A DNA stretch of 64,000 bases, taken from positions 7,874,001 through 7,938,000 of the forward strand of contig NC_088321.1 of assembly GCF_910592395.1 (NCBI RefSeq). Reading direction: 5' to 3'. This DNA comes from Lineus longissimus. Its lineage: Eukaryota; Nemertea; Pilidiophora; Heteronemertea; Lineidae. The first letter of the stretch is position 1; the number at the start of each line of letters is the position of its first letter. The position numbers and the translations under genes were made by a program. The notes under the pieces were generated by a model. The model saw only the letters and a list, made by a program, of their open reading frames with translations. It made no database searches and was not told the origin of the DNA. This document shows, one piece after another, positions 1-64,000 of this stretch.

Positions 1-569
1 CCTAGATCGTCACTCAGTAGTAAGGCTTGTGCATGCATTGGTTGTCTCCCGACTAGACACTAACAATGCCATACTCTATGGTCTACCAGATAAGACCCTG
101 GCTCCTTTGCAACGTGTGCTAAATTCCGCTGCTAGGCTTGTTTGTCGCCGCAGGAAATTTGACAGCATCACCCCACTGCTCCGCGAGCTCCATTGGCTTC
201 CTGTCAAGGCAAGCAACGTTTACAAAATTCTGACTCTTGTACACAAGACAGTAGTGAGCAGTGGGGGTCCGATATACCTGTCAGATTTGCTGGTGGCGAC
301 AAGCGGCTGTACGAGGTCCACCACGTTCAAGGCGCTTAAAATCAAAAGAAGTAAGTCCAGGTATGGTGACCGCAGCTTCTCATGCTGTGGCCCATACCTG
401 TGGAACAAACTTCCTGTTTCCGTCAGGGCTCTACCAGAAACATCATTTAAGAGGCAACTCAAAACCACCTTGTTTGAGGACTATTTAGGGGGGGTGGCGC
501 CTTGAGCGTGGTGGACCACGGAAAGGCGCCCAATATAAGTTTTTCAATTCATTCATTCATTCATTCATC
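1..569 (+). mobile_element. CR1/L2-like non-LTR retrotransposon, 5'-truncated 3' end
   Basis: The open frame at 29-505 is the C-terminal part of a non-LTR reverse transcriptase ORF. It carries the family's typical run of motifs: SRLD near its start, LYGLP, LQRVLNSAARLV, ITPLLRELHWLPV, YKIL and YLSDLL, and ends with a FKRQLKT-type tail and a stop at 503-505. A short GC-rich 3' UTR and an (ATTC)n tail follow, as expected for CR1/L2-clade elements. The element runs off the left edge, so only the post-catalytic portion is present; the catalytic YADD region is not visible. It is a dead or partial copy. CR1 versus L2/Rex assignment is uncertain. Confidence 0.85.
547..569 (+). repeat. (ATTC)n microsatellite tail of the retrotransposon
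   Basis: About five tandem ATTC units directly follow the reverse-transcriptase 3' UTR. This is the usual 3' terminus of CR1/L2-like elements and marks the insertion end. Confidence 0.8.
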
Positions 570-1110
570 CTTTTATAATCTGACCTAATTCAGGCAGTTA
601 AAGCAAGGTGTGAAGATGACTAATTCAGTCAAATGCATGCCCAGAATAAACAATAAAATAGTGTCCACTATCTGCAATACTCACATACATAGATATATAG
701 ATTGTAAACGTTGTGTGGGGCGCCTTTTCACCGAACAAATTGTGCTCAAGGCGCTGCCCTCTCAAAGTGCCTCGCGTACAGCCAAGTCTTTAACTGACAT
801 TTGAATTTAAGGACATCTGAAGCATTCTGAATATGAGATGGGAGTTGATGTTCTAACCAAATTGAATTTGAATTCAGTCATTCAATGAATTGTTTTAAAT
901 GCTATCGAAAAACTGTTTCTACTTCAGAGGCCTAAGCATGATGAAATTAAATACGATTTTCTTGTTTTCAAAACACAATTAAGTAAAACAGCAATGTAAA
1001 CTATGCTAGATCTGCAAATCACAGAGATACAAACGAAAATAACGATATCATAACAGAAAAATTGTATCTATCAAATCTTAGAAAACGACAGACAAAGTTG
1101 ACAGGATTTT
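570..1110. other. Gene-free AT-rich stretch
   Basis: I see no convincing coding exon, RNA gene or tandem repeat here. The only open frames are short and lack codon bias or recognisable motifs. Confidence 0.5.
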
Positions 1111-1111
1111 T

Positions 1112-1340
1112 ATGAACGTTACTGACGATAGTAATGTGAGTGATGACCCTAGTGTTACCGGCAGAATTAGGGCGAGTTAGAGTCTGATTTTGTTTCAGAT
1201 GATGACTATGTACCTGCTGTATAGCATGACGCTAGTAATAGTGATGGGGCTTTTGATGGTGGCCCACGTGGAAACAATTCGTCTGGGGATGAAGACATGC
1301 ACCTCCCCCCCTCAGAAATCCTGAGAAATTCGGCGATTTA
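1112..1340 (+). pseudogene. Decayed acidic ORF, possibly a piggyBac-like transposase N-terminus
   Basis: Three short blocks in different frames, separated by stops, are rich in Asp, Ser, Gly and Asn: TDDSNVSDD, then SDFVSDDDYVPAV, then DASNSDGAF to GDEDMHLPPSE. Acidic serine-rich starts with a DYVP-like motif are common in piggyBac-type transposases, and TTAA-flanked MITEs occur elsewhere in this window. No DDE core is visible downstream, so the assignment is a guess. It could be any degraded acidic exon. Confidence 0.3.
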
Positions 1341-1342
1341 AG

Positions 1343-2029
1343 TGTTAATCTACTGGTATGATATTATACTTAGAACACGACACCAAATCAGAAGAGCCGA
1401 TGGGTCGGTGTGCCGGTGTAGACAGTAAGACCCTTAATCTACTGGTATGATATAATACTTAGAACACGACACCAAATCAGAAGAGCCGATGGGTCGGTGT
1501 GCCGGTGTAGACAGTAAGACCCTTAATCTACTGATATGATATTATACTTAGAACATGACACCAAATCAGAAGAGCCGATGGGTCGGTGTGCCGGCGTAGA
1601 CAGTGAGGCCCTTAATCTACTGGTATGATATTATACTTAGAACATGACACCAAATCAGAAGAGCGGATGGGTCGGTGTGCCGGTATAGGCAGTGAGGCCC
1701 TTAATCTACTGGTATGATATTATACTTAGAACATGACACCAAATCAGAAGAGTGGATGGGTCGGTGTGCCGGCGTAGACAGTGAGGCCCTTAATCTACTA
1801 GTATGATATTATACTTAGAACATGACACCAAATCAGAAGAGCCGATGGGTCGGTGTGCCGGTATAGGCAGTGAGGCCCTTAATCTACTGGTATGATATTA
1901 TACTTAGAACACGACACCAAATCAGAAGAGCCGATGGGTCGGTGTGCCGGTATAGGCAGTGAGGCCCTTAATCTACTGGTATGATATTATACTTAGAATA
2001 TGACACCAAATCAGAAGAGCCGATGGGTC
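1343..2029. repeat. 89-bp minisatellite, about 8 copies
   Basis: Direct tandem copies of a unit beginning TTAATCTACTGGTATGATAT and including a GCCGATGGGTCGGTGTGCCGG block, which is partly self-complementary. Copies differ at a few positions (GTGTAGACAG versus GTATAGGCAG). No reading frame is maintained through the array. Confidence 0.95.
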
Positions 2030-4221
2030 GAAAAGATTTTGAACTTTTAGATATATTTCAAAGTAATCATTTTAAGCGTATTTTAGGTCTGCCAAAGAGG
2101 AGCCACCATTGTAGCTGTTGGCGGCCCTCGATATAAAACCGGTATCCGCTGTAGTTATAAATGGAAAATTTGTCGTTTTTTTCTGTTTTTAAACAACAGT
2201 CTCCGGCTTGTTTTTTAAATACATTTCTTTTAGCGAGGTTTTTAGCAGGATTTGGATGTATTAAAGGCACGCTTTTAATAAATACCATTGTGAACAAGCG
2301 ACTAGCTCCTACTGTTGTAGCTTTTTCTAGCAAAACCCGCTCATTATGTCACGTCGGTGGTGTGTGTTTGTCGCAGAGGATGGGGTTACTGACTCACTAA
2401 AGTCCCTCATTTTCACCAACAGGTACAACATTGTGAATTCTGAAGAGCGCCGATTGGTTATGCTCTTGATTCGGGCTATTAAATCTGTCATAATTTTACC
2501 GTCTGTAAATTTTGTAACCCATCATAGTATAGTATTTTATTTCATTTCGACGTTCTCCTTTTAGGAGGTTAATAAATATTATTACTATTATACCAAAACC
2601 TTTTTTTCCTTTTGATATACTTGGCCCTTTTTCACTCATTCAAGAGTTCAAATTAATTATTTCATAGGAAAAGTCAAAGCATCAGAATCTCATGGCATTG
2701 ATAGATAATGGTAACGTACTTCAATATCTTATTATGAATACAGCCGAGAATTTGGATGATGAAGACATTGGTGAAATTGAAAATAATGCTCACGTTGATT
2801 GAATAAATGTACAGGTTTTGTAGGTCTACATTGTAGGTCTTAGTTTTATAGTCTTCCATTTGTAGATTTAGTTATACGGCTATCAGTGGTATGACCTAGG
2901 AATGTTGATTTCTTTCTGGTCAATAAAGATGTCAGTGTTACTAAGCACTTATTTCATTTCTTATTATTGAGAGGATTGGGATGGACTTTAGGAGAGAAAT
3001 GTTGTTGGTGACTGCTGTGATTATTGACATTCGCAGCTCATCCCAACAGAACTAGCACGGAACCGGGATGCATGGGCTGTCCATGCCATTTTGTAGGACA
3101 AAAGGTACTCTTCTATGCACCGGCAAAATCACAAAAGTGATACGATGCTATGATGATGATGATGATGATGTCTTGTCTACATGTATAAAGCCACTTAACT
3201 ATTCTATTGTCTTTGGCTCTGAGTGTACATATGTAGTACTGTATTCAAACAAATAGGCAAAGGAACGGCAGGTTACACAAAAGTACATTTATTGAATCAG
3301 GTACAGAACTACTAGTGTGTACAACAAATATACATGTACTATGTATGAAAAATTGATCTACCAGTATCCACCCGTATAATCACACCAGTCTCCACTGATA
3401 GTAAGACCCGTGAGACTTTTATGCCAGTCTCCTAGACATAATAGATTGTTCCTATAGGTGCAATGCATATCTTTTTTGAGAGTTAATCACACACAAAACA
3501 AATTAAGATAAAATTGGCAGTAAGGTCTATTAGGGACGACACCGCAACAGAGTTCTATTGAGCAAAAATCAGAATCAGAGTTTTTCTTCAAAATCTCATC
3601 AAATATCGCAATATCAAAATACATGTATCATGAAAAAGCTACTTTTTCATAACATGTAAACGCCTAGAATGTGAATCTAAGATCCATGCCCAAAAAAACC
3701 TGCAAAAATGGGTATAACTTTGGTATGCAGACATATACAGTATCAAATCACAGCTGCACAGTACAAGAACACATTCTATAAGCCTATGTGACCGATCAGA
3801 CACACCAAAACCAGGCGCATGTAGGCATACCATAACTTTACAGAATATGCATTGTATTTATTTAACCCTATTTCTAAATTTTACGACAGGCGTCTGGTTT
3901 TGCTGTGATGGGTCGCATAGAGAATCTCACATCAGACAAACTGTACTTGGTTTAATGAAATTTGCCCTGAAATCTTTAATTTCCTACAAATGAATAGGGG
4001 TTACCATAGATGGAAAAATCAATTAATCAAATTCATTGATAAAATTTATAGATTTCAGGTCAAATACCTCCGACACATGTATAGAAGGAACACCCAATTC
4101 ATCCTGGCAATGGCATAATACAGTGACAAAGTAGGCCCGTTTTACTGTTCAAGTAAAATGTAACAAATACCAGCAGTTCTATCATTGACCAGTTAATCCA
4201 CACAGTCATAAGAAATGGGTA
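2030..4221. other. Region without a supported gene
   Basis: Short open frames on both strands show no family resemblance or splice structure I can support. A (GAT)n/(ATG)n microsatellite lies at about 3149-3169. A fragment near 3892-3918 resembles the TIR seen in the 626-bp MITE at 19403 (TTTTGCTGTGATGGGTCGCAT). Confidence 0.45.
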
Positions 4222-4367
4222 TACAGTAGAACTCGCGTAAGTCGACATCGTATAACCAGTCACTGTGCATAAGTCGGCACCCACCAGAAAGTCCCAATTT
4301 CATCTAACTAACGTTAATTTCATTAAAAGATATGCGTACAACTCGTCATTCATAAGTCGTCATTTAA

Positions 4368-4789
4368 GGTTTGGCTCTACGTCAATTCTTTGCAACACCA
4401 TTCTGCCATGATTTTTTTTGCAAAAACACCAGCATTACTCCTTCAAAAGTGAGTTTCATCAAATTTCAGATAGCGCACACTGTTCTTTGTGCATTACTGG
4501 ACATACTGCCAACCTTGAAATGCAAATTAACTTCCTTTTGAGGGAGTTCTAATTGCTTTCGAATTTCAGTTTCCTGGAAAAATTTCCAAATGTGCAGAAA
4601 AGCAATTAGAGCAGCTTCAAAACGAAGTCAATGTTGATTTTGATGGTGGCAGTTTGTTCATTAAATCACAGAGAACAGTGTGCGCTCCTTGAAATTTGAT
4701 AAAACTCATTTTTGAACAAGTAATGCTGGTGTTTTTGCCAAAAAAGCATGCCAAAATGGTGTAGTAAAGAATTGTCGTAGAGCCAACCC
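4368..4789. mobile_element. TTAA-flanked foldback MITE (piggyBac-type)
   Basis: Inverted arms of about 125 bp begin GGTTTGGCTCTACG and end CGTAGAGCCAACCC. The element is flanked on both sides by TTAA (4364-4367 and 4790-4793), the piggyBac target duplication. The arms match at high but imperfect identity. It is inserted inside the pogo-like MITE: removing it joins GTCATTTAA with TACAAGTCGGC. Non-autonomous, with no coding capacity. Confidence 0.85.
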
Positions 4790-4950
4790 TTAATACAAGT
4801 CGGCACCAATCTTACAGTCCCTTGTAATAGAAATGAATGTACAATTACACCGGTAACTCGTCACCGCAGGGCGTGCATCTTTGTTCAGCCAATAGATCAA
4901 ATGACGATCCACGTGTATTAAAAATGTACGAATACAGTTACAAGTCGTCA

Positions 4951-7900
4951 CTGACGAGTTATGTAAGCCGTCATTGTGATGAGTTATGTAAGCCATCATT
5001 GTGACGAGTTATGTAAGTCGTCATTGTGACGAGTTATGTAAGCCATCATTGTGACGAGTTATGTAAGCCGTCATTGTGACGAGTTATGTAAGCCATCATT
5101 GTGACGAGTTATGTAAGCCGTCATTGTGACGAGTTATGTAAGCCATCATTGTGACGAGTTATGTAAGCCGTCATTGTGACGAGTTATGTAAGCCATCATT
5201 GTGACGAGTTATGTAAGTCGTCATTGTGACGAGTTATGTAAGCCGTCATTGTGACGAGTTATGTAAGCCGGCATTGTGACGAGTTATGTAAGCCATCATT
5301 GTGACGAGTTATGTAAGCTGTCATTGTGACGAGTTATGTAAGCTGTCATTGTGACGAGTTATGTTAGCCATCATTGTGACGAGTTATGGAAGCCATCATC
5401 GTGACGAGTTATGTAAGCCATCATTGTGACGAGTTATGTAAGTCATCATTGTGACGAGTTATGTAAGCCGTCATTGTGACGAGTTATGTACGCCGTCATT
5501 GTGACGAGTTATGTAAGCCATCATTGTGACGAGTTATGTAAGTCATCATTGTGACGAGTTATGTAAGCCGTCATTGTGACGAGTTATGTAAGCCATCATT
5601 GTGACGAGTTATGTAAGTCATCATTGTGACGAGTTATGTAAGCCGTCATTGTGACGAGTTATGTAAGCCATCATTGTGACGAGTTATGTAAACCAACATT
5701 GTGACGAGTTATGTAAGCTGTCATTGTGACGAGTTATGTAAGCCATCATTGTGACGAGTTATGTAAGCCATCATTGTGACGAGTTATGTACGCCGTCATT
5801 GTGACGAGTTATGTAAGCCATCATTGTGACGAGTTATGTAAGTCATCATTGTGACGAGTTATGTAAGCCGTCATTGTGACGAGTTATGTAAGCCGTCATT
5901 GTGACGAGTTATGTAAGCCATCATTGTGACGAGTTATGGAAGCCATCATCGTGACGAGTTATGTAAGCCATCATTGTGACGAGTTATGTAAGTCATCATT
6001 GTGACGAGTTATGTAAGCCGTCATTGTGACGAGTTATGTAAGCCATCATTGTGACGAGTTATGTAAGCCGTCATTGTGACGAGTTATGTAAACCATCATT
6101 GTGACGAGTTATGTAAGCCATCATTGTGACGAGTTATGTAAGCCATCATTGTGACGAGTTATGTAAGCCATCATTGTGACGAGTTATGTAAGCCGTCATT
6201 GTGACGAGTTATGTAAGCCATCATTGTGACGAGTTATGTAAGCCATCATTGTGACGAGTTATGTAAGCCATCATTGTGACGAGTTATGTAAGCCATCATT
6301 GTGACGAGTTATGTAAGCCATCATTGTGACGAGTTATGTAAGCCGTCATTGTGACGAGTTATGTAAGCCATCATTGTGACGAGTTATGTAAGCCATCATT
6401 GTGACGAGTTATGTAAGCCATCATTGTGACGAGTTATGTAAGCCATCATTGTGACGAGTTATGTAAGCCGTCATTGTGACGAGTTATGTAAGCCATCATC
6501 GTGACGAGTTATGTAAGCCATCATTGTGACGAGTTATGTAAGCCATCATTGTGACGAGTTATGTAAGCCATCATTGTGACGAGTTATGTAAGCCATCATT
6601 GTGACGAGTTATGTAAGTCATCATTGTGACGAGTTATGTAAGCCGTCATTGTGACGAGTTATGTAAGCCATCATTGTGACGAGTTATGTAAGTCATCATT
6701 GTGACGAGTTATGTAAGCCGTCATTGTGACGAGTTATGTAAGCCATCATTGTGACGAGTTATGTAAGTCATCATTGTGACGAGTTATGTAAGCCGTCATT
6801 GTGACGAGTTATGTAAGCCATCATTGTGACGAGTTATGTAAGCCATCATTGTGACGAGTTATGTACGCCGTCATTGTGACGAGTTATGTAAGCCATCATT
6901 GTGACGAGTTATGTAAGTCATCATTGTGACGAGTTATGTAAGCCGTCATTGTGACGAGTTATGTAAGCCGTCATTGTGACGAGTTATGTAAGCCATCATT
7001 GTGACGAGTTATGGAAGCCATCATCGTGACGAGTTATGTAAGCCATCATTGTGACGAGTTATGTAAGTCATCATTGTGACGAGTTATGTAAGCCGTCATT
7101 GTGACGAGTTATGTAAGCCATCATTGTGACGAGTTATGTAAGCCGTCATTGTGACGAGTTATGTAAACCATCATTGTGACGAGTTATGTAAGCCATCATT
7201 GTGACGAGTTATGTAAGCCATCATTGTGACGAGTTATGTAAGCCATCATTGTGACGAGTTATGTAAGCCGTCATTGTGACGAGTTATTTAAGCCATCATT
7301 GTGACGAGTTATGTAAGTCGTCATTGTGACGAGTTATGTAAGCCGTCATTGTGACGAGTTATGTAAGCCGTCATTGTGACGAGTTATGTAAGCCATCATC
7401 GTGACGAGTTATGTAAGCCATCATTGTGACGAGTTATGTAAGTCATCATTGTGACGAGTTATGTAAGCCGTCATTGTGACGAGTTATGTAAGCCATCATT
7501 GTGACGAGTTATGTAAGTCATCATTGTGACGAGTTATGTAAGCCGTCATTGTGACGAGTTATGTAAGCCATCATTGTGACGAGTTATGTAAGCCATCATT
7601 GTGACGAGTTATGTAAGTCGTCATTGTGACGAGTTATGTAAGCCATCATTGTGACGAGTTATGTAAGCCGTCATTGTGACGAGTTATGTAAGCCATCATT
7701 GTGACGAGTTATGTAAGCCGTCATTGTGACGAGTTATGTAAGCCGTCATTGTGACGAGTTATGTAAGCCATCATTGTGACGAGTTATGTAAGCCATCATT
7801 GTGACGAGTTATGTAAGCCGTCATTGTGACGAGTTATGTAAGCCATCATTGTGACGAGTTATGTAAGCCATCATTGTGACGAGTTATGTAAGCCATCATT

Positions 7901-9735
7901 GTGACGAGTTATGTAAGTCATCATTGTGACGAGTTATGTAAGCCGTCATTGTGACGAGTTATGTAAGCCATCATTGTGACGAGTTATGTAAGTCATCATT
8001 GTGACGAGTTATGTAAGCCATCATTGTGACGAGTTATGTTAGCCATCATTGTGACGAGTTATGTAAGCCATCATTGTGACGAGTTATGTAAGCCGTCATT
8101 GTGACGAGTTATGTAAGCCATCATTGTGACGAGTTATGTAAGCCGTCATTGTGACGAGTTATGTAAGCCGTCATTGTGACGAGTTGTGACGAGTTATGTA
8201 AGCCATCATTGTGACGAGTTATGTAAGTCATCATTGTGACGAGTTATGTAAGCCGTCATTGTGACGAGTTATGTAAGCCATCATTGTGACGAGTTATGTA
8301 AGCCATCATTGTGACGAGTTATGTAAGTCGTCATTGTGACGAGTTATGTAAGCCATCATTGTGACGAGTTATGTAAGCCGTCATTGTGACGAGTTATGTA
8401 AGCCATCATTGTGACGAGTTATGTAAGCCGTCATTGTGACGAGTTATGTAAGCCGTCATTGTGACGAGTTATGTAAGCCATCATTGTGACGAGTTATGTA
8501 AGCCATCATTGTGACGAGTTATGTAAGCCGTCATTGTGATGAGTTATGTAAGCCATCATTGTGACGAGTTATGTAAGCCATCATTGTGACGAGTTATGTA
8601 AGCCATCATTGTGACGAGTTATGTAAGTCATCATTGTGACGAGTTATGTAAGCCGTCATTGTGACGAGTTATGTAAGCCATCATTGTGACGAGTTATGTA
8701 AGTCATCATTGTGACGAGTTATGTAAGCCATCATTGTGACGAGTTATGTAAGCCATCATTGTGACGAGTTATGTAAGCCGTCATTGTGACGAGTTATGTA
8801 AGCCATCATTGTGACGAGTTATGTAAGCCATCATTGTGACGAGTTATGTAAGCCGTCATTGTGACGAGTTATGTTAGCCGTCATTGTGACGAGTTATGTA
8901 AGCCATCATTGTGACGAGTTATGTAAGCCGTCATTGTGACGAGTTATGTAAGCCATCATTGTGACGAGTTATGTAAGCCGTCATTGTGACGAGTTATGTA
9001 AGCCGTCATTGTGACGAGTTATGTAAGCCATCATTGTGACGAGTTATGTAAGCCATCATTGTGACGAGTTATGTAAGCCGTCATTGTGACGAGTTATGTA
9101 AGCCATCATTGTGACGAGTTATGTAAGCCGTCATTGTGACGAGTTATGTAAGCCATCATTGTGACGAGTTATGTAAGCCGTCATTGTGACGAGTTATGTA
9201 AGCCATCATTGTGACGAGTTATGTAAGCCGTCATTGTGACGAGTTATGTAAGCCATCATTGTGACGAGTTATGTAAGCCATCATTGTGACGAGTTATGTA
9301 AGTCATCATTGTGACGAGTTATGTAAGCCATCATTGTGACGAGTTATGTAAGCCATCATTGTGACGAGTTATGTAAGCCGTCATTGTGACGAGTTATGTA
9401 AGCCATCATTGTGACGAGTTATGTAAGCCGTCATTGTGACGAGTTATGTAAGCCGTCATTGTGACGAGTTATGTAAGCCATCATTGTGACGAGTTATGTA
9501 AGCCGTCATTGTGACGAGTTATGTTAGCCGTCATTGTGACGAGTTATGTAAGCCGTCATTGTGACGAGTTATGTAAGCCGTCATTGTGACGAGTTATGTA
9601 AGCCGTCATTGTGACGAGTTATGTAAGCCATCATTGTGACGAGTTATGTAAGCCGTCATTGTGACGAGTTATGTAAGCCATCATTGTGACGAGTTATGTA
9701 AGCCATCATTGTGATGAGTTATGTAAGTCATCAAA
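4951..9735. repeat. 25-bp satellite, about 190 copies, with higher-order structure
   Basis: The head-to-tail unit is GTGACGAGTTATGTAAGCCATCATT, with the main variants CCATC/CCGTC/TCATC. Rare variants recur at fixed distances: ATGGAAGCCATCATC at 5381, 5931 and 7006, and GTACGCCG at 5491, 5791 and 6866. The last pair of each is separated by exactly 1075 bp (43 units), so blocks have been duplicated. One truncated unit lies at about 8180. No open frame persists because each unit contains TAA. Confidence 0.97.
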
Positions 9736-9801
9736 ATGATGAGTTATTTTACTCGTCCTACCTGTAAGTCATCATCAACATCTGAGTCCCAAGGATGGCG
9801 A

Positions 9802-10269
9802 CTTACACGAGTTCTACTGTATCACAATGTTCATGATATGATTACACAACCAGTCCATTGACTTTAAAGTAGGTATTAACTTACACGAGTTCTACTGTAT
9901 CACAATGTTCATGATATGATTACACAACCAGTCCATTGACTTTAAAGTAGGTATTAACTTACACGAGTTCTACTGTATCACAATGTTCTTGATATGATTA
10001 CACAACCAGTCCATTGACTTTAAAGTAGGTATTAACTTACACGAGTTCTACTGTATCACAATGTTCATGATATGATTACACAACCAGTCCATTGACTTTA
10101 AAGTAGGTATTAACTTACACGAGTTCTACTGTATCACAATGTTCTTGATATGATTACACAACCAGTCCATTGACTTTAAAGTAGGTATTAACTTACACGA
10201 GTTCTACTGTATCACAATGTTCATGATATGATTACACAACCAGTCCATTGACTTTAAAGTAGGTATTAA
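9802..10269. repeat. 78-bp tandem array containing the MITE right terminus, 6 copies
   Basis: Units start at 9802, 9880, 9958, 10036, 10114 and 10192. Each begins with the MITE terminus CTTACACGAGTTCTACTGTA followed by about 58 bp of flanking DNA (TCACAATGTTC to GGTATTAA). The array therefore straddles the element/genome junction. Copies are nearly identical (CATGATATG versus CTTGATATG). Confidence 0.95.
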
Positions 10270-11135
10270 ACGATACAAGTTTTGCATGTATAAATCAATA
10301 TCAAATTGAAACATCCTATCACGTTTCTGAAAATGTTTAACAAGAATATTGCATTAGGTCGGGGGGGGGGGGTAACCACTTGTCCACCCAACTGAACAAC
10401 TGCACCAGTATTCCTGCGTTTGGTCTCGCGACGCCAACAACAGATTGACAGCGAGCCAAGGCCACTCACAGCCAGTAAAATCGCGAGGTTGTTCAGTCGG
10501 GTTGACTAGTGGGTAGTGCTGCCCCTCCCATATGAATTATTGAGTCTAGTGACACAGTGTTCCTTTACTTTCAGTAAGATTTTTTTTAAATTGCATTGAG
10601 ATGAAACCTGTACCACATTGTAGCCAATATCATATAGTTTCAAAAACAGAAAGAATTAAAATAATCTGTTGGTAAAATTTTGAGAAAACTGCATTTTTCC
10701 ATTTCATGTACATTTTCCCATACATTGTATACATGCATTTCTCTTAAGTTAATCCTCCCATTTTTACTCATTTAACATGTTTAAATGTGTCATTTGCACT
10801 AAAAAATCACTTTGTTTGTTTGTCCACATGGTCAAAAGGAAAAGTAAATGATCATAACCAAAATGATTTACAACAGTAATTAGATATAAGCAGATTATAC
10901 ATGGTGTTTAACTCTCATATTTGACTTTTAGCCATATTATGAAGGGAATATGGGAGTTAAACACCATGTCATCTCCTATTATCTTACCATTGTTGCAACA
11001 CATTTTGGTGAAAATCATTTACTCTTCCTTTTGGCAAAAGAAAAAAATATTATTTAGTGCCGATGGGAAATATTGACATGCATGGCAATCTGTTTGCATT
11101 CACCTTGAGCGTGATCGGATCTTTGAGTGTTGCAT
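10270..11135. other. Intergenic or 3' flank of the HECT-like gene
   Basis: No exon is supported. A homopolymer of about 11 G lies at about 10361. The stretch separates the HECT-like C-terminal exon (minus strand, ending at 11136) from the satellite. I looked on the minus strand for a HECT C-lobe cysteine motif and did not find one. Confidence 0.5.
10833..11041. mobile_element. Foldback MITE-like hairpin
   Basis: Inverted arms of about 90 bp: GTCAAAAGGAAAAGTAAATG on the left matches the complement of CATTTACTCTTCCTTTTGGC on the right. The inner arms CATGGTGTTTAACTC and GAGTTAAACACCATG are perfectly complementary. There is no coding content. Confidence 0.75.
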
Positions 11136-11605
11136 TCATAAGTCTCTCTCAAGAGGAGGCAAGAGCTTTAAGAAAGGACTTGTGATCATCTCCGAGTCCA
11201 CATTCGGGTCAAACAGGGCACACAATGATGCCTTGCATAGGCTCATTGGGAAGTACCCCAACAACACGTAAGCGTGGCTGATGATTTTCCCAATGATGGA
11301 GAAAACATCAGTGTCCATCACATCATGGTCCACTTTTGGGCCCTTAGCATCACTCCCCTCAAAATACTTTGAGAGGGCAGCCTTCAGAAAACACGTCAAC
11401 ATCTCTCGGGACAAGCCATCCATATCCTCTGCAATGTTTTCTCCTTCGAACGTCACATTGATTCGATGGAAAGTCAGTTGGTCATCACTCCTATAATAGT
11501 CCATCAGGTTTAAGATCGACTCACGGCTGATGAACATGTTCTTCTCCACACCAACTCGAATGAAGGTTTTTATCTCCATAGCTGCACTTTGTAGATCTCC
11601 AAGAC
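11136..11605 (-). CDS. Terminal exon: HECT-type N-lobe, prematurely ended
   Basis: The acceptor TCACTTCAG precedes [13 protein letters not shown]. The exon encodes about 155 residues containing the HECT N-lobe signature: INVTFEGEN, then [19 protein letters not shown], where canonical HECT has v.F.GE..D.GGlsREfF. The rest ([20 protein letters not shown]) fits the following helices. A stop at 11136-11138 follows PPLERDL. A normal HECT is about 350 residues, so roughly 200 including the catalytic Cys are missing. In the next frame the reading resumes as [12 protein letters not shown] up to a donor (AAG|GTGAAT), which suggests a frameshift in the GAGAGAGA run. Confidence 0.75.
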
Positions 11606-14600
11606 CTGAAGTGATAGAGTAAGTTAATCAAAGAAATTGCCAACTCTAAATTGTCAATAGACAAGGATATCCTTAAAGAGATCAGGGTTTTTCAGTGGCC
11701 TCAACAAGACCTGAATGAGATTGGGGATTCTGTGATATGCCATTAAGCTAAATGGACTGCCAATGACTTACAATGGCCATGTAACTCGGGATAGAATCAG
11801 CATTCTCTACACACCAGTAGCAACTGAAATTGTTGAAATTATATTGAAAGAAAACTTACAGGTTTTTGTGCAAACTGAACCAGTAGCAGTAGATTCAATC
11901 TCCTCTTCATTTTTGTCCATTTCCTCATCATCCAAAGATTCCACATCCTAGAATAAGATGAATGACATCCTAGAAGTAGAAGAATGGATCAGCTTTAAAA
12001 ATAGATTACTAACACGGGGTATTTATATAGGGCTCTATTACTCATCAGGTGAGTATGCTGCTTTCAATGAGTGCATTGCCAGGTGGCTCTTTAGGAAAGA
12101 AGTATGCAAGTGATTCTGTTCTTTCAATCCTCCACAACCTGGTTCAACATTGATCATGGTTGAGGCAACTGTCACAAAGATACTACCATATAGTGGTTGC
12201 ATCTAACGGTGGCCAGTGGAACCAGGCTGAGACTGGTCCAGCGACCGGGAAATCAATGAAAACTAGCAGTGGCGGAATAAGAAAAGACTGGCGTTTGAAT
12301 GTAGCCACTGCTTAAAGGAGTGTAGGTAAGCTTAGGCTTAGGCTTTTATTCACTAGGCCAAGGGTAGTTCTCTGCCAATCCCAACTTACCCTAAATCAAC
12401 ATCTGTGCCAAGAATGCATACAGAGGGCTTTTTTATAGACATCATACATAAAGAGACTGAGATCAACAAATGAAATAAACTTACTGAAGACAATTGGCGA
12501 TCATCATCATCTTTTATGTGCAGTGTGGTGTTTGATGTTCTCCCAACCTCCTTCAGGGAGAGTTGATCCCGCTTCAGCTTTTCGCCAGCTAACATAAGTT
12601 CACAGCCCTGAATCTTGGTCGATCCCTCAACAAAATAGAACAAGCTCTGAAAAGAGAAAATATACCCATAAATGGCGAGGCAGACGCAGAACACACAGTG
12701 CTGCAAGTGATGATGACTGTGCATTTCTGTAGACCCAGGTGAAAGTTCCCGTTTCAAACAGGATTTTACCAATATGGTTGACGCTGAGACAGTCAGGCCT
12801 TCTGGTGAGGAAATACAAATTGAAATATCTCATCCATTTTCTCATTCATGATATCAATTCATTCATTCAGGGCTGTGCACACCACAAACACACACAAATG
12901 AAGTTTTTGGCAACAAAGTTATTGAATGACACTCGTGGTAAGTTCCACCTCTTTTTTATCCACTATCAAGAAGCAACAAGGCTGGGTTCTGAGAGACGAG
13001 AGAGAAAGTTGTCACATACCAGGACAGTATCCGTTTCCCGGAATTGCCTCGTTAAATTCGTTTCAGGGCACACAAATTTCACCTGGATACATCCCTCCTC
13101 ATCTGGTTCTAGGCCCAGTTCTGCAACCCTCTTTTCTGTCAGCTGAAGCACAAGAAAACACTGGTCAACTCTTGAGATTTAAATCGAACAATACTCTTCC
13201 TGATCCAGGTGCTAACTGTGGAGTGAGGACAAGAGGTCAAATGAAAAGTTGGTTAATCACTTCTCTGAATATAATGCAATATCTGAAGGACCCCAAAAAA
13301 TTGTTTCTCACTGACAAATCCATGTCGTTCTCCAACAAGGACTTCACCAAGCCAGTCAACTGGATCAAACAGGGGGCTAAATTTGGCCTAACTAGCTGTC
13401 GATACCTATCAAACGGTGTGAAGTACACCAGTTTTAAGTTCAAGTGTACGTGAAATTCTAAATAATTGATTCCTGATTTCCAGATTCCATCTTTACTGAT
13501 TTCAGGCTTGCATTGGTCGCGTCCTCTTCTAACCTTCACATAAGCAAGCGGCCGATAGCATTTTCAACGTGTACACATTTGGAGGAGCGTTGGTTGAGAT
13601 TCTGAGGAGTCACACTGGACCAGCCAATCATATCACGATATCTGTTACAATGTACCATGACTTGCCAATCAAACCATGATCAAACCAAGCGGCGGCAAAA
13701 TTCTTTTGAAGTCTGACCCCGTTTTCTCTTCGATTGTTATTATCGTGCTTTTGAAGTCTCAGTCAGCGTCTTCTGATTGGTCGCAAACAATTCAGCGCAA
13801 AGATTGGACGGGCTCAGCGATTGGTCCTGTCAGAACGTAGTGAGGAGTAAGCAGACGAAGAATTATGTGAGGAGTTAGGCAGAATTATGTGAGGAGTTAG
13901 GCAGAATGATGTGAGGAGTTAGGCAGAATGATGTGAGGAGTTAGTCAGAATAATGTGAGGAGTTAGGCAGAATGGCAAATTCATACAGCATTACTAACCT
14001 GACTTAGTTCTTCTCCTTGCCCTCCTTTCAGTGTGTGCAATCTGGAGGTTTAGGCGAGCAACCCTTCTTCAATTGGCCTGAAATTGAACATTTCATAGGG
14101 TCAAGAAACTGTGTGGAATAATAGAAATGAAACAACACTGGAAAATAATCGCTCGCATATTTCGACCAATTCAATTAGGTCTAATCGCCAACGTTCTTGT
14201 CTAATGCAGATATTGGAGGCAGAGAGACCCCCCCCCCTCTCTACGGGCTGAATCTCTGCAGAGTACATTGCTTGCCTGAAGTTCCTTAGAAACAATTTTC
14301 TGATTTGTCACCATACTGAATATCAGACCAATCCCACTTTTAAAGGAACCTTCCTCATTAACAATGCCACAACGCTCCGACAACAATAGCTGGTGGAGCA
14401 TTTTGGGTATAGAGGGGTAATAGCTGATAATCATGGATTTGCATCTTACCTTTTCACCATCTACAATCATACTTTCTATATATTCAATATCTTGAATAAC
14501 ACGAATGTTTTCTGTTGCTGTTCTTGGATGGTGCTGCAAGGCAAGAAACACGTCTCATCAGAGAAATGTTAAACATTATTCAACTGTTAGTGTTCAGTTC

Positions 14601-17600
14601 ACTCTGTCTGAGTAAACGAAACAATAACATTCATCTTACAAATTGTCTCATCAAGATCACCTCAAGCACATCCTTTAAAGCTGACCTGCATGCTTTCTCA
14701 GTGACAAATTGGCCACAATAAAAACACCAACAGGTACTTCCTTGACCTTTGGCCCCTGGTGGCCAGAAGGTGAATCATATGAGCTCATTTTCCGTGTCTG
14801 AGTAGCGGTCACCAAGGAATGTGTGTGTGTACCAAGCTTCACTTCAATTGCTTCAGCGGAAACGAAACATGCCACCCATGCCTATAAACGTTGACGGACG
14901 ATATTATTTATAGTGTGTCCTTGTAAAGGCTCACAGGTGGGCCAAAAAATGAGGTATTCTCAATTCCATACCTGTTCAGCTATCATGACAGTGTCATCCA
15001 TCTCTATGTCTGGGCCACCGGCAAAATCTCTCATCTCCGGCTGAAATAGAGATTTATGCCAAATTTATTTACTACTGTGCAAAGTCTGCCAGGAAGAAAA
15101 TGAATCATAGCATCCTGTCAGTGTCATAGAATGATCGGATAGAATTATTTAACTTGAACATGTTGAAGATACTGCATGCTTCAGAGATTATCATCAGGAA
15201 TCAGGATATACACAATACATGTATCATACAATGATACATAGATACTGTGTCTGCGGGTTTTAGCCGGTTTCGGGTCTACTATACAAAAGACCTGTTTTAC
15301 CTGTAATAGGCCTATGTAAAGTGACATACCGAGCACCGGCTAAAACTCACGCACACAGTATGTTGGTAATGTGACCTAAGGACATCCTAAAATCTATTTC
15401 AAAATGGTTTAAATTGAGATGGTCCATAGATCATGGGCTTACCTGTGGACCAACAAAATGAAGAGAACAAGACCAACAGACAGTGTTAATATTGACTCAT
15501 ATATTATTATTGCCTACCATAGCCATCTCAACTAGCAAAGGTGAGGTTCTCATACATGAAGTACATCAGCACATCCATTGTATGTAATACTATGCATCAG
15601 AAACAACCTGGTGAGTCATGGTCACTAGAACTGAGATTTACGCCTGTAACCAGGTTGGGGACTGATAGTGATACATAGTACTGGTGCTGAAGAAAACCCC
15701 CGCTGCACATGTGGTGCTACTTTAGATCATATTCAGTACACTTATACTCACCACTACTTTGCCTCCAGCTGGAGTGCTAGCAGCAAGGTCCATGGTTGAA
15801 CTATTAGTATCAGTGAAGAGGGAGCTTGCTTGACGTCTAGATCTAGATGCCTGACCAGAAGTCGTAGCAGTGGGGATAGAGCTTTCCTGGCGGATAGATG
15901 CCCGAGTGGACACCTGAAATATGTTTAAAAGAAAGAATGATCAGCAGAAAGCATTGTTACAAGTACTGCTCAATGCTGATAGGCCAAGGAAATGTGGCAC
16001 ATGAGGGTATAGAAATTCCAGCAGTGCTACTGCATACAGTGAGTACTCATTTGACTTCAAAATCTTCACTCAGTTTTTCTAACCAGGTGTGCTCATCCCA
16101 CTTACCTCAGAATCAGGTGCATCAACATCTCCACCAAGATCAGGAAGGAAATCGTCTACCGGTAATTCAGGCCCACTACGCCCATTGTCCTTAAAATACA
16201 AAAACAAAGTTATTGTTAAAATCAACAAATTATTGGAAATCAACAATGAAGTTCATGGTTTGAAGCCGCCAAAATGTGTGATCATCATTTTGCAAGGATT
16301 GTTGTAATCTTATAAGTACTGAACTCATAAAGCAGTATAGAATGGGTGAGGTGAAGTCTTGGAGTTGAGAAAGTGTAAGGTGTTGGTGCTACCTTCACCA
16401 TGGTAACACCATCACTACACCAACACTTGACATTCCTGATATTCTTGCTGCAGTGTAGTCATGAGCAACACTGCCCCACCATGGCCAAAGGAAGTACTAG
16501 TAACTGACATTTATTACTTTTCGAGAAAAATGAAGAAAAACATAAACAGCCTGTGCTTTTGAATGTAATGACAAACCTCCCTGATAAGCCTGGTAAGCTT
16601 AGCTCAGTTTGACCTAGATTGACCTAGATTGTCAGTTACTTCTTTTGCCATGGTGGGGCAGAACAGCTTTCTGGCCTGATAATTGCATAACAATAGTTTA
16701 ACTTACTTGTAATGGTGCTTCAATTCTGGTATCACTTCTTGATCTTCAACTTCGATGAAGTTGAAGTCGGATGCGAGGTCGTGATTGGGGACGAGGTCTT
16801 TCAGATGCAGCCTGCCTCTACAATGACGAAGAAATTGCTCAAAAGATGTTCAATCAGGAATTTGTTTCACCCCTAGCCTCATTCTATTGTACTCTTACAA
16901 TGTTCAAATGTAGTGATGATAGTGGACATATTGTGATCTGAAATTTTAGGGAGAAAATGAAACGGTGACCTTGACTAGATCTTCAGACATTTTCAGAAGT
17001 GTTCACTTCAGGAAAAATGTGTAGTCCTAAAAAGAGTACAAATTCGGCTCAAATACAATTGTTTCCAAATTCTAGAGATTCCAGACTTGGCAATGCAGAT
17101 ATAACATATTTCCCAACAGTTCAAAAAATACAGTGTAGGTAATATGTCAAGGGATAGAAAACAAAAGTTCCAAAATGCAGGCGAATCTATCACTCCTCTG
17201 GTCCCAAAAAAGTCTTCTCCTCTCAAGTTAGTTACCAAATATTCAATCAAAATGCAGGGGAATCTATCACTCCTCTGGTCCCAAAAAAGTCTTCTCCTCT
17301 CAAGTTAGTTACCAAATTTTCAATCAAATTCGAAGTGCAGGTGTAGTAAAATGACAAATGTGCCACCTTCAAAAAGAAGAGTAGGAGCCTACCTGATTAT
17401 GACTAATATCAGGTAAGTTTTCACCTGCTTCCTCCTCCTCGACAGTTTCCTGAAGAATAATATCTCTGGTTACACTATGAAGACTTCAAGACCACTAGAG
17501 GCCCTAAATGACAATCAGCCAATCACCACACAGAGATGTTGCGCAATGTTCTCATTAGCCAATCACCACCTCAAGAAGAAAGACATTCATGTATTTGAAT

Positions 17601-20600
17601 CGTACTGACAGATCAATGACCTTTACAAACTAAGATTAAGTAACATTTTGGACAGCCAGTGTAGATATTTAGATAGGCTTAAAGAAACATTGTTTTTTTG
17701 GGATAGTCGAGTCGGCACAACTATTCGTGAAATGCATAAGTTTAATGCATGCCTGAAAATACTTACACTCTGACAGATGTAAGTTCATCCTTCTTGAATT
17801 TTGTGAGGAGAACAGCAAATCGATCGACAATGCCTCTTTCAGTTGCATCCTTTTTTTCTTGTCCCTCCCCGGTGAAATAAAAATTAAAGTTCTGAAGCAC
17901 TTCTTTCCACTTTGACGGTTCAGAGAAAGGGTTGATGGCTACAATCTCTTTTAGAAGCGCTACATCCTTCACCATAGTGAACTTATAAATCTTCCTTTGT
18001 TGAGGAGCCGTAGACATTTTCTAAAAAAAAGGAGATTCCTATAGTTTATTACTCCAAGGCCTAGGCTGGGCCTAAATCCCTAAGAAGCTAAGGCAGTAAG
18101 GGTCCATCTATATATACAGAGGCAAAAGTATCTGTCCACGGATAGCTGATGGCCCATGAACGTTCCATCCATGGAGCCCATGGATGGATAGTTCATGATT
18201 AAAGCTTTCAATGATCACTTTTTTGCAGTACCATTTGTAAACCAGTTGACATGACCATTGATTCAAATGCTCTCAATGAGCACTTTCTGATGGTACCATT
18301 TGTAAACCTACTGACATGACCATTCTTTGGAAAGCTCTCAATGAGCACTTTCTTATGGTACCATTTGTAAACCTATTGACATGACCATTCATTGGAAAGT
18401 TCTCAATGAGCACTTTCTGATGGTACCATTTGTAAACCTATTGACATGACCATATACTGGAAAGCTCTTAATGAGCCCTTTCTTATGGTACCATTTCTAA
18501 ACCTACTGACATGACTATTCATTGGAAAGCTCTCAATGAGCACTTTCTATTTAGAGACTCACCATTTCGGGGCTGATATATAATAAGGCGTTCCCAGCAC
18601 TGTATTCGCTCCTTTATCAGCAGTTGACATTATCTTTGAGATTCCAAAGTCGCCAACTTTAACAACGCCCTCTTTTGTCAGGAAGATGTTGGCCGTTTTC
18701 ATATCCCTGGAGAAATTATCAAAATCATTTTTTTTGTTAGGAGAAGTTACTCAAGAAAATGCAGACCGACACTAACGAAATCTACAACTTTCCTGAAAAG
18801 AAGGTCATAACGTCTATCAATCCCTTGGGCCTAAAAGCATCTAATACAAACTGTGTGGGCTTTGGCCATGCATGCACAACTATTAAAGACATTAACCCAT
18901 TCTCCCACATGCAGCAGAGACGCAAGAGCAAAAGGGCCTGGGTTTGATCCCGAGGAGCACCCAGGATTGTATTTCTGGATGAACCGGCGTGGCTTTCGAG
19001 GAACGTAAATTCCTGGCTCTTCACAGTCCATCGAATGAGATGTTAAACCGAGGTTCCTTGTAGGGCAGGCTAAAGACCCCACCAAGTGAGAAACATGAGC
19101 AGCTTGCGTGGACTGTACCTCTGGCCGAAGTCGGATTCACTAGGCCAATAACCCAATTGGTGCATAATCGTAGTGGCACGCATAAACGCTCATCCTGCCT
19201 CGGAGGAGGAATACTCCCTGGAGAAAATCACCTCCAAGGGCAGAGTGAATGCTGAAGAGGAAGAAGAAGGGACAACACTCGACCGCCGATAGGGAGATTG
19301 GTGTTTTTCTGGTGTATTACGCTGGCAAAAATGCCCAGTTAGGTGGCACTGTCTTAACCATGTTGGTCCGACACATTCAAAACAGTCAGGGAGGACACTA
19401 AATGTGGCCCACCACGGCAAAATGGGTCGCATGTCTCACAGAAGATGAGCCTAAAATGACACATAAGAGTCGCGTCCACTACATAAAACGCCAGTGTTGG
19501 TACGGAGTTTTTGCGCTTACACCTGTTAATTTTCCCCTGGAAAACGCCGGTGCTAGAAAACGCCGGTGTTTTCTTGTCACGACGATGGATTCAGGGCTAA
19601 ATGGGGGCTAATTTAAGCACGGCGTTTTATGTAGTGTAATCACAAAAACGCCGGCGTTAGTAAGTTTCTACACTCGGCGACAGGCGGCGTGGTTACCACT
19701 GCGCATTTTGTGTCGGTCAATCGCGACTCCAACAATAACAAAAAATCGGAGAGTTCTACAGGAATTTCATATAGACCACGCCATCTGTCGCCGTGTTCAG
19801 TATCTGCTTCCATGTAGTGGAAGTCCTCGCCGTGTCTTCTCCGGGCATTGTCTGGTTCGGAGTATCCCCGGGTTTAAAAACGCCGGGGTTTTCCATGTTG
19901 TGGACGTACTACTATTATAGAAGAAATCGACTTCACATAAGGCAGACAATAGTGAAATGAACAACCAGTCCGTCTCAACCTGTCAAGCTCGAAGCGACAT
20001 GCGACTCATTTTGCTGTGGTGGGCCACAAATACTAAAATAGATCACAGATACACTGGCAAAATTTGGCGAGTAAAATTTATATAAATTTTATATAAAATT
20101 CGACTTCTCTGAATTTGATATATAGAAAACTTTGCAGAGACTACCTGTGTAGTATGTTATGTTCGTGAATGTGACGAATGGCTGCCACCATCTGTTGGAA
20201 GATTTCTAGTATTTCCTTCTCGTCCAGTGGAGCGTCCCTATGAGAGAGGTATTGAGCTAGCGTCCTGGAAAAAGGAATCGAGGAAAATAAAAAATTGCAA
20301 CTTTTTACATGAGCATAGCGCTTTATAATGCAGAACAGCCTCAAAGCACTTTATATTATCTACAGAACATAGATATATTAATGATAATGATATTAATCAT
20401 GAGACTTATATAGCGCTAAATCTAACTGGTTTCAGTCGCTCAAAGCGCTTCACATTATTATCCCTAACAGTCTCAGAGCACTTTATATTTTTTACAGAAC
20501 ATAGAGAATAATAATGATAATAATCATGAGACTTATATAGCGCTTAATCTAACTGGTTTCAGTCGCTCAAAGCGCTTCACATTATTACCCCTAGCTATCG

Positions 20601-22474
20601 GCCTGAACATTTTTGTTTCAAGCTCGACTCTCTGGGAGTATCACAGGTCCGAGCTGCAGCTTTACAGCACTCTAGACTAACATTCATAGTGGGCCATCTC
20701 TGCCAGCTAGGTACCCATCTACTCCTGGGTGAAGAGAAGCAAGTAAGCTTAGCTCAGTTTGACCTAGATTGACCTAGATTGTCAGTTACTTCTTTTGCCA
20801 TGGTGGGACAGAACAGCTTTCTGGCCTGATAATTGCATAACCATAGTTTAACTTACTTGTAATGGTGCTTCAATTCTGGTATCACTTCTTGATCTTCGAC
20901 TTCGATGAAGTTGAAGTCGGATGCGAGGTCGTGATTGGGGACGAGGTCTTTCAGATGCAGCCTGCCTCTACAATGACAAAGAAATTGCTCAAGAGATGTT
21001 CAATCAGGAATTCGTTTCACCCCTAGCCTCATTCTATTGTACTCTTACAATGTTCAAATGTAGTGATGATAGTGGACATATTGTGATGTGAAATTTAAGG
21101 GAGAAAATGAAACGGTGACCTTGACTAGATCTTCAGACATTTTCAGAAGTGTTCACTTCAGGAAAAATGTGTAGTCCTAAAAAGAGTACAAATTCGGCTC
21201 AAATACAATTGTTTCCAAATTCTAGAGATTGCAGACTTAGCAATGCAGATATAACATATTTCCCAACATTTCAAAAAATACAGTGTAGGTAATATGTCAA
21301 GGAATAGAAAACAAAAGTTCCAAAATGCAGGGGAATCTATCACTCCTCTGGTCCCAAAAAAGTCTTCTTCTCTCAAGTTAGTTACCAAATATTCAATCAA
21401 AATGCAGGGGAATCTATCACTCCTCTGGTCCCAAAAAAGTCTTCTCCTCTCAAGTTAGTTGCCAAATATTTAATCAAAATGCAGGGGAATCTATCACTCC
21501 TCTGGTCCCAAAAAAGTCTTCTTCTCTCAAGTTAGTTACCAAATATTCAATCAAAATGCAGGCGAATCTATCACTCCTCTGGTCCCAAAAAAGTCTTCTC
21601 CTCTCAAGTTAGTTACCAAATATTCAATCAAAATGCAGGGGAATCTATCACTCCTCTGGTCCCAAAAGAGTCTTCTCCTCTCAAGTTAGTTACCAAATAT
21701 TCAATCAAAATGCAGGGGAATCTATCACTCCTCTGGTCCCAAAAAAGTCTTCTCCTCTCAAGTTAGTTACCAAATTTTCAATCAAATTCGAAGTGCAGGT
21801 GTAGTAAAATGACAAATGTGCCACCTTCAAAAAGAAGAGTAGTAGCCTACCTGATTATGACTAATATCAGGTTTTCACCTGCTTCCTCCTCCTGGACAGT
21901 TTCCTGAAGAATAATATCTCTGGTTACACTATGAAGACTTCAAGACCACTAGAGGCCCTAAATGACAATCAGCCAATCACCACGCAGAGATGGTGCGCAA
22001 TGTTCTCATTAGCCAACCACCACCTCAAGAAGAAAGACATTTATGTATTGGAATCGTACTGACAGATCAATGACCTTTACAAACTAAGATTAAGTAACAT
22101 TTTGGACAGCCAGTGTAGATATTTAGATAGGCTTAAAGAAACATTGTTTTTTTGGGATAGTCGAGTCGGCACAACTATTCGTGAAATGCATAAGTTTAAT
22201 GCATGCCTGAAAATACTTACACTCTGACAGATGTAAGTTCATCCTTCTTGAATTTTGTGAGGAGAACAGCAAATCGATCGACAATGCCTCTTTCAGTTGC
22301 ATCCTTTTTTTCTTGTCCCTCCCCGGTGAAATAAAAATTAAAGTTCTGAAGCACTTCTTTCCACTTTGACGGTTCACAGAAAGGGTTGATGGCTACAATC
22401 TCTTTTAGAAGCGCTACATCCTTCACCATAGGGAACTTATAAATCTTCCTTTGTTGAGGAGTCGTAGACATTTT
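11136..22474 (-). CDS. SANT-like / ubiquitin-like / HECT-type protein, multi-exon (possibly the 3' half of the kinase gene)
   Basis: This is a chain of minus-strand exons with good splice sites. The order is a Myb/SANT-like exon (two copies), a short acidic or basic exon, a GRLHLKDL exon, [33 protein letters not shown], a UBX-like exon, a ubiquitin-like exon, an acidic linker and a terminal HECT N-lobe exon. Phases agree exactly for DNGR-VSTR-PEM-HHPR and for the ubiquitin-like, DVES and HECT exons; they are uncertain around 14.0 kb, 12.8 kb and 16.7 kb. The plan recalls invertebrate G2E3-like HECT proteins, which pair a C-terminal HECT domain with a ubiquitin-fold domain and a variable N-terminus. 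The C-lobe with its catalytic cysteine is absent, so ligase activity is doubtful. The start is either ATG at 22469-22471 or the upstream kinase exons, since an acceptor (TTTAG) lies 3 nt before that ATG. Confidence 0.6.
11860..11947 (-). CDS. Acidic linker exon upstream of HECT
   Basis: 88 nt from TTATTCTAG to CCT|GTAAGT. It encodes 29 residues ([16 protein letters not shown] and onwards) plus one base. Phase 0 in and phase 1 out match the neighbouring exons exactly. Acidic and low in complexity, it is probably a flexible linker between the ubiquitin-like and HECT regions. Confidence 0.75.
12485..12646 (-). CDS. Ubiquitin-like fold exon
   Basis: 54 codons in phase 0, acceptor CTTTTCAG and donor TCA|GTAAGT. 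The pattern [19 protein letters not shown], then a TL-type turn (LSLKEVG) and a final strand TTLHIKD, is that of the C-terminal half of a ubiquitin-like or UBX beta-grasp fold. It ends in an acidic stretch (DDDD). Confidence 0.65.
12738..12818 (-). CDS. Possible small exon between UBX-like and ubiquitin-like exons
   Basis: Downstream of a good acceptor (TTCCTCACCAG) one frame reads [16 protein letters not shown] then TGTFTW before a weak GT. The phase does not match the preceding exon's clear donor, so another small exon or a different splice may exist. Offered as a candidate only. Confidence 0.3.
13020..13142 (-). CDS. UBX/ubiquitin-like N-terminal strand exon
   Basis: 41 codons, acceptor TGCTTCAG, donor CTG|GTATGT, phase 0 on both sides. 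The segment [20 protein letters not shown] then TDTVL is the typical first beta hairpin of UBX domains (strand, turn, R.F, then a threonine-led strand start). In related HECT-like proteins this domain sits just before the catalytic module. Confidence 0.65.
13620..13830. promoter_or_regulatory. Cluster of five CCAAT/ATTGG motifs
   Basis: CCAAT lies at 13624 and 13664 and ATTGG at 13776, 13803 and 13820, within 200 bp and just upstream (on the minus strand) of the UBX-like exon. Such spacing is typical of CCAAT-box promoters bound by NF-Y. It could be an internal promoter for a short UBX-HECT transcript. There is no TATA or initiator I can point to. Confidence 0.3.
13858..13978. repeat. 29-bp short tandem repeat, about 5 copies
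   Basis: Units of the type GTGAGGAGTTAGGCAGAATGAT are repeated head to tail in the intron next to the CCAAT cluster. Confidence 0.9.
14000..14051 (-). CDS. Possible small exon [14 protein letters not shown]
   Basis: A phase-0 donor (CAG|GTTAGT) ends a frame reading [14 protein letters not shown] that joins the UBX-like exon in frame. The upstream acceptor (CCTCCAG) does not match the phase of the HHPR exon, so the join on that side is unresolved. Confidence 0.35.
14450..14533 (-). CDS. Exon HHPRTATEN (linker of SANT/HECT protein)
   Basis: 28 codons, acceptor CCTTGCAG, donor AAG|GTAAGA, phase 0 both ends. It reads [20 protein letters not shown] then SMIVDGEK. No known domain is evident; hydrophobic spacing suggests a short structured element. 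Confidence 0.6.
14972..15040 (-). CDS. Exon PEMRDFAGG (linker)
   Basis: 23 codons, acceptor TATTTCAG, donor CAG|GTATGG, phase 0 both ends. Acidic, ending in DDTVMIAEQ; joins in frame to its neighbours. Confidence 0.6.
15752..15913 (-). CDS. Exon [12 protein letters not shown] (Ser/Thr/Arg-rich linker)
   Basis: 54 codons, acceptor TATTTCAG, donor GTG|GTGAGT, phase 0 both ends. The composition (Ser, Thr, Ala, Arg; [11 protein letters not shown] motif) indicates a disordered, phosphorylatable region. Confidence 0.6.
16106..16189 (-). CDS. Exon [13 protein letters not shown] (acidic linker)
   Basis: 28 codons, acceptor TTTTAAG, donor GAG|GTAAGT, phase 0 out. It reads [19 protein letters not shown]. 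Its 5' junction does not match the phase of the GRLH exons upstream unless an internal TAG acceptor is used, so its link to the duplicated block is tentative. Confidence 0.55.
16707..16817 (-). CDS. Exon GRLHLKDL, duplication copy 1
   Basis: 111 nt, acceptor ATTGTAG, donor ACAA|GTAAGT. Only one frame is open: [20 protein letters not shown] then [16 protein letters not shown]. It needs a phase-2 donor from the exon before. Acidic; no known domain. Confidence 0.5.
17174..17330. repeat. 77-bp intronic minisatellite, 2 copies (copy 1)
   Basis: Units AATGCAGGCGAATCTATCAC and onwards start at 17174 and 17251. The same unit has expanded to six copies in duplication copy 2. Confidence 0.9.
17393..17449 (-). 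CDS. Small exon [11 protein letters not shown], duplication copy 1
   Basis: 57 nt between CTTCAG and CAG|GTAGGC. In the acidic frame it reads [19 protein letters not shown] but then runs into a stop in the GRLH exon. In the alternative frame (basic, [10 protein letters not shown]) it stays open into GRLH. It differs from copy 2 by a 4-bp indel. Confidence 0.45.
17767..18020 (-). CDS. SANT/Myb-like exon, duplication copy 1
   Basis: The frame from ATG (18015-18017) reads [18 protein letters not shown], then [20 protein letters not shown], then a helix-rich stretch ending [13 protein letters not shown]. Pattern D..LLkei...nPF....KW.ev......ter.v.dRf..Ll.kfkk is the Myb/SANT-like DNA-binding module common in invertebrate transposon-derived and HECT-associated proteins. 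Two overlapping donors exist (AGA|GTGTAA and AGAGT|GTAAGT), giving different phases. It is 97% or more identical to copy 2. An acceptor (TTTTTTTTAG) lies 3 nt before the ATG. Confidence 0.6.
18198..18548. repeat. About 61-bp intronic minisatellite (copy 1)
   Basis: Units of the type GAAAGCTCTCAATGAGCACT then TTCTGATGGTACCATTTGTA, about six copies, lie next to the donor of the duplicated DFG exon. Confidence 0.9.
18563..18706 (-). pseudogene. Duplicated kinase DFG exon with a 2-bp frameshift
   Basis: A copy of the catalytic/activation-loop exon (24938-25079). It matches through [22 protein letters not shown] and NTVLGTPYY, then an extra TA (TATTATATATCAG against TATTATATCAG) shifts the frame, so ISPEM is lost. 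The exon is 144 nt rather than 142. Its partner exons for subdomains VIII-XI are deleted from this copy, so it cannot encode a complete kinase. Confidence 0.85.
18905..19275 (+). mobile_element. tRNA-derived SINE (copy 1), head damaged
   Basis: Shares its body (GATGAACCGGCGTGGCTTTC, GAGAAACATGAGCAGCTTGC, GGAGGAGGAATACTCCCTGG) with the SINEs at 44735 and 45717. A B-box-like GGGTTTGATCCCG lies at about 18943; the A box is degraded. It ends in a GAAG-rich tail. Confidence 0.75.
19403..20028. mobile_element. 626-bp MITE with about 33-bp TIRs (copy 1)
   Basis: The left terminus TGTGGCCCACCACGGCAAAA and the right terminus (complement reads TGTGGCCCACCACAGCAAAA) are near-perfect inverted repeats continuing into GTCGCATGTC. 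No transposase is present. It carries a nested smaller element (19477-19636). Relatives: copy 2 at 25760 and a 190-bp version at 32400. Confidence 0.85.
19477..19636. mobile_element. 160-bp palindromic MITE nested in the 626-bp MITE
   Basis: Termini CACTACATAAAACGCC and GGCGTTTTATGTAGTG are perfect 16-bp inverted repeats. The body repeats AAAACGCCGGTG-type words. The duplicated copy lies at 25840-25999. Confidence 0.8.
20145..20264 (-). pseudogene. Duplicated kinase HRD exon, copy 1
   Basis: Identical in sequence to the exon at 26509-26628 ([10 protein letters not shown] to IHEHNILHR), with the same splice sites. In the genomic order it follows the SANT-like exon of copy 2, so it is probably skipped or creates a dead-end exon. 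Confidence 0.8.
20341..20743 (+). mobile_element. Dispersed repeat of the TATATAGCGCTT / CTCAAAGCGCTTCAC family (copy 1)
   Basis: Contains two tandem copies of ACTTATATAGCGCTAAATCT to CAGTCGCTCAAAGCGCTTCA, then ATCTCTGCCAGCTAGGTACC and CTCCTGGGTGAAGAGAAGCA. This is a very common interspersed repeat of marine invertebrates, of unresolved class. The duplication breakpoint falls inside it; the copy at 26705-27145 continues further. Confidence 0.7.
20857..20967 (-). CDS. Exon GRLHLKDL, duplication copy 2
   Basis: Same 111-nt exon and splice sites as at 16707-16817, with the same single open frame. In copy 2 it joins in frame to the small exon upstream if the acidic frame of that exon is used. 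Confidence 0.5.
21324..21785. repeat. 77-bp intronic minisatellite, 6 copies (copy 2)
   Basis: Starts at 21324, 21401, 21478, 21555, 21632 and 21709. The two-copy version in duplication copy 1 shows that the array length changed after, or differed at, the duplication. Confidence 0.93.
21851..21903 (-). CDS. Small exon [11 protein letters not shown], duplication copy 2
   Basis: 53 nt, 4 bp shorter than copy 1. With the phase-0 donor of the SANT-like exon it reads [18 protein letters not shown] and continues open into GRLH. With the phase-2 donor it meets TGA. Copies 1 and 2 are therefore functional in opposite frames. Confidence 0.45.
22221..22474 (-). CDS. SANT/Myb-like exon, duplication copy 2; first exon or fusion exon
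   Basis: Encodes [18 protein letters not shown] then the same SANT-like core as copy 1 ([31 protein letters not shown]). The acceptor TTATTTAG ends at 22475. Read from the acceptor, AAA ATG is phase 0 and is compatible with the last kinase exon (GAG|GTAGGG, 22987). If the ATG is a true start this is a separate gene. If the acceptor is used, the kinase continues into it. Confidence 0.6.
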
Positions 22475-22730
22475 CTAAATAAAAAGAGATTCCTATAGTT
22501 TATTACTCCAAGGCCTAGGCTAGGCCTAAATCCCTAAGAAGCTAAGGCAGTAAGGGTCCCTCTATATACTACTCTGCCTATCCGTCCTGTAAAAAACCTG
22601 AAATCTTGGCTCTCAGAGTAGGGCGTACGAGTTAGATAATGACATATCATATTGTCAAATTTGATCAAAATTTCAAAACAAAAACTTCGGATTTTAATTC
22701 AAAACTTGATCGATGAGAGGTTGTCCTTAA

Positions 22731-22968
22731 CAGAGAGGTTGTCCTTAATAGAGAGGCTGTCCTTAATAGAGAGGCTGTCCTTAATAGAGAGGGTGTCCTT
22801 AATAGAGATGTTGTCCTAAATTGAGAGGTTGTCCTTAATAGAGAGGTTGTCCTTAATATAGAGGTTGTCCTTAATAGAGAGGCTGTCCTTAATAGAGAGG
22901 TTGTCCTTAATAGAGAGGTTGTCCTTAATAGAGAGGTGTCCGCTAAGGGAGGTTCCACTGTATTTGTA
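22731..22968 (-). mobile_element. MITE family A copy with expanded 18-bp internal repeat
   Basis: About a dozen units of GAGGTTGTCCTTAATAGA end at the family terminus GTCCGCTAAGGGAGGTTCCACTG followed by TA. Family A termini (CAGTGGAACCTCCCTTAGCG) and TA flanks suggest a Tc1/mariner/pogo-type origin. It sits in the intron after the last kinase exon. Confidence 0.85.
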
Positions 22969-22986
22969 AATAAATATCATCCCTAC

Positions 22987-23112
22987 CTCTGGCAACCGTC
23001 GATACATGAGTTCATTGGCAGACGGTCGGTATTCAGGCTCACGTTCTAACATGTCCTTTATCAGGTTCTTGAAATCTTCTGAATAGTTTCCTTTCACTGG
23101 GGCAAACTGGCC
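22987..23112 (-). CDS. Kinase exon, subdomain XI (C-lobe end)
   Basis: 42 codons [13 protein letters not shown] then [20 protein letters not shown] and YRRLPE; acceptor CTTCCAG, donor GAG|GTAGGG, phase 0. It contains the invariant RP arginine of subdomain XI. There is no stop, so a further exon must be spliced on. Confidence 0.9.
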
Positions 23113-26100
23113 CTGGAAGGTGAATGAAAATAATTGAACTCCTTCAGTGCCAAGGATTTGAGCATTTTCATCACCGAAATCTCACAAAAATAATTGTGAT
23201 ACACTCATCGAAATTCTTCAAACCTACGTCGTTACCCCTGGTTTCCATAAAACAGCAATGATAAGTAGGAGCATATTGGGATTATTTTCTAAAAAGTGGG
23301 AGTGGTAATTTTGGCCGATTTCCAAAATTTTTTACCTAAAATGAGGTGTGGCAGACCCCACCTCACCCTCGCAGTTGAACAATTTATTCAATTAGGACAC
23401 CCCAGGCCAGAGAAACCATATGAAACACATTTGAGTAGCTGGGGACATCTGGTATTGTCTGGAGGAACTAAAATACCTGTACCTAGTTTCAGCAAATAGC
23501 ATCCCGCGAAGTTACTATTTATATCTCACAAGGTCATTTGCATAAGATATTGATGATGTTTTAGTCACGTGACAGTCGGACATCGACACTTATTTCTACG
23601 CATTTGAGCTTATTTCAAAGTCAATTATCTTTGACCCTGCATTGTTTTTAGCATGAATGATACCATAGAGTCAGAGAGAGAAATATTCAGAACAATTATG
23701 TAGTTTTTCCAACACTCAGACATGTGCCAGATTGAATCTAACTGCCCTAGTTAGAAAGACTGAATCGATTACGAAACCGCATGTTTGTCCGACATTGCCT
23801 GTAATTCAGCGATGGGGAAATAGAGGGCAGCAGCTGCAATGACGTCATCTTCGCGGAATGCTATTTTCCTGAACCACCAGTAAATATGAACAGTGGACCC
23901 CTTTAAATTTCTTACCTTCATAATTTTATTGACCAAGGCGGGCAGATTTGACCCCTCGAACGTCTTCTGTAAACAAGCCATTTCATACAGAATGCAGCCG
24001 AGTGCCCAGATGTCCGATTTGTCATTGTATTCCTTGCCTTCGCACTGTAATAGAACAAAATAATAACAAAACTACCTGATCCGAGTCACCAGGTTGCACG
24101 ACATGATTTTCTCCAGCCTGAAAGCTCGAGATGGCAGGTCACATGCTTTCAGGCTGCAGAGGATCATCGAGTGTGATCTGGATGACAAGGATCAGCCACG
24201 AGTGAAGTTTTTTTAAATCGTATACCACACATCGCAAAAAATATCAAGAAAATGACAATTGTAAAGACAAGTTTTTTTTTCATTTTTCACTAAAAATTTC
24301 TCTTGAAGACATGACTATCTTTTGAGTTGAATGGAGAGCTCTCTATTAGCACTTTCTGATGGTACCATTAGTAAACCTACTGACAAGACCATTCCTTAGA
24401 AAGCTCTCAATGAGGACTTTCTTATGGTACCATTAGATAACCTATCGACATCGCCATTCTTTGGAAAGCTCTCAATGAGCACTTTCTGATGGTACCATTT
24501 GACATAACCATTCATAGGAAAGCTCTCAGCCCTTTATGGTACCATTTGTAAACCTATTGACATGACCATTCTTTGGAAAGCTTTCAAGATCACTTTTTTG
24601 CAGTACCATTTGTAAACCTGTTGACATGACCATTGATTCGAATGCTCTCAATGAGCACTTTCTGATGGTACCATTTGTAAACCTACTGACATGACCATTC
24701 TTTGGAAAGCTCTCAATGAGCACTTTCTTATGGTACCATTTGTAAACCTATTGACATGACCATTCATTGGAAAGCTCTCAATGAGCACTTTCTGATGGTA
24801 CCATTTGTAAACCTATTGACATGACCATTCACTGGAAAGCTCTCAATGAGCCCTTTCTTATGGTACCATTTCTAAACCTACTGACATGACCATTCATTAG
24901 AAAGCTCTCAATGAGCACTTTCTATTTAGAGACTCACCATTTCGGGGCTGATATAATAAGGCGTTCCCAGCACTGTATTCGCTCCTTTATCAGCAGTTGA
25001 CATTATCTTTGAGATTCCAAAGTCGCCGACTTTAACAACGCCCTCTTTTGTCAGGAAGATGTTGGCCGTTTTCATATCCCTGGAGAAATTATCAAAATCA
25101 TTTTTTTTATTAGGAGAAGTTACTCAAGAAAATGCAGACCGACACTAACGAAATCTACAACTTTCCTGAAAAGAAGGTCATAACGTCTATCAATCCCTTA
25201 GGCCTAAAAGCATCTAATACAAACTGTGTGGGCTTTGGCCATGCATGCACCTGCAGCAGAGACGCAAGAGCAAAAGGCCCTGGGTTTGATCCCGAGCAGA
25301 ACACAGCATTGTATTTTAGGATGAACCGGCATGGCTTTCGAGGAACGTAAATTCCTGGCTCTTCACAGTCCATCGAATGAGATGTTAAACCAAGGTTCCT
25401 TGTATCTGATGTCTATGCCAGGGCAGGTTAAATACCCCACCAAGTGAGAAACATGAGCAGCTTGCGTGGATTCTACCTCTGGCCGAAGTCGATTCACTAG
25501 GCCAATAACTCAATTGGTGCATAACCATAGTGGCACGCATAAACGCTCATCCTGCCTCGGAGGAGGAATACTCCCTGGAGAAAATCACCTCCAAGGGCAG
25601 AGTGAATGCTGAAGAGGAAGAAGAAGGGACAACACTCGACCGCCGATAGGGAGATTGGCGTTTTTCTGGTGTATTATGCTGGCAAAAATGCCCAGTAAGG
25701 TGGCACTGTCTTAACCTTGTTGGTCCGACACATTCAAAACAGTCAGGGAGGACACTAAATGTGGCCCACCACGGCAAAATGGGTCGCATGTCTCACAGAA
25801 GATGAGCCTAAAATGACACCAGGACATAAGAGTCACGTCCACTACATAAAACGCCAGTGTTGGTACGGAGTTTTCGCGCTTACACCTGTTAATTTTCCCC
25901 TGGAAAACGCCAGTGCTAGAAAATGCCGGTGTTTTCTTGTCACGACGATGGATTCAGGGCTAAATGGGGGCTAATTTAAGCACGGCGTTTTATGTAGTGT
26001 AATCACAAAAACGCCGGCGTTAGTAAGTTTCTACACTCGGCGACAGGCGGCGTGGTTACCACTGCGCATTTTGTGTCGGTCAATCGCGACTCCAACAATA

Positions 26101-29100
26101 ACAAAAAATCGGAGAGTTCTACAGGAATTTCATATAGACCATGCCATCTGTCGCCGTGTTCAATAACTGCTTCCATGTAGTGGAAGTCCTCACCGTGTCT
26201 TCTCCGGGCTTTTTCTGGTTCGGAGTATCCCCGGGGTTTAAAAACGCCGGGGTTTTCCATGTTGTGGACGTACTACTATTATAGAAGAAATCGATTTCAC
26301 ATAAGGCAGACAATAGTGAAATGAACAACCAGTCCGTCTCAACCTGTCAAGCTCGAAGCGACATGCGACTCATTTTGCTGTGGTGGGCCACAAATACTAA
26401 AATAGATCACAGATACACTGTCAAAATTTGGCGAGTAAAATTTATATAAATTTTATATAAAATTCGACTTCTCTAAATTTGATATATAGAAAACTTTGCA
26501 GAGACTACCTGTGTAGTATGTTATGTTCGTGAATGTGACGAATGGCTGCCACCATCTGTTGGAAGATTTCTAGTATTTCCTTCTCGTCCAGTGGAGCGTC
26601 CCTATGAGAGAGGTATTGAGCTAGCGTCCTGGAAAAAGGAATCGAGGAAAATAAAAAATTGCAACTTTTTACATGAGCATAGCGCTTTATAATGCAGAAC
26701 AGCCTCAAAGCACTTTATATTATCTACAGAACATAGATATATTAATGATAATGATATTAATCATGAGACTTATATAGCGCTAAATCTAACTGGTTTCAGT
26801 CGCTCAAAGCGCTTCACATTATTATCCCTAACAGTCTCAGAGCACTTTATATTTTTTACAGAACATAGAGAATAATAATGATAATAATCATGAGACTTAT
26901 ATAGCGCTTAATCTAACTGGTTTCAGTCGCTCAAAGCGCTTCACATTATTACCCCTAGCTATCGGCCTGAACATTTTTGTTTCAAGCTCGACTCTCTGGG
27001 AGTATCACAGGTCCGAGCTGCAGCTTTACAGCACTCTAGACTAACATTCATAGTGGGCCATCTCTGCCAGCTAGGTACCCATCTACTCCTGGGTGAAGAG
27101 AAGCAAGTGAGGTAAAGTGCCTTGCTCAAGGACACAAAGGCGAAAGATAATCTTCAGAAAAAAATAAGTTCAGGGTTTTCATGACAAGTCAATACGTAAA
27201 CAACTTCGGAACGAGATGCGAGTTGACTTTGTCGATGATTAAAGGCCTACGCGGTTCGTAAAAGAATTTGAATTTGTAATTGAATTTGAAAACTTTAATT
27301 GCGTAAATACATACTGAATATAAATTTCAACACTGCCGTTGTGTAGACTGATGTACAAATACAGTGGAACCTCCCTTAGCGGACACCTCTCTATTAAGGA
27401 CAACCTCTCTATTAAGGACAACCTCTCTATTTAGGACAACCTCTCTATTAAGGACAACCTCTCTATTAAGGACACTAGTTCTGGTCCCAAATTGGTTGTT
27501 TCCATTCGATTTGACCTCTCTAATCGGGACACCTCTCTTTTAAGGATAACATTTGTCAGTCCCAATGGTGTCCTTTAAAATTGAGAGGTTCTACTGTGCT
27601 ACTCTAAAGTGAAAAGTGAAAAGTGACTGGGCAGCCGACAGCTTGGTAATATTGCCATTGCCATAGTACAGCACTTGTCAGTCCCATGGGTGTCCTTAAT
27701 AGAGTGGTTCTACTGTAACTTACCCTCCATTTGCATACTCCATTTCAATCATCAAGACGCCGTCTTCTATTAAGGACAACCTCTCTATTAAGGACACTAG
27801 TTTTGGTTCCAAATTGGCTGTTTCCATTGAAGTTGACCTCTCTAATCAGGACACCTCTTTATTAAGGACAGCTCTTGTCAGTCCCATGGGTGTCCTCAAT
27901 AGAGTGGTTCTACAGTAACTTACCCTCCATTTGCATACTCCATTTCAATCATCAGGACGCCGTCTTCTTCAAAACTATCGTAATAACTGATGATGTTCGG
28001 GTGGTCTAAGACGGCGAGAACTTTCACCTGAAAAGACGAGATCGTGTCAAAAATCAGACGACTTGCCTGAAGTATCTGAAAATACAGGTAAGTACAGTAG
28101 AACCTCCCTTAGCGGACACCTCTCTATAAAGGACACCCTCTCTATTATATCAGAAATTGCACGACTTGTCTAAAGTACAGTAGAACCTCTCTATTGAGGA
28201 CATCCTCTCTATTATATCAGAAATTGCACACCTTGCCTAAAGTACAGTAGAACCTCTCTAATGAGGACACCTCTCCACAAAGGACACCCTCTCTATTATA
28301 TCAGAAATTGCACACCTTGCCTAAAGTACAGTAGAACCTCGCTATTGAGGACACCCTCGGGACTGACAAGTGCTGTCCTTATTAGAGAGCTGTCCTGATT
28401 AGAGAGGTCAAATTGAATGCTCACAACCAATTCTCGACCAAAAGTAGTGTCCTATATAGAGAGGTTGTCCTTAATGGAGAGGTGTCCGCTAAGCAAGGTT
28501 CCACTGTATGTGAAAATAAGTAACAAAATGGTTTAAATGAAATAAGCACAAATTTGACATTTTTCAATATTTGGCTGAAAATGGGTCTTTTTCACACTTA
28601 GTCCAATTCTCACAAAGTAAGTAAAATATTGAGGTGAGAGCCAAGCGTCAACTAGGACTCTATCAGATCTATTATAAACAATATTGGGTAATGTTTTCAT
28701 GTAAGTAGGAGGAAACCTACGATATTGAAGAAGACACTCTGTTTCTGAGTGTACCCGTACGGAATGGGAATTGAACCTGGGACGTCAGAGGTGACAGGCG
28801 CTGTTGTTTCCACTGCGCCACTCTGACGGCCGCAGCAAAGTGAGTAGTTTTAGATATTTTTGACTTAAAGGTGTACGCCGTTCGTAATTACTGGTGGTCT
28901 AAGAAAATAGAAATGCAGTGATACACAATGCCGGAGTGCCGTTATTATGCATGCAAATTTGTTGAAACTTGGTATTTATAGTATTTGTATATCAGTCTAT
29001 GCAATGGCAATGCAGAAATTTTCAATAAGCCCACATTGACGCAACTGGAAATTTTCAAATTCATATTCAAATTTCACTTTTTTTACAAACCTACGTAGGC

Positions 29101-32100
29101 CTTTAATAATAATATTTTGTTCAACATGTTCAATTGCTGAATTTTCCGCATGAAATCTCCAGCGCCATTTTTTTCATGAAATAGACAGAAGACAACAACG
29201 CCGGGGATATCACTGTACATTTCTTTACGACTCTCACCTCGTTAAGAGCAAGTTGTCTCTCTGCTGCATTCAAGTCGTGCATGTTGATTTCTTTGAGTAT
29301 GACCAGGGAGTCGTCGTCACGTTTCCGGTAGAGGACGGCCGCACCATATGCCCCTAGAAGAAATTAACAGTTAATAATAACTAAACGTATTTATAGTGCC
29401 AAAATCTACCTGAAGTGATCAATGACACTTTACAATTACTTACTTACTTACTTTTTTGTACAATAAGTTAATAGAATAAGTCTAATGCCTGTAGCGATGA
29501 AAGAGGAAGGTTTTAAAGGGAAGCTATGGGAATGATTCCCCATTCGACCAACAGTTACATGAAAGAGGAAGGTTTTAAAGGGAAGCTATGGGAATGATTC
29601 CCCATTCGACCAACAGTTACATGAAAGAGGAAGGTTTTAAAGGGAAGCTATGGAAGGTTTTAAAGGGAAGCTATGGGAATGATTCCCCATTCGACCAACA
29701 GTTACATGAAAGAGGAAGGTTTTAAAGGGAAGCTATGGAAGGTTTTAAAGGGAAGATATGGGAATGATTCCCCATTCGACCAACAGTTACATGAAAGAGG
29801 AAGGTTTTAAAGGGAAGCTATGGGAATGATTCCCTATTCGACCAACAGTTACATAAAAGAGGAAGGTTTTAAAGGGAAGCTATGGGAATGATTCCCCATT
29901 CGACCAACAGTTACATGAAAGAGGAAGGTTTTAAAGGGAAGCTATGGGAATGATTCCCCATTCGACCAACAGTTACAACCTCAACATCTACGTAAACTGC
30001 GTATTCTTAAAAACAACTGTGGCTCTTGGTTTTATAAATAAACAAACATTAATGAGTGAAATGGATGATTTTAATTGCTTATTTTTGAATCAAGTATGCC
30101 GCCATCTTGGTGGATTTTAATCTGGTCTCTCCTCCAAACCGAGAGCCAATGACGTCATTGATGCAGCCATTGTGACAATCAGCTGTTCGAACAATGGCGA
30201 ATGCTTGGAATGACAGATGACAGTTCTTCGATTTCTTCGGGTTCTTCGTCGACGTCCGGTGATGAATCCTTCGATTACAACCGTGCATCAACAGAAGAAC
30301 GAGCAGGTCTAGTTCCCTATGCGTTTGAGCCAAGGTACCGGGGTAGAAAAAGGTCTGGAAACTTAGTGGAAACGAGTAGTACTCGCCTTGATGAAAAAAC
30401 CCCACTGCATCCATGACGTCATTCGCCCGGGAGATTTGAACAAACATGGCAACCCCCGCAAACTGCTTATTAAATGCAATTTTCTGCACTATCTAGGAAT
30501 ATTCATCACATCCTTGGTGTAGAGTATTTGTTTGTCATGTAACTTGGTATGTATTTGTTAAAAAAATATTATTTTGCTGCATCAATTTATTCCCATAGCT
30601 TCCCTTTAAGGCTGTTCTTGAAGACCGCGATGCTGCCATTTTCCCGTATAGGACGCGGGAGGCCATTCCAAAGTTTTGGAGCAGTGCAAGAAAAAGCCCG
30701 GCTCCAAAATTAACCGACCTGCTTCTTGGTCGCGACAGCAGTAGGCCACTTGCAGAACGAAGTTGCCGCCTCGGCTGATAAAAAAAAAATCAATGAAGGA
30801 GCTAAAATAATCAGGGCCAGAGTTGTTGAGACACTCGAAAACAAGCAAAAGCACCTTAACCCTTTAACTGCCGAATATATTTTTCATAATTTTCAAACTT
30901 TCCAATGACCTGTTTTGAAAAGACTGCAGCTTGAAACGGAGAAGAGTTCCATTCCTCGAAACCGCCATCGACACGATCACCTGCACGCCATCTATCAGTA
31001 GGTGGGAAAACTGCGTAGTTTTTGTTGAGGCAGGTGTTAAGAATTTCCTAACAAGGCCGATGTTTTTATTATTAATTAATGAGGGTCTGTCGGATGAGAC
31101 AAAAAGTTGTACCTGAGTGTCTTAGCCAGGACAAGTAAAAGATCCCACATACATGTAGGTGGACAGTAGCATACAGTAGTCTAGTCGAGCTAGCTCATTT
31201 TGGACCTTAACCGGAAACAAATTGCAACAGAAATTATTCCACTGGCACTGCCATTCATTCAGGGAATGAATAATTATTAAAAGAGTTATGTCGCAATGTG
31301 GCAGAATGTATGGTGATCGCACTGATGACCGCAATGTGGCAGAATGTATGGTGATCACACTGATGACGACCTAGGTCGCAATGTGGCAGAATGTATAGTG
31401 ATCGCACTCATGACGACCTAGGTTGCGATGTGGCAGAATGTATGGTGATCGCACTGATGACGACCTAGGTTGCGATGTGGCAGAATGTTTGGTGATCGCA
31501 CTGATGATGATCTCGGTCGCAATGTGGCAGAATGTATGGTGGTCGCACTGATGATGACCTAGGTCACAATGTGGTTGAAAGTATGGTAAGTCAAGTAATG
31601 GGTAATTGAAAGCCATGGCTTCCAAAACTCAAAGATGCTTGATTGAACTCGGGGAGCTAGAATCTTCACAAATACACACCCAACAAATGATATTGCAACT
31701 CTGTGACCAATTAATATACTTTCAGTTTTGAAGTATCCAGTTGTGCAGTGAGTGACCGGCGTATTAAGAGCCTGATTTACCCACCTTTCCCAACGGTTCT
31801 GATCTTCTCAAAGCCGGCCATTGACTGCTGGTAATGTCCACTCCATCCACGGAGACACTCAAGACGGAAGTAGAGCTCCCCAACCGTACTGGAAAAAAGT
31901 CCATAAGATTTAGTTCCGTGGATTTTTAGAATTACACCAAGCAGGTTGTCCGTAATAGAGAGGTGTCCACTAAGAGAGGTTCTACTGCAGTAGAATCTCT
32001 CTATTAAGGACACCCTAAGGACTGACAAGTGCTGATCTTAATAGAGAGGTGTCCTGGTTAGAGAGGTCAAATTGAATGGCAACAACCAATTTGGGACCAA

Positions 32101-35100
32101 AACTAGTGTCCTTAATAGAGAGGTTGTCCTTAATAGAGAGGTATCACTAAGGGAGGTTCTACTATATGCTTAAATTTACCATTCATGTTCTCACCTTTTT
32201 GAGGACGGGTCTTTGACCAGCTCTGCTCCGACAATGTCTCGAGACAAACCAACCGACACCTGAGGAAGAAAAGTCGACAATGAAGACCTGAAAAACCCGA
32301 CATTTTTTTCAGACATTACGTTATTCAGCCCCTGACCTCGCAGTTAATAATAGAATTCAGGGGTCATACTAAACAGCGTCCACCAGGTTTAAAAGCATAT
32401 GTGACCCGTTCCAGCAAAACCAGTCGCATGTCGCTCTGAGCTTGGCAGGTTGAAACAGACTGTTTGTTCATTTCACGATTGTCTGCCTTTTGTGAAATCT
32501 GACGCCATCAATTTCTTCTATTATCTCCTGGTGTCATCTAGGCTCATCTTATGTGCGACATGCGACTAGTTTTGCTAGAACAGGTCACATATTTAAAGCC
32601 ATCAAGATAAAATCTAATATTCATAAACGAAATAAGCAGGACATTTTCCACATTTTCTGATCGTTTCATGACATTTGTGTGCTAGATTAGCAAGTTGTTG
32701 CCTAAAATGTACCAGCGTTCACTGGTCACCCAGTCGGTGGCCTTGTTGGATTTGACTTGGAGGAAATGATAGGGCTTCCCTATACTACAGGGGCCTTGTG
32801 ATTTTAGACAACATCTCCCTTATTTTACACCTAAATGTCATGAAATTGTCAGGAAATGTGTTCTATGGTGTACTTATTCCATTTATGGCTTCTAAATTTT
32901 ATTTTGATGACTTGATACCTGACTTTAAACCTGGTGGACGCTGTTTAGGATGACCGGAATTCAGGCCTAGCCCAATACATGGTCTATTGTCTTTAAACAA
33001 AGTCCGTTTGGACCTTGGCCTAAATTCCCATTGTTCTACTGACTTATCAAAGGGTTTAAAGGACAAATCATGATCACATAGACCCCAAGAAACAGCTTCA
33101 TGGAGGTTGATACGCTTAAACACGAAAATGCAAATAAAGGTATATGGGGACCCTCACCCCCTCATTTGGGCCCAGGGGATGTTCATTGCCCCGTTTACAG
33201 TAAAGAACTTCCAGTAATTGAAACACAATGGAACATCTCTAAGCGGACACCTCTGTAATTAGGACACCCTCTCTAAGACACTGATTTTGGTCCCAAATTG
33301 GTCATTTTCACTCAATTTCACCTCTGTGATCAGGTCACCTCTCTATACTTCCTCAGTCATCTTCGTCCCTAGTGCTGGGGCATAAGGCCTTCACCTCACT
33401 ATAAAGCACATCGACTCTCAGTCCCAAGGGTGTCCTTAACCTCTTGAATCCCGGTGACTGACCAGTCGCTCATTTTGAAATAACGTTTTTTCCAAACGAC
33501 CGACAGGTCGGTCTCAGTGATATTTTATTCCCTTGAGCTGGGACGCTAGCTTATTGCTTGTTTCAGCGTGTTTGATGTACAGTAGGGTCAGTTAGAGCAT
33601 GCCTGGGTAGATGGCGCCTCGGTACCGGACTTTGGCGGTTGTATGCGGGCGCTATACATCGTGAAAGTCAGACCCAATTTCGCAACCACGTGACCACCCT
33701 GGGACCCCGGGATTTTTAAGTTCTTGGATTCAAGAGGTTAATAGAGCGGTTCTTAAGTACCTGCATGGTTACTTACCCCCAGCAGAGCCTCCAGCTCCTT
33801 GACGATGCCCTGTCCGCCATCTTGTCCCTGAGCGGCGTTACATGCCAAGAAGTCGAGGCGGAGGTTCGCTGCCTCCTTGTTGCCATGGAGACTGAAGAGT
33901 TTGGAGAAGAAGCCACGAATACCTGCGTGGTCAAGGACGGTATCTCTATTGAGCGGCTGTAAATTTAGAGATTCAAAATTGTACATGGAAGACGGAAGTG
34001 TAGAACTTTTTTTAGCCGCATCATTTTCAATGTTGTCAGGCCAAGCTGGCTACCGAGTGGACTAGTTATCACTGGCGGTGGTAGCCACTGAACCAGTTCA
34101 CCGTTAAGGTCAGGTCAGTGCAGGGTTGTTGCTGAACCTTTTTTAGCCACATCATTTTCAATGTTGTCAGACCAAGCTGGCTACCGAGTGGACTGGTTAT
34201 CACTGGCGATGGTAGCCACTGAACCAGTTTACCGTTAAGGTCAGGTCAGTGCAGGGTCGTTGCTGAACCTTTTTTAGCCACATCCTTTTCAATGTTGTCA
34301 GACCAAGCTGGCTACCCAGTGGACTGGTTATCACTGGCGATGGTAGCCTCTGAACCAGTTCACTGTTAAGGTCAGGTCAGTGCAGGGTCGTTGCTGAACC
34401 TTTTTTAGCCACATCATTTTCAATGTTGTCAGACCAAGCTGGCTACCCAGTGGACTGGTTATCACTGGCGATGGTAGCCACTGAACCAGTTCAATGTTAA
34501 GGTCAGGTCAGTGCAGGGTCGTTGCTGAACCTTTTTTAGCCGCATCATTTTCAATGTTGTCAGACCAAGCTGGCTACCCAGTGGACTGGTAATCACTGGC
34601 GGTGGTAGCCACTGAGCCAGTTAAATGTTAAGGTCAGGTCAGTGCAGGGTCATTGCTGAACCTTTTTTAGCCACATCATTCGAAATATTGCCCAAAAGAA
34701 ACGCGCTACCTTTTGGAATTGACAATATGCATTAGTTAGTTAAAATGAAAAATTAATGATATCATATTGTATGATTGTTAGCTTCAAAATAAATATCACT
34801 TGTAGTACTTCATTTTCAACTTTTTGTATCTCTTTTGCCAAAAGTCTATACACTACATATAGGAATACCTGGAAATCTTCAGGGAGATGCTGGAATAAAA
34901 TGTGTAGACCCGCAGGAGCTAAAGGGTTAAAAAACAAAAAGGGAAATTTTATGGGTTTTTGCCACAGGCCGCTGACCCCAGCGCGGTTGTCTGGTGCCCC
35001 CTGGTTCAACCTAGTGCCTCATGACCTGCTCATAGTAAGTAGCCCGAATAACCTACCTTTTCCTCTTTCCCACACAACTGTATCACGCCCACCGGGCTAT

Positions 35101-38100
35101 TTATACTATTTATCATAGTAAGTAGCCCCGAATAACCTACCTTTTCCTCTTTCCCACACAACTGTATCACGCCCACCGGGCTATTTATGCTATTTATCAA
35201 AGTAAGTAGCTCCGAATGACCTACCTTTTCCTCTTTCCCACACAACTGTATCACGCCCACCGGGCTATTTATGCTATTTATCATAGTAAGTAGCCCCGAA
35301 TGACCTACCTTTTCCTCTTTCCCACACAACTGTATCACGCCCACCGGGCTATTTATGCTATTTATCATAGTAAGTAGCCCTGAATGACCTACCTTTTCCT
35401 CTTTCCCACACAACTGTATCACGCCCACCGGGCTATTTATGCTATTTATCATAGTAAGTAGCCCCGAATAACCTACCTTTTCCTCTTTCCCACACCACTG
35501 TATCACGCCCACCGGGCTATTTATGCTATTTATCATAGTAAGTAGCCCCGCATGACCTACCTTTTCCTCTTTCCCACACAACTGTATCACGCCCACCGGG
35601 CTATTTATGCTATTTATCATAGTAAGTAGCCCCGAATGACCTACCTTTTCCTCTTTCCCACACAACTGTATCACGCCCACCGGGCTATTTATGCTATTTA
35701 TCATAGTAAGTAGCCCCGAATGACCTACCTTTTCCTCTTTCCCACACAACTGTATCACGCCCACCGGGCTATTTATGCTATTTATCATAGTAAGTAGCCC
35801 CGAATGACCTACCTTTTCCTGTTTCCCACACAACTGTATCACGCCCACCGGGCTATTTGTGCTATTTATCATAGTAAGTAGCCCCGAATGACCTACCTTT
35901 TCCTCTTTCCCACACAACTGTATCACGCCCACCGGGCTATTTATGCTATTTATCATAGTAAGTAGCCCCGAATGACCTACCTTTTCCCACACTACTGTAT
36001 CACGCCCACCGGGCTATTTATGCTATTTATCATAATAAGCAGCCCCGAATGACCTACCTTTTCCTCTTTCCCACACAACTGTATCACGCCCACCGGGCTA
36101 TTCATGCTATTTATCATAATAAGTAGCCCCGAATGACCTACCTTTTCCTCTTTCCCACACAACTGTATCACGCCCACCGGGCTATTTATGCTATTCATCA
36201 TAGTAAGTAGCCCCGAATGACCTACCTTTTCCTCTTTCCCACACAACTGTATCATGCCCACCGGGCTATTTATGCTATTTATCATAGTAAGTAGCCCCGA
36301 ATGACCTACCTTTTCCTCTTACCCACACAACTGTATCACGCCCACCGGGCTATTTATGCTATTTATCATAGTAAGGAGCTCCGAATAACCTACCTTTTCC
36401 TCTTTCCCACACAACTGTATCACGCCCACCGGGCTATTTATGCTATTTATCATAGTAAGTAGCCCCGAATGACCTACCTTTTCCTCTTTCCCACACAACT
36501 GTATCACGCCCACCGGGCTATTTATGCTATTTATCATAGTAAGTAGCCCCGAATGACCTACCTTTTCCTCTTTCCCACACAACTGTATCACGCCCACCGG
36601 GCCATGGAGAACTAAGGCAACACTGTGAAACTTCTTATTGAGCAGGAATTGGCCTATTAAACCTGAAAGAGAAGGGAGCTGAGGTTAACATGTGTTTTGA
36701 ATACTTTGTACATTTTGGGGATTCTTTTTCCTGCTGTTTTGTATGACGTCATTTCCTTTGATACATCATCATGTCGCCGTCTTTGTGGTTATCTCCGTTA
36801 CGTATTTCGGTTGGGTTAACGCCATTTTTAGAATCATTCGCAGACGTCAGTCCTGTTTTCCTTTATAACATGAAAATCGCACTCTTAGGTATGATTAGAG
36901 TAGAACCTCTCTATTAAGAACACCCTTGGGACTGCAAAGTACTGTCCTTAATAAAGAGGTGTCCTGATTAGAGAGGTCAAATTGAATGGAAACAGCCAAT
37001 TTGGGACCAAAACTAGTGTCCTTAATAGAGAGGTGTCCACTGTACTTTCCTTTCAATTTCTCTTTGATTTGTTGGTAATGCTAATCCGCAATACCATATT
37101 TATTTCATTGCCTCATGTCTGTATATTTGTTTTTGCAGAACGTGTTTTTATCATAATAAATCAAGAACGTTTACTCTTTCACTGCCAATAACGTTTTAAA
37201 ACGTTACTGAAAATATGTCGCTAAATTGCCAATAACGTTTCAGAACGTTATCTCAGTGTTTCCATCTACTCATCAAAAAGTAAACCAAACTATTGATTCT
37301 ATGTTGATTTAAAGTAAACCTCCCGCCATGTCTTCGGAAGTGTTCTCGGAAGGATTCAGTTCAATCTCGTCCCCAGGAAGTGGGTATTTCGAGTCAGGTG
37401 AATTGGTGAAGATAGACCAATTTAGCCCCCTCCCCCCCAAATCCTCATCCTTCTGACTCTCAATAAGTCCTTCTGAGACTGTTATCTCGAGGCGATGGAG
37501 TGGAACCCCGAAACCATCTCGAGTCCTTCCGACACCTATAGTGGTGCGCTAATCTCAACCATCATTACCCTTCCTTTTCATGCTATTGCTAATTCCAACC
37601 ATGACACTTCCCTCTCATAGAGCTATCTCTAACCATGACGATGTCTCGAACTTATATTGCAAAAATGTCACTTGAGGCAGTAGGGCATTCTGTAGAGACA
37701 TAATGTTCTTCGTTTACTTCAAAGTACAGTAGAACCTCCCTTAGCAGACACCTCTCTTATTAAGGACAACCTCTCTATTAAGGACACTAGTTTTGGTCTC
37801 AAATTGGTTGTTTCCATTCAAGTTGACCTCTCTAATCAGGACACTTCTATTAAGGACAGCACTTGTCAGTCCCGAGGGTGTCCTTAGTAGTGAGGTTCTA
37901 CTGTCATGAGTTTTTGGTGCCTAACCTACCTATCAAACCATCAAAAGTCGATGTCTCGAACTTATATTGCAAAAACGTCACTTGAGGCAGTAGGGCATTC
38001 TGTAGAGACATAATGTTCTTTATCTTACTCGAAACCACCAGTAACCGCGGTGGAAAATCGGCGCGGCTTCCCTGACGATCGTACTTCAGCGACCGCGATC

Positions 38101-38803
38101 GCGATAACACAACCTCGGCATGCTCATTATCATAAATGCCCTGATCGCTATGCTGTCCGTTGGAATCGCTGCGCTGACGACGTGGGCTCACAAACACCGC
38201 CCCGCCATCAGAATAACTCCTTGTGTGTTCCTTGACTAACTTTTCTTTCTGATTTCTCGCCGCAGTCTGTCCGCTTACAGGACGCTCTTTGCCAATATTT
38301 TCCGAGTCCGGCTCAGACTTATTTTTTCCGTGTTCCATATTCGTCGGATTATTGCCACTCTTACGATCCGCGCTGTTCTGCCGTTCAATCTCTCCCTGTG
38401 CGGATATATTCGTGCGTCGGTCCGCCTCCGCTTCCCGACCGAGTCTCTCGTGTTCCTGAGTCGTTTCGTCGCGGGCATTGTCCACGTCCTGATCACCACT
38501 CGTGCAGTCACCCGCCCCATTCCTTGGCACCTCCTCCTCAGGATTCCTCCGAGTCCGACCTTTCTTCTCACCACTACCGGCTGAATCCACCGCTTTCTCG
38601 CACTTTGAAATCGGCTCACTCCCCGCCTCCTTTGATTTCACCCGCTCCGTTTTTCCTCGATTTTCCGAATACCCACTTTCACCGTCTTTGACGTTAACTC
38701 TGGAACCACTGGAATGCCCATGTCTTCGCTTCTTCTCTTTTGATCTATTCTGGGATTGCTCTGGTGGTCCAGGCCCCCCTGTAACATCCCTGGAGTCTGC
38801 CAT
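22987..38803 (-). CDS. NEK8/NEK9-like NimA-related kinase with N-terminal DUF4347-like domain
   Basis: Eleven exons join in consistent phase to 654 codons: 38803-38029, 36662-36562, 33956-33777, 32259-32195, 31888-31785, 29353-29238, 28027-27924, 26628-26509, 25079-24938, 24044-23916 and 23112-22987. Residues 1-258 are charged and disordered. Residues about 259-400 resemble DUF4347, with HG (LVLHGPVG) and C (FLACNAAQG) motifs. The kinase domain follows: GKGAYG loop, VILKEI lysine, [34 protein letters not shown] and a RP arginine (YRPSANEL). The segment [15 protein letters not shown] is characteristic of NEK8/NEK9. RCC1 repeats normally following in NEK8/9 are absent from the window, and the last exon has no stop, so the C-terminus is unresolved. 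ATG at 38803 has a good context (CAACATGG). Likely a cytoplasmic or ciliary serine/threonine kinase by family. Confidence 0.85.
23113..23915. other. Kinase intron, nothing else supported
   Basis: Intron between the last two kinase exons. I see no repeat family or additional exon. It is part of the stretch missing from duplication copy 1. Confidence 0.6.
23916..24044 (-). CDS. Kinase exon, subdomains VIII-X
   Basis: 43 codons [16 protein letters not shown] then [20 protein letters not shown] and VNKIMK; acceptor ATTACAG, donor AAG|GTAAGA, phase 0. It holds the subdomain IX Asp (SDIWALGC). Closest in pattern to NEK8. It is absent from duplication copy 1. Confidence 0.92.
24335..24922. repeat. 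About 61-bp intronic minisatellite (copy 2)
   Basis: About nine to ten units of the same GAAAGCTCTCAATGAGCACT-type repeat as in copy 1, ending next to the donor of the DFG exon. Confidence 0.9.
24938..25079 (-). CDS. Kinase exon, catalytic and activation loops (intact copy)
   Basis: 47 codons: [46 protein letters not shown]. Acceptor TTCTCCAG, donor ATG|GTGAGT. It contains the catalytic-loop Asp and Asn, DFG and the APE-equivalent SPE. Intact, unlike the copy at 18563-18706. Confidence 0.93.
25245..25645 (+). mobile_element. tRNA-derived SINE (copy 2)
   Basis: Duplicated version of the SINE at 18905, with extra sequence (CTTGTATCTGATGTCTATGC) missing from copy 1 but present in the SINE at 45717. 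Copy 2 is therefore nearer the ancestral state here. Confidence 0.75.
25760..26392. mobile_element. MITE with 33-bp TIRs (copy 2), with nested palindromic MITE
   Basis: Same termini as the element at 19403-20028. The nested element with CACTACATAAAACGCC ends lies at 25840-25999. Confidence 0.85.
26509..26628 (-). CDS. Kinase exon, hinge to HRD (active copy)
   Basis: Encodes [20 protein letters not shown] and [19 protein letters not shown]. Acceptor TTTTCCAG, donor CACAG|GTAGTC. Phases 2 in and 2 out match its neighbours and complete GG and R codons. Confidence 0.92.
26705..27145 (+). mobile_element. Dispersed GCGCTT-family repeat (copy 2, longer)
   Basis: Same family as 20341-20743 but continues past the duplication breakpoint with TGAGGTAAAGTGCCTTGCTC then AAGGACACAAAG, the usual continuation of this family. 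A related fragment lies near 60560. Confidence 0.75.
27362..27597 (+). mobile_element. MITE family A copy
   Basis: Starts CAGTGGAACCTCCCTTAGCG and ends GAGAGGTTCTACTGTG. The first arm contains four extra 18-bp units (ACCTCTCTATTAAGGACA). Confidence 0.88.
27640..27923 (+). mobile_element. Two partial MITE family A pieces flanking a duplicated exon end
   Basis: A partial right end (27640-27714) is followed by a 50-bp copy of the kinase exon donor region (27715-27766) and then most of another family A element (27767-27915). The real exon donor is at 27924. The MITE and the exon edge were duplicated together. Confidence 0.75.
27924..28027 (-). CDS. Kinase exon, subdomains IV-V
   Basis: Encodes [20 protein letters not shown] then [14 protein letters not shown]. 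Acceptor CTTTTCAG, donor GG|GTAAGT, phase 0 in and 2 out. Conserved HPNII and the hinge MEYA are visible. Confidence 0.92.
28095..28509 (+). mobile_element. MITE family A, rearranged multi-copy cluster
   Basis: Three to four partial left ends (ACAGTAGAACCTC) with an interspersed TCTATTATATCAGAAATTGC motif, then a complete body and the right end GTTCCACTGTA at 28509. Confidence 0.8.
28700..28835 (-). mobile_element. tRNA-like SINE head
   Basis: On the minus strand an A-box-like GTGGCGCAGTGG is followed at tRNA spacing by a B box GGTTCAATTCCC. The sequence continues unlike a mature tRNA, so it reads as a SINE head rather than a functional tRNA gene. Confidence 0.55.
28869..29102. mobile_element. 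TTAA-flanked MITE
   Basis: Flanked by TTAA at 28865-28868 and 29103-29106. Termini AGGTGTACGC and (complement) AGGCCTACGT are related. Similar left ends occur at about 27240 and 38990. Confidence 0.6.
29238..29353 (-). CDS. Kinase exon, glycine loop and catalytic lysine
   Basis: Encodes [20 protein letters not shown] then [18 protein letters not shown]. Acceptor TTTCTAG, donor GAG|GTGAGA. It completes the GKGAYG loop begun in the previous exon and carries the VAIK-type lysine (VILKEI). ERQLALNE parallels the ERR.ALNE helix of NEK9. Confidence 0.93.
29513..29934. repeat. 62-bp array of the MITE left terminus, about 9 starts
   Basis: Repeats TTAAAGGGAAGCTATGGGAA then TGATTCCCCATTCGACCAAC. Most units are 62 bp and some are a 22-bp short form. 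Each start is the TTAA plus terminus of the MITE that follows. Confidence 0.93.
29935..30605. mobile_element. 671-bp TTAA-flanked MITE (piggyBac-type)
   Basis: Termini AGGGAAGCTATGGGAA and TTCCCATAGCTTCCCT are perfect inverted repeats, flanked by TTAA at 29931-29934 and 30606-30609. It contains a 71-codon Ser/Asp-rich open frame (30201-30416; [17 protein letters not shown] then [14 protein letters not shown]). That frame recalls the N-terminus of proteins from other transposons but is too short to name. Confidence 0.85.
30610..31287. other. Intron with a SINE fragment
   Basis: No exon supported. At about 31078-31180 a stretch GAGGGTCTGTCGGATGAGAC then GCCAGGACAAGTAAAAGATC matches 52560-52660, both being fragments of a SINE-like repeat. 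Confidence 0.5.
31288..31580. repeat. 47-bp minisatellite, about 6 copies
   Basis: Unit GTCGCAATGTGGCAGAATGT then ATGGTGATCGCACTGATGAC, with small variants, in the intron before the kinase domain. Confidence 0.92.
31785..31888 (-). CDS. Exon joining DUF4347-like region to kinase start
   Basis: Encodes [20 protein letters not shown] then [14 protein letters not shown]. Acceptor TTTTCCAG, donor [17 protein letters not shown] is the start of the kinase glycine loop, so the same exon ties the N-terminal domain to the kinase in one polypeptide. Confidence 0.9.
31936..32165. mobile_element. MITE family A, two abutting copies
   Basis: A right end (GTCCACTAAGAGAGGTTCTACTG) is followed at once by a second element CAGTAGAATCTCTCTATTAA, which ends GGGAGGTTCTACTATA. 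Confidence 0.8.
32195..32259 (-). CDS. DUF4347-like region, third exon
   Basis: Encodes [20 protein letters not shown] then K. Acceptor CTTCCTCAG, donor AAG|GTGAGA. In the DUF4347 pattern this follows the cysteine motif and corresponds to the ..VAAS...TG strand. Confidence 0.8.
32371..32946. mobile_element. MITE with CAGCGTCCACC termini, host of a nested MITE
   Basis: Termini AAACAGCGTCCACCAGGTTT and (complement of the right end) AAACAGCGTCCACCAGGTTT are perfect inverted repeats. A 190-bp MITE of the TGTGACCC/TTTTGC family is inserted at 32400-32589. A second member of the host family, with other insertions, lies at 40664-42031. Confidence 0.85.
32400..32589. mobile_element. 190-bp MITE nested inside the CAGCGTCC MITE
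   Basis: Termini TGTGACCCGTTCCAGCAAAA and (complement) TGTGACCTGTTCTAGCAAAA continue inward to CAGTCGCATGTCGC / GCGACATGCGACT. This is a shorter relative of the 626-bp MITE at 19403. Confidence 0.85.
33222..33760 (+). mobile_element. MITE family A copy, diverged, interrupted by a TTAA MITE
   Basis: Body TCTAAGCGGACACCTCTGTA to CAATTTCACCTCTGTGATCA, with an internal insertion at about 33345-33415. It is cut at GTGTCC by a TTAA-flanked element (33440-33737) and resumes as TTAATAGAGCGGTTCTTAA. Confidence 0.75.
33440..33737. mobile_element. 298-bp TTAA-flanked MITE nested in family A
   Basis: Termini CCTCTTGAATCC and GGATTCAAGAGG are perfect 12-bp inverted repeats, flanked by TTAA on both sides (33436-33439 and 33738-33741). 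Removing it and one TTAA restores the family A word GTCCTTAATAGAG. Confidence 0.9.
33777..33956 (-). CDS. DUF4347-like region, cysteine-motif exon
   Basis: 60 codons in phase 0: [20 protein letters not shown], then [18 protein letters not shown] and [10 protein letters not shown]. Acceptor TTTACAG, donor GGG|GTAAGT. The strand-cysteine motif [11 protein letters not shown] followed by G..IV.EL matches DUF4347 (..LLaCn.A.g..G..fv..La). In clan-CD folds this Cys is the nucleophile. Confidence 0.85.
34013..34680. repeat. 131-bp minisatellite, 5 copies plus partial
   Basis: Starts at 34013, 34144, 34275, 34406, 34537 and 34668. The unit contains TAGCCACATCATTTTCAATG, CCAAGCTGGCTACCCAGTGG and GGTCAGGTCAGTGCAGGGTC. 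Confidence 0.95.
35034..36603 (-). repeat. 84-bp exon-junction minisatellite, about 19 copies, open in the exon frame
   Basis: On the minus strand each unit contains about 42 bp copied from the 3' end of the HG-motif exon ([13 protein letters not shown]) plus its donor AAG|GTAGGT, then about 42 bp of intron-like sequence. 84 is a multiple of three and the units are nearly stop-free, so a 28-residue repeat ([15 protein letters not shown] then [13 protein letters not shown]) continues in frame from the exon. One unit has a stop (GGGTAAGAG, about 36319) and one has an internal deletion (about 35985). Confidence 0.93.
36562..36662 (-). CDS. DUF4347-like region, HG-motif exon
   Basis: 33 codons [20 protein letters not shown] then [13 protein letters not shown]. 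Acceptor TCTTTCAG, donor AAG|GTAGGT. It joins the disordered exon by completing [17 protein letters not shown] fits the DUF4347 ..ivsHG.pG.l.L strand with the general-base His-Gly pair. Confidence 0.82.
36898..37037. mobile_element. MITE family A copy
   Basis: Starts AGTAGAACCTCTCTATTAAG and ends TAGAGAGGTGTCCACTGTAC; short form without 18-bp expansion. Confidence 0.85.
37328..37456 (+). CDS. Short Ser/Gly-rich ORF, doubtful
   Basis: 42 codons from an ATG in strong context (CCCGCCATG): [20 protein letters not shown], then [12 protein letters not shown] and a Pro-rich end. It resembles the serine-rich start of transposon or nuclear proteins. It lies in a kinase-gene intron on the opposite strand, with no following exon I can support. 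Confidence 0.2.
   Translation: MSSEVFSEGFSSISSPGSGYFESGELVKIDQFSPLPPKSSSF
37724..37904 (+). mobile_element. MITE family A copy between two 74-bp direct repeats
   Basis: Starts CAGTAGAACCTCCCTTAGCA and ends GAGGTTCTACTGTCATG. It is flanked by direct copies of GATGTCTCGAACTTATATTG to GACATAATGTTCTT at 37645-37718 and 37949-38021. Confidence 0.85.
38029..38803 (-). CDS. First coding exon of the NEK-like kinase: long disordered region
   Basis: 258 codons from ATG 38803 to donor TCGA|GTAAGA. Rich in Glu, Lys, Arg, Ser, Asn and Gly ([20 protein letters not shown] at the start; [35 protein letters not shown]). It carries several basic SR/RS-type patches suited to phosphorylation or nuclear targeting. 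It is GC-rich compared with surrounding introns, consistent with constraint. No TATA is obvious upstream. Confidence 0.8.
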
Positions 38804-39775
38804 GTTGATGACAACGGCGTTCCAGGACTTGGCTTTTGCTTTGTTTGTTTAGGACGGCACAAGTGTCAGGTCATCACAGTTGCATGCTCACGTCAGCAGT
38901 GTCCTAGAGATTCTGAAGGAACAATCATATTCAATTAGCCTACAATTATGTACAATCATGTAAATCACATCGTCATCAACTATAATTTTAAAAGGTTACG
39001 CCACTCGTAATTACTCGTGGTCCAGTTAAATAGAAATTCACTAATCACACAATGCTGTAGTGCAGTTATTGCCAGAGCCCTCTATTAAAAACTGTGTACA
39101 TTACGTGTACATTGTTTGTTCATAAGTTTTGGTAAAAAAAGTACACCTTGGACCAATCAATCTGCACAAAATTTTATATGTGTCAAGAAGAACCCTTTGC
39201 TATAGTATAATAAAGTTTCAAAACAATCCAATACCGATTGCCTGCGAAAAAATGATTTCCGTACACCATATCCATCAAAACGTCACTGACGCATTGATAT
39301 GGCGCTGTCAAAATACAAGTTTTAAACTGACCAGTGAGACCACATTTTCTTAAATATATTATCAAAAAGCATATTTCTGTGATGGCCTGACGCTGTAGAT
39401 TAAGAATCAACCACAGATTGAGAATTAATTCCACTTTGGTCCATCCCAGCCATGTGTTTACCAAAACTTGACATTTTAATAAGCTCTATGTAACTGTGCA
39501 CACTTCCGTTTGTGGATGAATACACGTCTCTGCCCTAGTATTATGATTACAAATTTGTTTAAACTTGGTATTCATAATATCTGTATATCAGTCTTCACAA
39601 CGGCAATGTCGAAATTTATATTTAGTACGTATTTCCGGAATTAGGCTAGACATTTTAACATTTTAACCTGTAAGCAGCGTAGTTTTTTATTTGTTAACCG
39701 CGTCATATCGTGTAATTGATTAGATTACACATCCTCATCTCACAGCCGCTTCCTCTTGCATGCTGTAGCCATGAT

Positions 39776-39880
39776 TCAGCTCAAAAACCATGATTCAGCT
39801 CAAAAGCTCAAAAACCATGATTCAGCTCAAAAGCTCAAAAGCCATGATTCAGCTCAAAAGCTCAAAAACCATGATTCAGC
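39776..39880. repeat. Short tandem repeat CCATGATTCAGCTCAAAAGC
   Basis: About five units of ATGATTCAGCTCAAAAGCTC type, some shortened, next to a small palindromic MITE. Confidence 0.85.
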
Positions 39881-39887
39881 GGAGCAA

Positions 39888-40010
39888 CTGCAGAATAGCT
39901 GGGACACTCTGTGCTAAATGCTAGGAATTCTGTACATTATGTACAGAGGAACAGAGTGTAGGCCTACATCGTCATAACGCAGAGCTACTACTGTCCCGGC
40001 TATTCTGTAG
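39888..40010. mobile_element. 123-bp palindromic MITE
   Basis: Termini CTGCAGAATAGCTGGGACA and TGTCCCGGCTATTCTGTAG. The inner CTGTACATTATGTACAG is a self-complementary core. Same family as 41781-41892. Confidence 0.8.
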
Positions 40011-40883
40011 TTAGGCCATAGGCCCCTATAGGCCTACATTCACTTATTGACTAATTGAGACATCTAGGCTTCGACATTTTTTCAAACTTAATCAATAACT
40101 CTGTGTGATTGAGAGTTTGACATGATGACTGGTGTGTGATTTAACTGTAATGAATGCGAAATGACTTTTTTGTAACTTTTTTGTTTTTCTTGGAATGCCA
40201 TCTCAATTTTCCTTAGATACGCCCAAAACATTTAATTTCTGGCGAAATCTTTTGATGAAAAAACATATACTCTTTCTCTTCATTTGGTTATCCTCCAAAA
40301 TTTCGTTCTCTAGAAGGTAAAATATTACAAAAGAAACCGAAAAATTTGTACCTGTCAAAGTTTGGCTTCCATCTTGTTTTTTAGTTCATAAAAAAATTCT
40401 GAGAGGCGCTCGCAGTGAAAGCCGACAGATGGTGCACAAGTGCATCCGGTTTTTTCTCGGAGTTGGGTTTGTTTATAAAATTTCCTCCGCACTTCCGCTA
40501 GTTTTGTCGTTATTATTGGTCAGATTCTACTGAAAATTGTTTAATTGTATTTATAAAGGTATACACTACTAATGACTTATGCCGAATATATGTTGACATA
40601 TGCGTGTATTTTGGCTTGATGACGATTTGAAAACGCCAAAATTACCAGTCATCCGATCGGCGAAACAGCGTCCACCACTCATCTCATCATGCACTGCACC
40701 AGCGTCCACCTGGTTTAAAATTCAGGCATAAAGTCATCAAAATGAAATTTAGTGGCCATAAACGTAATAAGTACACCATGAAACACATTTCCTGAAAATT
40801 TTTATGACATTTGGGTGTAAGACTGAGATGTTGTCTTACTCGGACTCTTATCTCTAAAATCACAGGGGCAGCTGGGCTCTGAC

Positions 40884-41603
40884 GGGTCCACCTAATGTGC
40901 GTCCGGAACTCTGTTTGCGCGTCCGGAAGAGAAAGTGCGCGTCCGGAACAATTTCCTATGTAAATATGAACCTATTGTTGCATTCGATGGCTTAAATAGC
41001 ATTTTAATTCCATGTAGAGAAAATAAAATTGAAAAAAATCTTTTTGGTGACTTGTATTTTACAATTTTCAGCGAGGTGGTTAATTACTAATGCCATACTC
41101 ATATCCTAACTTCCTTACGCGCCTTCTCCTATTGTGGTCGTCTAAGTCGGTATGAGTTTGTCTTTGCGTGCCGTGGGATAAGGGGCAATAGCAATTATTG
41201 TGAAGCCAATTTGCGCTTTTAGGGGGGAGGGGAGGGGATCGAGGGGGGCGGGGGAAGGGGGTCAACAAAATTCATTCCATGTGCTGAGACACCAGATACC
41301 AGTCTAATCCATTACAACACGGCTACTATCGAAATTCTGCAACTGCAACAACAATTTGTTGAGGAGAAACGTCAGTAAACTGGGATTTGATGGCTGTGTA
41401 ACACCCAAATCACCCCGCTGAAAATTGTAAAATACAAAGTCACCAAGGAGATTTTTTCCAATTTTATTTTCTCTACATGGAATTAAAATGCTATTTAAGC
41501 CATCTAATGCAACATTAGGTTCATATTTACATAGGAAATTGTTCCGGACGCGCACTTTCTCTTCCGGACGCACAAATTGTTCCGGACGCGCATTAGGTAG
41601 ACC
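40884..41603. mobile_element. 720-bp foldback element with 9-bp target duplication (Mutator-like)
   Basis: Inverted arms of about 190 bp, termini GGGTCCACCTAATGTGCGTC and (complement) GGTCTACCTAATGCGCGTCC. Flanked by GGCTCTGAC at 40875-40883 and 41604-41612. A 9-bp duplication is typical of Mutator-like elements. Arms contain repeated GCGTCCGGAA motifs. The central 340 bp carries a G-rich block (about 41222-41262). Confidence 0.85.
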
Positions 41604-41780
41604 GGCTCTGACCTCTGTATTGTCTATTGACACTATTGACTGTAGTCTGTTGTCAGTGTTGACCAGGTCCAGGAAGCCCTATCCAGTTCAAATCCAACAC
41701 GGCCGCCGACAGGGTGGTGGACGCTGGTATATTTTAGACAACAACTCGCTAATCTAGCTAGCACCCAAATTGGCCTTTGT

Positions 41781-41892
41781 CTGCAGAATAGCCGGGACAG
41801 TAGTAGCTCTGTACATTATGTACACTCTGTCCCTCTGTACATTATGTACACATTCCTATCATTTAGCACAGAGTGTCCCTGCTATTCTGCAG
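41781..41892. mobile_element. 112-bp palindromic MITE
   Basis: Termini CTGCAGAATAGCCGGGACA and TGTCCCTGCTATTCTGCAG, with two TGTACATTATGTACA palindromes inside. Relative of 39888-40010. Confidence 0.82.
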
Positions 41893-42175
41893 TTGCTCAC
41901 ACAAATGTCATGAAACAATCAGGAAATGTGGAAAAATGAAAATGTCCTTATTTCATTTACTGATTTAGGGCCTATGACCATTATATTTTATTTTGATGAC
42001 TTTAATGCATTTAATTCTGGTGGAGGCTGTTAAGTAGTAAGTTTGACCCAAAATTACAGCTGCTGACACCTGAGAATCTGAAATTGAAGTGAAACTCTTT
42101 TTTCTGTCTCTTTGGGAAGGTGTAAATGCTGATGGCGACTCTAATCTCACTCTGATAGAAGATCCGCCTTCTTGG

Positions 42176-43285
42176 ATCAACAAAATCCAACTATTTTCAC
42201 CTGAGAGAGGTCAAACTATTTTGGCCTTAAACTTGATGATCAATATTAATCGTCAACAAAATCGAACTATTTTCACCTGAGAGAGGTGAAACTATTTTGG
42301 CCTAAAACTTGATGATCAATATTAATCGTCAACAAAATCCAACTATTTTCACCTGAGGGTCAAACTACTTTGGCCTAAAACTTGATGATCAATATTAATC
42401 GTCAACAAAATCGAACTATTTTCACCCGAGAGATGTCAAACAATTTTGGCCTAAAACTTGGTGATATAAGGCCTAATTGTCAACAAAATCCAACTATTTT
42501 CACCTGAGAGAGGTGAAACTATTTTGGCCTAAAACTTGATGATATTAACTGTCAACAAAATCCAACTATTTTCACCTGAGAGAGGTGAAACTATTTTGGC
42601 CTTAAACTTGATGATATTAACTGTCAACAAAATCCAAATATTTTCACCTGAGAGAGGTCAAACTATTTTGGCCTGAAACTTGATGATATTAACTGTCAAC
42701 AAAATCCAACTATTTTCACCTGAGGGTCAAACTACTTTGGCCTAAAACTTGATGATCAATATTAATCGTCAACAAAATCGAACTATTTTCACCCGAGAGA
42801 TGTCAAACAATTTTGGCCTAAAACTTGGTGATATAAGGCCTAATTGTCAACAAAATCCAACTATTTTCACCTGAGAGAGGTGAAACTATTTTGGCCTAAA
42901 ACTTGATGATATTAACTGTCAACAAAATCCAACTATTTTCACCTGAGAGAGGTGAAACTATTTTGGCCTGAAACTTGATGATATAAGGCCTAATTGTCAA
43001 CAAAATCCAACTATTTTCACGTGAGAGAGGTTCAACTATTTTGGCCTAAAACTTGATGATATTAACTGTCAACAAAATCCAAATATTTTCACCTGAGAGA
43101 GGTGAAACTATTTTGGCCTGAAACTTGATGATATAAGGCCTAATTGTCAACAAAATCCAACTATTTTCACGTGAGAGAGGTTCAACTATTTTGGCCTAAC
43201 TTGATGATCGATATTAATTGTCAACAAAATCCAACTATTTTCACCTGAGACTGAGAGGTCAAACTTTTTTGGCCTGAAACTTGAT
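42176..43285. repeat. About 75-85-bp minisatellite, about 14 copies
   Basis: Unit TCAACAAAATCCAACTATTT then TCACCTGAGAGAGGTGAAAC and GGCCTAAAACTTGATGAT, alternating between two length classes (…TATTAACTG and …ATAAGGCCTAATTG). Lies upstream of the TFIIE-beta coding start. Confidence 0.93.
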
Positions 43286-43717
43286 GATATTAAGCTTTGC
43301 ATTCTTAATCTTATATTGTTTCAGCACTTTTTAATTTGCATCAAATTACAATATTCGGCCATTATATTGACGTTTTGAAATCTTTTTCGACCCTGTTTAC
43401 ATTGTCTTAGGAAAAGTATAGGCTTGACTAGTTTGGGGTGAGTCTCCACTCGCTTTTCAGAGAAAAGTGAGTCCCAAAGGTGAATTGTTATGACTGGAGG
43501 TGAATCCGCTCCTGGTGATTTCCATGAGACAGGTGAATCTATGACTGGTTCCCAACCTCAGGGATTTGCTGGACTGGCGAGTTAACGTCGAGTGCCTGAG
43601 GAGGGGGGTCCAGGCATAAGCTTGATAGCTGCATTAAAACAATGAAATGTCAAATGAAGCCGGCGGCTATTTCTTGCACCGGTACGTCAGTACTAGATCA
43701 ACTGTAAAACACATGGT

Positions 43718-43756
43718 AAACTTACACTGCCTGTGATTCACAGGCAGTGTAAGTTT
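43718..43756. repeat. Perfect 18-bp inverted repeat with 3-nt loop
   Basis: AAACTTACACTGCCTGTG, then ATT, then CACAGGCAGTGTAAGTTT. The arms are exactly complementary. It lies 270 bp upstream of the TFIIE-beta ATG. Confidence 0.9.
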
Positions 43757-44024
43757 GAAAAATAATAAATAATAAATTTCTGCCATTTTGAAAAGCACTT
43801 TTCACAGAAATTTATTTGCGCAAACCGTTTATTGAGTCTTTGGCATGGGAACTGGTATTGAAACATCTCAGTTGTAATCTGTTGTTTTTGATATGTCATC
43901 CGATCTGAAGTGTATTCAGATCTCGATAATAATTTTGGGCAAGTTGGGGTTCCTGGCCACAACTGTCATGACTGTCAACCCAATGTTCGTCTAATCTTTT
44001 GATTTCACCACGTTCTTTTTCTAG

Positions 44025-44166
44025 ATGGATCCAGCATTGCTGAAGGAGAGAGAAGCTTTCAAAAAGAGGGCGCTAGCACAACCATCAGTCGAAAAGAGAA
44101 AGGCCCAGAAAAGAACTGAAAATGATCGCTGTACTAAGAAGGCACGGCCAGCGCCAAAACCTAAGG
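44025..44166 (+). CDS. GTF2E2: TFIIE-beta exon 1 (coding)
   Basis: 47 codons plus one base. Starts [20 protein letters not shown], almost the vertebrate start, followed by a Lys/Arg-rich linker. The acceptor TTTTTCTAG abuts the ATG, and the donor is AAGG|GTAAGC. Confidence 0.95.
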
Positions 44167-47100
44167 GTAAGCACCCTACCCTTGAAAGCCTCATACTTAC
44201 TTAGGGCTCTTCGTCCCTAGTGGCACATAAGGCCACAACACAACCTCCAGCCTTTTCAGTCTCGTGCTGCCCGTTGTGCCTCGTTCCATGTCAGCCCCAT
44301 CAGTTTCAGCTCCTTTGACATAGTCCTCCTGGTAAGCACCTACCCTTGAAAGCCTCATACTTACTTAGGGCTCTTCGTCCCTAGTGGCACATAAGGCCAC
44401 AACACAACCTCCAGCCTTTTCAGTCTCTTGCTGCCCGTTGTGCCTCGTCCCATGTCAGCCCCATGAGTTTCAGCTCCACTGACATAGTCCTACTTCATTT
44501 GACTTTGGGCCAGCCTCGTTTGTTCTTTCCCTGGGGGCTCAAATGCAGGGCAGTCTTTGGTATGCTGCTTGGATTCATTCAGAGGACATGTCTAAGCCAT
44601 CAAAGTCTGCAGCATCCGATTACGCGGCAACGTTAGAACTCTAGATCTGCGTCAGCTGACGGATCGGAGAGCTTCATTAGAGATTATCCTTGGCAAGAAC
44701 ACTTGGCAGATCCATCGCAGACACCTGTTTGAAAGCCTCATAGCCTAGTGGTTGATAAAAGTACTGTGGGTTACCACGCAATTCGGCCCAGATTCGGAAC
44801 CAAGGATTTGTGTTCTTGATGAACCGTTGTAGATTTAAGGAACTAATATTCCTGACTCTTCACAGTCATTCGAATAAGACTTGACAAAACACCCGAGTGA
44901 GAATATTTCGTTATCATAATGGATAATGTAGCCTTTATCATTCGATATTTCATTTGAGATGTTTTAGAATAGAAATTGATACCTCACTGTCGGTATTGAT
45001 TGTCTCACAAAAACCGCTCGGATGGAGCTTAAATATTGGCTATGGTTTTGGTCTACATTTTAGCTCCAACCTCGCGGTTTTGGTGAGACAATCAATACCG
45101 TCAGTTCGGTATCAATTCCTTGAAGCCAAAGCTCCTAGTATCTGGTGTTTACGCTAGGGCAAGTTAAAGTCCCCACCAAGTGAGAAACATGAGTAGCTGG
45201 CGTGGACTTCCCTCCTTTGGCCAAAAGACCGGGGGCATAATGGTCAGTATGATGGCCGCGTCCCAGTGTTAACCAGTTCAATCAGAACATCAAGATTCAA
45301 ACAGACTCGACGGCTTCGGGAGTTAAAACTGGCTGTGAAAGAATTTTGAAGGCCAAGTTTGCATGAAAGATTAAGCCTAATGATTTTCATAGCTTTGCTT
45401 GTTGGCCGAAAACAGAAAAGTTTTTGAGTGGCTGTTTTAGTTTTGGTCTACTCTAATTGCAACTGAAAATGTTTATGAGTTGAGCCTTTCAGTGAGTTTA
45501 CTGTTTTATTCATTTCAGCCGATTTTAACTACAAGGCAATGCAAGGAAGTTCACAGTTTAAGTTTGGAATATTGGCAAAAATAGTTAAATATATGAAGGT
45601 AAGATAAGAATACTAATCACTTGGTTTCGTTGACTGTTTTTTCCACCAGAACAAAAGTACCGAAAAGTGTTTTGCCGCTGAAGTAAAATGATCAAATGTA
45701 TGTGCAAATTTGAATAAAGGAGCCTTATAGCTGAGTGGTGAACTCTGACTACCACTTAAAAGGCCCCGGTCAATCCCGGGTAGAACCCAGTAGTGTATTT
45801 CTGGATGAACCGGCGTGGCTTTCAAGGAACGAAAATTCCCGGCTCTCCACAGTCCTTTGAATGAGATGTAAAACCGAGGTTCCTTGAATCTGGTGTCTAT
45901 GCCAGGGCAGGTTACAGACCCCACCAAGTGAGAAACATGAGTAGCTTGCGTGGACTCTACAGGGCTGCCTAACCTTACACATTTGGGGGAAATCTCACAC
46001 ACAGGCCTGTTTACACTTAGTTAGGGCCATTTTACACTTTGACTCCAGAAAATGTCTTTAAAATTGTGCCGAAATCATCAGAAGACCCAACAATGACATT
46101 TCCCTTGCTGTTTTACCCTTTTTACTGAGGGTTTTAGTTTTACACATTGCTGGACGAAGGCAGTTGTGACACTCCATCCGGCCGAAGTCTGGAGTCACTA
46201 GGCCTTGCCGAAGGCGTAGTCGCTAGGCCAATAAACCCAACTGGCGTCTAACCATACTGGCACGCATGAACGCTCATCCCGCCTTGGAGGAGGAATACTC
46301 CGTGGAGAAAATCACCTCCAAGTGCAGAGCAAACGCCCAGGAAGGGGAAGGATAGAAGAAGGGAAATTGGATTCCATCAAATTGGATATCGTGATGCGAT
46401 TTTGGGCTGCACTCACCCTGTTTCTGCGCCTCTCATGTTCGAAGTTGCTCACAATGAAAAACAAATCCCCAACTGATACTAGCTCATATAGGCCAATAGA
46501 ACTTCAGGTGACTTCTTCAATCATAAAATTAACGCGGTTTTGGAAAAATATCTTATTTTCCTCTCCATCGGAAAAATAGAAGTTGTCCTTTAAAGAAATC
46601 AATCAGCAGCAGCTAGGTAGGTTAGAAAAAGCTACACAAAGTCCTTAATAGGTGTCCCTCCAATCTCATCGTACGTCAAAACTATTCACGCTTGTGCGAG
46701 GAATGTTGTAGTGCTGTGTCAAACATTACCGGAATTATTGGAATTCAGGAATACCAGACGACTTGGAATCCTGACTTGGCACTCAATGCCGGGAATTCAG
46801 GATTTTGAATCAGCAGAGTTTGCCCTGATGACGCCAGCGTCGACACTGATGAAACATGGGCCTACCCGATGTGAGTTGTTTGTCTCAGTGATTCATTCCT
46901 AACTTATTGAAACGTTCCTAGAGATTGCATTGTCAAAATCGTGTATCGTCCGCTTTTAATATTTCAGCAACGGCATCAACAGGGAGACACTTATCCATTA
47001 TCAATTGATGACATTCTTGACGAAACAAATCAACTTGATGTCGGAGCACGGCATAAACAATGGCTATCGACCGAGGTAGGTTGTTTCCTCCCACTGTTCA

Positions 47101-50100
47101 CCCTCCTCCAAACTCACTTTATCCCTGGTACCATCAGGGCAAGACCAATATACTGATATTTGATGAAATATGGCTATGGACCGAGGTAGGTTGTTTCCTC
47201 CCACTGTTCACCCTCCTCCAAACTCACTTTATCCCTGGTACCATCAGGGCAAGACCATTATACTGATATTTGATGAAATATGGCTATCGACCGAGGTAGG
47301 TTTCCTCCCACTCTTCACCCTCCTCCAAACTCACTTTATCCCTGGTACCATCAGGGTAAGACCAATATACTGATATTTGATGAAATATGGCTATCGACCG
47401 AGGTAAGTTTCCTCCCACTGTTCACCCTCCTCCAAACTCACTTTATCCCTGGTACCATCAGGGTAAGACCAATATACTGATATTTGATGAAATATGGCTA
47501 TTGACCGAGGTACGTTGTTTCCTCCCACTGTTCACCCTCCTCCAAACTCACTTTATCCCTGGTACCATCAGGGCAAGACCATTATACTGATATTTGATGA
47601 AATATGGCTATTGACCGAGGTAGGTTGTTTCCTCCCACTGTTCACCCTCCTCCAAACTCACTTTATCCCTGGTACCATCAGGGCAAGACCATTATACTGA
47701 TATTTGATGAAATATGGCTATTGACTGAGGTAGGTTGTTTCCTCCCACTGTTCACCCTCCTCCAAACTCACTTTATCCCTGGTACCATCAGGGCAAGACC
47801 AATATACTGATATTTGATGAAATTCTTGTTGAGACCAACCAATGTAAGGTCACCCTCACCCTGCACACCACCCCTCCCTTGGGTCATCTTCTGCATCTCA
47901 TGAGGATACGGGCCATCCATTGAGTATGTACGTACTGAGAGGGGAGACGGTTTAGGAATTTTGGGGAAAATGCGTACAGCTGTAAATTTTGTCCAAATTG
48001 TGTGTACAAGGGGAGGGGTCTCAAAATCCCAAGTTTGATGCGTACATACAGTGGAACCTCCCTTAGCGGACACCTCTCTATTAAGGACACTAGTTTTGGT
48101 CCCAATTTGGTAGTTTCTATTCAATTTGACCTCTCTGATCAGGACACCTCTCTATTAAGGCCAGCACTTGCCAGTCCCGAAGGTGTCCTTAATAGAGAGG
48201 TTCTACTGTACTTAATGGATGGCCCCATACTGGTATCAAGAGCCTTTCGAATCCAGCACCCAAAATATGATTCTGGGCCAGATGACCATCCATGAGCATG
48301 AATGTAGTATAGGACTGAAAAGCCTGTAAGACCTGGGTACAAGGTATTTTTAAAGTGGTCTGCATCCGCAAACTGTGCGTGATATAACGCTGAAAATGCG
48401 GGATATTGATGATAGATACATGATCTGATAGATGTTAAAGCGAAATGTTTATATCAATACTGGTTTGGCAGTAATTCTTCAAAACACCATGAAAACGATA
48501 TTTCCTCTCAATCAACTAGACTTTGATGTTTTCACCCCAAATCTTGGGTTCAGTACTCAGACTGACATTGTCTTCCATGTCATCAAGAAAATTTTCAAAA
48601 AATGTTGATATTTTGAGAACATGTCCAAGTTGTCATTTTGCAATATTTGGAAGAATAAATGGTTAATTAGCGTTGATATCGATATCTCACTTAGCATCAA
48701 TCAGATTATGTATCTATCATCATTACGTTCCAAAATTTTCAGCAACATAATGGAAGAGTTTTGGCTCCACTTACCACTGTGCATGCGCATGGTGAATCTC
48801 TTTTCACCAGGAAAAAACTGAAGCTATTACAGTGGAACCTCCCTTAGCGGACACCTCTCTATTAAAGATAACCTCTCTATTAAGGATAACCTCTCTATTA
48901 AGGACAACCTCTCTATTAGTATTAAGGACACTAGTTTTGGTCCCAAATTGGTTGTTTCCATTCAAATTGACCTCTCTAATCAGGACACCTCTCTATTAAG
49001 GACATCACTTGTCAGTCCCGTTGGTGTCCTTAATAGAGAGGTTCTACTGTACATCGGTGTCGTGAAAAGGTCAGATAGGGACCTGGAATGTAAAGTGCCA
49101 CCTCGTTTGCTGATCAAAATATGAACCTCTCAAATGTCTCGTAACCCTTGTAGGCCCTCGTCAACAATCAGGACACCTCTCTATTTAGGACATCACTTGT
49201 CAGTCCCGTTGGTGTCCTTAATAGAGAGGTTCTACTGAACTTCGTAGTCTTGAAAAAGTCAGACAGGGACCTGGAATAGAAAGTGCCACCTTGTTTGCTT
49301 ATCAAAATCTGAACCTCTCTAATGTCTCGTAACCCTTGTAGGCCCTCGTCAACAATCAGGATACCTCTCTATTAAGGACATCACTTGTCAGTTCCCTTAG
49401 TGTCCTTAATAGAGAGGTTCTACTGTACTTCGAAGTCTTGATAAAGTCAGACAGGGACCTGGAATATAAAGTGCCACCTTGTTTGCTGATCAAAATCTGA
49501 ACCTCTCTAATGTCTCATAACCCTTGTAGGCCCTCGTCAACAATCCCAAGATCAACGTCGTGGATGACAATAAGTTTGTCTTCCGCCCGAAGTATAACAT
49601 CCGAGACCGGAGGGGGTTAATGTGATTGCTGGAGCGGAATGACCTGAAAGGATTGGGCGGTGTTTTGATGGACGACGTCGAAGAGGCTGTGCCGAAATGT
49701 GGGCGAGTTATTCAGGTAGGCGCCGAGCTGACACGAGTGTCCTCTTTAACGCTATAACACCTAGAGCCAGCGCAAGGGCTTATTCCCCTTGGCCCCGACT
49801 TTATTTTACCTGGAAATCATGTTTTTTTCTCCAGTGAGATCGACGGCGGTTGTCACCGGGCGCCTCCAGGTGTTATAGGGTTAAGAAACTCTCTAACAAG
49901 TTTATGCTGCAATAGACACCAACCTAGCATCTTCCATTGATGTCCATTGCAATATTACAAATTCAGTTTTTTTTTTGCAAACTTCTCTACAGGCTCATGC
50001 TGCACCCGAATGCCACCAACCTTAATTCGAATGCTCTATTAAATCACGGAGTTCAAGCATACCGTGCTATACACCCAAGTGAAGAGTCCATTGATCATGT

Positions 50101-53100
50101 TCTCAGTTATGCAGAGTACTTCATAACACTCGGGTATGTTTTTGTATCGCTATACACCAACAAGTTAAAATGTATGTTTGTTCATCCTGAATATGAAGGA
50201 GGCAATAATTGGTGGAGCCCCTGAAATAAGGCCCAGGTTTGATCCCCTTCTCAAGGAACAGTGTGGTCAACACTGCTTCCTACCCTGCAATAAGGCCCAG
50301 GTTTGATCCCCTTCTCAAGGAACAGTGTGGTCAACACTGCTTCCTACTCCGCAATAAGGCCCGGGTTTGATCCCCTTCTCAAGGAACTGTGTGGTCAACA
50401 CTGCTTCCTACCCTGCAATAAGGCCCGGGTTTGATCCCCTTCTCAAGGAACTGTGTGGTCAACACGGCTTCCTACCCTGCAATAAGGCCCTGGTTTGATC
50501 CCCTTCTCAAGGAACTGTGTGGTCAACACTGCTTACTACCCTGCAATAAGGCCCGGGTTTGATCCCCTTCTCAAGGAACTGTGTGGTCAACACGGCTTCC
50601 TACCCTGCAATAAGACCCGGGTTTGATCCCCTTCTCAAGGAACTGTGTGGTCAACACTGCTTCCTACCCTGCAATAAGGCCTGGGTTTGATCCCCTTCTC
50701 AAGGAACTGTGTGGTCAACACTGCTTCCTACCCTGCAATAAGGCCCGGGTTTGATCCCCTTCTCAAGGAACAGTGTGGTCAACACTGCTTCCTACCCTGA
50801 AATAATGCCCGGGTTTGATCCCCTTCTCAAGGAACTGTGTGGTCAACACTGCTTCCTACCCTGCAATAAGGCCCGGGTTTGATCCCCTTCTCAAGGAACT
50901 GTGTGGTCAACACTGCTTCCTACCCTGCAATAAGGGCCGGGTTTGATCCCCTTCTCAAGGAACTGTGTGGTCAACACTGCTTCCTACCCTGCAATAAGGC
51001 CCGGGTTTGATCCCCTTCTCAAGGAACTGTGTGGTCAACACTGCTTCCTACCCTGCAATAAGGCCCGGGTTTGATCCCCTTCTCAAGGAACTGTGTGGTC
51101 AACACGGCTTCCTACCCTGCAATAAGGCCCGGGTTTGATCCCCTTCTCAAGGAACTGTGTGGTCAACACTGCTTCCTACCCTGCAATACGGCCCGGGTTT
51201 GATCCCCTTCTCAAGGAACAGTGTGGTCAACACTGCTTCCTACCCTGAAATAAGGCCCAGGTTTGATCCCCTTCTCAAGGAACTGTGTGGTCAACACTGC
51301 TTCCTACTCCGCAATAAGGCCCTGGTTTGATCCCCTTCTCAAGGAACTGTGTGGTCAACACTGCTTCCTACCCTGCAATAAGGCCCAGGTTTGATCCCCT
51401 TCTCAAGGAACTGTGTGGTCAACACTGCTTCCTACTCCGCAATAAGGCCCTGGTTTGATCCCCTTCTCAAGGAACTGTGTGGTCAACACTGCTTCCTACC
51501 TTGGAATAAGGCCCGGGTTTGATCCCCTTCTCAAGGAACTGTGTGGTCAACACTGCTTCCTACCCTGCAATAGATCCGGGTTTGATCCCCTTCTCAAGGA
51601 ACTGTGTGGTCAACACTGCTTCCTACCCTGCAATAAGACCCGGGTTTGATCCCCTTCTCAAGGAACTGTGTGGTCAACACTGCTTCCTACCCTGCAATAA
51701 GACCCGGGTTTGATCCCCTTCTCAAGGAACTGTGTGGTCAACACTGCTTCCTACCCTGCAATAAGACCCGGGTTTGATCCCCTTCTCAAGGAACTGTGTG
51801 GTCAACACTGCTTACTACCCTGCAATAGATCCGGGTTTGATCCCCTTCTGAAGGAACTGTGTGGTCAACACTGCTTCCTACCCTGCTATAAGGCCCGGGT
51901 TTGATCCCCATCTCAAGAAACTGTGTGGTCAACACTGCTTCCTACCCTGCAATAAGGCCCGGGTTTGATCCCCTTCTCAAGGAACTGTGTGGTCAACACT
52001 GCTTCCTACCCTGCAATAAGGCCCGGGTTTGATCCCCTTCTCAAGGAACTGTGTGGTCAACACTGCTTCCTACCCTGCAATAAGGCCCGGGTTTGATCCC
52101 CTCCTCAAGGAACTGTGTGGTCAACACTGCTTCCTACCCTGCAATAAGGCCCGGGTTTGATCCCCTTCTCAAGGAACTTTGTGGTCAACACTGCTTCCTA
52201 CCCCGCAATAAGGCCCGGGTTTGATCCCCTTCTCAAGGAACTGTGACCGATGGGACTGGTCATCTGTGGCCGTGGTGGGGTAAAGGAAGGAAGAACTGCA
52301 AATATAGTGGTTTGAAATGTATGATAACAGCTCTTGGCATAAGGTATAAATGGACTGGCATTGAGCGATAGGGGTCAAACCCTGAGAAGGCCTTGAATTA
52401 CATATGTTGGAATAAAGGAGAGAATGAGAAGAACTAGATTGTGCTGCCATCTAACTTTATGCAGCACAACTACAATACAAATAATTTAAAGGGATACTAT
52501 AAGATTCTCCAACAGAACATTCCTGGCTCAGCACAAAACCTACAATGTATGAAATACGTGAGGGTCTGTCGGATGAGACTGATAGCCGTGGTCCCTTGTA
52601 CCTGAGTGCCTATGCCAGGACAAGTAAAAGATACCACATAGGTCGACAGTAGCCTTCAGTGGACTCCAACTCTCCTGCAGAGATCAAAGGGTAATGACGC
52701 TGGTATTGTTATGATATTGGACTGTGGCTTCATAGGGTATTGGTACGATGCTCTTGTCATCAGTGACAAGGCTTGCTCAAAATACAATAGGTTTTTGATC
52801 ACTTTTAACCAAATTATGATATTTTTCCAGGAAGAGTTAACATGAGGTAAAGACAGTCAATGAGTTTCACACTGCAATCTCTTAGACCGTTGTCTAAGCT
52901 TCTTTGAACATGCTGGTTGGCTGGTTGGAAGAATGCGTTTTAAAACTTATATGCAGTGGTACCTCCCTTAGCGGACACCTTTATATAAGGGACAACCTCT
53001 CTATTAAGGACACCTCTCTATTAAGGACACTAACTTTGGTCCCAAATTGATTGTTTCCATTCAATTTGACCTCTCTAATCAGGACACCTCTCTATTAAGG

Positions 53101-54197
53101 ACACTAGCTTTGGTCCCAAATTGGTTGTTTCCATTCAATTTGACCTCTCTAATCTGAACACCTCTCTATTAAGGACACTAGCTTTGGTCCCAAATTGGTT
53201 GTTTCCATTCAATTTGACCTCTCTAATCAGGACACCTCTCTACTTAGTACTTGTCAGTCCTGAGGGTGTCCTTAATAGAGAGGTTCTACTTTGGATTGTT
53301 TAAACTTCACTTGATCTTGCGCATTGATAAAGTAGTCCGAATTCTTAACTCCTTAAAAAGTTCAGCAAGTTCCATCAGCTGGCTTGCAAAAATAGGAGGA
53401 CGACGCATGTTTGAAGTAATGACATCACAATGCATTACATACTGTGTTGAAATCTAACGTCGTACACGACATAAGGTCATTAAGGTCACGACATTAGGTC
53501 ATGAAGGTCATGTATAGGGATGACCTGGACAAACATTTAGAAGGACCAGAGGGGGTGGTACTTTCTTACTTTCTACCATAATTACTCCTGAATTGAAAGC
53601 CTGTTCAATCTCACTTTCTACCACAATTTCTCATGAATTGAAAGCCTGTTCAATCTTACTTTCTACCACAATTTCTCATGAATTGTAAGCCTGTTCAATC
53701 TTACTTTCTATCACAATTTGTCATGAATTGAAAGCCTGTTCAATCTTACTTTCTATCACAATTTGTCATGAATTGAAAGCCTGTTCAATCTTACTTTCTA
53801 TCACAATTTCTCATGAATTGAAAGACTGTTCAATCTTACTTTCTACAGCAATTGGGCAGCCAAATCACCAAAATCACGCGACCCGCCGATAAAAAAGAAA
53901 TCCTCTTCTACAACGATAAGAGCTTTGACTTCACAGTTGACGAGGGTAAGGACACTCTGATTGCTCAGTGGTTCTCATTTGCATAGGAAAGCTTTTGGTT
54001 TTCAAAGTACTATGAGTCTGATATCAAGTACAGTTTGTTTGCTTGTTTTTTCCAACTACAGTAGAGGTTGTCATCTAGTTTCGAATGTTTTAACCCCGCA
54101 CTGTCCCGAGACCTTTCAGGACTTTGATGAGCTTCCATTTTTTAGCTCAGCTGACAAGCTGAGCTATTCATATGAGTAAATGGAAGAATGAATGTCC

Positions 54198-54232
<35 letters not shown>

Positions 54233-57200
54233 CGTTAAACAGGCACGTTTCAAAACTATGGCAGATAGGCGATAGATTTTCCCTATAAGCCATTTAGACC
54301 CTTCAGGACTCCTGAATAGACAAAGTGTGGGTCCGGCAGGATTAACAGTTTGGCCACCAGAGGGCAAAAAGCCTAAATCACAAAACAATTTTTTGGCGCT
54401 TTATTCAAGCAGATAGAAGCTTGAAATAAAGTTGAAAAGGACCGCATGCATGTAGGTCTTGAAACTACTAAGAGTAGTTTTGATTGATACTACCAGTTGG
54501 CGTTACTGAGCCAAAATCTGTGTTGACCTAGTTTAAGCTTGATTTGAATTTCCCGCTCTTGTATGACTCTGAAGGTTGTGGGTTCCAATCCCACTTCGGG
54601 TCAATTTTTTTTTTTTTTAATTTTTACTTTTTTCACTTGTAAATACATTTTCTTTACTTTTTAGCTCACCTCTTAGCAGAGGTGAGCTTATTCCATACCG
54701 TGGCGTCCGTCGTAGGCGTCGTCGTCGTCGTCGTCCGTCGTCCGTTAGCAGGGCACGTTTCGTAACTGTTAAAGCTATTGAGTTGAAACTTGGTACACAT
54801 GTACCCTTATGTAATGACACCTTGGAGACCAAGTTTCGGTCCGATTCGTTTCATGGTTTGGCCACCAGGGGGCCAAACGTTAAAAGTGAAAATATGCAAT
54901 ATCTCCCTTAATAGTAGTCGGGAAATTTTGAAAAAAATATGGTAGGTACTTCTAGCAAAGGTGCATCATATATCCTCCGGGTTTTTGATTTGACCTCCTT
55001 TTTAAGGTCACAGAGGTCAAATGGTGTAAATTGGCCGTTAGGATGTAACGATGGCACGTTTCTAAACTGCAATGACTATTGATACCAAATTTGGTACACA
55101 TTTACCCCTTAGTCAGGTGATCTCAGGGACCGAAGTTTGGTCCAATATGATTCACCACTTGACCACCAGGGGGCAAAATCCAAAAACCTTAAAAATGTGA
55201 TTATTCCTTAACTTCTTGCCCGATTGCCACCAATTTGATATCATGGATACATCTAACCACCATACAGTATATGTCACACAGGTTTTTAATTTGACCTTCT
55301 TGTCAAGGTCACAGAGGTCAAATGGCGTAAATTCGCCGTCAGGCTGTAACGATGGCACGTTTCTTAACTGCAATGACTATTGATCACAAATTAAGTACAC
55401 ATGTACCCCTTGGTCAGGTGATCTCAGGTACCGAAGTTTGGTGCGATCTGATTTGCCGTTTGGCCTCCAGGGAGGGGGCCAAATCCTAAATTCTTCAAAA
55501 TGCCATTATTCCTAGTAATGACTTGCCCGATTGGCACCAATTTCATATCATAGGTACATCTAATTCTAACAACCATTCAATGTGTCACCCGGGTCTTCTT
55601 TGATTTGACCTACTTTTCAAGGTCACAGAGGTCGAATGTACTGTAAATTGGCCATTTTGGGGAAATAGTAATTGCTTGGACCTACATCAAACCTAACACT
55701 ACATGACACAATACCATGCTCTTTATCCATCTTTCCTCCACATGAGGTGAGCACAATGGCCCTGGCCATTTCATTTGAATAATTTGGTGGGCGGCCATCT
55801 TGGTTTTTTTTTTCTATTTTAAAGCCTTTGCTGTATCCAGAGTGACATGAATTTTATGGTTGGTGTACAATAAGTCTCCTTTACATGATATCACATGGGC
55901 TTTCTATTTGACCTACTTTTCAAGGTCAGCCTGGCTCAGGCACTTAGATTTGACTAATAAGTGGCATATTTGTCACCATTTAAAAGTCTTTTTACTTTGG
56001 TATGTTTGCCTGATATATTGACAAAACTGAGGTTGAAAGAGATCTATCGGGTACTTTCCATGTTCATATATTTCAGCTGAGCGCCAGGCCCTTGGGCCTC
56101 TTGTTAAGAAGTTTTATTTGTGGCACTATAAAATACAATGAAGACAACAGTGTAGGCCTTTCACTACAAGACTACAATGCCCTTTCAAAATGTTCTGCTT
56201 TTTATTCAGAATTTATAAAATTATGGCGAGGCGTGTCCGTAGATGGGGTAGATGAAAATAAGATAGATGAGTACCTGGACCAGCGGGGAATCACTACCAT
56301 GCAGGACGTCGGAGCAAAAACAGCAGTAAGTTCCAATGGGTGGTGCATAACTGATGGAACAGCCCTGATGTATTGTTATGTAATGGTATGTGTATGCCGC
56401 AAGGCTGTTCCAAGGTATGAACTGCATCCTATGGCAAAGGTTGCAGTAGCTTCAATGGGTGGTGCAAAACTGATCGAACAGCCCTGATGAATTGTTTTGT
56501 AATGGTACGTGTATGCGGCAAGGCCGTTCCAAGGTATGAACTGCAGCCTGTGGCAAAGGTTGCGATAGCTTCAATGGGTGGTGCAAAACTGATGGAACAG
56601 CCCTGATGAATTGTTTTGTAATGGTACGTGTATGCGGCAAGGCCGTTCCAAGGTATGAACTGCATCCGGTGGCAAAGGTTGCGGTAGCTTCAATGGGTGG
56701 TGTATAATTGATGGTACAGCCCTGATATATTGTTGCGTAGTTGAATGTGTATGCCGCAAGGCTGTTCCGAGAAATTTGTGTCCCCACAGTCATTGATGAA
56801 AATGTATACCCACACTCACTGCTCACTCTCGCAACTTGACAGTTCTATTTTGTAGTTGATCTCACTGGTTTCTATGCGCTGTGGGAGGTAGTTAGCCTTT
56901 CCACAGCCGGCCAGTGGGAGGGGCTGCCTCCTATAGATCCACAGCCAAAGCTGGTGTTATGATCAGAGTGTCCGTCACTGCTCACTGTTCTATTTTGTAG
57001 TTGATGTCACTAGTTTAATTCTATGCGCTGTGAGAGGTAGTTAGCCTTTCCACAGCCGGCCAGTAGGAGGGGCTGCCTCCTATAGATCCACCGCCAAAGC
57101 TAGTGTTATGGTCAAAGTGTCCGTCACTGCTCACTGTTCTATTTTGTAGTTGATGTCACTAGTTTCTATGCGCTGTGGGAGGTAGTTAACCTTTCCACAG

Positions 57201-59090
57201 CCGGCCAGTGGGAGGGGCTATAGATCCACCGCCAAAGCTGGTGTTATGATCAGAGTGTCCGTCACTGCTCACTGTTCTATTTATGGGCCCCAGACCACAT
57301 AGTCTGGGGACCATATTGATATTGCTGGAATTCTGCATTCTATCTGTTACCAAACTTTAGTGTGAGTGTTCTCTGAAACAGCTCAACAAACCAAAAATCT
57401 TTCACCCCAAACCCACCAAGCATACCCCCATCCAAGGGACGTCACTAAAGACTTTTCAAAATTTCGGCTCATTTTGATGTTATTGACGCTTTTATGCTGA
57501 GATTCGTCTGATCGTCTTCTCCCAACATGCCGAAGTCGCGATTCAATCTGACATGCGCTGTGACATGCGCAGAGGCGAGACGCTGATACATTAGCATAAG
57601 CTCCGCCCCGTCATAATGACGTCATTATTCTCAGGAGTTGGTCGAGCGATGGGACGATGGAGGTATTATAAAGAAACCCAATTCGATTCATGGACTATCG
57701 CAAAACGATTTTTCAAAACTCAGAATATTTCGATGCTTTAGATGCGTTTTTATGACTCCAGCTCCTCCCTCTGGGAGCTGGAGTTAGTATTGTTTTCGCT
57801 CAGGTTTCTCGTCCAATCACGTGACCTCTCCAACACTCGATAATGCACTCTTTTCGTCCACGTTTTAGGCCAATCTTCGGCATGAACATGAAATCTAATA
57901 AGCGCAGTACTTAAATCAGATGTTTCTCTCGCCTTGAAAACATTCCTGGGTAAAATCCATTGAGATTAGCCGAGTTAATCTACTTTTTCCGTGATTAAAA
58001 TCTCTGCCGCTGAATTCTATAAATAGAAACTATTAACATCGCGGCAGTGTGGTTCCCATTGTGCGCCCTCCCACTTCACACCATGTCTGCAAGTTTTACG
58101 GAGAGGGAGGGCGTGCGGTAAGAAGAATGGCCAAAATGACGTCACGTTTTCCTGGCAATGCCTCTTGCCGGACCAGTCAAGCATTGGGAAAGCATCTTTA
58201 ATTCTCAATGCTATTTCAATTTCATCTCAAACATGTCTTTTTACAGACCCACCCCTTACACAGACAATGGGTAACATCAAGTCTTCTGTTTTCAAAGTGT
58301 TGGAGAAAGTGTTTTAGGCCTACCTCAGTAGCTGAACTGATAAAACACTGTCCAAGATCAGCAAAGCAGCAACTGAGAATGGTGTCAACAATGTTTTTAA
58401 CAGAAACAAGCCTCAAACACTTTCCCCAACACTTTCAAACCCAAGACTTTACCTCACTCAGTGAGTGATGCACTCTGAACTATACTTACCAAGAACTGTC
58501 TCCACCCTCATTCTCTGGCTAGGATAATGTAATCCATACAACAGTTTACTATCGCTAGGATAACCCAATGCTCCCTCCATCCAATACTCGGGGGCCCATT
58601 TAATTTGCTGTTAAGCAGATTTCTCAATCTAGTTTGTAGTTGATGTCACTAGTTTCTCTGCGCTGTGAGAGGTAGTAAGCCTTTCCACAGCCAGCCAGTG
58701 GGAGGGGCTTTCTCCTATAGATCCACCGGCAAAGCTGGTGTTATGATTTGAGTGTGTTTCTCTCGTGCTCGCTACCATCACTTAGTTGGAGTGCACAGTC
58801 TAACCAGGTGGTGTCCGTCCGCAAAAATCATTATAAGAGATCAGCTTCAGTACGATGCTACCAGTGGTGGCACATGGTGGCAGACAGAGGTATTATCCTC
58901 CTGGCCAGGTGATTACCAGGCCATGGTCGTCTCTTTAACCCACCCCTCCCATTACTGATAATGTCTTCCTCTGTTTCAGGCTCCAGTACAGAAACGAAAA
59001 CGAAAAGGTGGCAATCGAAAAAAGACATTCAAATCACATAACGACCATTTAGGAAACTTGTTAGAAGACTATTCAAACGTGGACAAGTGA
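44025..59090 (+). CDS. GTF2E2: Transcription initiation factor IIE subunit beta (TFIIE-beta), with in-frame TGA
   Basis: Seven coding exons: 44025-44166, 45519-45598, 46968-47075, 49530-49715, 53849-53945, 56210-56325 and 58980-59090. Phases are consistent throughout, giving 840 nt (279 residues plus stop; human has 291). TFIIE-beta pairs with TFIIE-alpha in the RNA polymerase II preinitiation complex in the nucleus and helps recruit TFIIH. Recognisable blocks are [17 protein letters not shown] at the N-terminus, [14 protein letters not shown] and [15 protein letters not shown] (winged helix 1), [35 protein letters not shown] (winged helix 2), [19 protein letters not shown] and the basic [11 protein letters not shown] tail ending [13 protein letters not shown]. 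Codon 142 (49623-49625) is TGA where the family has Arg, which would cut the protein at 141 residues. A 5' UTR exon must lie upstream because TTTCTAG directly precedes ATG. Confidence 0.95.
44165..44495 (+). repeat. 165-bp tandem duplication starting at the exon 1 donor
   Basis: GGTAAGCACCCTACCCTTGA at 44165 recurs as GGTAAGCACCTACCCTTGAA at 44330, with the following 150 bp (TTCGTCCCTAGTGGCACATA) also duplicated. The duplicated unit begins exactly at the splice donor. Confidence 0.9.
44735..45240 (+). mobile_element. tRNA-derived SINE interrupted by a palindromic MITE
   Basis: A-box-like TAGCCTAGTGGTT near 44747 and the SINE body (TTGATGAACCG, TCCTGACTCTTCACAGTC) are broken at about 44973 and resume at about 45118 (CCTAGTATCTGGTGTTTACG, GAGAAACATGAGTAGCTGGC). 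Confidence 0.75.
44973..45117. mobile_element. 145-bp palindromic MITE inside the SINE
   Basis: Ends AATTGATACC and GGTATCAATT. Long inner arms CGGTATTGATTGTCTCAC and GTGAGACAATCAATACCG are perfectly complementary, and AAAACCGC/GCGGTTTT also pair. Confidence 0.85.
45519..45598 (+). CDS. GTF2E2: TFIIE-beta exon 2
   Basis: Encodes [20 protein letters not shown] then IVKYMK. Acceptor TTCATTTCAG, donor AAG|GTAAGA. First helix of the N-terminal winged-helix domain. Confidence 0.95.
45717..46350 (+). mobile_element. Full-length tRNA-derived SINE
   Basis: A box TAGCTGAGTGGTG at 45728 and B box GGTCAATCCCGGG at about 45768 are at tRNA spacing. The body matches the SINEs at 18905, 25245 and 44735. 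A segment (about 45965-46165) not seen in other copies is inserted. A GAAGG-rich tail ends near 46350. Confidence 0.82.
46351..46967 (+). other. TFIIE-beta intron 2, remainder
   Basis: Nothing supported beyond short unconvincing open frames. Confidence 0.5.
46968..47075 (+). CDS. GTF2E2: TFIIE-beta exon 3
   Basis: 36 codons [20 protein letters not shown] then [16 protein letters not shown]. Acceptor TATTTCAG, donor GAG|GTAGGT. Corresponds to the human QRGDTHPLTLDEILDET block. Confidence 0.95.
47061..47826 (+). repeat. 110-bp exon 3 junction minisatellite, 7 copies
   Basis: Starts at 47061 (the real exon end), 47171, 47281, 47388, 47495, 47605 and 47715. Every unit repeats TGGCTATCGACCGAG and a donor (GTAGGT in most, GTAAGT at 47403, GTACGT in unit 5), followed by a pyrimidine-rich intron segment and a TTTGATGAAATA that imitates exon sequence. 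Confidence 0.96.
48050..48211 (+). mobile_element. MITE family A, compact copy
   Basis: TA-flanked, starting CAGTGGAACCTCCCTTAGCG and ending AATAGAGAGGTTCTACTG. 162 bp, close to the minimal family length. Confidence 0.9.
48831..49051 (+). mobile_element. MITE family A, with extra 18-bp units
   Basis: TA-flanked with the same termini. The left arm contains three extra ACCTCTCTATTAAGGATA-type units. Confidence 0.9.
49015..49552 (+). repeat. 188-bp tandem repeat fusing MITE end and exon 4 acceptor, 3 copies
   Basis: Each unit holds the family A right end (CCTTAATAGAGAGGTTCTAC), intron sequence, and the exon 4 acceptor with the first exon bases (CTTGTAG then GCCCTCGTCAACAATC). Acceptor positions 49154 and 49342 are decoys, and 49530 is the real exon. 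After the decoys the sequence returns to MITE (AGGACACCTCTCTATT). Confidence 0.93.
49530..49715 (+). CDS. GTF2E2: TFIIE-beta exon 4, carrying in-frame TGA
   Basis: 62 codons: [64 protein letters not shown]. Acceptor CCCTTGTAG, donor CAG|GTAGGC. Alignment to the family (RDKKALLRLLD) puts TGA at an arginine, one C-to-T change from CGA. The rest of the exon is intact on both sides. Confidence 0.93.
50222..52245 (+). repeat. 64-bp minisatellite, about 32 copies
   Basis: Unit AAGGCCCGGGTTTGATCCCC then TTCTCAAGGAACTGTGTGGT and CAACACTGCTTCCTACCCTG. GGGTTTGATCCC resembles a Pol III B box and the same word occurs in the SINEs here. 64 is not a multiple of three, so no long frame persists. Confidence 0.96.
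52552..52680 (+). mobile_element. SINE-like fragment
   Basis: GAGGGTCTGTCGGATGAGAC to CAGGACAAGTAAAAGATACC matches the fragment at about 31078. Confidence 0.6.
52948..53292 (+). mobile_element. MITE family A with repeated core
   Basis: Starts CAGTGGTACCTCCCTTAGCG. The core (ACTAGCTTTGGTCCCAAATT to CCTCTCTAATC) is tandemly present three times before the right end GAGAGGTTCTACT. Confidence 0.88.
53565..53848 (+). repeat. 45-bp exon 5 acceptor minisatellite, 7 copies
   Basis: Units start at 53565, 53610, 53655, 53700, 53745, 53790 and 53835. CTTACTTTCTACCACAATTT in the repeats corresponds to CTTACTTTCTACAG|CAATTG at the real exon, so the polypyrimidine tract and exon start are copied but the AG is changed to CA in the decoys. 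Confidence 0.93.
53849..53945 (+). CDS. GTF2E2: TFIIE-beta exon 5
   Basis: Encodes [20 protein letters not shown] then [12 protein letters not shown]. Acceptor TTCTACAG, donor GAGG|GTAAGG. Matches human RPDKKKILFFNDKS and following. Confidence 0.95.
54140..54600 (+). mobile_element. Dispersed TTTTAGCTCAGCTGACAAGCTGAGCT element with (CTGT)n and tRNA-like 3' part
   Basis: Begins with a hairpin (AGCTCAGCTGACAAGCTGAGCT), then a (CTGT)n microsatellite at about 54197-54231. At 54572-54600 GTGGG TTCCAAT CCCAC forms a perfect tRNA-like T arm followed by a poly-T tract, but no matching acceptor stem or A box is present. Confidence 0.55.
54659..56105 (+). mobile_element. Long dispersed element TTAGCTCACCTC...GGGCCTCTTGTT
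   Basis: Starts with the hairpin AGCTCACCTCTTAGCAGAGGTGAGCT and a GTCGTC-rich stretch, then about 300-bp internal units (GATGGCACGTTTCTTAACTG, GGCCACCAGGGGGCAAA, CAAGGTCACAGAGGTCAAAT). Ends GCCAGGCCCTTGGGCCTCTT. A widespread non-coding repeat of marine invertebrates, inserted in TFIIE-beta intron 5. Confidence 0.7.
56210..56325 (+). CDS. GTF2E2: TFIIE-beta exon 6
   Basis: Encodes [20 protein letters not shown] then [18 protein letters not shown]. Acceptor TTTATTCAG, donor GCA|GTAAGT. Matches human [22 protein letters not shown]. Confidence 0.95.
56310..56790 (+). repeat. 119-120-bp exon 6 donor minisatellite, 4 copies
   Basis: The motif GCAGTAAGTTCCAATGGGTG at the real donor recurs as GCAGTAGCTTCAATGGGTGG, GCGATAGCTTCAATGGGTGG and GCGGTAGCTTCAATGGGTGG at 119-120 bp steps. 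Decoy donors have lost the GTAAGT consensus. The unit also holds CAAGGCNGTTCCAAGGTATG. Confidence 0.93.
56815..57285 (+). repeat. About 147-bp tandem repeat, 3 copies (a fourth at 58625-58760)
   Basis: Unit GTAGTTGATGTCACTAGTTT then CTATGCGCTGTGGGAGGTAG and CCACAGCCGGCCAGTGGGAG. A lone copy at 58625-58760 suggests a dispersed element that was locally amplified. Confidence 0.88.
57286..58624 (+). other. TFIIE-beta intron 6, remainder
   Basis: Two strong hairpins: CCCCAGACCACATAGTCTGGGG (about 57296) and CTCCAGCTCCTCCCTCTGGGAGCTGGAG (about 57758). They may bound or belong to palindromic MITEs. No exon supported. Confidence 0.45.
58980..59090 (+). CDS. GTF2E2: TFIIE-beta exon 7 (C-terminus)
   Basis: 36 codons plus stop: [20 protein letters not shown] then [16 protein letters not shown]. 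Acceptor CTGTTTCAG. Matches the human basic tail (RRFKTHNEHLAGVLKDYSD). Confidence 0.95.
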   Translation, partial: APVQKRKRKGGNRKKTFKSHNDHLGNLLEDYSNVDK

Positions 59091-60239
59091 GACAGTTATC
59101 AATTTTGTAAGGACTTGTGTGATTGGCTGAAGTAATTCAGAAATGAGTTAGGTCGGGTCTGATTGGTTGGAATTCTGCTGAAGATTTTATGGAGAAAAGT
59201 GTCTGCCGTGACTATATGCGTTGCCAAAAGGTGGAAATCGTTATGACTGTTCGGTTGCATGCATCACTTGATTGACATCGATGTTCAAAGTTAAATGGAG
59301 AACACGGTCGCTGACAAACCATGTCCTTAAGCATGTTAAAGGGACAACTTGGGCATGAGATATGTTGGTTTTTTCATTACAAAAATGGCTTCCTGCAGGA
59401 GCGTGATATCTCCAAACGGGATAATTGAAAAGTCATTGAAGTCCAATAACAAATGCACAAGAACGGGGTGTAAATTTAGGCCTGCCTGAAATTCGCAAGC
59501 CATGCCCAGAACTGCCTTCCAACACAGGTGAAAATCGTTATCAGAGAACGGCATCAGTGTAATACTACCAGTGGTGACGCATGGTGTCAAGCTGGCACAT
59601 TTTCCTACTGGCCAGGTAATTTCCAGGTTGTCCCTTTAATAAGATTGAGCTCGGGGCACGGCCGCTCTTGATTGGTTCCTAATTTTCATTTGCTCTGAAA
59701 CGGTATTTGGCACTAAATTTCTAGGAAGCCACGCCCCCCACAAACCTCAACCAATAAAATCGCATATAAACAACAACAAACCTGAACACGTTGGGGTATC
59801 GCGGCTGACTTTTGTTAAGACGTAGCGTAAACTACATTCTCTGTTCGCAATAGTATTTAACCTGGTTGACCAAATTTGTAAAGTCATTCATTGAAAAAGT
59901 ACCAATTGTACGAAATGTCTGAATAGACTGGAATCGTTGCATTTGTTTATTTAAACCCACACTGAAACGGTATTTGGGCAATTTGTTTTGTAGGAGGAAA
60001 CCAGTGCACCCGGAGGGAACGAAAACAAAACGTGTTGAATTAGACTGAGTGTTGCGCAAACCTGCCTCAGTAAAAGTTTGAAAGATACTTAGTTAAAAAG
60101 ATGTGGATGGGGATGTTTTTAGAAATGAATCAAATAAAACGTTTTGTTGTTCGAAGTCTGTTTTCTGTTGGTTGGTTTTCTGTCTGGTTTCTATTTTGTT
60201 GAAAGTGTTGTTGGCGTTCATCACTGCTTTATTGGTAAC
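59091..60239. other. 3' flank of TFIIE-beta
   Basis: No further gene. 59535-59630 repeats the 58850-58960 element (TACCAGTGGTGACGCATGGT; GGCCAGGTAATTTCCAGG). Two ATTGG motifs lie near 59120-59165. A polyadenylation signal AATAAA occurs at about 60132 and would be distant. Confidence 0.45.
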
Positions 60240-60620
60240 CCTTTCACTGCCGGCTGCCTAGTATTCTCCTCCAGGGAGTATTTTCCTCAAAGGCAGGGTG
60301 AGCATCTTTCTTCGAGAAAATTCTACTTTGTCAGGTGTTTGCATTTGGAGGTGTGGTCCTCCAGGGACAGCTCGGAATACAACTCTCCTTTAGCAGGGGA
60401 CTTTAAGGCCTTCTTCTCCAGGGAGTATTCTCCTCCAACCCAGGATAAGTATTTTTACATGCCACTACGGTTTGGTTTATTGAAATGAATGTTTCTCACT
60501 TGGTGGAGTCTTATGCTTGCTCTGGCAAAGGTAAAAGGTAGACTGAGCCTTGGTTCCATTTGAAACGACGAGGGTTGAGTGTCTCGCTCAAGGACACAAA
60601 GACATAACTGCGGTGATCCG
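60240..60620 (-). mobile_element. Reverse-oriented SINE tail plus dispersed-repeat end
   Basis: CTCCAGGGAGTATTCTCCTC and TTTCTCACTTGGTGGAGTC are the complements of SINE body words seen at 19200 and 45930. TCGCTCAAGGACACAAAG belongs to the GCGCTT-family repeat. Confidence 0.6.
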
Positions 60621-62619
60621 TTTGAGAGTCAAACCCATGGTAGTCCTTATATCAATGTGTTTGGTCGCCTGACGCTTGTAACGAGAAGAGTTTTTGGGTG
60701 CATTTCTATAGTAACTCACACAACATAGTGAGTGTAATGGTTACGTGTGTATAAAGTGTAAACAAAATTCATATATCCATCATGTCCATCGAATCTGAAA
60801 AAATTTGTGCAGACCCATGACAATTCTGGTTCCGGTACAGTTTGTCGCATTCCATACGGGCCGCGCTTGCCGATCCTGCTTTCACGACGCACCGCAACCA
60901 CAGTTACCATGATTCCCATTGTTTCCTTCCTCGTGACGCAATTATTTCATGACGTCATGAGCCATTGACCATTCACGCAAGTAGATTTATTCACACCGGC
61001 GCCACTGAAGTGCGGGTGTGGGACATCATGTATTTCAAAATCGTCTGCTAGGACATACAGGACAACGTCGGCGGAGACAGTTGTGACATTTCATTGCAGA
61101 CAAAGAAAACGTCATCTTCTTCTCGATTTACGTAACTTCAAAAAAGTCAGTTTTATCACTACTAAATCCAGATCCAGTCACGTGATTTCTAGTAACTGCC
61201 AAACTCGACCCAGTGCCAGAACTGTGAAGTAATGATGTAGGTCACGTGGTCAGAGTGCAGGAGTTCCCTTACCGCCTGGCTATCCGATTTAGCATCTACC
61301 GTTCCGGAACGACATCAGCGCCTCCAGTGTCAAGATAATAAATTTGCCATTCTTGATTTTGGCGCCAAACGAATAAAAAAAACGCGTTAAAACAATTAAG
61401 AATATATCAGCTACAAAAATTCGTTATTAACTAACTGCTGAAGAAACATACACAAATATCTAGGCTAGCAGGTGGAAAATTCAATTATTATTTCACCACA
61501 AAGAGCTGCTTCTGTCCGCAGATATGAGACAGCTACCGGGGCGGGGACTATTTCTTATGGGGCCTTATTGTTCAGCGTCTCCAAGGAATTTCCCCCCAAT
61601 GTACTGACTAAAACCTGTCACTTTCAGAGAACGGGGTTGGGGCTTTGGGGGTCTCATCCCCAAATGTACTGGCTAAATATGTCAGAAGGACGGGGTTTGG
61701 GGGGCTCCCCCATGTCAAACAGTTGTGGGAGTTGACTAGAGCTTGCTCTTTACATATTATAGGCCTAGTACATGCCCACCAATGCAGATTGAAGTCGGAC
61801 CTCTCGGCTCTGGCTGTTGGGGCGCAGGACCCCGCCGCGAAGACCGATCAGCCGGTTGCGGCTGACGGGGAAAAGGTCACATAATTTAGGAGGAGAGACG
61901 ATAACGACGAGGATGGATTTCTCTAATTTCTACTTTTTTTCGGACTTTTAAATATGGCATTTTGGCAGATCGTTGTGGATAGGGAGGAGGCTAGTATTGG
62001 ATGAGCGGAAAGAGTGGATATCGTATATTCTGGAGATATTGACGTCGTGTAGAGACATCGTTTTGGAGGGAGCATAAACGGACGTTTTTGTGCAGTGTTT
62101 GCCGTCACTATTTTCTCCCGCCGTGGCTCATGAAGGGAGGCCTCCCACCCGCGATTATTTAGATCGTTCTATTCCACGGCCGTTAGACAACAATGTGCCT
62201 TAACAATTTATTTGATCACATGACTCCTGTGGAATCTCCGATCTGATTGGTTGATCTGCAAACATGACGCCTTCGTGGTAATTTGCATGATTTATGAAGT
62301 AATTTCCCTTGACCAACTTTGAACGCGTCGATTATGATAATAAAAGGGAGGGACCCAAATCGGAAGTGAATAATAATTAGGTCATGTGCCAGGAATGGTT
62401 ACTGCGTAATCAATTTTTTGGGTACTTCGTCAACTGGCGGAGAAATTTGCTGATGCGCCAAATCCCGTGCGAGTTTCTTCGATATTTCGCCGGAAAATCA
62501 GTTTAAAACAGGTAAGATCGGTTCATATGCCAAGAATTCGTACATGGTAACGAAGAACCCATATCGAGGGACTCTTATGAACCAAGAATAGAAACTAGCA
62601 AGTCTTTAATATGTAAAGT
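60621..62619. other. Region without a supported gene
   Basis: Short open frames only. A 61645-61884 frame ends in an Ala/Asp-rich run but has no family likeness or splice context. G-rich phrases (GGGGTTGGGGCTTTGGGGG at about 61634) foreshadow the array at 62630. Confidence 0.4.
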
Positions 62620-62634
62620 CAAGAACTTAGTGAG

Positions 62635-62855
62635 CCCCCCTTTAGGTCGGGGGAGCTCCCCCGAACCCCCCTACGAGCATATGTTAAGTGCAAGCTCTAA
62701 CAACTACAGCTGTTACAATGGGGGGACACCCCCCAAACCCCCCTCCGTCGACATAGGTTTTTACCAGTGCGTTGGGGGGAAGCTCCCCCCAAACCCCCCC
62801 GGTGAACAGTCAACTAGCCCTTCTGTGTCATACTGCTGGAGGGGGGGGGGTGCGA
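62635..62855. repeat. Three G/C-run hairpins spaced about 65 bp
   Basis: CGGGGGAGCTCCCCCG, GGGGGGACACCCCCC and GGGGGGAAGCTCCCCCC, each followed by GAACCCCCC- or AAACCCCCC-type runs, recur at about 62649, 62719 and 62775. The stretch then ends in about 10 G at about 62841. Confidence 0.75.
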
Positions 62856-63029
62856 TGGGACCATCCATATAGTTCCTTCCGACACATTTTTGTTTTGGTA
62901 ATGTAATACATTGTGATTGACCTTATTCACGGGAATCGGGCGTTTCCAGTGATATACGACACAAATGGGTTGTCCTCATGCATTCACTTTCGAAACGCAT
63001 TTTAAAATAGATGTTACGTCCTGTTAACC

Positions 63030-63100
63030 CTTAAACCGCCAGAGGCGACGATCGTCGACATAAGGGGGAAAGCGCCAGAGGCGACGATCGTCGACAGCAG
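63030..63100. repeat. Duplicated palindromic motif GCCAGAGGCGACGATCGTCG
   Basis: GCCAGAGGCGACGATCGTCG then ACA occurs at about 63039 and 63073. CGACGATCGTCG is a perfect 12-bp palindrome in each. Confidence 0.85.
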
Positions 63101-64000
63101 ACATTTAGTTCCACCTGTCTGCTAAGAGATGGCAGTGAGTGTGCATGTACGCTCTTTGGTACTTCGACAGTGATGCTTAGCACAAAATGGCATCGAACAA
63201 ATTTCAAGTTTCTATACAAGCTTTTGAGTATTTTATCAAAAACTTGAAGCCCCATTTTCGCGGGAATGACGTCATCAGGAGTAATTAGCGCTGCTACGAC
63301 TAATTAGACGGATGCTTCGACCAGGAATCGGATGGAAACGATGTATTTGTATTTGTAGACTTCATATTAAAATACCAAGGGAGGTATAAAAAGCTGATGG
63401 AGGTATGTTCTGGCCATATTTTTGTTGATTATGGGTATTTGCACTAATTAACCCCTAATTAGTAAATTTTGGCGGGAAATGTCACAAAAATCGACGGGAA
63501 TTACCATTTGTATAAAATCATCAGTACATTCCATGGTGTTTGTAACAAAAATAACGTTGTTATTAATCATTTTCAAAAATGCTCGGTTAATTCGGCGCTC
63601 AGGGGTAATATGATTTTGTTAATTCGGCGCTTTAAGGGTTAATGGGGCACGTCATCATCGCGTACATTTTGGAAAAACTCCCTAACGAGACCGGAGCAGA
63701 CGGCTGAAAGTAGTTTACTTATTGGCCGCTAGGGTACAGAATGTACGTCGCTCACCCGAATTTTTCACGCAACTATAGCTAAATAGAGCTAGTTCTAGTT
63801 TGTGATTCAATTTGATACTTCAGATTTGGGCAGTAGACCAATATAACTTAGTCGTCAGTGTGGTTTTAAGCTGGAAAAACGTATTTGTTTTTCTTAAAGT
63901 GCCTTTTTTGGACGGGTGTGTGCGATTGTTTTGTTTTTATGTCACGTGACCTCGATCATGTCGACACAAAATTGAAATAAACCACCCTTTTCTGTCATTA
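63101..64000. other. AT-rich right flank
   Basis: Nothing supported as a gene. Repeated phrase TTAATTCGGCGCT at about 63586 and 63618. Confidence 0.4.

Follow-up and report, generated by a model that had tools for sequence, protein, structure and literature searches.

Why do tandem arrays end at the splice junctions of five exons of a single gene? The question is raised by a TFIIE-beta gene of the nemertean Lineus longissimus, which lies with a kinase gene and a downstream gene in a 64,000-nucleotide stretch of chromosome 14 (hereafter, the window). A preliminary description had proposed that junction-anchored arrays occur in five of the seven TFIIE-beta coding exons, that this is hard to explain by chance, that the kinase gene is alike, and that the arrays may reflect intron gain, a genome-wide process, or R-loops or breaks at splice sites.

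Arrays at the splice junctions of TFIIE-beta

Spliced alignment to L. longissimus P0001, the representative of a cluster of nine sequences, revealed six GT-AG introns in TFIIE-beta, that is, 12 junctions and seven exons on the forward strand: exon 1 (44025–44166), exon 2 (45519–45598), exon 3 (46968–47075), exon 4 (49530–49715), exon 5 (53849–53945), exon 6 (56210–56325) and exon 7 (58980–59087). The window copy differs from P0001 in three residues and has an in-frame TGA at codon 142, in exon 4.

Using TRF and the spliced alignment, we confirmed that a tandem array ends within 10 bp of 5 of the 12 junctions, in five of the seven exons: D1 (44166), D3 (47075), A4 (49530), A5 (53849) and D6 (56325). 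Exon 2 has no junction array. All five arrays are on the forward strand. The D1 array (44166–44491; 164 bp × 2.0) starts with the final base of exon 1 and contains one decoy donor, G/GTAAGC. The D3 array (47060–47839; TRF 47060–47823, 110 bp × 7.0) has units composed of 16 nt from the 3′ end of exon 3, the donor and then intron, and its six decoy donors retain GT. In the A4 array (48978–49545; 188 bp × 3.0) the unit consists of a piece of fold-back repeat, the acceptor and the initial 16 nt of exon 4; both of its decoy acceptors are intact. The A5 array (53564–53853; 45 bp × 6.4) has lost AG from all five decoys aligned in the window copy, and in the D6 array (56326–56768, TRF start 56334; 119 bp × 3.7) the decoy donors are weakened or lost. 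With 1 exon base per unit at D1, 16 at D3, 16 at A4, 5 at A5 and 0–3 at D6, only D3 and A4 plainly include exon sequence, whereas D1, A5 and D6 start or stop at the junction.

Arrays in the kinase gene and in other genes

The kinase gene, on the reverse strand, is like TFIIE-beta at two junctions. At the donor 36562 of exon 2 (36562–36662), an array (K D2; 35030–36602, 84 bp × 18.8 by TRF) contains 18 decoys with the sequence AAG/GTAGGT; its unit includes 41 nt of exon 2, and the unit number is 18.8, 22.9 and at least 30.6 across copies. At the donor 27924 of exon 27924–28027, a 200-bp duplication in two copies (K D7; 27724–28027 with the exon, reverse strand) holds the final ~45 nt of the exon and the donor, with a decoy at 27724. 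The likeness does not extend to array edges in general: in the kinase and downstream genes, TRF edges showed no enrichment within 10 bp of junctions (1 of 36; 0.42 expected, p 0.36). A third array, K D9 (24337–24923, reverse strand; TRF), starts 14 bp past the kinase donor 24938, and its 65-bp unit, AAATGGTACC, is at most a candidate for junction-derived origin (p 0.11).

Seven chaperonin genes were read, from nine multi-exon loci among 58 matches, with exact junctions placed only beside arrays. One of the six arrays spanned a junction; it is the acceptor array of a TCP-1-alpha-like gene (contig C20), with 59-bp units and AG kept in three decoys.

Thirteen copies of TFIIE-beta

The genome contains 13 TFIIE-beta copies. 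The five array junctions and their exon-side edges are identical across them and the unit numbers differ, with ranges of 4.0–23.0 at D3, 2.0–7.0 at D1 and 5.4–12.4 at A5. TRF found no array at a sixth junction (0 of the 91 other junction-copies). The copies have inherited five founding events, and these did not occur afresh in each copy. The coding sequence is open at the mapped boundaries in 11 of the 13; nine copies are open and keep all splice sites, and two of the 11 open copies have an altered splice site. With four of the 13 damaged, the window copy included, some of the copies may be under relaxed constraint.

At A4, the array has three units in nine copies and the other four contain a single unit; wherever there is an array, its unit number is 3.0. 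The breakpoints have AATC in common, one in an intronic fold-back repeat and the other 16 nt inside exon 4. The presence or absence of the array does not match the intron-2 tree; the founding event is therefore obscured by exchange among copies or by loss, and a contraction could account for the one-unit state, as an alternative to its being ancestral. The fold-back motif occurs in three (A4, K D7 and the spaced K D1 copy) of the nine junction duplications considered, which were the five TFIIE-beta arrays, K D1, K D2, K D7 and K D9; against a background of ~0.13 per 200-bp intron window this is suggestive of fold-back repeats as a trigger, without reaching significance.

Placement of the arrays relative to chance

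Arrays cover 39% of the TFIIE-beta gene. When they were placed blind to exons, 4.48 touched junctions were expected against the 5 of 12 observed, so the claim that the pattern is hard to explain by chance fails as it was worded. Since about 40% of the gene is tandem array, no junction preference is needed to obtain five of twelve. When arrays were confined to introns, in contrast, only 0.16 were expected and the excess was significant (p 5e-5). Intron-confined placement was also applied to 48 junctions, a set that omits two unsolved boundaries of the downstream gene models and, against double counting, the junctions of duplicated kinase exons at 18.5–20.3 kb. Edges lay within 10 bp of 6 junctions versus 0.59 expected (p 5e-5), or versus 2.3 if arrays could intrude 40 bp into exons (p 0.016). 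The no-preference argument therefore depends on an assumed trimming of arrays at exons. Arrays do avoid exons, as judged from local repetition, which is far lower at exon-interior positions (4.1%, n = 873) than at intron positions (34%); the figure for junctions is 4 of 48. Caution is needed, since arrays can seem anchored to splice sites merely by being dense and avoiding exons. In the kinase gene, exon-blind placement predicts 6.49 touched junctions and 1 of 24 was observed.

In a junction-similarity test, the floor p of 0.005 was reached at 7 of the 48 junctions. It was not reached by K D9 or by D1 (p 0.34), where no match crossed the junction. One junction at the floor, the acceptor 11605 of the downstream gene, was taken as chance, its score being low (11.6).

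We consider it likely that the arrays are ordinary local duplications, tolerated through use of the exon-proximal site, with no preference for junctions. Besides the intron-confined excess, other observations run counter to this reading. The edges at D1, A5 and D6 lie a few bases from the junction, tighter than random breakpoints would give, and the kinase gene is under-hit, so that blind placement fails there in the opposite direction.

That splice junctions are hotspots, at which breaks, R-loops or stalled forks preferentially seed duplications, appears unlikely to us. The intron-confined excess over the 48 junctions argues for it, as does the nearly exact start of D1, A5 and D6 at the junction; the blind expectations for both genes and the lack of an array at any sixth junction in the 13 copies argue against it. 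R-loops in particular are not consistently favoured by GC skew: on the coding strand it is negative (C-rich) in four of the five TFIIE-beta arrays, which lends no support to the R-loop origin first suggested. D6, like the three kinase arrays that were measured, has a positive skew.

Choice of splice site and fate of the decoys

Annotated proteins use the exon-proximal splice sites. For the kinase, protein P0121 and the window translation agree at 723 of 723 residues when the exon-proximal sites are used for all eleven introns. P0001, the representative of a copy cluster, places the exon 3 junction at 47075 and not at the D3-array decoy at 47402. That decoy reads GAG/GTAAGT and the real donor GAG/GTAGGT; the general donor consensus is closer to the former. 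Judging from these proteins, splicing apparently ignores the decoys. Across the 13 TFIIE-beta copies, 198 decoys are intact (24 of 24 at D1, 156 of 165 at D3 and 18 of 18 at A4).

Such retention would be compatible with decoys that regulate splicing or buffer the loss of the real site, and the first two kinase 84-bp decoys, if used, would add 28 or 56 residues with the reading frame kept. Each of the nine window TFIIE-beta decoys tested (one at D1, six at D3 and two at A4), however, brings in a stop codon, AG is kept in only 2 of 106 A5 decoys, and unit numbers drift widely; we regard a regulatory or buffering role as improbable.

Origin of the arrays

Under the ordinary-duplication reading, each array would have started as a single local tandem duplication that broke at the exon edge or slightly within the exon, probably via microhomology at exon 4, and would later have grown and shrunk through unequal exchange. 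Splicing would pick the exon-attached copy by position and not by strength, and because that copy is the one spliced, the duplicated sites would be tolerated. Selection on the exon would hold the exon-side edge while the unit number drifts; we propose no function for the arrays. A possible, though doubtful, extension is that junction duplication is a running genome-wide process in L. longissimus, in which short fold-back repeats that land near exons seed microhomology duplications of exon edges, many genes carry dozens of competent decoys, and exon position is the spliceosome's only guide among them.

The suggested route of intron gain by AG/GT tandem duplication, of which the arrays would be remnants, is published as a model for amphioxus globins (PMC3087553) and Drosophila (PMC2891723), as given in the excerpts available of both papers. 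One of 24 introns has a somewhat longer word in common between its donor and acceptor ends (score 11; other pairs, 95% quantile 9, maximum 55). Donor and acceptor ends of the same intron, however, match each other no better than ends taken from different introns (13.25 versus 13.21 matches of 50, n = 24), and the TRF arrays at the two ends of intron 3 have unlike units, so this origin is very improbable.

An assembly artefact is very unlikely, the least credible of the explanations: short-read polishing, described in excerpts of the assembly report, can change single bases in repeats, but the assembly is built from HiFi long reads (PMC8593623), every TFIIE-beta array in the window is shorter than 1 kb, and the same edges recur with differing unit numbers in 13 diverged copies.

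Comparison with known systems

The L. longissimus arrays are of the kind known from amphioxus as "mirages". Among the matches listed in the literature searched, which did not include the original Adh3 paper, mirage reports were found for amphioxus only; for the Adh3 mirage, instability in somatic tissue is reported. According to the available excerpts of these reports, amphioxus mirages occur in Adh3, the globins BflGb6 and BflGb9, TnC and PGBD5, at donors and acceptors, with boundary-spanning units of ~10 to 160 bp in variable number; AG/GT is retained in many, not all, copies, and normal splicing is seemingly unaffected (PMC3087553, PMC3902484).

As far as these excerpts allow comparison, the L. 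longissimus units likewise span the exon–intron boundary, plainly at D3, A4, K D2 and K D7, and with at most 5 exon nt at A5, D6 and D1. Both 5′ sites (D1, D3, D6, K D2, K D7) and 3′ sites (A4, A5, TCP-1-alpha-like) are involved, and lengths are unstable, as seen here between paralogues. Unlike those of amphioxus, a cephalochordate, these mirages are in a nemertean, affect five junctions in a single gene and have units of up to 188–200 bp. Recently duplicated human genes within segmental duplications have minisatellites known as variable internal tandem repeats, some at exon–intron boundaries and variable among copies; in the excerpt consulted, about half are coding and alter the protein, whereas the L. 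longissimus arrays end at or just within the exon edge (PMC2812944). With known duplications that include splice sites they share the copying of splice-site sequence; in L. longissimus, however, it is the edge of an existing intron that is copied, and the intron ends are unrelated.

The 13 copies also permit edges, unit numbers and the single-unit state to be compared, in contrast to what the amphioxus excerpts describe. The nemertean mirages, found within a single assembly in 13 copies of the same gene, constitute a natural experiment: the same exon is trailed by arrays of 2 to 27 near-identical donors, and one junction is known with one and with three units. The TFIIE-beta copies thus open two questions to direct testing: by what rule splicing chooses between identical sites, and how a minisatellite arises in the first place.

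Gene models and junction arrays in the window

The published L. longissimus assembly is described, in the excerpt of PMC8593623, as 391 Mb long and built from HiFi reads, with a chromosome 14 of 16.76 Mb. The TFIIE-beta gene of the window (plus strand, 44025-59087) showed 99% identity to L. longissimus protein P0001, and protein matching resolved all six of its introns as GT-AG. The translation of the neighboring minus-strand kinase gene had no differences from P0121 (LOC135498878) across 723 residues. Twelve kinase introns were resolved, 11 used by P0121 and one from a further exon of P0122, and six in the downstream gene models, so the junction set comprised 48 junctions from 24 introns (TFIIE-beta 6, kinase 12, downstream 6).

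The preliminary description had placed tandem arrays at five TFIIE-beta junctions, the donors of exons 1, 3, and 6 (D1, D3, D6) and the acceptors of exons 4 and 5 (A4, A5). TRF recovered all five. The array unit included 16 exon bases at D3 and A4, five at A5, zero to three at D6, and one at D1. In the kinase gene, donor 36562 carried an 84 bp × 18.8 array whose unit includes 41 exon nt, and donor 27924 a single tandem copy of 200 bp that takes in about 45 exon nt.

Kinase exons and introns are duplicated internally (16593-20720 and 20743-27084), with 97.6-99.0% identity in the compared stretches outside arrays and a 2-base insertion in one duplicated exon; by probe, a 77-bp array had two versus six units and a 65-bp array six versus eight. 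The N-terminus of P0242 (LOC135499171) matches the translated 65-bp array (18150-18269), and gene prediction therefore takes array units as coding. A 4.8-kb array at 4952-9747 has about 190 copies of a 25-bp unit.

Array placement and chance

We counted 20 arrays of at least 60 bp in the 24 introns, covering 10,345 of 31,518 bp of intron. An array edge fell within 10 bp of a junction at 6 of 48 junctions, against 0.59 expected when arrays were held within introns (p 5e-5); permitting up to 40 bp of exon intrusion raised the expectation to 2.3 (p 0.016). TFIIE-beta alone gave 5 of 12 junctions versus 0.16 expected, and the other 36 junctions, the part that had not prompted the finding, gave one versus 0.42 (p 0.36). 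Under exon-blind placement, 4.48 touched junctions were expected in TFIIE-beta and five observed. The argument that five junctions are hard to explain by chance thus stands if arrays are confined to introns and falls if placement is blind to exons. The extension of the pattern to the kinase gene is borne out at donors 36562 and 27924. Under exon-blind placement, 6.49 touched junctions were expected in that gene and one was observed.

In a local recurrence test, the 12 bases on each side of a position were sought again within 2.5 kb. They recurred at 4 of 48 junctions; the share was 34% among sampled intron positions and 4.1% among exon-interior positions (n = 873). Therefore, splice junctions are not preferred over introns as array sites; arrays are frequent in introns and excluded from exons.

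Thirteen copies of TFIIE-beta

The genome holds 13 seven-exon copies of TFIIE-beta, all on the plus strand of chromosome 14 (C14:2335893-8412410, 2.34-8.41 Mb) with 0.4 to 0.8 Mb between neighbors. They account for all 91 genome matches at E 0.001; the search detected this general transcription factor gene nowhere but in these copies on one chromosome. The kinase and downstream genes have several annotated copies each. Exon identity to the window copy was 94.8-100%. Intron length differed up to about thirtyfold despite near-identical exons; intron 6 ranged from 392 to 12,439 bp.

With exons joined at mapped boundaries, the coding sequence was open in 11 of 13 copies. The window copy has an in-frame TGA at codon 142 in exon 4 (49530-49715), and the 8.40-Mb copy an earlier stop, at codon 78. 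GT-AG stood at the mapped boundary in 76 of 78 introns; the exceptions are the exon 5 donor of the 4.15-Mb copy, where one base is lost, and the 4.82-Mb copy, with GG ahead of exon 7. Leaving out the four copies with these stops or altered splice sites, nine of the 13 copies appear intact from their sequence.

Arrays occupied the identical five junctions with the identical exon-side edge. TRF detected them at D3 and A5 in 13 copies, D1 in 11, D6 in 10, and A4 in nine, and at none of the remaining seven junctions (0/91 across the 13 copies). Reading the sequence added a D1 array with a shortened first unit (6.23-Mb copy) and short D6 arrays (5.78-Mb and 7.49-Mb copies); a single D1 unit was read in the 8.40-Mb copy and a single cut D6 unit in the 2.34-Mb copy. 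Unit number by TRF was 4.0-23.0 at D3 (2-27 by probe), 5.4-12.4 at A5, 2.0-7.0 at D1, 2.6-4.7 at D6, and 3.0 in every copy with an A4 array. The kinase donor array shares its edge across three copies, in which it has 18.8, 22.9, and at least 30.6 units; two of four further stretches examined reached the array, one contained exon 1 only, and one had no match.

In nine copies, the exon 4 array shows AATC at -552, -364, and -176, and exon ends fall at -360, -172, and +16; the other four carry a single set only (-165 and +16). One AATC breakpoint word lies inside a fold-back repeat and the other 16 nt into the exon. The four single-unit copies form no group in the intron-2 tree; copies have therefore exchanged sequence or lost units, and either the single-unit or the three-unit state may be the older. 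The MITE-like fold-back family forms nine clusters in the window (e.g., 48854-49417, 27386-27907, 52996-53283), with 63 matches of TCCTTAATAGAGAGG at up to two mismatches, and frequently contains 18-bp arrays of its own.

Decoy splice sites

Array copies of the splice site (decoys) were intact over the 13 copies in 24/24 cases at D1, 156/165 at D3, and 18/18 at A4. AG was kept in 2 of 106 A5 decoys, and none of 28 D6 decoys read GTAAGT. A stop codon is introduced by each of the nine decoys tested in the window TFIIE-beta and by the kinase decoy at 27724. Among the 18 kinase 84-bp decoys, the first four were tested: two stay open, and their use would lengthen the protein by 28 or 56 residues, and the other two reach a stop. 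The intact decoys, and one D3 decoy reading GTAAGT versus GTAGGT at the real donor, argue, given the annotated proteins, that the exon-proximal site probably wins through position.

Arrays in chaperonin genes

Beyond the window, seven chaperonin (PF00118) genes on six contigs were scanned with TRF, which found six arrays of 60 bp or longer. In the C20 gene, whose product we take to be TCP-1-alpha-like, an array of 59-bp units, each with about 30 exon nt, spans an acceptor; its final unit forms the true start of the exon, AG is kept in three decoys, and the protein reading frame continues across the array. A second array (66 bp) has one end at a distance of 16 bp from an acceptor. For the remaining four, the nearest readable junction is about 38 bp or more away.

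Comparison with known systems

The reading of the arrays as traces of intron gain was rejected for the introns analyzed here. In amphioxus, minisatellite arrays whose unit spans an exon-intron boundary are called mirages; the excerpts of PMC3087553 and PMC3902484 describe them as unstable arrays that leave splicing undisturbed. The junction arrays of L. longissimus have the same anatomy as described in those excerpts, and we therefore assign them to this kind already known from amphioxus. The matches listed by a literature search included no report of mirages in a nemertean or other non-amphioxus animal. Here, mirage-type arrays occur in a nemertean, together with a useful set of gene copies.
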